Below, in pieces: positions 1 through 38,987 of a stretch of 38,987 nt of DNA; position 1 is the first letter of the stretch, and each line of letters starts with the position of its first letter. Below the pieces are notes generated by a model that was given only the letters and a program-made list of their open reading frames with translations, was not told where the DNA came from and did no database searches. The translations under genes and the position numbers were made by a program. The DNA comes from Blepharisma japonicum (taxonomy: Eukaryota > Ciliophora > Heterotrichea > Heterotrichida > Blepharismidae): NCBI GenBank assembly GCA_949751835.1, contig CATKHK010000161.1, forward strand, positions 1 to 38,987, given 5' to 3'.

Positions 1-1
1 A

Positions 2-430
2 TTTGATTTAGTTAATTGGAGATGAGAAAAACTAATAATGCTAAGTATCTGATCATATTCGCATACTTGCATGCCATTTAACGGAATGATTTTAATTTCA
101 GGAAAAGATTTTAATGATATTTTTGTGTTAGATTTATTAACTTTGTCGTTATCTTCATGTGAACTTGGACTAAAAATAAATTGAACAAAATTCCTTTACA
201 AATGGGAAAATTCGGCTTATTTGGTTGATTTTTCTGGGAAAATATATAAGAGTGATAATAGCGATCCTTTTAATTGGAATTTTATAGGAAATTGCAACCC
301 TCTAGATCGTTGCATATATGGGCATAAAGCTTTCTATAAGGATTCATTGTATTTTTATGGAGGCTCCTATATTTTAAAATTTGATCTGAACAAAATGAAA
401 TTAGAAAAAATTGATTTGCCATTTTATTAG
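2..430 (+). CDS. Kelch-like beta-propeller protein, 3' part (cut by window edge)
   Basis: This is the C-terminal 142 residues of a Kelch-like protein; the 5' part lies outside the window. Reading TGA as Trp, the frame is open from base 2 and ends at TAG 428-430. Family landmarks seen are the W-x-W-E-K-L Kelch strand near the start, GMILISGKDFND, FVLDLLTLSLSSC, YLVDFSGKIYKS and the final YFYGGSYILKFDLNK. It lies on the plus strand, opposite to almost all other Kelch copies here. It is an inverted near-duplicate (about 97 % by eye, first 128 bases identical) of the fragment at the right edge. The molecular role of the family is unknown; Kelch propellers usually bind protein partners. Confidence 0.8.
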
Positions 431-492
431 TAAATCATAGAACTACATAAAATGATAATAATGAATAATAATTAATTCAAAGTAAAAAATTT

Positions 493-541
493 ATGAAGCT
501 TTCACAATATAATCAAGAAAATGAAATTACAAAATCCAAAA
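493..541 (+). pseudogene. 5' stub of a Kelch-like gene
   Basis: The ATG at 493 starts MKLSQYNQENEITKSK, matching the first codons (MNLPQYNQENEITTSK) of the intact gene at 37586-38494. Homology stops abruptly near base 541 and the frame runs on only to a nearby TAA. This marks the inner limit of the inverted repeat shared with the right end of the window. Confidence 0.6.
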
Positions 542-1249
542 GCAATTATATATCCAATATACGATTAAAAATTAGCAGAAAACATTAACTATCGATTAAC
601 CCTTGTATAGAGAGACTTAACAATTAATTATTTTATTAAACAAATACAGAGACAATTTTATTGCTTTTATTTAGATTACTTTCTCCATAATTTTATGGAA
701 GAAATTATTAAAATAAAGTGTAGAAAATTTAATCTGATTTATCTTTGCAGGAGGTGGTTTGGTGATATAACACTCTCTAGATATAGCATTATATTATTGA
801 AGCTTACAATAAGAAGGGCTATTTTCATATAAAAGGAATAAACTAGTCTCTTTTACGCACTTAAAATTGTTGGCCAACAAAAATAGGAAGTGTGTGGTAC
901 ACTATTTCAAGGTAAGCTTTAAGATTTTTTAGGTTTATAAATAAAGAAACAGTTTCAATTTCCTTATCTTTAGAAGCAATATTTTTGAATAAATATTGAT
1001 AATTTTAATAAAATTTCTATGAAAATAATTGTTAAATTCCATTAGAACTAAATTAATTTTAATTTAATAAAAGTTATTTTTTAATAGCAATTTTTCATAG
1101 AATTTGCAAACCGTCAAAATGACTGAAAATTCCAAAACTTTTTTTTTATAGATAAAATGTTTTTTAAAAAAGTAAATGATTTTTTCACACTGTTGAACCT
1201 TTGATAAAAAATGCATTGCAACCGAAAAGATGCCTATTTAAGTATATCT
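542..1249. other. AT-rich stretch without recognisable gene
   Basis: There is no ORF of note on either strand with TGA as Trp, no RNA gene and no repeat shared with the rest of the window that I can see. Confidence 0.5.
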
Positions 1250-1640
1250 ATAATTTTATAAATTTTATAATAAACAGCATAAATTAATAATAATATGGCT
1301 AGTATAATCAAATTATACCGATAGAGAGAAGCTCCCCAAACATATAAACAAAATTGTTGTAATAAGTTGCGCAATATCCTAAAGTTGACATTTTCGAAGG
1401 ATTTGAATTTTATGGTCTCCATAATGATAAAAGCAATACCATTATGATTAGCAGATCCTGTAACTTCGATAGCAAATGATTTTTTTCCAGTCAAAGAGCA
1501 TACACAAGTATATTATTCAATGTAATCTTTAGAAGAAGAAATTTTATAAGAAAATTTCCCCGTTGATTCAAGATTACTTTCTTAAGATCTAATTGATTAG
1601 CACTGAAAATTCAACGAAATCTAGATGTTTCAGCTTCTTG
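1250..1640 (-). pseudogene. decayed Kelch-like gene relic
   Basis: Read on the minus strand, family landmarks survive but in different frames. They are a TSRFRWIFSANQLDLKK stretch like the usual ETSKxSWF...DLIE start, then TCVCSLTGKKSF (usual CxCxLPGNxLF), then NGIAFII (usual GITFII), and in another frame ATYYNNFVYMFGE (usual ATYYxNxVYIFGG). Several frameshifts separate them and the C-terminal half is missing. It is a dead copy, identified by pattern rather than continuous alignment. Confidence 0.6.
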
Positions 1641-1926
1641 ATCGCCTTAGAGCAGCTTATCCAATATTTTCATATTTATTAAATAAACAATTTTTGTATA
1701 TGAAAAATGCATTTTGGAATAGTTTGTATCATTTAAGTTTTTTTAGGAATCTAATGCTTAATCTACTTACAATGCAGACTTTAGTATTAAATTCCTTTAG
1801 CAATGTTTACAAAGTTATATTTGAGCAATATGGCTATCTTAATAAAATATGCTAAAAATTTTTTGAATGTTTTACTTTAATCATACTGTTTTGGTATTAA
1901 AACTATTATATTTTTAGCTATAAAAA
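1641..1926. other. spacer without recognised gene
   Basis: A 76-codon plus-strand ORF (1625-1855) is possible here but resembles nothing I know and has no paralogue in the window. It is rich in Leu, Phe and Asn, as expected of random AT-rich sequence. Confidence 0.4.
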
Positions 1927-2775
1927 TTAAATAAATACTTTAGAATATGACAGCTCTTCTCCAATCTCATGAATTTTATGCGGGACATTCACCATCGTAT
2001 CATTGATGGTCTTTTTATCCAGATCAAATCTTAAAAGTTTTGAGCCTGATGAAAAATACCAGCAATTCTTATAAAAAACTTTATATCCATGTGTTTTGAG
2101 TATTGATGGTTTACAGTCTCCTATGATATTCCAATTAAAAATATTATTTTTATCACTTTGGAATATTTTTCCAGAAAAATCAATTATATAAGCCTCATAT
2201 TCTGATTTACAAAGTATTTTGGTTCGATGCAGTGCTAGGGTAAAATGATGCCAAGAAAAAGAATAAATTAATAAATCTAATACAAAAGTGCCATTGGTAT
2301 CATACCCTGTAACTAATATATAATCATTGAAAGAAAGGCAGCTGCATCAATTATAAGATTCTGGAGTTTGTATCGTTTTTTCTCATTTTCATTTAGCAAG
2401 ATTGAATCTATCAACAGAGAATGGTCCAAAAATATAAATAAAATTTTGATGATAAGTGGCAAAATTTCCAAGGCTTGGGATTCCTGTAGGAAGCATTTGG
2501 GTGTTATGATTTTCATCGACAATAAAAGAAAAATCTATAAAATTCAGTCATTCATTAGTTCCTCCATAACAAAAAAGCTTTCTATCAGGTAGAATGCATG
2601 CACAAGTGCATTCTGCAACATCATTTTTAAGGATGGAGAGCTCATAAGAAGATTTTTCTAGAGTTTCAAGATTCAATTCTGTAAGATCAAAAGAATTATA
2701 CAAAAATCATTGAAATTTGGGTGTTTCGATATCTTTTCTTTGTTTTCTTGAGAGTGGAATTTCCAAAATTTTCAT
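1927..2775 (-). CDS. Kelch-like beta-propeller protein (282 aa)
   Basis: This is an intact member of the array family with TGA as Trp, from the MKILE start at 2775 to TAA at 1927. Order of landmarks: N-terminal MKILEIPLSRKQ, DLTELNLETLEK, CACILPDRKLFCYGG near residue 80, YHQNFIYIFGPFSVDRFNLAKWKWEK as a Kelch blade near 120-150, DYILVTGYDTNGTFVLDLL, AYIIDFSGKIFQSD, and a last blade CWYFSSGSKLLRFDLDKK. At least five Trp codons are TGA, two of them in the W-K-W of the central blade. There is no signal peptide and no membrane segment. The nearest relative is its downstream-strand neighbour at 2902-3762, sharing a C-terminal PHKxHE motif absent from other copies. Function is unknown. Confidence 0.85.
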
Positions 2776-2901
2776 TTATTTAATATTTTATTTTATTTAA
2801 GAATATATTAAGACTTTATTAATAAAACTTTGCATAGAATGTCCAATTAGTTATATATAGTTAATAAAAAAGCAATGGCTCTGAATACTATTTATCATTA
2901 T

Positions 2902-3762
2902 TTATTCATAAAATATGTTATAGTGTTGTGCATCTTCTTCAAACTCATGAAATTTATGTGGAACACTTAATAGTGCATCTTCGATTATTTTTTTATTTAA
3001 ATCAAATTTCATAATATTTGGCCCCAAAGAAAAATACCAGCTATTTCTGTAAAATACTTTATATCCATATGTTGTGTAATTTGAAGGCTTGCAATTTCCT
3101 GTTACGATTCAATTAAAAGGGTCATTTATGCCACTTTGGAATATTTTCCCAGAAAAATCAATTAAATAGGCCGCTTTTTCTGATTTGCAAAATATTTTTG
3201 TTTTATTTACCTCAAGCACAGGTGAAACCCAAAAAAATGAAAAAATGCATAAATCTAATACAAATATTTTTTGCGCATCATACCCAGAAATCAAAATAGT
3301 GTCGTTAAATGTAATACAGTTGCACAAGCAATAAAAGCCTGGAATTGGCAGCAGTTTTTCTCATTTTCTTTGAGATAAATTAAATTTTCCAGCAAAAGAG
3401 GCTCCGAAAACGTAAACAAAATTATGATGATAAGTTGCAATACACCCAAGGCATGATACTCCAGTAGGCAGTATTTGAATTTCAAGCTTTTTGTTGATTA
3501 AATAAGTAATGCCAATTAATTCTCCTCATATTTTAGTACCTCCATAGCAAAATAGCGAATTATCAGGCAGAAGACATATACAAATTCTTTCATCAAAAAC
3601 ATATTTTCCATCTGTAGGGATAGATAAGCTATTGACTTTTGTTTCAAAAGTTTGAAGGTTAAATTCAATAAGATCACATGAATTATCAATCAATGAGCAA
3701 AACCTGGCAGTTTCAATTTCCTTTTCTTGACTTTTTCTTAGAAAATTTTCTAAAATTTTCAT
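2902..3762 (-). CDS. Kelch-like beta-propeller protein (286 aa)
   Basis: This ORF is intact with TGA as Trp. An in-frame ATG at 3783 would add seven residues (MILSIIK), but I chose 3762 because MKILEN is the conserved start of the family. Blades visible: LPDNSLFCYGGTKIWGELIG, YHHNFVYVFGASFAGKFNLS, DTILISGYDAQKIFVLDL, AAYLIDFSGKIFQSG, and SWYFSLGPNIMKFDLNKK. It ends with the VPHKFHEFEED tail shared only with 1927-2775, so these two form a subfamily at the left edge of the array. It is probably a cytosolic propeller; no partner domain is present. Confidence 0.85.
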
Positions 3763-3840
3763 TTTAATTATAGAAAGGATCATGATTTTATTTGATAAAT
3801 TAATGCAATGCTCAAGAGGCTCACTTGGATAAATATTTAT

Positions 3841-4049
3841 TTAATCCCATCCTGCAATCATTCCAAAATCAAATAGCTTATTTTCTGGTAAGGGATAAAT
3901 AGAAAAGCATTCTTTAATTCTGGATAGAGGAATTGAAAGTTCGTCATGAGTTTGTTTAAAGGTTTCAAGATCAATTTATTTGAGTTCTCTATAAAGATGA
4001 TAAATGAGCTAATTTTAGATGTTTGGGTTTTGCTTCCTTTATTGTTCAT
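3841..4049 (-). pseudogene. N-terminal relic of a Kelch-like gene
   Basis: In one minus-strand frame, IDLETFKQTHDELSIPLSR..KECFSIYPLPENKLFDFG can be read, matching the segment after the MKILEN start in the intact gene at 4492-5295 (IDLETFEKHLHRLLLP...ICQLPGNRLFCYG). The frame carries an in-frame TAA before it and ends at TAA 3841-3843. The rest of the gene is absent. The alternative 63-codon ORF at 3858-4049 is in a different frame and is probably a shadow of this relic. Confidence 0.6.
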
Positions 4050-4491
4050 TTATTAAATGGAAGAAATCCAATAATATTTGCTTTAAAATGTTGTAGTGTG
4101 AGAGGCTGATACAAAATAACTAATAAACGGAGGAATTTAATTGCTAACTGGAGAAATAAAGTTATAGATTTGAACGGTTAAGATTCTAAAAGCCCATCTT
4201 TTTTATTCTTTAGGTTATCACGATATATTGATTGAAAAATACTTAAAGTCTATATTGTAAGAGTCGAGACTTTATTTTTAGATAAGCCAATTTGAAATTA
4301 TAATTATTGTTTATATCATATAATCTAACTTTCAATTATAAATATAAGCATCTCATTTGCGAGATCTATAGCACGCTCTTGTTAATCAAGCATACATATT
4401 TAATGTATTATGCAGTCAGAATTTATTTTAATTAACTTTTATATTAATTTTTTTGGCTTAAGTTCTCCTTAAAAAATTAAAATAAAGTGTT
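4050..4491. other. intergenic AT-rich spacer
   Basis: No ORF, RNA gene or repeat recognised. It separates the relic from the next intact Kelch gene. Confidence 0.4.
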
Positions 4492-5295
4492 TTAATATTT
4501 AATAGGTAAATTAACAGCTATAATCTTCTTTTTCTCTAAGTCAAACTTCAAAATTAGTGAATCTTCAATTAAAAAATATCACGCTTTATTACAAAGTGCT
4601 TTACGTCCAGTTATTCCTCCTTCTGAGCCTGTGAAATTTCCTATAATACTCCAATTGAAAAGGCCATTTCTATCACTTTCAAGTATTTTCCCAGTAAAAT
4701 CAATTAAATAAGCTGAATTTTCAAAATTGCAAAGTAATTTCATTTGGCAGCCAAGCAAACACACAGAGCATGAAGAAAAGGACAAAACTAATAAATCTAA
4801 AGCAAATATATCTAGGCAATCATATCCTGTAGCCAAAATCATGCCATTCAAAAAAGTTGAAGAGCACCATCGAGTTCCGCTTGGAAATTTTAACAATTTT
4901 TCTCATTTCCACTTAATCAGATTAAATCTCTCTACAAAATCGTTTCCAAAAATATAAACGCAATCTTCATAGTAAGTTCCAAAACATCCAAGGCTTGGTG
5001 TCCCTTTCGGGAGAACTTGAATGTCATAATTCTCATTGATAATAAAAGTAATTCCACTCAAATCTGCCCATCCTATCGTGTTCCCATAGCAAAATAGCCT
5101 ATTGCCTGGCAATTGGCAAATGCAAATTCTTTCGTCAATATTAGTTTCTGGAAGCAGGAGTCTGTGAAGATGTTTTTCAAAAGTTTCAAGGTCAATTTCT
5201 ATTAGATCAGAGGAATCATCATAAAATCAGCTTATTTTGGATGTTTCGATTTCGCTTTCTTGATTGCACGGTAAAAGATTTTCCAAAATTTTCAT
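4492..5295 (-). CDS. Kelch-like beta-propeller protein, B type (267 aa)
   Basis: This ORF is intact with TGA as Trp, from the MKILENLLPCNQESEIETSK start at 5295 to TAA at 4492. Blades: ICQLPGNRLFCYGNTIGWAD (about residues 75-95), YYEDCVYIFGNDFVERFNLI followed by KWKWEKLLKFPSG, GMILATGYDCLDIFALDLL, AYLIDFTGKILESDRN, and AWYFLIEDSLILKFDLEKK. The NQESEI start, IDFTGK and LYNKAWYFL-type motifs define the B subfamily, whose other members are 5755-6555 (intact) and the broken copies at 8.3, 15, 17 and 20 kb. Its intact reading across the W-E-K-L segment is the reference that exposes the TA-bounded insertions in the broken copies. Confidence 0.87.
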
Positions 5296-5754
5296 TTTTT
5301 ATAAAGTAAATAGTTGCTGCTCAAATTTATAATAAATAGAAAAATTCTAGAGTGTCTATCAGCACATATTAAAAATTTGCTAAAGCCATATTAAATTTAG
5401 CAACTTTTAATTAATATTCTTATTAGTTAAATAAAATTACTGCTTTATGTTAAGGAAAAATTGCCCAGAACCATAATTAATTTTTCATTGTCAGTATGTG
5501 AGGCTATGAAGATGTTATTTTTTGTCAAAGGACAAATATAAAACATTTGAACATAATTATTTTAGCATTAGAAATAAATATATTATATCTTTTGATTATA
5601 AAATATTTTAAAAACGAACACTACATTTGCAAGACCTCTTGATAATGAGTATTAAGATGACACTGTTAATACAATTAGAATTTATTCTAGTAAATTTTTA
5701 TGTTTATATCAAAAATTTTTAGCTTTCGCTTATAACCTTTATGTAAAAACCTCT
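5296..5754. other. intergenic spacer between two B-type Kelch genes
   Basis: About 0.46 kb of AT-rich DNA upstream of one gene and downstream of the next. No promoter element or ORF is recognised. Confidence 0.4.
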
Positions 5755-6555
5755 TTAATATTTAGCAGGCAAATTAATATTTATGATCTTCTTTTTTTCT
5801 AAGTCAAATTTTATAATTTGCGAATCTCTAATTAAAAAATATCACGCTTTATTATAAAGAGTCTTGCGTTCAATGATTCTTTTCTCTAAACCTTCGAAAT
5901 TTCCTATAAAATTCCAATTAAAAGGGTTATTTTTATAGCTTTCAAAAATTTTCCCAGTGAAATCAATTAAGTAAGCTGAATCTTCAAAATTGCAAAGAAA
6001 TTTAGTTCGGTAGCAAAGAATAGAAATAGGGCATAAAGAAAAAGACAAAGTCAATAAATCTAGTGCAAATACTTCGTCTCAATCATATCCTGTAGCCAAA
6101 ATCATATGATTCAAATATGTTGAAGAGCACCTACAAGTGCTACTTGGAAATTGTATCAATATTTCTCACCTTAAACTAATTAGATTAAATCTCTCCACAA
6201 ATTCACCTCCAAAAACATAAACACTATCTTTATAATAAGTCCCAAAACATCCGAGCTTTGGTGATCCTTTAGGGAGAACTTGAATGTCATAATTTTCATT
6301 AATAATAAATGTAATTTCACTTACATCGTCTCATCCTATTGTGTTCCCATAACAAAATAGCTTATTGTCTGGCAATTGGCAAATGCAAATTCTTTCGTCA
6401 ATATTAACTTCAGGAAGAAGAAGTCTATGAAGGGTTTTCTCCAAAGTTTCAATATCAATCTCTTTTAGATCATAAAAACCATAAAATCAGCTAATTTTTG
6501 ACTTTTTAATTTCGCTTTCTTGATTGCATGGGAAAGGACTTTCTAAAATTTTCAT
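5755..6555 (-). CDS. Kelch-like beta-propeller protein, B type (266 aa)
   Basis: This ORF is intact with TGA as Trp, from MKILESPFPCNQESEIKK at 6555 to TAA at 5755. It is a close paralogue of 4492-5295. Blades: ICQLPDNKLFCYGNTIGWDD, YYKDSVYVFGGEFVERFNLI then SLRWEILIQFPSSTCRCSST, HMILATGYDWDEVFALDLL, AYLIDFTGKIFESYKN, and AWYFLIRDSQIIKFDLEKK. The segment RWEILIQFPSST is uninterrupted here. In the B copies at 8.3, 15, 17 and 20 kb a 132-139 bp element sits exactly between the Leu-Ile and Phe-Pro codons. This is the last intact B gene before the tandem duplications. Confidence 0.87.
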
Positions 6556-6627
6556 TCTCTATATAGTAAATAATTTATTTTTATGTCAATTTTATCATAT
6601 ATAGAAAATTTAAGTGATTTCATTCAA

Positions 6628-7053
6628 TCCATCATAAAATGAGCTTGAAATTATTATCCTGTATTGAAAACGTTTAAATGATACATTTGATCAAATATTT
6701 TTAAATTGCCAGGTAATAATGACATAAAAACTTATAAAGAAAATATAATCATTCAAGATCAAACATTTGGAATTAAGAATTTGGCATTAACTCTTTAAAA
6801 TTAGCAATAGAAATTAATTTTTTGTTCAATATAATATCACAAACTTATTTAATAACTTTGATTCTATTAATTAAAAAGCTCAATTATTTTAAATCACTTA
6901 TTTTCTAAGAGTTTGAGACGGAGAAATCTTAAAAAACAAAAGAAGAATTAAAATGATAAAATTTACATTTTATAACTAAGAATTAATGAAATAATAAATA
7001 GATTAAGGACTTACTTGAACTAAAGCAACACATTAGTCAAAAAAGCGTTTATA
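6628..7053. repeat. spacer repeat of the tandem array, copy 1
   Basis: Non-coding block beginning near TCATTCAATCCATCATAAAA and ending at the 3' end of the A-type gene. It recurs at about 10875, 13060, 15697 and 17887, each time just downstream (minus-strand sense) of an A gene. This copy contains the TA-bounded 6906-7020 segment that copy 2 lacks. Confidence 0.75.
6906..7020. mobile_element. candidate TA-bounded IES-like element 3, copy at 6.9 kb
   Basis: 115 bp from TAAGAGTTTGAG to CTTGAAC, followed by TA. The homologous spacer at 11.18 kb reads straight from TTATTTTCTA to AAGCAACACATTAG, as if this piece had been cut out keeping one TA. It lies outside coding sequence, so no reading frame tests it. 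A deletion in the other copy at the shared CTAA would look the same. Confidence 0.45.
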
Positions 7054-7881
7054 TTAAGGGGTATGAACTTCTTCTATTTCCTTTTTTTTAAAATCAAATT
7101 TATAGATTGTTGAATTTGTTAAAAAATACCAACAATCTTTATAAAACGTTCTTTGTCCAGGCGTCATTATAAGATCTTTTAAATTTCAGTTTACTATAAT
7201 ATTTCAATCAAAAGGACTATTGATCTCACTTTGAAATACTTTGCCAGAAAAATCGAATAAGTATGCACAATTTTTATAACTGCAAAGAAATTTATTTGAA
7301 TTGAGTTTAAATTTCATGCGGTATACAGAAATAGATAAGGTCAATAAGTCAAATACTAAAATATCATCGTATAAATTCCCTGAAGCTAATATCATGCCGC
7401 TCAAAGAAGTACAAGTACTTAGCTTAGAATAACCAGGATTTTTCGTTAATTTCTCTCATTTTCATTTAATAAGATTGAACCTCTCAATAATGTTTCTTCC
7501 AAAAATATAGACACAATTATCATAATAAATTGAGAGAAGTTCAATGCCTGGAGTTCCTCTGGGTAGAATGTTTACGTTATAATTTTCATCAACTATAAAA
7601 GTAAGACCAGTCAAAGAAAAACTAGAAAAGCTTTTCCGCATCATTAATGATGTTCAATTATCCTCACGATTTCCGTAACAAAAGAGTCTATTGCCTGGTA
7701 AAGAACACATTGATATATTTCTATCAATATTTTCAGGAATTAGAAGCATGTGAGCTGTTTTTTTCAATGTTTCAAGATTACATTCAATGAGATTACAAGA
7801 CCTATCCTTAAACCAAAAAAGTTTGTACGATTCAATTTCATTCTCTTGGCTGCCAGGCAATAAATTTTCTAAAATTTTCAT
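7054..7881 (-). CDS. Kelch-like beta-propeller protein, A type (275 aa)
   Basis: This ORF is intact with TGA as Trp, from MKILENLLPGSQENEIESYK at 7881 to TAA at 7054. Landmarks: CNLIECNLETLKKTAH, CSLPGNRLFCYGNREDNW (the Trp is TGA), LTGLTFIVDENYNV, LLSIYYDNCVYIFGRNIIER with FNLIKWKWEKLTKNPG, GMILASGNLYDDILVFDLL, AYLFDFSGKVFQSEINSPFD, and CWYFLTNSTIYKFDFKKK. This is the A-subfamily reference; the others are at 11.2, 13.6, 16.1 and 18.3 kb. The 5' flank (7882-8268) is also duplicated with each A gene, so promoter and coding region were copied together. Confidence 0.87.
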
Positions 7882-8268
7882 ATTTTGATGAGAGTTTTAT
7901 TATGCAAACTTTATTAACTAATAGTAGATTAAATTATAGTAGCTTTTGACGAGTTTAATTGTTGATTTATTAAAAATCAATCCTATACTTAAAATTTAAT
8001 AGCTTCTTTGATTTCTTACTCAAAAAATTGCTAAATTTCTGTCATGAATCTCAATTTAATTGCTGAAAATTCCATTAAATGGTCTCTTCTCAACTCTTGC
8101 CTTACCTCTCATTATGTTTTGACACGAATGAATAATAATTAACGAATAATTAATCACCCCCATTTATATTTAAATAATTTAAATTTAGGTTATTAGAATC
8201 CGAAATTAATATAAAAAATTCTTTTAAAAACTTTAACATTCGCTTAAATATTTCAAGTCAAAACCTCT
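7882..8268. repeat. A-type 5' flank repeat, copy 1
   Basis: It carries ATGAGAGTTTTATTATGCAA, GACGAGTTTAATTGTTGATT and TTGCTAAATTTCTGTCATGA, all repeated upstream of the A genes at 12045, 14346, 16886 and 19176. It presumably contains the promoter; no specific box is identifiable. This copy and copy 2 carry an extra CATTATGTTTTGACACGAAT segment missing from the others. Confidence 0.7.
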
Positions 8269-8880
8269 TTAAGATGTAATAGGCAAATTAATATTTATAA
8301 TCTTCTTTTTCTCTAAATCAAATTTCAGAATTTTTAAACTCCAGTTAAAAAATATCATGCTTTATTATAAAGAGCCTTTCGTTCATTAATCCTTACTACT
8401 TCTGAACTATTAAAATTTCCTATAATATTTAAATTAAAAGGGTCATTTTTATCGCTTTCGAAAATTTTCCCAGTAAATTCAATTAAATAAGCTGAATCTT
8501 CAAAATTGCATAGTAATTTTGTTTGGTAGCAAAGAATAGAAACGGAGCATAAAGAAAAGGACAAAGTCAATAAATCTAAAGCAAATACTTCGTCTCAATC
8601 ATATCCTGTAACCAAAATCATATAATTCAAATATGTTGAAGAGCAACAGCCAGTGCTACTTGGAAACTCTATAGTCTATTTTTATTTTTGTATTTAGTTT
8701 TTTACTTCTAAATATTATTGCATATTCAAGTATAGTTTTTTGACTTCTCCACATCTAAACAAATTAAAAAATGCCAATTAATATCTATTTAAATCTCTAT
8801 AAGCTATATCAATTTTTTCCATCTTCACTTAACTAGATCAAATCTTTCCACAATACTACCTCCAAAAATATAAACACTAA
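8269..8880 (-). pseudogene. B-type Kelch pseudogene, 5'-truncated, with inserted element
   Basis: Only the C-terminal two thirds of a B unit are present. Read on the minus strand, it starts at YIFGGSIVERFDLVKWRWKKLI and is interrupted at once by the 137 bp element at 8670-8806. It continues as EFPSSTGCCSSTYLN, then TLSFSLCSVSILCYQTK, AYLIEFTGKIFESDKN and KAWYFLTGV, then breaks. Relative to the copy at 14.8 kb one base is lost near 8335, giving TAA before the last blade. Homology ends abruptly near 8879, so the N-terminal half was lost in a rearrangement. Even if the insertion were removed the copy would not encode a full propeller. Confidence 0.75.
8670..8806. mobile_element. candidate IES-like element 1, copy at 8.7 kb (137 bp)
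   Basis: It begins TATAGTCTATTTTTATTTTT and ends CTCTATAAGCTA, followed by a second TA. Both ends read TATAG inwards (TATAGT and, on the other strand, TATAGC), a short terminal inverted repeat at a TA. Cutting TA-to-TA joins GGAAACTC to TATCAATTTT, which on the minus strand reads Lys-Leu-Ile-Glu-Phe-Pro, as in intact B genes. It starts with neither GT nor CT on the relevant strand, so it is not a canonical intron. Confidence 0.7.
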
Positions 8881-9807
8881 GAACTAAGAGAATAGGTATG
8901 ATAGCAACAATACAAAATTTAATGAGTAGAATTTAAAATATTTATTTTATCAAATAATTGGTTAATTGATTCAGGGTCAACTTTTTTAAAAAGTTATTAT
9001 GATCTATTTTCCCCACCCCTCATTTTTGAGGTTTAAAAAAGTGCATTATTTTTCAGCTTCACCCATCGGAGACTGAGTGGAAAAAAATAAATAGACTTCT
9101 ATGGCGGAAAACCTTCGGCTCAGCAATTATTTAGCATGCAATTTTTATGATATAGTGAATTTATAGCTCAAGCTTTAGACTAGATGATAAATAATGGCTT
9201 AAATATAAAGACCCAGACTCGCTTATGAAAATCATAAGATTTGTGTCAATTATAGGGTGCTCAGGATCTTTAAAAATCAATGAAGTCCCAAAGCTTAATG
9301 GTTGATCCTAATACAGGAAATATCACGATTTATGACTCAATTATTTATTCACATGGAGTGCTAATATTATAGCTATCGTTAAGCCAGTTTTGTATGCTGT
9401 AATACAGCTGTGAAGCCATCTGATAAAGGTATTTATAGAAAATTGTTCATTCCCTTGTGAAATGGGAGAATTTTAATGAAATATTTAATTATTGTAAATT
9501 TATGGAGAAAAATTAATTAATTGGATAACTGGATTGGGATAGTATTTGTCCTTTGTTTTTATTTTGTTTTAAACAATAATTGTTACTTTTAGTATATGGA
9601 AAAAATGATGGCATATAAAATTTAAATGCTGACTATAAAAAAAAAATTTCTTATGAGCATTTTATTGTGGGAATTTCACTTTAATAATGCATTAATAATG
9701 ATTTATAAAAATTCCTAATATACATTAAATTTTATTTGTTAAAATCTCTTTTCTAATATGGATTTTATTTAATTGAAAATTATGTTCAAAAATCCAAATT
9801 TTTTAAT
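8881..9807. other. non-array segment with weak coding traces
   Basis: Unique sequence separating two blocks of the array. A short plus-strand ORF containing LMVDPNTGNITIYDSIIYSH (about 9269-9357) and a second stretch, AIVKPVLYAVIQLW (about 9378-9419), look coding-like but are isolated and stop-bounded. I recognise no family. The 9010-9060 stretch is richer in C and G than its surroundings, with a small CTCATTTTTGAGG hairpin. Confidence 0.35.
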
Positions 9808-10647
9808 ATGAAAACCAAGCTTAATCAAAAATATTACGATAGTGGAAATTCTTGTAAACTTGAGTATTTGTACACATTAGACCCATTTCTCTATAATGAA
9901 ATGACAGTATATTCACTTTTAAACTTCTCACAGAAAAACTTCAAAATAAATTTTCCATATCAAATTGATAAAAATATTTGTATGTGCCCACTTCCAGATA
10001 ACAAAGTATTTTGCTATGGAAATAATTGAATAAAAAACTCTAATTACAGTCAATTTATTTCTGGAGTAACTTTTATTATAAATCAAGATTTAAGTATTGA
10101 GATCTTGAATGAAGGATATCCAAGCTTTGGATCTGGAGGTATATTTTATGCTGGATATGTCTATGTTTTTGGAGGATTTGATGCAAAAAAGAAAATTAAC
10201 AGACTTGCAGCAAAATTTTCTTTAATGGAGAATCGATGGCAATTAAATCCAAATTTACCATTCCCTGCATGTTTTTGCTCATATATAGAATACATGAGAT
10301 TCATTTTAGTAGGAGGTGCTAGTCGTTCTCAAACTATATTAACTTTTGATATAGCAGGAAATTCTTATTCAGAAATTTTATTTGGCCTGAAAAAAACTAA
10401 AATTTTGTGTAAGTATAATGGGTATGCTTATTTGATAAATCCAGAAGGGAATATTTATGAAAGTGGATACAATAACCCTTTTATTTGAAAATTCATAGAG
10501 AAATGTGGAATTAATCAAAAATTTGATCAATTAGCCAGTTTTCAAATGGTTTTTGAAAGTATTCTTTTTTTTATTGAATATAAGTTTTCGTTTTTCAACT
10601 ATTATAGATTTGATTTAGTGAGAAAGGCGTTTAAAATAATAGATTAG
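9808..10647 (+). CDS. divergent Kelch-repeat protein on the plus strand (279 aa)
   Basis: This ORF is intact with TGA as Trp at 10027-10029 and 10486-10488, ending TAG 10645-10647. It lacks the MKILEN start and is the most divergent full-length member, but keeps the order of landmarks: MCPLPDNKVFCYGNNWIKNS, ISGVTFIINQDLSIEIL, a canonical Kelch blade AGYVYVFGGFDAKKKINRLA with ENRW, RFILVGGASRSQTILTFDI, AYLINPEGNIYESGYNNPF, and YYRFDLVRKAFK. The double-Gly FGG and VGG motifs and the spaced Trp are closer to textbook Kelch repeats than in its neighbours. It is the only complete plus-strand copy and interrupts the minus-strand array, suggesting an inversion or an older separate lineage. Function is unknown. 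Confidence 0.85.
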
Positions 10648-10874
10648 TAATAAATTACTAAAAATAAAAGATAATTCTTGCTTAATGCAAATTTTTATAA
10701 TTACTTTTATAAATATTTTGAATTATTTATAAGAAATCTTATAATTATTCCTTTTATTTAAAAATTAGCATAAAATCTTTCCATGATGGAATTATATTGT
10801 AAAATAATTTACAATGAAAACATGCTAGCTTAAAAATTACAAAATTTTCACTTATTGGCTTTTAGCACAAAAAT
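10648..10874. other. spacer after the plus-strand Kelch gene
   Basis: Very AT-rich; no ORF or repeat recognised before the array spacer resumes near 10875. Confidence 0.4.
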
Positions 10875-11216
10875 CATAATAAATTATTATCATTCCATCA
10901 AAAATGCAAATAAAGATTTCATTCAGCCTATCATAAAATGAGCTTGAAATTATTATCCTGCATAGAAAATGTTAAATTATCTATTTGAAATATAACGATG
11001 ATGTAACAACTTATAAAGAAAATATAATCATTCAAGACTAAACATTTGAAATTAAAAATTTGGCATTAATTTTTAAAATTTAACAATAAAATTAATTTTT
11101 AAATCAATATAATGTCGTGAACCCATTTAATAGCTTTGATTCTATTAATTAAAAAGCTCAATTATTTTAAATCACTTATTTTCTAAAGCAACACATTAGT
11201 CAAAAAAGCCTTTATG
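10875..11216. repeat. spacer repeat of the tandem array, copy 2
   Basis: Starts near AATAAATTATTATCATTCCA. It lacks the TA-bounded segment 3: the sequence goes directly from TTATTTTCTA to AAGCAACACATTAG at about 11184. It is therefore the empty-site reference for that element. Confidence 0.7.
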
Positions 11217-12044
11217 CTAGAGGGAATGAATTTCTTCTATTTCCTTTTTTTTAAAATCAAATTTAACGGTTTCTAGATGGTATGATAAAAAATATCAACA
11301 ATCTTTATAAAACGTTCTATATCAAGGCACTATTTTAAAATGTTTTCAATTTCAGTTTCCTATAATATTTCAATTAAAAGGACTATTGATCTCACTTTGA
11401 AATGTTCCTCCATAACCAAATAAGTATGCACAATTTTCATAACTGCAAAGCACTTTAATTGAATTATTTTTAAGATTCATGCAGCATACAGAAAAAGATA
11501 AGGTCAATAAATCAAATACTAAAATATCATCGTATGTTCACCCTGAAGCTAATATCATGCCGCTCAGAGAAGTACAAGTTGTTAGCTTAGACAAACCAGG
11601 ATTTTTCGTTAATTTCTCTCATTTTCCTTTAATTAGATTGAATCTCTCAAAAATGTCTACTCCAAAAAAATAGGCACAATGGTCATAATAAATTGAGAGA
11701 TCTCCAGTGCTTTGAGTTTCTCTGGATAGAAATTTTACATGAAAATTTTCATCAACTATAAAAGCAAGACCAGTCAAAGAATAACTAGAAACAAAGCCTT
11801 TTAGTGGCTCTAATAATAATGAAGTATCAATTAGCTTTCCGTTGCAAAAGAGTCTATTGCCTGGTAAAGAGCACGTTGATATAAGTTTTTTAATATAATA
11901 AGGAATTCGAAGATTGTGAGATGTTTTTTCCAATGTTTCAATATTCCATTCAATGATATTACAATACCCACCAATCACAAAAAGTTTGTACGATTCAATT
12001 TCATTCTCTTGGCTGTCTGGCAATAGATTTTCTAAAATTTTCAT
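11217..12044 (-). CDS. Kelch-like beta-propeller protein, A type (275 aa)
   Basis: This ORF is intact with TGA as Trp, from MKILENLLPDSQENEIESYK at 12044 to TAG at 11217. It has diverged from the other A copies in the first blade (CSLPGNRLFCNGKLIDTSLL), in the second (YYDHCAYFFGVDIFERFNLI) and in the strand after AYLF, where GYGGTFQSE replaces DFSGKVFQSE. The last blade reads CWYFLSYHLETVKFDFKKK. It shares HLE and CCMNLK features with the copy at 18315-19175, so these two are sister copies although not adjacent. That implies duplication of blocks larger than one unit. Confidence 0.86.
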
Positions 12045-12360
12045 ATTTTGATGAGAGTTTTATTATGCAAACTTTATTAACTAATAGCAGATTAAATTAT
12101 AGTGGCTTTTGATGAGTTTAATTGTTGATTTATTAATCATCAATCCTAAAAACGAAATGATTAAATTACTTACTCTACGTACTTAAGGTTTAATAGCTTC
12201 TTTAATTTTTTACTCAAAAATTTGCTAAATTTCTGTCATAAATCTCAATTTAATTGCTGAAAATTCATTAAATGGTCTCTCCTCAACTCTTGCCTTACCT
12301 CTCATTATGTTTTGACACGAATGAATAATAATTAACGAATAATTAATCAGCCCATTTATA
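12045..12360. repeat. A-type 5' flank repeat, copy 2
   Basis: Matches 7882-8160 closely, including the CATTATGTTTTGACACGAAT segment, then stops at CCCATTTATA. It is joined there directly to the middle of a B-type C-terminus (TAGTAATTTTGTTTGG). Compared with copy 1, about 0.35 kb is missing between two TA dinucleotides. Confidence 0.65.
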
Positions 12361-12918
12361 TAGTAATTTTGTTTGGTAGCAAAGAATAGAAACGGAGCAT
12401 AAAGAAAAAGACAAAGTCAATAAATCTAAAGCAAATACTTCGTCTCAATCATATCCTGTAACTAAAATCATATGATTCAAATATGTTGAAGAGCACCAAC
12501 CAGTGCTGCTTGGAGATTCTATAGTCTATTTATTATAGTAAACATTAATTAATCAAACCTCTCTATTTGTCCATCTCCACAAACATAGATATAGTTGTTA
12601 AAATAAGTTGCAGAACACTCAATATATGTAGTTTCTGAAGGAAGAATTCAGGGTTTATACTTCTCATCAATTATAAAAAGATTGTCACCCATGCCTTTTC
12701 AATTATTGCTACCACAACAAAAAAGTTATTATCTGGTAGAAGACATGCGCACGTTATATAACTAAATTTCTTCCCAGGAATGGATATTTCGAGATGATTT
12801 TCGTTTTAAGATTCAAGATTAAAGCATAGAGATCACAAAATATGCCTGCAAACCACATTAGTTTGAATGTTTCGATTTCATTGTCCTTGATATCTGGTAG
12901 ATTTTCCAAAATTTTCAT
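12361..12918 (-). pseudogene. chimeric Kelch pseudogene (C-type start, B-type end)
   Basis: From 12918 the minus strand reads MKILENLPDIKDNEIETFKL, like the intact gene at 26425-27210. It is frameshifted after about 35 codons (ALILNLKTKI, then TAA), with later landmarks (DNNFFVVVA, ATYFNNYIYVCGDGQIERFD) in changing frames. After RFD the sequence switches, through a short piece matching the left end of element 1 (TATAGTCTATTTATTATAG), to a B-type segment PSSTGWCSSTYLNHMILVTG. That segment is cut off inside the codons for CYQTKLL. It is thus a fusion of two subfamilies, both halves incomplete. It is a recombination product and cannot be a functional gene. Confidence 0.75.
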
Positions 12919-13059
12919 TATTAATTAAATAAATTATTTAAATGTTGGCTCGAAAGAATCAGGCTAATAAGAATATGAGTGGTTCTATTTATTATCTTTT
13001 CAGGGTTTAAATATTTTAACATGCAAAAAGGTTTTAACATTGTAGTTAGTCTCCTATGA
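12919..13059. other. spacer upstream of the chimeric pseudogene
   Basis: AT-rich; resembles no other block in the window that I can identify. Confidence 0.35.
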
Positions 13060-13297
13060 ATAATAAATTATTATCATTCCATCAAAAAAGCAAATAAAGA
13101 TTTCATTCAACCTATCATAAAATGAGCTTGAAATTATTATCCTGTATTGAAAATATTTAAATTATCTATTTGATCAAATATTTTTTAAATTGCAAGGAAA
13201 TAATGTCATAAAAACTTATAAAGAAAATGTAATCATTCAAGACCAAACATTTGAAATTATGAATTTGGCATTAATTCTTTAGATCAATATAATATCA

Positions 13298-13362
13298 TAA
13301 ACTCATTGAAATTTTTGATTCTAATTATTAAAAAGCAAAATTATTTTAAATCACTTATTTTC
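13298..13362. mobile_element. candidate TA-bounded 65 bp segment
   Basis: Present here, in AATATCATAAACTC through TTATTTTC. In copy 4 the flanks are joined as AATATTATAAGAGTTTGAG with one TA left. Whether it is an insertion or a deletion cannot be told. At this size and in DNA so rich in TA the boundaries could be coincidence. Confidence 0.3.
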
Positions 13363-13484
13363 TAAGAGTTTGAGAGTAGACGGAGAAATCTTAAAAAACA
13401 AAAGAAGAAATAAAATAATAAAATGGAGGACTTTTTATAACTAAAATTAATGAAATAATAAATAGATTAAGGACTTACTTGAAC
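13363..13484. mobile_element. candidate TA-bounded IES-like element 3, copy at 13.4 kb
   Basis: 122 bp, TAAGAGTTTGAGAGTAGACG to CTTGAAC then TA, homologous to 6906-7020 and missing from the spacer at 11.18 kb. Confidence 0.45.
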
Positions 13485-13583
13485 TAAAGCAACACATTAG
13501 TAAAAAAAGCGTTTATGTTAAGGGGTATGAACTTCTTCTATTTCCTTTTTTTTAAAATCAAATTTATAGATTGTTGAATATGT

Positions 13584-14345
13584 TTAAAAATACCAACAAT
13601 CTTTATAAAACGTTCTATGTCCAGGCGTCATTATAAGACATTTGAAATTTCAGTTTACTATAATATTTCAATCAAAAGGATTATTGATCTCACTTTGAAA
13701 TACTATGCCAGAAAAATCGAATAAGTATGCACAATTTTTATAACTGCAAAGAAATTTATTTGAAGTGAGTTTAAATTTCATGCGGCATTCAGAAAAAGAT
13801 AAGGTCAATAAATCAAATACTAAAATACAATCGTATGAATGCCCTGAAGCTAATATCATGCCGCTCAAAGAAGTACAAATACTTAGCTTAGAATAACTAG
13901 GATTTTGCATTAATTTCTCTCATTTTCCTTTAATAAGATTGAATCTCTCAATAATGTCTCCTCCAAAAATATAGACACAATTATCATAATAAATTGAGAG
14001 AAGCTCAATGCCTGGAGTTCCTCTGGGTAGAATTTTTACGTTATAATTTTCATCAACTATAAAAGTAAGACCAGTCAAAGAAAAACGAGAAAGCCTTTTC
14101 CGTATCATTAATGATAATGAATTATGCTCACGATTTCCGTAACAAAAGAGTCTATTGCCTGGTAAAGAACACATTGATATATTTCTATCAATATTTTCAG
14201 GAAGTGGAAGCATGTGAGCTGTTTTTTTCAATGTTTCAAGATTACATTCAATGAGATCATAAGACCCATCATAAAACCAAAAAAGTTTGTACGATTCAAT
14301 TTCATATTCTTGGCTGCGTGGCAATAAATTCTCTAAAATTTTCAT
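13584..14345 (-). CDS. Kelch-like protein, A type, prematurely stopped (253 aa)
   Basis: It opens at MKILENLLPRSQEYEIESYK (14345) and reads through all but the last blade. At 13584-13586 the codon that is TTA in sister copies is TAA, directly after CWYF, so the product loses about 22 residues including the final YKFDFKKK strand. The lost tail is still readable down to the ancestral TAA at 13518, so the change is recent. Other landmarks are intact: CSLPGNRLFCYGNREHNS, YYDNCVYIFGGDIIERFNLI, GMILASGHSYDCILVFDLL and AYLFDFSGIVFQSEINNPFD. A propeller lacking its closing strand may not fold, so this may be a young pseudogene. Confidence 0.75.
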
Positions 14346-14719
14346 ATTTTGTTGAGAGTATTATTATACAAACTTTATTAACTAATAGCAGATTAAATTA
14401 TATTGGCTTTTGACGAGTTTAATTGTTGATTTATTAAACATCAATCCTAAAAACGAAATGATTAAATTACTTATTCCACATACTTAAGGTTTAATAGCTT
14501 CTTTGATTTCTTGCTCAAAAATTTGCTAAATTTCTGTCATGAATCTCAATTTATTTGTTGAAAATCCATTAAATAGTCTCTCCTCAACTCTTGCCTTAGA
14601 TTTTTATATTTAAATAATTTAAATTTAGATTTGTAGAATCCGAAATTAATATAAAAAATTCTTTTAGTTTATATTTAAAAACCTTATCATTCGCTTAAAT
14701 ATTTCAAGTCAAAACCTCT
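14346..14719. repeat. A-type 5' flank repeat, copy 3
   Basis: Same block as 7882-8268 but without the CATTATGTTTTGACACGAAT segment: CTCTTGCCTTAG joins directly to ATTTTTATATTTAAATAATT. Confidence 0.7.
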
Positions 14720-15121
14720 TTAAGATGTAGCAGGCAAATTAATATTTATAATCTTCTTTTTCTCTAAATCAAATTTCAGAATTTGTAAAACTCCAGTTAA
14801 AAAATATCATGCTTTATTATAAAGAGCCTTTCGTTCACTAATCCTTACTCCTTCTGAATTATTAAAATTTCCTATAATATTCTAATTAAAAGGGTTATTT
14901 TTATAACTTTCAAAAATTTTCCCAGTAAATTCAATTAAATAAGCTGAATCTTCAAAATTGCATAGTAATTTTGTTCGGTAGCAAAGAATAGAAACGGAGC
15001 ATAAAGAAAAAGACAAAGTCAATAAATCTAAAGCAAATACTTCGTCTCAATCATATCCTGTAACTAAAATCATATGATTCAAATATGTTGAAGAGCAACA
15101 GCCAGTGCTACTTGGAAACTA

Positions 15122-15253
15122 TATAGTCTATTTTTTATTTTTGTATTTAGTTTTTTTACTATTAAATATTATTGCATATTCAATTATAGTTTCTTCCACA
15201 TCTAAACAAATTAAAAAATGCCAGTCATTATCTGTTTAAATCTCTATAAGCTA
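15122..15253. mobile_element. candidate IES-like element 1, copy at 15.1 kb (132 bp)
   Basis: Starts TATAGTCTATTTTTTATTTT, ends CTCTATAAGCTA before TATCAA. Slightly shorter than the other copies because of internal losses around TATAGTTTCTTCC. Same TA and same codon as in the other three B copies. Confidence 0.7.
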
Positions 15254-15276
15254 TATCAATTTTTCCCATCTTCACT

Positions 15277-15346
15277 TACCTTTATATTATAAATTATATT
15301 TCTTATTTAATTGTTTTTTAAATGAATAATAACTACAAAAAACGTA
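15277..15346. mobile_element. candidate IES-like element 2, copy at 15.3 kb (70 bp)
   Basis: TACCTTTATATTATAAATTA to ACAAAAAACGTA, then TA. The empty site CTTCACTTAACTAGAT is seen in the homologous positions at 8.83 and 17.77 kb. Taking out 70 bp TA-to-TA restores the codons Leu-Val-Lys-Trp-Arg-Trp. Confidence 0.65.
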
Positions 15347-15696
15347 TAACTAGATCGCATCTTTCCACAATACTACCTCCAAAAATATAAACACTATCTT
15401 TATAATAAGTTCCAAAACATCCAAGCCTACGTTTCCCTTTAGGGAGAATTTGAATATCATATTTTTATTGATAATAAAATTAATACCTCTTTTATCTCCA
15501 TATCATATTATATTCCTATAGCAAAATAGTTTATTGCCTGGCAATTGACAAATGCAAATTCTTTCGTCCCGAGTTTCAGGAAACAATCTATGAAGGGTTT
15601 CCTCCAAAGTCTCAATGTCAATTTCTATTAGATCTAAGGAGTCATCATAAAATCAACTAATTTTGGATGTTTTGATTTCGCTTTCTTGATTGCATC

Positions 15697-16060
15697 AAAA
15701 AACAAATAAAGATTTCATTCAGCCTGTCATAAAATAGGATTGAAATTATTATCCTGTATTGAAAATATTTAAATTATCTCTATTTGATCAAGTATTTTTA
15801 AATTGCAAGGAAATAATGTCATAAAAACTTATAAAGAAATATAATTATTCAAGAGCAAAACATTTGAAATTAAAAATTTGCCATTAATTCTTTATATCAA
15901 TATAATATTATAAGAGTTTGAGAGTAGACGGAGAAATCTTAAAAAAAAGAAGAAATAAAATAATAAAATGGATAGCTTTTTATAAATAAAATTAATGAAA
16001 TAATAAATAGATTAAGGACTTACTTGAATTAAAGACAAGTTAGTCAAAAAAGCGTTTATG
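15697..16060. repeat. spacer repeat of the tandem array, copy 4
   Basis: Begins directly at the truncated 5' end of the preceding B pseudogene (TTGCATCAAAAAACAAATAA), marking a duplication junction. It lacks the 65 bp segment of copy 3 but keeps element 3 at 15911-16029. Confidence 0.7.
15911..16029. mobile_element. candidate TA-bounded IES-like element 3, copy at 15.9 kb
   Basis: 119 bp, same ends as the copies at 6.9 and 13.4 kb; the right flank is TTAAAGACAAGTTAG. Confidence 0.4.
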
Positions 16061-16885
16061 TTAAAGGGTATGAATTTCTTCTATTTCCTTTTTTTTAAAA
16101 TCAAATTGATAGATTGTTGAAAATGCTAAAAAATACCAACAATCTTTATAAAATGTTCTATGTCCAGGCGTCATTTTAAGATTTTTTAAATTTCAGCTTA
16201 CTATAATATTTCAATCAAAAGGATTATTGATCTCGCTTTGAAATACTTGGCCAGAACCGAATAAGTATGCACAATTTTCATAACTGCAAAGAAATTTATT
16301 TGAATTGAATTTAAATTTCATGAAGTACACAGAAAAAGATAAGGTTAATAAATCAAATACTAAAATACCATCATATGAATATCCTGAAGCTAATATCATG
16401 TCGCTCAAAGAAGTACAAGTACTTAGCTTAGGATAACCAGGATTTTTCCTTAATTTCTCTCATTTTCCTTTAATAAGATTGAATCTCTCAATAATGCTTC
16501 CTCCAATAATATAGACACAATTATCATAATAAATTGAGAGAAGTTCAATGCCTGGAGTTCCTCTGGGTAGAAGTGCTACATGATAATTTTCATCAACTAT
16601 AAAAGTAATGCCAGTCAAAGAAGACCTAGAAAATCCTTGCATTAGTATTAATGATATTGAATTATGCTCACAGTTTCCGTAGCAAAAGAGTCTATTGCCC
16701 GGTAAAGAACACATTGATATATTTCTATCAATATTTTCAGGAAGTGAAAGCTTGTGAGCTGTTTTGTTCAATGTCTCAAGATTACATTCAATTAGATCAC
16801 AAGACCTATCAACAAATCAAAAAAGTTTGTACAATTCAATTTCATTCTCTTGGCTGCCTGGCAATAAATTTTCTAAAATTTTCAT
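16061..16885 (-). CDS. Kelch-like beta-propeller protein, A type (274 aa)
   Basis: This ORF is intact with TGA as Trp, from MKILENLLPGSQENEIELYK at 16885 to TAA at 16061. Landmarks: LFWFVDRSCDLIECNLETLN, CSLPGNRLFCYGNCEHNS, LTGITFIVDENYHVALL, YYDNCVYIIGGSIIERFNLI, DMILASGYSYDGILVFDLL, AYLFGSGQVFQSEINNPFD and CWYFLAFSTIYQFDFKKK. A small in-frame deletion has turned the usual AYLFDFSGKVFQ into AYLFGSGQVFQ without breaking the frame. This suggests that coding capacity has been kept under selection while the neighbouring B copies decayed. Confidence 0.86.
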
Positions 16886-17224
16886 ATTTTGATGAGAGTT
16901 TTATTATTAAAACTGTATTAACTAATAGCAGATTAAATTATAGTGGCTTTTGAGAGTTTAATTGCTGATTTATTAAACATCAATCCTAAAAATGAAATGA
17001 TTAAATTACTTATTCCACATACTTAAGGTTTAATAGCTGCTTTGATTTCTTACTCAAAAATTTGCTAAATTTCTGTCATGAATCTCAATTTAAAAGTATA
17101 AATTAGATTTTTATATTTAAATAATTTAAATTTAGACTATTAAAACCAAAATTAATATTAAAATTCTTTTAGTTTATATTTAAAAGCTTTAGCATTCGTT
17201 TAAATATTTTAAATCAAAACCTCT
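16886..17224. repeat. A-type 5' flank repeat, copy 4
   Basis: Same block as at 14346-14719, with a shortened middle (TCTCAATTTAAAAGTATAAA replaces the CTCTTGCC region). Confidence 0.65.
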
Positions 17225-17890
17225 TTAAGATGTAACAGGCAAATTAATATTTATGATTTGTGTTTTCTCTAAGTCAAATTTCAGAATTTGTGAATCTCCA
17301 GTTAAAAAATATCATGCTTTATTATAAAGAGCCTTTCGTTCACTAATCCTTACTCCTTCTAAACTATTAAAATTTCCTATAATATTCCAATAAAAGGATT
17401 ATTTTTATCACTTTCAAAAATTTTCCCAGTAAATTCAATTAAATAAGCTGAATCTTCAAAATTGCATAGTAATTTTCGGTAGCAAAGAATAGAAACGGAG
17501 CATAAAGAAAAGGACAAAGTGAATAAATCCAAAGCAAATACTTTGTCATATCCTGTAACTAAAATCATATGATTCAAATATGTTGAAGAGCAACAGTGCT
17601 ACTTGGAAACTCTATAGTCTATTTTTTATTTTTGTATTTAGTTTTTTTACTACTAAATATTATTGCATATTCAAGTAGTTTTTTTGACTTCTCCACATCT
17701 AAACAAATTAATAAATGCCAGTTATTATCTGTTTAAATCTCTATAAGCTATATCAATTTTTCCCATCTTCACTTAACTAGATAAAATCTTTCTACAATGC
17801 TACCTCCAAAAATATAAATACTATCTTTATAATAAGTTCCAAAACATCCAAGCCTACGTTTCCCTTTAGGGAGAATTTGAATATCATAAT
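17225..17890 (-). pseudogene. B-type Kelch pseudogene, 5'-truncated, with inserted element
   Basis: Begins at YDIQILPKGKRRLGCFGTYY, cut at about 17890 by the spacer repeat, and runs to TAA 17225. Element 1 lies at 17613-17750; the element 2 site is empty. Two further lesions are a 4-base deletion in the SSTGCCSSTYLN segment (about 17593, shared with the 20 kb copy) and a 1-base loss in NPFNWNIIG (about 17391), giving NPFIGIL then TAG. The shared 4-base deletion shows this copy and the 20 kb copy descend from one already broken ancestor. Confidence 0.75.
17613..17750. mobile_element. candidate IES-like element 1, copy at 17.6 kb (138 bp)
   Basis: CTC|TATAGTCTATTTTTTATT at the left, ATAAGCTA|TATCAATTTT at the right. 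The join CTC+TATCAA restores Lys-Leu-Ile-Glu-Phe on the minus strand at this point, although the copy is broken elsewhere. Confidence 0.7.
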
Positions 17891-18314
17891 AAATTATTAT
17901 GATTCCATCAAAAATACAAATAAAGATTTCATTCAACCTATCATAAAATGAGCTTGAAATTATTATCCTGCATTGAAAATGTTTAAATTATCTATTTGAA
18001 ATATAACAATGACATAAAAACTTATAAAGAAATATAATCATTCAAGATCAAACATTTGGAATTAAAAAAATTTGGCATTAATTCTTTAAAATTTAACAAT
18101 AGAAATTAATTTTTTAAATCAATATAATGTCGTGAACTAATTTAATAACTTTGATTCTATTAATTAAAAAGCTTATTTATTTTAAATCACTTATTTTCTA
18201 AGAGTTTGAGAGTAGATGGAGAAATCTAAAAAAATAAAGAAAAAATAAAATTATAAAATAGATTACTTTTTGTGACTAAAATCAATTAATAAATAGATTA
18301 AGGACTTACTTGAA
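17887..18314. repeat. spacer repeat of the tandem array, copy 5
   Basis: Starts AATAAATTATTATGATTCCA immediately at the truncated B pseudogene. Contains a homologue of element 3 from about 18200 (CTAAGAGTTTGAGAGTAGAT) to about 18314 (CTTGAACTAAAG). Confidence 0.7.
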
Positions 18315-19175
18315 CTAAAGCACCACATTAGTCAAAAAGCCTTTATGTTGAAGGGGATTAACTACTTCTATTTCCTTTTTTTTAAAATCAAATTTAACGA
18401 TTTCTAGATGATATGTTAAAAAATATCAACAATCTTTATAAAACGTTCTATGTCCACGTGTTATTACAACATCGTTTAAATTTCAGTTTCCTATAGTATT
18501 TCAATTAAAAGGACTATTGATCTCGCTTTGAAATACTTTGCCAGAAAAATCGAATAAGTATGCACAATTTTCATAACTACAAAGCAATTTAATTGAATTG
18601 CATTTAAGATTCATGCAGCATACAGAAAAAGATAAGGCCAATAAGTCAAATACTAAAATATCATCGTATGTTCACCCTGAAGCTAATATCATGCCGCTCA
18701 AAGAAGTACAAGTACTTAGATTAGAAGAACCAGGAAATTTCGATAATTTCTCTCATTTTCCTTTAATTAGATTGAATCTCTCAGTAATGTCTCCTCCAAA
18801 AATATAGACACAATTGTCATAATAAATTGAGTGAATATTAGTGCTTTGAGTTGATTCGGATAGAAATTTTACATGATAATTTTCATCAACTATAAAAGTA
18901 ATACCAGCCAAAGAACAACCAGAGCAGCCTTTCTGTAGCCTTAATAATAGTGAATTATCCTCACATTTTCCGATGCAAAAGAGTTTATTGCCTGGCAAAA
19001 GACACGTTGATATAATTCTATAAAAATATTCAGGAAGTGGAAGCATGCGAGTTGTTTTTTTCAATGTTTCAAGATTATATTCAATGAGATCACAATTCGA
19101 ATCAAACAAAGAAATTTTGGATAATTCAATTTCATTCTCTTGGCTACCTGGCAATAGATTTTCTAAAATTTTCAT
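18315..19175 (-). CDS. Kelch-like beta-propeller protein, A type with extended C-terminus (286 aa)
   Basis: This ORF is intact with TGA as Trp, from MKILENLLPGSQENEIELSK at 19175. The ancestral stop after the last blade is lost: where sister copies end HTP or HSL, this one reads NPLQHKGFLTNVVL and stops at TAG 18315. The product is thus about ten residues longer, encoded by former spacer DNA. Landmarks: CLLPGNKLFCIGKCEDNS, AGITFIVDENYHVKFL, YYDNCVYIFGGDITERFNLI, GMILASGWTYDDILVFDLL, AYLFDFSGKVFQSEINSPFN and CWYFLTYHLEIVKFDFKKK. It is closest to the copy at 11217-12044. Confidence 0.85.
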
Positions 19176-19536
19176 ATTTTGATGAGAGTTTTATTATGCA
19201 AACTTTATTAACTAATAGCAGATTAAATTATAGTGGCTTTGACGAGTTTAATTGTTGATTTATTAAACATCAATCCTAAAAACGAAATGGTTAAATTACT
19301 TACTCCACATACTTAAGGTTTAATAGCTTCTTTGATTTTTTACTCAAAAATTTGCTAAATTTCTGTCATGAATCTCAATTTAATTGCTGAAAATCCATTA
19401 AATGGCCTCAACTCTTAGATTTGTATATTTAAATAATTTAAATTTAGATTATTAGAATCCAAAATTAATATTAAAAATTCTTTTAGTTATATTTAAAAGC
19501 TTTAGCACTCCTTAAATATTTTAAGTCAAAACCTCT
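19176..19536. repeat. A-type 5' flank repeat, copy 5
   Basis: Same block as the other A flanks; shortened around AAATGGCCTCAACTCTTAGA. Confidence 0.65.
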
Positions 19537-19934
19537 TTAAGTTGTATAAGGCAAATTAATATTTAAGATCTGTTTTTTCTCTAAGTCAAATTTCAGAATT
19601 CGTGAACCTCCAATTAAAAAATATCATGCTTTATTATAAAGAACCTTTCGTTCACTAATCCTTTCTCCTTCTGAATTATTAAAATTTCCTATAAGATTCC
19701 AATTAAAAGGGTTACTTTTATCACTTTCAAAAATTTTCCCAGTTAATTCAATTAAATAAGCTGAATCTTCAAAATTGCATAGTAATTTTGTTCGGTAGGG
19801 AAGAACAGAAACGGAGCATAAAGAAAAGGACAAAGTGAATAAATCTAAAGCAAATACTTTATCTCAATCATATCCAGTAACTAAAATCATATGATTCAAA
19901 TATGTTGAAGAGCAACAGTGCTACTTGGAAACTC

Positions 19935-20073
19935 TATAGTCTATTTTTTATTTTTGTATTTAGTTTTTTTACTACTAAATATTATTGCATATTCAAGTAT
20001 AGGTTTTTGACTTCTCCACATCTAAACAAATTAAAAAATGCCAGTTATTATCTGTTTAAATCTCTATAAGCTA
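19935..20073. mobile_element. candidate IES-like element 1, copy at 20.0 kb (139 bp)
   Basis: TATAGTCTATTTTTTATTTT to CTCTATAAGCTA, then TATCAA. Same insertion TA as the other copies; longest version. Confidence 0.7.
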
Positions 20074-20096
20074 TATCAATTTTTCCCATCTTCACT

Positions 20097-20166
20097 TATT
20101 TTATATTATAAATTATATTTCTTATTTAATTGTTTTGTAAATAAATAATAACTAATACTAAAAGTA
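20097..20166. mobile_element. candidate IES-like element 2, copy at 20.1 kb (70 bp)
   Basis: TATTTTATATTATAAATTAT to AATACTAAAAGTA, then TA. Same length and site as the 15.3 kb copy but diverged inside. The join gives CTTCACTTAACTAGATC, as at the empty sites. Confidence 0.65.
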
Positions 20167-20542
20167 TAACTAGATCGATTCTTTCCACAATACTACCTCC
20201 AAAAATATAAACACTATCTTTATAATAAGTTCCAAAACATCTAAACCTACGTTTCCCTTTAGGGAGAATTTGAATATCATAATTTGCATTGATAATAAAA
20301 TGAGTACCGCTTTCAAGATCTGATCATCTTACATTCCTATAGCAAAATAATTTATTGCCTGGCAATTGATAAATGCAAATTCTTTCGTCCCAAGTTAAGG
20401 AAAACAATTTATGTTCGGTTTCCTCCAAAGTTTCAATGTTAATTTCTATAAGATCTGAGGAGTCGTCATAAAATCAACTAATTTTGGACGTTTTGATTTC
20501 GCTTTCTTGATTGCATGGTAAAGGATTTTCCAAAATTTTCAT

Positions 20543-21792
20543 TATTTTTAAAGTAAATAATTTATTTATAAGCATATATAAACTCACTCAAAACAAAAGC
20601 TAACCTTATTACTTTTAATAAATATTCTGAGTTTTTAAAACATTTTACTTTATGTTTTTACCAAGCTAAAAGTTGAATACAGAAAGACAAAAATAAATCA
20701 AAGATATTATTGATTCAGTTAAAGCCTTCTTTATTTGAATTTCAGCCTTTTATAGATCATAGCACTTTCTTGTTAAAATGCATAAAATTGCTGGAGACAT
20801 GCTACAATTCCCTCTATGAAGGATGCTCTTATGCATGTCGGCAATATTTTGAGCGTGTTTATGGCTTAGGTTTATTCAGTAGACTGAAAGCCTCTGCTTT
20901 TAGTCCTGATTCCTTAGGCATTTAAATACAACTTTTTTGGTCAGCAGGCCTAGTCCATAGGGTGCCCGATATCAGTTAGGATATCATATCCCGATAAGCT
21001 AAGTGACAAAATCTGTGTAGTTCTTTTTCAGGATGGAGGAGAAGAGGAAGGTGAGCTAAATGCCAAAAATGGGTTCCTTTCATTAAAAATAATTAACGAA
21101 GAGTGAATATTCTGGTATTGGAAGGATGCAGGGTTTATGCAAACTTAGGCGACATAGTAGGTTAGAAATGGAGGTGGCTAGAGAAGCCAGAAATGGCCTT
21201 AGACTTTATCCCTACCAAAAAATGAGGGTTTCAACTCAAGCTACGTATATGCTCTGCAATTTCGCAGAATATCACTACAGAAATGTGCCATAAAGTTGGA
21301 AATTAAATGTGCTAAAAATTTTAATTCACCCCCATTAGCTAGTAACCAAATTTTCTATCACTCAGAAAGAGTTAACTTTTATAAAATTGATTTAAATTAA
21401 ATATAGAAAATCTCTTCATAGGAGATTCAAATATTTAAAAAAGAAATTTTGGCTATTTATAGCTAAATTTGGTTAAGACTCAGCATTAAGATATAAGCCT
21501 CAATTTTACCTTTTTAAGAACGAACCGGAGATCTCATGGAGGGGTTATTTTTATATTATTATTATAAATATTTTAGGAAATATTTTTGTCAAATTTAAAT
21601 ATAATCTAAGTGCGAATTAAATTAAAAGATGGGTTCTAAGAAAGTCTTTTGATAAAAATATCTTATCATTTACTCTAGCGAACATAATAAATTGAAATTC
21701 GAATAAAGCAATTTGCTCATCTTAATAATAAATAAAAGCAGTCAAATATTTTATATAATCTAGTAATATTAAGAACCTGCATAATTTTTTAA
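20543..21792. other. unique region with unrecognised coding-like traces
   Basis: End of the array and 5' side of the B-box/TPR gene. The part 20700-21300 is visibly richer in G and C than the rest. A 71-codon plus-strand ORF (20710-20925) contains YEGCSYACRQYFERVYGLGL, and a second short ORF at about 21169-21294 begins MEVAREARNGLRLYPYQKMR. They look less random than the background, but I recognise no family, and no terminal repeats or transposase motif define a mobile element. The 20967-20996 stretch has a small inverted repeat around GATATCAGTTAGGATATC. Confidence 0.35.
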
Positions 21793-23210
21793 ATGCAAGC
21801 TCTAAAATGTTTTAACCAAGCTTGTATTGAGCAACCAAACTTGCTATGCAATTGCACTTCTCCTGAAACATTTATGTGCAATAATCATATTGCTGAGCAT
21901 ATTGGATCAACTGCATCCACTCATAATCTTGAAAATTTTATTATAGCAATAAATCAAAAGACAAAGCAAGCAATTCTTTATCGGTTAATTGAAGAAAAGT
22001 CTCAAATTGAAAAAACAAAGCAAGAAACCATAAATACCTTTGCCGATATAATTTCTAGCTTAAGAAATTACTAGAACTTAATTTAAGTCGATTTGACCAG
22101 AATCTAGCTTTTATAGACCAAAAAATCAGCACAGTAATAAATACTGAAAAAATATCGAAATTTGAGAAAAATAACTTATTTGAATTTTTAGGCATGAACC
22201 TTGAAGAAGCAATTATTAATGTTAATTTTCTATTAGGTGACATTCGAAGTTTCAATAATACTGCGAAGGCAATTGAAAAATTTATTAAAACAACCAACGA
22301 AACGATTAAGAATCTTGATATTAATTGATTAAATTATGAGGAAAAAGATGACGTCCTTTATGAGCTCTCAAAATGAGAAAATTTTTTTAATTTATTGCAT
22401 AAAGAATGCAACGATTATATAAGTTTAAGCCCTTACTATCATTTTAGAAATGGGGTCCTTCTCCATCAATCTGGCCATTATGAGGTTGCTATTGACCACT
22501 TTAATCTTGCAATTGAATTTGAACCCTTCTATGCAGATGCTTTATATTATAAAGGCTTAGCACTCTTTCATTTAAACAGAAAAGAAGAAGCGCTTTTGCT
22601 ATGAAATAAACTTATTAATGACGAGCTGCTTGATTTTTCCATTATTTATTACAGCTTAGCACAAGCTCTTGATGATTTAAATAGAAGAGAAGAAAGTATT
22701 GAGATTTGGAATAAATTTATTCAGCGAAGGCCTGATAGTGGCTTTGGATATCTATATAAATCTATTAATCTTCAGAGACTGAATAGAAATAAAGAATCTA
22801 TAGAGTGCCTAAATCAGTCAATAAAACACAATCCTAAATTCTTTAGGGCTTATGCATTTAAAGAAGAATCTCTACAGAAATGAGGAAGAAAGCAAGAAGC
22901 TATAGACTGTTTAAATGAATTTATTCAAGTAGATCCTTATTATTTTGAAAGTTATAATATGATTGGATCAATTTTGTTTCAAGAAAAAAGGTTTGAAGAG
23001 TCGTTAAAGTATTTTAATGAAGCAATTAAGAAAAAATCTAATTCAGGGGCTGCTTATAAAAATAAAGGAGATACCTTATATGAATTAGGAAAAATTGAGG
23101 AAGCTTTAGACTGTTATAATGAAGTTTTATCGATTAATCCTAATGATCAGGTAGTAAAGAGAAAAATAGAAATTATAAAGGCTGATCAGAAAAAATGATT
23201 TTGATTCTAA
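21793..23210 (+). pseudogene. B-box/TPR protein gene with a -1 frameshift
   Basis: The first frame (ATG 21793) encodes 93 residues. It has a Cys/His-rich N-terminus spaced C-x4-C-x7-C-x-C-x7-C-x2-H-x3-H, like a B-box zinc finger, then a helical KKT/EKSQIEKTKQE stretch. It stops at TAG 22072. The continuation is open in the -1 frame from about 22059 (KKLLELNLSRFDQNL) to TAA at 23208-23210 with TGA as Trp. That part carries a coiled region, then about seven TPR units (e.g. HFNLAIEFEPFYADALYYKG, KYFNEAIKKKSNSGAAYKNK). Joined, the protein would be about 470 residues. No 15-17 nt GT...AG intron fits the overlap and no good slippery heptamer is present. A real one-base loss or an assembly error is likeliest. 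TPR domains scaffold protein complexes; no specific role can be given. Confidence 0.75.
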
Positions 23211-23274
23211 TTAGTAGCCATAAATCAAAAATAAAGTAAATTCGTTTAATAAAATGTTTGGAAGATTTGCTGCT

Positions 23275-23695
23275 TTAAAAATTAGCTAAGAAAATTTCTT
23301 TAAATTCCTTTTTCTTCAAATCAAATTTTAAAATAAATGAGCCTCCATAATAATAAAATGAATCATTATAAAATGCTTGATGCCCATATACATAATTATT
23401 TAATGGAAAGATATTTCCTAAAATACTCCAATTAAAAGGATTGCCATTTTCGCTCTTCATTATTTTTCCAGAAAAATCAATTAAATAAGCCACATTTTCT
23501 AATTTGTATAGAACTTTTGTTCAATTTGTCTCGAGCTCAAGTTGGCATGAGGACAAAGAAAAAGTTAATAAATCCAATATAAAAATATTCCTATAATTTT
23601 CCGCTGAATACAAAATCATGCCTTTAAATGAAATACAGGTGTATGAACAAGAGGACTCCTGGAGCTTTATTAGCTTTTCCCATCTTCAATTATTA
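23275..23695 (-). pseudogene. 3' fragment of a Kelch-like gene, C type
   Basis: Open with TGA as Trp from NNWRWEKLIKLQESSCSYTC (about 23695) to TAA 23275. It carries GMILYSAENYRNIFILDLL, AYLIDFSGKIMKSENGNPF and the last blade FYYYGGSFILKFDLKKK. The 5' half is missing: homology to the intact gene at 26425-27210 ends right at the W-R-W motif, at a TA in CTTCAATTATTAATTTATAT. This is the same position at which element 2 is inserted in B copies. Either the gene is truncated or a larger insertion separates it from a 5' half not recognisable in the window. Confidence 0.7.
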
Positions 23696-24523
23696 ATTTA
23701 TATGTAACTATTTTTTAATATTTCTGACAAAAATAAAATTCTCCTTAAGATTTACGAACTGTCTGGTCAACCACAAACTGAGGAACTTATACTGAAGAAT
23801 ACCCAAGATGCGCCAAGATCGGATGGAGCTACAGAAACGGGTAAGTGACTTATGTTATGCTAACAGGAGATAAGACTCTTGCAAGTGGTGCTATATAGTA
23901 CTTAGTATGAAGCATGCATAGTGCAGATACAAGCTGCTAGAAGAAAAGAGGCCGTGTATGCAGTGGACAGTGCAGTAAAGCGATATTATATGTAGATCCT
24001 CAAGGACAGAGCGTGAAGTATATGGAGATAATGAAGGACAGAGCGTGGAGTTACCTAGAAGAAACAGCAAGAAAGAGGCAGTTAATGGATAAGCAGAAAA
24101 AAATTAAGGATTGACTACTAAAGAGCTCATAAGGGTTTTAACAGTGCTAAGCATTGCTATAAGTAATAGATAGATAGACTGATAGATAATTAAATAATAA
24201 GTAATAAGAGTAATTCTATGATAATTTGTCGTTAGTCAAAATCTTATTACTAAATATCATAATATTTGATAATTAATAATTAATTTTTCAAAATAAATTT
24301 GTATTTAGATGAATAAAATTTAAATTCAAATCATAAATAATTTTAAAAATATAAAATTATTTTTCTGTCTATGAGTATGCCCCATTAAGTTTTCTATTTT
24401 AAAATCTAATCTTTCTCGACATATCTATATTGAAATAAAACGCATGATTTTGAAATGAATAGAATATTAATTAGCAATTATGAGATTTTTAAATAAATTC
24501 CTTATGGTTAACATATCCTCTCT
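23696..24523. other. unique segment with unusual composition
   Basis: 23760-24180 is richer in G and A than anything around it and has no long ORF. The 14-mer AAGGACAGAGCGTG occurs twice (24002-24015 and 24034-24047). A short GATA-type tract lies at 24166-24189. It could be an old mobile-element remnant or a non-coding RNA; no family is recognised and no boundaries are visible. Confidence 0.35.
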
Positions 24524-25543
24524 TTATTGGCACGATTCTTTTAGCTGGTCTAAAAATGGCTTGATGATTCCTTCCAGCTTGTCAGCCATCTTGTAATAAA
24601 CTGTGTCTCTTTTATTATAAACCCTGCAATTCTTGAACATCCTTTCAGCATCATCCACAAACTTTTGAACATCATAATGGCCCCTGTCAACGTTTTCTTT
24701 CATTGTTTTCAAATCCATAGGCTCTTTGATAATCTCATAATAATCAGGAGCTACATCACTTCTCACAGGCTCTCTAAAAGGCCATGAAGAGCTATCAGCT
24801 AACATTTGGTCAATAATAAAATGAAAGCAGCTGGCTTTAGCGTCTTTTTCTTCTTCCTGATAAGAAACTTCTTGATTAGGGTCATAATTGACTTCTTTTA
24901 GTCCAGGAACTTCTTCATAAGTGCAACTTCCATTATCAATTAAGCTTTGGCAAGGCTCTCTTACAAATTGATATAATGAAATTTTTGCAATTTGTTCTTT
25001 TACACATTCCAGCTGCTCTCTAATATCATGATTTATTACTGTATAGTCGATATTCGCATCTAGCTTGCACACCATAAGTGTCCCTCCGTCATAATCCTTT
25101 ATGAATCCATTTCATATAGATTCTGGCAAAACTGGCTCTACTTCAGCAGTAAAGCCTTGCTTTTTGAAATATTCCAGAGCAAAATTGTCAGCATAGGTTA
25201 AAAAGTAACTTATTCCTTCTTTCATTACGTAATTTTTCAGGTTATTCATAAGCTGCGTTCCATATCCTTTTACTTGCTCAGAATAAGTCACTGCAAGAAA
25301 GGCGATTTCAGAGAAAACTTGCCGCTCGAAATACCTGAAACAAACTCCGCCAATAATCAGATCACCCTTAAAAGCGACCATACTTTTATGGTTCCTATCA
25401 AGAACGAGCCTTACTATATATTCGCCAGGCATTTTTGGTAGCTGCTTCCTGAATATGTTTTTGAGCTTAATTAGCGAAATTAGATGCTCTGGAACGCCAT
25501 CATTTGTGATGATTTTGTAGTGAAGAGGCTGGTCTGCTTCCAT
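24524..25543 (-). CDS. GCN5: GCN5/KAT2-type histone acetyltransferase with bromodomain (339 aa)
   Basis: Transfers acetyl groups from acetyl-CoA to histone lysines, chiefly on H3, as catalytic subunit of SAGA/ADA-type coactivators in the nucleus. The HAT domain (about residues 8-160) opens with TNDGVPEHLISLIKLKNIFR. It carries the catalytic Glu in VFSEIAF (Glu79), the acetyl-CoA loop EQVKGYGTQLM (Gln90-Gly95), FLTYADNFALEYFKKQGF, and IWNGFIKDYDGGTLM. The Trp of that last motif (residue 144) is TGA at 25112-25114, where GCN5 proteins have Trp. A linker with the EVPGLKE motif leads to a bromodomain (about 236-335) with WPF, PDYYEIIKEPMDL and the acetyl-lysine-binding Asn in CRVYN (Asn310). There is no PCAF N-terminal domain, and an in-frame stop nine codons upstream supports the short N-terminus. 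It is shorter than yeast Gcn5 (about 440). Stop TAA at 24524. Confidence 0.96.
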
Positions 25544-26424
25544 TAAGATTATAAATTTCAGTAAATCTTAATTAAAATTATAAAAAATCTTTAAAGTCCT
25601 TTGAGAACTGATTGTAAAAATCACTTCTTTGACTTCATTTAGTTTAAATTTTGAGTTTGCTAATGATATAACTCTTGATTGACAGATAGAATCAGATAGA
25701 GCCCACCACCAGACTCTCATATAGAACCAGTGAAACCATTGTTTACTTACAAGGCCAGAAAATCTGACCCTTGAGAATCCCCCTTATGGGTGAATTTTTA
25801 ATAAAATGGAGTCTAGCCTATATTTTCTAAATCGAGTTTGTTTTATCAAATAGAGAAGAAAAGCAAAGAGCTTTGCTTCTACTTCTAGAAGACAATAGAT
25901 AAATATATTTATAAAAAACCATAATGGTTTGCTGTGATGCTTTAAGACCAAATTAAGGACATTTGAAAAAGATTAAAGATTATAGAATTATTTTCTTTAT
26001 TATTTTACTTTATACAGCATTTATTTGTAAATATTTGATGGCTTATAATGCTATTGAGACCATATATTTAATATCCTCTAATTACTATAAATCTTTCACT
26101 TGTTATTATTCTTCTTCTAACCTTACTTAATTTTCCTAATGTTTTAGATTTTACGTACTTTTTTATTCATCAGAATGTTTAGGAATGCAAAACTCACCTT
26201 TTAATTCTGTACTGACGATGAGATCAGGATCATGTAGCTTCTATTAATTGAAGTTAAATGATTGTCCAATGATCAACCTTGTAGAACTGAGCTCTAGCCG
26301 ATACGCTAATATTTTCTCAATAATCTGAATAAAGTCCTATTAGGAAAAGTGAATCCAGTAATAATTGAGGAGAACATATTCTAGACGAAGCCATTTATTA
26401 TTAAATTATTTTACTGCAAATCTC
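25544..26424. other. spacer without recognised gene
   Basis: No ORF or RNA gene recognised. 25690-25800 is less AT-rich and can form a short hairpin (ACCCTTGAGAATCCCCCTTATGGGT region). 26180-26400 also looks mixed in composition but gives no readable protein on either strand. Confidence 0.35.
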
Positions 26425-27210
26425 CTAGCGACGAATTTCTTCAAATATTTTTTTATTCAGGTCAAATTTTAAAATAATTGGGCCTCCATGAAAGTAAAAT
26501 GAATCTTTATATAATGCTTTATACCCATACACTACTGATTCAAAAGGGCTGAAATTTCCTATAATATTTCAATTAAAAGGATTACCATTATCACTCTTTA
26601 TTATTTTTCCAGAAAAATCAATCAAATAAGCTGAATTTTCTCTTTCGTAAAGAATTTTTGTTCAATTCTTTTCAAGCTCAAGTTGGCATGAAGATAAAGA
26701 CAATGTTAATAAATCTAATACAAAAATATGGCTATAGTCACGCCCTGAAACCAAAATCATGTCATTAAAAGGTATAAGAGTGTATGATTTAGAGGAGTCT
26801 TGAAGGTTTATTAGCCTTTCCCATCTTCATTTAATTAAATCAAATCTATCAATAAACCCGTCTCCACAAATATAGGCAGAGTTCTTGTAATAAGTTGCAG
26901 AGCATTCAATATAAGTGATTTGTGAAGGGAGAGTTTTGACTTCATACTTTTCATCTATTATAAAAAGAAGATCTCCTATGCTTTCTCAGTCCTCGCTGCC
27001 ACAACAAAAGAGTTTGTTATCTGGCAGAAGGCACATGCATATTGCATTGCCAAGCTCTCATCCAGGGATGAAAATTGGATGAGTTGTTCCACTTCTAGAT
27101 TCAAGATTATACTCCAAGAGATCACAATAATAGCCTGAAAATGACATGAGTTTGGAAGTTTCTATATCAGTGTTTTCCTGGACTGGTCGAAGATTTTCTA
27201 AAATTTTCAT
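26425..27210 (-). CDS. Kelch-like beta-propeller protein, C type (261 aa)
   Basis: This ORF is intact with TGA as Trp, from MKILENLRPVQENTDIETSK at 27210 to TAG at 26425. Blades: CLLPDNKLFCCGSEDWESIG, LLFIIDEKYEVKTL, YYKNSAYICGDGFIDRFDLI followed by KWRWERLINLQDSS, DMILVSGRDYSHIFVLDLL, AYLIDFSGKIIKSDNGNPF and FYFHGGPIILKFDLNKK. At least five Trp codons are TGA. It is the intact relative of the 3' fragment at 23275, of the 5' half of the chimera at 12361-12918 and, more distantly, of the fragments at both window ends. It stands apart from the main array, between GCN5 and the calcium channel gene. Confidence 0.86.
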
Positions 27211-28239
27211 TTTTAATCACATATTATGATTTTAAGGATATAGATGTTCTTGAGGCTATTGATATGCCAAATAAAGATAAGCAGGGGAGTTTATTTTACT
27301 TATGGCCCTTCTATAATACACAAAATTTGATAATACAAAAAATATTCGCATTCAAGCTAATTCACTAAATAAAAGAAAAACCATTAACGGGTAACTACAA
27401 TTACTTTAGTGCTCAGAAACTCTCAATATACTGGTTTTAAGATATATCTGTTTAAGACATTAAATTTTCTTATATATAAACATTATTAAGCTACCAGATA
27501 ATCTTAAAAATAGTCAAACAATGCCAAAACAATAAAAGCTTTATCGTTCGCAAAGGTGAAGGAATAGAAGACCTGGCAAAGAAGTTACAGTTTATTATGA
27601 GGCTGGATTGAACAATAAATAAAACAATTCCATATATGTTAAAGTGATGGAATTTTAACTGGAAAATCAAATTCTGTTTATACTTTTGCATTAATCCATA
27701 ATGCATATGATTTTCTCTTGAAATTATCAAGTTAATATTTTATATTTTTCAAGATATTCCAGTATTAAAGAAGGAAATTAATTAAAGAGTTTTGCATTTG
27801 CCTGATAAACCTGTGAAAAATAAAGAGAAATCATTGTTTTACGATTTATATCATATGTCTGCAGGAATTAAATGTGTTTTGGAAATTAAAAGAGGATCCT
27901 AGTAGGATTCTGAGCTAAAAGAAGGCGAAAAGCTAATGATTTCTTATAGGGTTGCTACCGATGTGTCTAGCAGCCATTATAATCTTAAGATTTAAAAAAT
28001 ATAAGCAATTGTATCTTTGAGTATTAGATCCCGCTTATTACTCAGGTTTCTTTTCTCGCACTTAAAAAATTGTCTGCTTTTTCCTCAAATCCAATTTTTT
28101 TATTATATTTCTAAAAGCACTGGAATTTATTTTCTAAATCTCTAAATTCTACCCATCTCCCTTTCCTAATTAATTCTCGCCAAATAAAAAAAACTCCAGT
28201 AACAGCTTGCGTTATTCTAATTAATCCAACTTAATATTT
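27211..28239 (+). other. spacer with coding-like relics upstream of the channel gene
   Basis: Two plus-strand stretches look like remnants of a protein gene. The first, about 27478-27680, is open with TGA as Trp and contains NKSFIVRKGEGIEDLAKKLQ, a pattern reminiscent of short 'VRxGD..E.LA..F' segments found in cytoskeletal and ciliary proteins. The second, about 27786-27995, reads VLHLPDKPVKNKEKSLFYDL, then two consecutive TAG codons, then ISYRVATDVSSSHYNLKI. The family is not identified and the decay is clear. The last 250 bases before the channel ATG are plain AT-rich leader. Confidence 0.35.
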
Positions 28240-31200
28240 ATGGACAAAGATATCAACTCAACCCGTTTTTTACACTACGGTTCCCTCATAAACCTCAAAA
28301 CTCTTGACAACTACTACATCTACTCTCAAGGCTTTATCGAAACCACGCCTTTTCTGCAGCCTTTTACAGAAATTGAATCAAATTTCATCGGAGCAGTTTT
28401 TCGCATAATTCCACAGTGTCAGTATTCTACCCAAAAAGAAATTCTGCGATATATTTCAGACGCAAATGGAATTGCACAAGCAGAAAAGCTGGAAAGGCTT
28501 GAAGACAGCTTGGACGGGGAAATTAAGACAAATACCCACACTTATAACACTTTTAAAGGAGAAGCTATTAAATATGGGTCTTTAGTTCAGCTGGAACACA
28601 TTCATTCCCATCGGTTCTTGGCATTGCAAAGCAAGACGTCAGCAGAATCTGAGAAGGAAAATTTTAGGCTGACTTTAGAAGATTTTGGCAGCGAGTATTC
28701 ACATTTCAGAATTGAGCCTAGCTATAAGTATCAGAAAGAAGGCAGCGGGCTGGTAAGGCTTAAAGATAAAGTATTGTTTGAGCTTTTGGTACCAGAACTG
28801 AACCGTTCAGCCTACTTGCATGCAAGCAAAGGCCCTTTGATAATACCTCCAATGAGTAGGCTGTCAATTGATTTTTCTGTATCTCAGCTTGGAGTCCAAG
28901 AAGTCAATGCCTCCTTAGACCAAAAGACTAAATGGGCCATTGACTTATACGCCCCAGTTGAAAAAAAAGGCTCACATTTACTTGCATGTGGGAATTATGT
29001 GTGACTTTCAAGGACAGAAGAAGGTGTCTGCTTATCAATATTCCAGAAAGAAGAAATCAATCCTAAAGTAATTTACAGTGACAATTTAAATGATACTAAC
29101 GGCCTTTGAATGATAGAAGGAGAAGATTTGCATGTGGGAGGACTTGTGATGATTGGAAATAAGTATAGACTGAAGCATATGTCTACTGGAAAATATTTAG
29201 TATTAAAAACAATCACCAAGACTGTAGGCGAAATTAATCATAAAGTTAAGCTGAAGCCAATTACCCATCCGAATTCCTTGTGAATGTTTATTCCGCTTGA
29301 AAATAAAAGCGGGGTTTATTTTTTGAATTCAGAACAACACTGTAAAATAGTCAATGTAGCAATTAGTGGAGCAACTATTACAGGAAAAGTTTTAACGGCA
29401 AATAATGATACCTCGTTTTCACCTGTGGTTGAATTTTTTTCAGATGATTTGACTTATTTTAAAGTTTCAAGGGCAAATGGAGAAGTTGCTTGGGAAACTT
29501 TATTTTTATTAAACTGCAAGCCAATATTACAAAGTTTCCCTGAATTTATGGCAAAAAACGCAGATGTGCTTACCAGGGGCCCAAAAGCAATGAGGGAATA
29601 TGAAAAGTATTTGAAATTAATTGAAAAATGCTTAGATGATCTTGAGCTGTTTTGCAAAAACAAGCTAAAGAGCATGGTTGGGCTGGATAATCAATATGGC
29701 CAGGTACAAAGTGCAAGACAAAGGATTCTCCGCGAGCAGCGATTTTTTGAAGATTTAACAGAAATTTTAAAAAATGTTTTTATTTCCTATGAAGAAATAG
29801 AACACGTAAAAATGATAAACACAGCAGAAAAATCCTATGGGGAAGAAGTTGCAGAAGCTAAAAATGATTTTAAATCAATTGAAATGATAAAAATAACCCT
29901 ACAGAAATCTATCACTGAAAAAACTTATTCTGTGATTTCTGCTATTTGTCACAAAAATATAGAAAATCAAATATATGCCTGCGAGTTTTTTAAAGTTTTT
30001 GTAAAACACGTCGGACTGAATCTAGGAGCTACAAAATGTATGCATGAAATAGTAAGAGATAATGAAAAGATATTATTAGAGCTTCATGATAATTTTACGA
30101 CTTCTGAGTCAAAAAATCTTATCCAGCATTTTGCGTGGCTATTAAAGCAGAATTATAGAGACAAAAAGCCAGAAATTTTGGAATTTTTAAAAACTATATG
30201 TGTACACAAAGGAGACGGGGTCACAGTTAACCAAGAAAAAGTTTTCGAAAGCATTTTTACGCACCCTAAAATATACAAAAAAGTACTAATCCCAGTTTCC
30301 GAATGCGAAGGAAACCTTTATATTTCTCTAGGAGATACCAGAAGTGATGTGATTCCTTTAGACAGCTGCTTTAAAGAAGGGAGAATTGTTAATCATTCAG
30401 CAGAAATAGTGTATTTTACCAAACTTTTAGAGCTTTTTGGCTGCTTGTGTATTGGCAGAAATTTTCTATGCACAGAGTCTTTAAAAGATCATTTTTCGTC
30501 AGAAGTCTTGCAGAATATGATATGGAATATTGATATCAGCAAAAAAGTTAGGGCAGCTTTCTGTAGGCTTGTTTTGACAATCCATATTGACGCTTTCCCA
30601 AGAGAAGAAATTAAACGACCTGAGCTGATTAAAGTCCTGAGATTAAGAGGGAGGCATGCGTGGGATGATAAGGCAGATACCCGGTTTTCTGAAGAAAACA
30701 TTGAATTTGTACAAAGTATTGAGCCAATCACAGATCAAGAGAAAAAAAGTATTTTTGACAAGGTAAAAAAGCCGAGAAATTTTTTCCAAAGGTTTTCATC
30801 AAGCTCTATTTCTCCGCTGACTGAAGAAAGCACCAATAAAATAAAAGATGAAGATAGGTGGATTCATGTTTTGAGCATGAATTTATTGAAATTTTTCAAT
30901 TATCAGTATTTGAGACCTCAATATGATGTGCTTACATTAGAAATGCTGAAGCTTAGTGACAAAATGTTCAGGTTTGATATTTATGGAGCAGTCTGTACAA
31001 ATTTAGAGAACGGGACTATTCTTAGTGACCCTGAAAATCCTTATTTTGACGAGAAAAAGATGGATATAATTAAGTTCCTGTCATCTATAAATCACATTTA
31101 TTTTTACAATGCCCAGAGCAGCTCAAACACCAAAAGCAAATCCCTTTCTAAAAGAAAGTCAAAATTAGTTACAGACAATCAGAAGAAAAAACTTACCAAA

Positions 31201-34200
31201 AATTCTTTTTTATCAGCGCTTCTTAATGACCCAGCCAGCTTATCAGACCCAATTATCCGAGGCGCTTTAAACTTAAGAAATTTCTTACAGGCTTTGCAAC
31301 AAAATTATGTAATTCAAGAAAAAACAGACTATGAGAACAAGATAAAAATAAAAATCTGCAAAATAATGCATTATTATATGGATTGACGTCAGGACTTTTT
31401 AGTTTTCAATATTTCTAGCTGGTTTAACAAGCAGTCTGAAATTAAGTCAGAAAATTTATCCAAAAGACTGAAAAAGCTTCTTCCAAATGTTATGAAAATT
31501 GCTGACTTAAGTAACAGCCCTATTTTGCAAAGCCATTTAAATCAGATATATTCATGGGGTTTTGAGAATTACTATAAGCCAGAAATTTCTGATTTAAACT
31601 GTATTTCAAGCACACCAATACTAGGGAGTTTGCTTAAAACTTTTGTCTGCTCTAATCATTATAAGCTTCAAGCACATACGTTAAAGCTTATTATCAGATG
31701 TTTTAAGCAGCGCGAAGAATTTTTAATATCAGTAAAAAGGCTATGTGCCATAAGTTCTAGAAAAGACATGAATTTATTGAGATGGCTGAGAGGAAATATT
31801 AATAAATTCAGACAAAATAGTGAGCAAAGTGAGCTGTGGCTAAATTATTGGAAAAGAAATGACTCTACAAGGATAAAATACCTGAGAAAGTTTGAAGAAG
31901 TAATGAAGTTTTTGACAGAGCTTTGCGATTTATTTTATGAAGATAGCACTCTTGCAGGTGACCAAATAGTCTTAGGGAAAAAAGAAACGATCTCAAAGTC
32001 AAGACAAGATATGATGTATTATTTAGGCGTCCATGAGCTTATTATCACTCTATTAAAAGATGGCATGCACACACTGGTCAGCTTATATGACTCTGCTGAT
32101 GAAAACTTGAATGAGCCTAGAACCAAAATTGGAGGTTTATATACCCAATGCCACAAAATTCTTCGAAGATTTGTATATGGGCACTCCAAAAATCAAAAAA
32201 GATTGCACAAACATTTGCATGTATTTTTGCAATATTTACGAATTAATGTCGAACAAATCCCTTTAATTTGTGAAATTTTCAGGGATAATTCGGAATTAAT
32301 CCTAAAAATAACCAAAGACATTATAAGAAAATTCAAAAAATTGATATACAGAGAAGGGAGACAGCCTGAATTTCTTGATTTTTTTGAAACTATCCAAATC
32401 GCTAAAGGAAAGCCAATGCCACAAATGCAGAGAATCATTATTAGGCTATTTGTAAAAGAAGAATTTAACAGATATCTACTATATATGGACGATGAACCAG
32501 AACCGAATTTCAGCTTTGAGCCTGAAGAAAACGAAAAATTGTCATGGACTTATAGAGACATGCCTTTTGCGTACCACGCCAAGATATTTAGGGTACTTTC
32601 TAAAAGCGGGCTTGGGGTTAGCGGGATGTATATGAACGAAGCCAGGATCCAAAAAATGGTAAAACTGCCTAAAGTTTTCAGTCTTCTAATTCAAGCTGAA
32701 GACAAAGCCACTCCATATTATATATTAAAAATCCCTATCCTAGAGCTTTTTTATAATATTTATCTTGACTGTGAAAAAATCGTGGATGACCTAAAAGAGT
32801 CTAAAGATTTTATTGCTTATATTAATAGACAGTCTGAAGCTATAGACCTATTAGACGTTTTTGATAAAGATTATGTGCAGTTTTTATTAATCTGACTCAA
32901 AATCTTGAATAAATACAGTTTATCATATATAAACAACCGAGAAATTTATTCAGATAAAGATGATTTTATTGCAGTAGAATCTTTTGCAAAGGCACTCTGT
33001 GAGCACCGCCATCATTTTTCTGAAAGAAAAATGCCAGAAAAGCTGCTAGAGGCTGTTATGACATTATGCAGCCAATTTAAGATAGAATTTATGCCAATCG
33101 CATATGAGGAAGGAGATATTCTTATATCAGATGAAATAGAAAATGTCCAGGAAAATAGCACAGATAGAATGGCAAGATACAGCACTCATTATCAGCTAAA
33201 TAGTAGTACAACTGAGCAATCAAAGCATTGGGATATTGTTAAAGAAGAATTTATATATAATGAAGAATTCAAAGAGCCGCTGCTGCTTGAACAAAAAGCA
33301 CTAAGAGCAGCCTTAATGTACGCTCATGAGTTAGACCCTGACTTAACATTCGACTCAATTGCTCAGACACTTGTGAATTTTGTTAGAAATAGCCGATCTC
33401 AGCAGACTTCTGTAGAAGTCATTGTGGATGCTATTAAACTGCTAGGGTCTTTAATAGAAAATCCTATTTGTGGAGAATATGATGATCCTGACCTTATTAA
33501 AGAAAATATCCAAAATAAACTTAACGGTTTTGGAGCTGGCAGAATGACACTTACCTTGATGTCTGAATCTGAAATAAACCCTGAAATGTTTATAGCACTA
33601 TTAGATTTTGCTATACAACTATTAGATGGTGGAAATCCTAATGTCCAAAAAGAATTTTACCAGTTTTTCGTAAGAGTCCCCAATTCCGAGTCATTTTTCC
33701 AAAGAATCCATAAGTTGTTTTTAGAGTGTGTAGAAGGGATTGGGCATGGAATTGGACTTGATATAACGAGGAAGCCAATTTTTAAGTTAGAAAAGCCCAA
33801 AATGGGGCAGATTTTGAGACTTCTGCAGCTGCTGTGTGAAAATCATAATGATCAGCTGCAAAACTATATAAGATTTCAAGACCAATCCAGAAACAGTTTT
33901 GACATGATCGAAGATACAGTTTCTTTATTAGAAATTTTAGTTAAAAAGATGTTTTTCAAGTATTTTCATGTGACTTCACAATGTCTAGACGCGCTAACTG
34001 AGTTTATACAAGGCCCTTGTAAGCAAAACCAAGAGAGGATTATTGACAGTAAATTTTTGGAGCTGGCAGCATGCATTTTGTCGTTGGACGAAAACAGCCA
34101 TAGCATACAGCCATATGAGAGTTTTAAAGATGAAGGGTCAATTTCTAAGATGGAGTCAATTAGGTCACAAGAGTCTACTGAGGATTATGAGGTCTGTAAG

Positions 34201-36198
34201 GGGTGGATGATTGCTCATTTAAAGTATAAATGTATGATTACTATTCTTAGCTTGCTTGAAGGCAGAGAAGACAATTATGTGATGAGCAGGCTGATAAGAG
34301 CATTTAATATAGAAATTTTTAAGGAAAACCTTATGAGTATTTATGCAAATTATATTCGATTATATAGAGGGCAGCTGTATGACTATGTAATTTTTAATCA
34401 TCATATGAAAAACGAGGAATATCAGTTTGGAGTGGTCAATGATCAGGATACAAATCCTGACTATTATAGAGTAATTATTGAGACTGGATTTATGATTTAC
34501 CATCTAATGAAATATTTCCAAGACAATGATGACCCTGAAAACCAAGAAATCATTGATGAGGAACTACCAAAAAATGATGAGGTTGAAGAAAGTGACCAAT
34601 TTATTGGCGCAAAACTCATAGGGGGTCTAGGCAAATTTGGGATGGCCCTCGTAAAAGACGCAGTTTTTGGGGTTGCAAAGCTTGCTCAATTCAATGATAA
34701 AAATATTGAAATTGACAAAGAGACACTACTAGAAGACGCTTATGACTTTTTTGATACACACACAGGAAACGTCGAAGTAGTTTTTAATGGAAAAATCCGA
34801 AAAGTTTATTTTTCACTCCCTCCTGACTTCTCAGGGCTCAGCAACGAAATCAAAGAAACATTTTCAAGAGACGCTGACCGCACCTCAGACCAAACCAAGT
34901 TGCGTTACTTAGCCATCAAAGCCCCTGAAATCGCTGAACAAATGAGCCACGAGTACAAAATCCAAAAATTTTTCACAAAATACCCACTTGTGAACAGCCT
35001 GGCTTCCAATGTCTGGCTTTGGCGATATTTTGCCTTTATTCTCACAATTCTGCTGAATTTTTTTATTATTGCGTCATATTCTTATTATGGCACTCACAAT
35101 CTGTTCCATCCGTCTCTTTTCTATGACAGTGATGACAGCTTAAATTCAGATAAAACCTTAAGGCTTATACAGGCAGTTGGGCTTGCTCAGGTCGTGATCT
35201 GCTGCTTGATTGTCCTGTTTTTCTTATTAAAAAGTGGCCTTGTTTTGGCTATAAAAGGGTGAAAAAGTAAAAGCTTGACCAATGAATTCTGGAAATCGAA
35301 CCCATCAAAGCTTAGAATAGTCATTGGGAGGTCTAAGCAGGCTATAAGCACCATAATATGGATAGCATCTGATGTAAATGTGTATTATTATTTTGGGTAT
35401 TTATTGGTGGCTTGTTTAGGGACTTTCCAACACCCTTTTTGGTTTTCTTTGTTATTGATGGACATGCTTTATCAATTTCCCTCACTTCAAAACGTAATTA
35501 AGTCGATTACGATGCCTAGAAAAGCACTGATTATTACTTTTGTGTTTATGATAGTCATTGTCTATATTTTTGGCTTAGTCGGGTATTGGAAATTTTCTAA
35601 CTGGTTTAATGATAATTGTCCAAGCTTGTATTACTGCACAGTCAATGTCTGGGATAAAGGTTTCAAAGCTAATGGTGGAATAGGAGGCTACCTAGGCCAG
35701 TCAGCTGATGGTACTCTTGACTGGGGCAGACTGGCTTACGACAACTTATACAACATAATTATCATGATTATTATGCTAAACATCGTCCAAGGTATCATTA
35801 TTGATACTTTTGCAGTACTAAGAGAAGCCCATGAGCGAGATACTGAAGATAAAAACAATAAATGCTTCATATGTGGAATGGAAAGAGATTTAATAGAAAG
35901 GGTCACCAACAAATCATTCAGGTATCATACATTATATGAACATAATGAGTGGAACTATATTTTATATATGGCTTATATATCTACTAAGGCAGAAACGGAA
36001 TATACAGGACTTGAAAGTTATGTAAGAGAACAAATTGATAAAAAAGACTTTGTGTGGATCCCACAGCATCAGGCTTTGTCGGTCAAAGAAGAAGAGGATT
36101 CTGATGAAAAGGTGCTAATGGATAATATAGAAAAAGTAGAAAGCAAACTGGTTGTGATTGAAGATGAGCTGAAAGAAATTAAAAGAAATTTAGAATAA
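28240..36198 (+). CDS. IP3-receptor-type intracellular calcium-release channel (2,652 aa)
   Basis: Tetrameric channel that releases Ca2+ from internal stores (ER, possibly alveolar sacs). One frame of 7,959 nt is open with six TGA codons as Trp (29002, 29107, 29281, 31384, 32893, 35260). An in-frame TAA just upstream supports this ATG. Domains in order: suppressor beta-trefoil (1-215: FLHYGSLINLK, KYGSLVQLEHIHSHRFLAL); MIR region (about 225-395: KHMSTGKYLVLK); RIH domain (about 440-650); helical middle; RIH-associated region with ALTEFIQGPCKQNQ (about 1921); six membrane segments (about 2262-2282, 2309-2334, 2380-2396, 2400-2416, 2429-2450, 2503-2526). The pore filter is GGIGG (2479-2483). 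A zinc-binding CFIC...H...H linker (Cys2542, Cys2545, His2563, His2568), a TEYTGLESYV motif and a short C-terminal coiled coil close the protein. The length equals that of animal IP3 receptors. Several IP3-contact residues are not kept, so ligand binding is doubtful. Confidence 0.96.
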
Positions 36199-36249
36199 TG
36201 TGAAAATTTTAAATATTAATAATTTTTTGAAATATTGTAGTATTTTTCA

Positions 36250-36421
36250 ATGAAAAAATATTTTGCATTCTTACTTGATTCGTTAGGGCTTAGCAAAGAA
36301 AAAGCAACCTTTTCAAGAGATCTGGCCTTGCTAAAAACTAAACCAAGCTTCGCTATTAAGTCATCAATTCTGTTTAAATATCAGAACAAATGAGTCAAGA
36401 ATATAAGTTTAAATTTAATTA
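36250..36421 (+). pseudogene. relic of a second IP3-receptor-like gene
   Basis: Starting about 52 bases after the channel stop, a decayed copy of its segment at about 34803-34972 can be read. KYFAFLLDSLGLSKEKATFSR corresponds to KVYFSLPPDFSGLSNEIKETFSR. Then, after a frame change and stops, TKLRY and SEQMSQEYKF correspond to TKLRY and AEQMSHEYKI. The order and spacing match. It is far too diverged to be a recent duplication, and no other part of a second channel gene is visible. Confidence 0.7.
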
Positions 36422-36715
36422 GATGCCATTTATATCAATAATTATCAGCTCAAATTTTACAAATATTTAATTTTCTTTTACCGAGAAACTTTTTAAGTAT
36501 TCTTTTTGGCTCAATTCAAATTCAATAAATTTTGACACATTTACTAAAATATCAGCAATGTTGAAAAGCGTTTTTGCCCTATTTTTTCTATTGGTAAAAG
36601 TCTATTCTTATCCGATCTAGCGTACATAATCAAAATATAAAAGATGTCCAAAACTGCTTGAGAACTAGAATTTACCTAAGATGATTAATTATTAAAATTA
36701 TATAGTTTAAATCTA
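36422..36715. other. spacer between channel gene and right Kelch block
   Basis: AT-rich, no recognised gene or repeat. Confidence 0.4.
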
Positions 36716-37510
36716 TTATAAGATACAATTTATAATTTCATATTTTCCTTTATCAAAATCAAATTTATAGACCTGATTAGTCGCTACACAAAAATATCAG
36801 CAATTCTTAAAAAATGCTCTATATTCCAACATTATTAAGCTATCTGGTGTTCAAGCACCGATAATTATTCAAGTAAAAGGATTATTTGTGCCGCTTTGTA
36901 TTATCTTTCCAGAAAAATCAATACAATAAGCCAATTCTTTTACAGTGCAAAGTATTCTTGTTCTACAAGTCTCAAGGCTAATGAAGCCTCGAGAAATAGA
37001 TAAAGTAAATAAATCTAATACATAAATATCATTTAGAGCGTATCCTGAAATTAAAATCATATTTTTCAATGAAGTGCAAATGCATTGACAACTTCCTCAA
37101 AGACATATGGCTAGTTTTTCTCACCGATAAGTAGCTAAATTTAATCTCTCTATAAAATTATTCCCCAATAAGTAAATGAAGTTTTGATAATAAATTGTAA
37201 AGCATCTATTTTTCAAAGGAGCTCTACTAATAATTTGGACTTTATTTTCTTTAGAGATTAGAAAGAGAATTCCTGTTGTCTCTAAGCCTACCTTACCTTT
37301 TCCATAGCAAAAAAGGTTATTGCCTGGGAATGGGCATACACTAATTCTTTCAATAATGCCATTTAGCATAGGAATATTCTCAGCTGATAATTCAAAAGTG
37401 TCAAGGTTTACACTTATGTTTTCGCGGAATCCTTTCATAAATCAGCTAAGTTTTGAAGACTCAATTCCATCCTCTTGATAAGTCGAGATATTTTTTTCAA
37501 GAATTTTCAT
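36716..37510 (-). CDS. Kelch-like beta-propeller protein (264 aa)
   Basis: This ORF is intact with TGA as Trp, from MKILEKNISTYQEDGIESSK at 37510 to TAA at 36716. Blades: CPFPGNNLFCYGKGKVGLET, GILFLISKENKVQII, IYYQNFIYLLGNNFIERLNL with TYRWEKLAICLWGS, NMILISGYALNDIYVLDLF, AYCIDFSGKIIQSGTNNPF, and CWYFCVATNQVYKFDFDKG. Five or more Trp codons are TGA. It is not closely related to the A or B subfamily of the left array and has no nearby duplicate. Convergent with the channel gene across about 0.3 kb. Confidence 0.86.
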
Positions 37511-37585
37511 TTTTATGTTAATTAGTTAGTTTATTACACCTGGGTAGTAATAAAACAGATCGATGCTATAAATTACAAATAATTA

Positions 37586-38494
37586 TTAATTTTCATCCAT
37601 TTCATTTTCTTTAAGCCCTTCTACGAGAGACAAATTAATTTTTTCAATATTCTTTTGATTTAAACCAAATCTATAAATATATGATTCGTTATCTGAAAAG
37701 TACCAGAAATTTTTGTAAAATGCTTTATGGCCTAAAGCACTATTATCTTCTAAAGTTGCACACTCACTTATAATATTTCAGGTAAAAGGGTCATCTACAC
37801 CGCTTTCTAATATTTTCCCTCCGAAATCTACTAGATATACAATATTTTTAAAGCTGAAAAGTAGCTTTACACCTAGCTTTTTAATTGGCAAAGAAAACGA
37901 GGAAGTTGATAAAATAAAAGTATCCACAATGCAGATATCTTCGCTGTAATATTCTAAAGCCAAAATCTTGTCATTGAATGAAATAGAAGTGCATCAGCAA
38001 TACTCCTTATCACTTTTAATTAATGTATGTCATCTTCCATTAACTAGATCAAATCCCATCAAATATTTCATAGATATATAAACAATATCTTTATAATAAG
38101 CTGCAAAACTTCAAATATTTGACAACCCTCTAGGAAAAGTTTTCAAAACTTTTTTTTCGTCTTCTTCAAATGCAATCCCTTTTTCATCTAATGAATTTCA
38201 CATTGAGAAACGAAATCGTTGAATAATTTGAATATCATTATTTTCATCAATTATAAAAATAACACAGCATTCCTCCTGCCATTCTAAATAGCTTGAGTAG
38301 CAAAATAACTTATTACCTGGTAAAGGACACATGAACATGACCTGATTAGTAGAGGAATGAGGAAGGTTATGCCTGTGAGCAGATTTTTGTAAACTTTCAA
38401 GATCATATTCGATTATATCAGAGGATTTGTAGCCAAATCATCTAAGTTTGGATGTTGTAATTTCATTTTCTTGATTATATTGTGGAAGATTCAT
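37586..38494 (-). CDS. Kelch-like protein, longest family member (302 aa)
   Basis: This ORF is intact with TGA as Trp, from MNLPQYNQENEITTSKLRWF at 38494 to TAA at 37586. It differs from the rest in its start and in an insertion of about 25 residues after the first blades (IIQRFRFSMWNSLDEKGIAF followed by an acidic EEDEKK stretch). It also has an acidic C-terminal tail (SLVEGLKENEMDEN). Recognisable blades: CPLPGNKLFCYSS, AYYKDIVYISMKYLMGFDLV with GRWHTL, KILALEYYSEDICIVDTF, VYLVDFGGKILESGVDDPF and FWYFSDNESYIYRFGLNQK. A stub of a paralogue of this gene lies at 493-541 inside the inverted repeat at the other end of the window. Confidence 0.85.
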
Positions 38495-38987
38495 AAAATT
38501 TTTACTTTGAATTAAATTATTATTCATTATTATCATTTTATGTAATTTTATAATTTACTAATAAAATGGCAAATTAATTTTTTCTAATTTCATTTTGTTC
38601 AGGTCAAATTTAAAAATATAGGAGCCTCCATAAAAATACAATGAATCCTTATAGAAAGCTTTATGCCCATATATGCAACGATCTAAAGGGTTGCAATTTC
38701 CTATAAAATTCCAATTAAAAGGATTGCTATTATTACTCTTATATATTTTCCCAGAAAAATCAACCAAATAAGCAGAATTTTCCCATTTGTAAAGCAATTT
38801 TGTTCAATTTATTTCTAGTCCAAGTTCACATGAAGATAACGACAAAGTTAATAAATCTAGCACAAAAATATCATTAAAATCTTTTCCTGAAATTAAAATC
38901 ATTCCGTTAAATGGCATGCAAGTATGCGAATATGATCAGATACTTAGCATTATTAGTTTTTCTCATCTCCAATTAACTAAATCAAAT
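38447..38987 (-). repeat. right arm of a window-scale inverted repeat
   Basis: Inverted partner of 1-541. No telomeric repeat is seen at either end, so these are not evident chromosome ends. The arms may reflect a real inverted duplication or a contig broken in a repeat. Confidence 0.85.
38558..38986 (-). CDS. Kelch-like beta-propeller protein, 3' part (cut by window edge)
   Basis: C-terminal 142 residues, open with TGA as Trp to the window edge; TAG at 38558. Sequence landmarks are the same as in 2-430 (GMILISGKDFND, YLVDFSGKIYKS, YFYGGSYIFKFDLNK), with about a dozen base differences over the shared part. It is followed (minus-strand sense) by the intact 302-residue gene, whereas the plus-strand copy at the left is followed only by a stub. 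It belongs with the C type (27 kb, 23 kb). Confidence 0.8.

Follow-up and report, generated by a model that had tools for sequence, protein, structure and literature searches.

Four tandem kelch-like pseudogenes of the ciliate Blepharisma japonicum carry, at one and the same site, a TA-bounded insert of 132-139 bp (insert 1), which is a good candidate for a retained internal eliminated sequence (IES). On balance we think it probable that a kelch-like gene was killed by one IES/MITE-class insertion targeted to TA, which never was, or no longer is, excised, and which tandem amplification then spread. The window analysed is the whole of contig CATKHK010000161.1, 38,987 nucleotides long. Protein identities of 94% and 75% set the source apart from B. 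stoltei.

Results

A first-pass annotation of the window had reported four copies of insert 1 with termini reading TATAG inwards. All four lie where it had placed them, and we computed their exact extents from TA to TA, on the strand of the host genes:

8670..8806, minus strand: insert 1, copy a, 137 bp
15122..15253, minus strand: insert 1, copy b, 132 bp; junction codon TAG after in-silico removal
17613..17750, minus strand: insert 1, copy c, 138 bp
19935..20073, minus strand: insert 1, copy d, 139 bp
12520..12536, minus strand: remnant of insert 1, about 17 bp of one end with the first 12 bp exact, within truncated copy e

Both ends are TATAGYYTAT when read inwards (left TATAGTCTAT, right TATAGCTTAT). 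These inverted ends are short (10 bp) and imperfect, agreeing at 8 of 10 positions, a level reached by 1.3% of random TA pairs in the window. The flanking repeat is TAT in copies a, c and d and CTATAT (6 bp) in copy b; in 200,000 simulations, 4.1% of random insertions here had a TA-containing flanking repeat by chance. The surrounding DNA is 74% AT. Insert 1 has a GC content of 20-22%, against 29-30% in its flanks, and all four copies contain stop codons in the frame of the host gene. Insert and flank have diverged to about the same degree (variable sites: 12 in 129 ungapped columns of the insert, 41 in 399 of the flank; two-state changes, p = 0.87). The hosts and their uninterrupted paralogues are as follows:

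8255..8880, minus strand: kelch-like pseudogene a, 5' truncated, 1-nt deletion
14705..15700, minus strand: kelch-like pseudogene b, start region replaced, 1-nt deletion, two TAG
17210..17890, minus strand: kelch-like pseudogene c, 5' truncated, 4-nt and 1-nt deletions
19525..20540, minus strand: kelch-like pseudogene d, start codon kept, 4-nt deletion in common with c
12360-12536, minus strand: truncated fifth copy e, retaining the insert 1 end fragment
4492-5295 (ATG to stop; stop to stop 4495..5298, 268 codons), minus strand: uninterrupted paralogue p1, TGA=W
5755-6555 (ATG to stop; stop to stop 5758..6558, 267 codons), minus strand: uninterrupted paralogue p2, TGA=W

Copies a-d are all pseudogenes, each with at least one extra lesion, some of these common to two copies, and within the portion retained by all of them insert 1 is the sole disabling change that the four have in common. 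The insert site is uninterrupted in p1, in p2 (the nearest paralogue to a-d in the tree) and in three B. stoltei proteins (P0001-P0003). After in-silico removal of insert 1 from TA to TA, every copy aligns without gaps to p1 and p2, with a sense codon at the junction in three of the four; copy b has TAG in place of the GAG of the other three, its TAG being just as annotated. The annotation was therefore right that the copies rejoin at TA, but the Lys-Leu-Ile-Glu-Phe-Pro that it gave matches the paralogues by alignment only, the residues there being Leu-Leu-Lys-Phe-Pro and Leu-Ile-Gln-Phe-Pro. Such a cut restores no working gene, since all four genes are also broken elsewhere.

Variable columns within a-d are spread evenly, numbering 30, 26 and 28 at codon positions 1, 2 and 3 after trimming, as against 38, 42 and 71 differences between p1 and p2; changes fixed on the a-d stem number 10, 12 and 21. 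The untrimmed count for a-d (35, 34 and 32) took in non-homologous ends of truncated copies, which trimming removes. The codon-position contrast between a-d and p1-p2 has p = 0.019 untrimmed and p = 0.053 trimmed, and this rise slightly lowers our confidence in the best explanation. Given the trimmed value and the spread of pairwise dN/dS among a-d (0.34 to 1.03), there may be weak constraint on these copies.

A second insert adds to what the annotation had found:

15277..15346, minus strand: insert 2 in copy b, 70 bp, exact TA flanking repeat
20097..20166, minus strand: insert 2 in copy d, 70 bp, exact TA flanking repeat

Copies a and c are without any insert at the same TA. Insert 2 has a GC content of 8-13%, against 29-30% in the flank, and its inverted ends match each other at no more than 4 or 5 positions out of 10. 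In the protein tree a is joined to b and c to d; if insert 2 was gained once, it must since have been lost twice without trace or been exchanged between copies. Beside the insert, b and d have one derived base in common; downstream of it, c groups with d (seven columns and a common 4-bp deletion, with one column in conflict). We do not claim precise excision of insert 2 from a and c, because the base common to b and d fits recombination, the downstream grouping notwithstanding. A third block of 115-122 bp lies between CTAA repeats in three units, and a fourth unit has the block without intact repeats; it is missing from the unit at 11183, where a microhomology deletion is equally likely. When gaps were surveyed across the array, a TA-containing repeat was found in 9 of 60 pairwise rows of at least 15 bp, and in 7 of 10 rows of at least 60 bp with aligned blocks of at least 10 bases on both sides; these rows are non-independent and no claim is based on them. 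We attribute the seven TA rows to two events, one being insert 2 and the other the third block, and the remaining three rows to another two.

The contig looks somatic, judging from its uninterrupted frames, which include:

28225..36195, plus strand: IP3-receptor-like frame, 7971 nt uninterrupted under TGA=W

Such a frame would have a chance of 4e-4 of being uninterrupted if the contig bore IESs at the B. stoltei density of ~40,000 per 41 Mb. Arrays of CCCTAACA stand at contig ends in the assembly, and this contig has no telomere of its own. Because the contig looks somatic, insert 1 appears to be retained in somatic DNA: as assembled, it is present in all four copies rather than absent from the somatic genome. 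The assembly gives one form per locus, and partial excision may be masked.

The annotation had suggested a genome-wide search with the 138-bp sequence for a family with the same ends. When we searched the 45-Mb assembly at the DNA level, insert 1 turned up nowhere but at these four sites, with no dispersed family, and the exact pattern TATAGYYTAT N105-135 ATARRCTATA likewise returned just the four known copies (control 0), so that the dispersed copies with the same inverted ends expected of a MITE were not seen with this pattern. The assembly held no near-identical empty site or excised version of the locus, matches on other contigs being 75-86% over 52-104 bases, and no source sequence for either insert in searches that skip simple repeats. 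It does hold a PiggyBac homologue (L008, C6:283422-284489, minus strand) in which three aspartates align with piggyBat 9c0f; these we take to be the catalytic triad.

Discussion

The explanation that we favour would begin with a single insertion of an IES/MITE-class element, which targets and duplicates TA and has short inverted ends, into one kelch-like gene after its lineage had split from p2, presumably through the action of a TA-targeting transposase. With removal in somatic development absent or lost, insert 1 would have been kept in the somatic genome, and its retention would have disabled the gene. The dead gene may then have been carried through tandem amplification beside intact kelch-like genes, after which insert and flanks would have decayed together. 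Two of the four copies also carry insert 2, likewise TA-bounded and 70 bp long. The tandem kelch-like copies with insert 1 bear out the annotation's view that the element was carried along in a gene amplification. Speaking for this explanation, both inserts are TA-flanked (4.1% chance each) and the ends of insert 1 agree at 8 of 10 positions (1.3%); the sole disabling change common to the four copies, the even codon-position spread, the like divergence of insert and flank, the long uninterrupted frame, the arrays at contig ends and the uninterrupted site in p1, p2 and B. stoltei also count in its favour. Speaking against it, the assembly gives one form per locus, the somatic reading is drawn from uninterrupted frames, the codon-position contrast is weaker after trimming, insert GC is below that of the flank, 132-139 bp lies off the B. 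stoltei length peaks, and the inverted ends are short and, for insert 2, poor. TA-bounded inserts that persist in dead genes would show the fate of an uncut germline insert, in which the gene is killed and the insert becomes ordinary somatic DNA.

The annotation had proposed either an IES or the relic of an IES. The TA-to-TA geometry, the short inverted ends, the PiggyBac homologue and a genus with TA-bound IESs (PMC9942856) agree with this, but excision finds no such agreement, given an insert within an apparently somatic assembly, pseudogene hosts and no excised copy found in that assembly; a relic, or a TA-targeted insert never excised, fits better than a working IES. A working IES, with the inserts carried in the germline and lost at TA from most macronuclear copies while the assembly shows those retained through partial retention or germline admixture, is unlikely, albeit the strongest of the alternatives. 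In its favour, B. stoltei has ~40,000 IESs, three quarters of them TA-bound (PMC9942856), the PiggyBac homologue with its three aligned aspartates is present, and the clean presence of insert 2 in b and d and clean absence in a and c at the same TA have the look of differing excision outcomes. However, hosts broken by other lesions leave nothing obvious to maintain excision, the same contig bears the unbroken 7971-nt frame, an excised version of the locus was not found in the assembly, and the derived base common to b and d fits ordinary recombination between copies. It is more doubtful still that closely related tandem copies on one macronuclear chromosome differ in how they process the same two IESs, insert 2 having been excised tracelessly from a and c and kept in b and d, and insert 1 kept in all four. 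If this were true, the array would be a natural panel for local sequence changes that switch excision off, and if reads showed sister copies to differ in excision, it would allow a test of IES excisability.

That copying error or end joining produced an ordinary insertion which happened to fall between TA dinucleotides in 74% AT DNA is improbable, somewhat more so than a working IES. Flanking repeats of just 2-3 bp (6 in copy b), the short inverted ends of insert 1, the lack of a dispersed family in the assembly searches and an array rich in other indels (51 of 60 pairwise gaps of at least 15 bp are without TA) speak for it. Yet both inserts are TA-bounded (0.041 each), the ends of insert 1 agree at 8 of 10 positions (0.013), and neither insert's source was found in the assembly by searches that skip simple repeats. 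An ancestral origin of the 137 bp, with later loss from the paralogues, is very unlikely, having in its favour only the symmetry of a presence/absence comparison; we rejected it because the site is uninterrupted in p1, p2 and the B. stoltei proteins P0001-P0003 and all four copies of the insert contain in-frame stop codons. A spliceosomal intron would account for an insert inside coding sequence that is missing from paralogues, but deserves even less credence and was rejected, as GT-AG is absent from all equivalent cuts; B. stoltei introns are mostly 15 and 16 bp (PMC9942806).

Turning to known systems, the Paramecium IES end consensus TAYAGYNR (as quoted within PMC3464196) is matched by insert 1 at 7 of 8 positions at each end (TATAGTCT and TATAGCTT), the last being T, not R; the comparison tells little either way, since both ends miss that position and B. 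stoltei IESs have no single end motif in common (PMC9942856). Set against that paper, the inserts resemble the TA-bound IESs of B. stoltei in their TA/TAT repeat, in the uninterrupted alignment after a TA cut and in their intragenic position, and resemble its IESs generally in a length that falls inside the span published for them (median 255 bp) and in heterogeneous inverted ends; 132-139 bp matches none of the published length peaks, and 70 bp is near the 72-bp peak. In contrast to those IESs, whose GC equals somatic GC in that account, our inserts are AT-richer than their flank, sit in apparently somatic DNA and have pseudogene hosts. They are short and non-coding, with inverted ends and a target-site duplication, like MITEs/MITIES such as BogoMITE, but unlike BogoMITE (PMC9942856) they have TA rather than TAA/TTA, and insert 1 differs in its 10-bp imperfect ends and, unlike MITEs, has just four copies with flanks in common, which implies one insertion. 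For Paramecium, a different genus, PMC3464196 reports that among 64 four-paralogue groups 6 IESs were recruited into exon sequence and 17 were lost precisely. In that genus the IES is present in the three remaining genes of each group, whereas for our insert no sister gene that excises it is known; as in those recruited IESs, an IES-like TA-bounded block has apparently turned into ordinary somatic sequence.

Results

Insert 1 and its host pseudogenes

The first-pass annotation had claimed an insert (insert 1) in four kelch-like copies, and all four are present in their places:

Copy a, minus strand: insert 1 at 8670-8806 (137 bp); other lesions, 5' truncation and a 1-nt deletion
Copy b, minus strand: insert 1 at 15122-15253 (132 bp); start region replaced, a 1-nt deletion and two TAG
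Copy c, minus strand: insert 1 at 17613-17750 (138 bp); 5' truncation, 4-nt and 1-nt deletions
Copy d, minus strand: insert 1 at 19935-20073 (139 bp); the same 4-nt deletion as in c

The flanking repeat is TAT in a, c and d and CTATAT in b; a TA-containing repeat surrounded 4.1% of randomly placed inserts in 200,000 simulations. Comparison of the ends confirmed that both start TATAG when read inwards, with inverted agreement at 8 of 10 positions, a level that random TA pairs drawn from the window reach in 1.3% of cases. About 17 bp from one insert 1 end, the first 12 exact, remain in a truncated fifth copy (12360-12536). Removal of the insert in silico from TA to TA left all four copies in gap-free alignment with two uninterrupted minus-strand paralogues, p1 (4495-5298) and p2 (5758-6558), and left a junction codon of GAG in a, c and d and TAG in b. 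The claimed paralogue match holds as an alignment, and the TAG in one copy stands, but the hosts are pseudogenes even with insert 1 set aside. Within the region kept by all four, insert 1 is the sole disabling change that they have in common.

A second insert, overlooked in that annotation, is 70 bp long with an exact TA repeat and lies 23 bp from insert 1, on its N-terminal side, in b (15277-15346) and d (20097-20166); it is cleanly missing from a and c. Its ends show inverted agreement at 4 of 10 positions in b and 5 of 10 in d. This distribution is at odds with the protein tree, in which a-d group with p2 and the topology is (a,b),(c,d). On the C-terminal side, seven columns group c with d, as does a 4-bp deletion found in both; one column conflicts. 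Either insert 2 may have disappeared tracelessly from a and c, as excision would do, or sequence exchange between copies may explain its distribution, and exchange is favoured by one derived base common to b and d next to the insert.

Variable columns among a-d fell at codon positions 1/2/3 as 35/34/32 untrimmed, a count that includes the non-homologous ends of truncated copies, as 30/26/28 after trimming (even spread, p = 0.87) and as 17/15/18 only where all four copies are present, whereas p1 and p2 differ at 38/42/71. The resulting position-3 contrast (p = 0.019 untrimmed, p = 0.053 trimmed) is suggestive rather than strong. Changes fixed on the a-d stem number 10/12/21, and pairwise dN/dS is 0.34 to 1.03 among the six a-d pairs versus 0.33 for p1-p2. 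Insert and flank vary alike (two-state changes at 12 of the insert's 129 ungapped columns and at 41 of the flank's 399, p = 0.87).

The neighbouring kelch-like array

Adjoining the pseudogenes are five tandem kelch-like genes, all open (253-286 codons), and a 115-122 bp intergenic block:

7057-7881, minus strand, kelch-like gene
11217-12044, minus strand, kelch-like gene
13500-14345, minus strand, kelch-like gene
16040-16885, minus strand, kelch-like gene
18315-19175, minus strand, kelch-like gene
6905-7019, intergenic block
13362-13483, intergenic block
15908-16026, intergenic block
18198-18314, intergenic block

Variation in the five genes is greater at codon positions 1 and 2 than at position 3 (87/80/58) and dN/dS exceeds 1 in 8 of 10 pairs; diversifying selection is possible. 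CTAA repeats lie on both sides of the block in three of four units, and the fifth unit, at 11183, is cleanly without it. The only proteins matching p1 at E <= 0.001 are three from B. stoltei (P0001-P0003), so that the high copy number on this contig may reflect a lineage-specific expansion. Neither p1 nor p2 matches a Kelch profile, two neighbouring-array proteins do so with scores under curated cut-offs, and one B. stoltei relative has the source annotation kelch motif family protein; the kelch naming of these genes is weak.

Nature of the contig and distribution of the inserts

The assembly searched comprises 224 contigs (45.19 Mb), of which this contig, C161, was taken entire as the window. 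An open frame of 7971 nt (28225-36195), with TGA as tryptophan, encodes a product matching IP3-receptor domains. At an assumed rate of about 40,000 internal eliminated sequences (IESs) per 41 Mb, a 7971-bp stretch would lack an IES with probability 4e-4, from which we infer that C161 is somatic. B. stoltei gives the best match both for a GCN5-like protein encoded in the window (94%) and for p1 (75%), so the DNA comes from a Blepharisma that is a near relative of B. stoltei, and not from the B. stoltei genome. Four-unit arrays of CCCTAACA, the B. stoltei telomere unit according to a passage of PMC9942806, occur in the assembly 62 times forward and 79 times reverse, the ends of C5 and C6 being among the places listed; no telomere was found on C161 itself. 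The ends of C161 (1-492 and 38496-38987) form a 492-bp inverted repeat, 96% complementary and without telomere, which resembles kelch-like stretches elsewhere on the contig.

A genome-wide family with insert 1 ends, for which the first-pass annotation had proposed a search, did not emerge from this somatic-looking assembly: DNA searches returned insert 1 at the four known places only and insert 2 at two, and the exact pattern TATAGYYTAT N105-135 ATARRCTATA gave the same four (control 0), in searches that are not exhaustive, as those with the inserts skip simple repeats and the pattern covers one length range. Since an IES is, by definition, absent from somatic DNA, a germline family is compatible with these searches. 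With copy c and its flanks as query, no near-identical empty locus was found in the whole assembly; matches on other contigs were 75-86% over 52-104 bases.

Discussion

The simplest account would be a single TA-targeted insertion into a gene previously under constraint, followed by retention of the insert in the soma, loss of the host gene, and amplification next to intact kelch-like genes. Judged from frame positions, the spacing between the last four units is about 2.3 to 2.5 kb. Excision machinery is likely to be present in the host genome, because the best PF13843 match in the assembly, on C6, aligns three aspartates, which we take to be the catalytic ones, with piggyBat. Retained IESs would be of an already known kind, since for 64 Paramecium paralogue groups a part of PMC3464196 records 6 recruitments of IESs into exon sequence and 17 precise losses.
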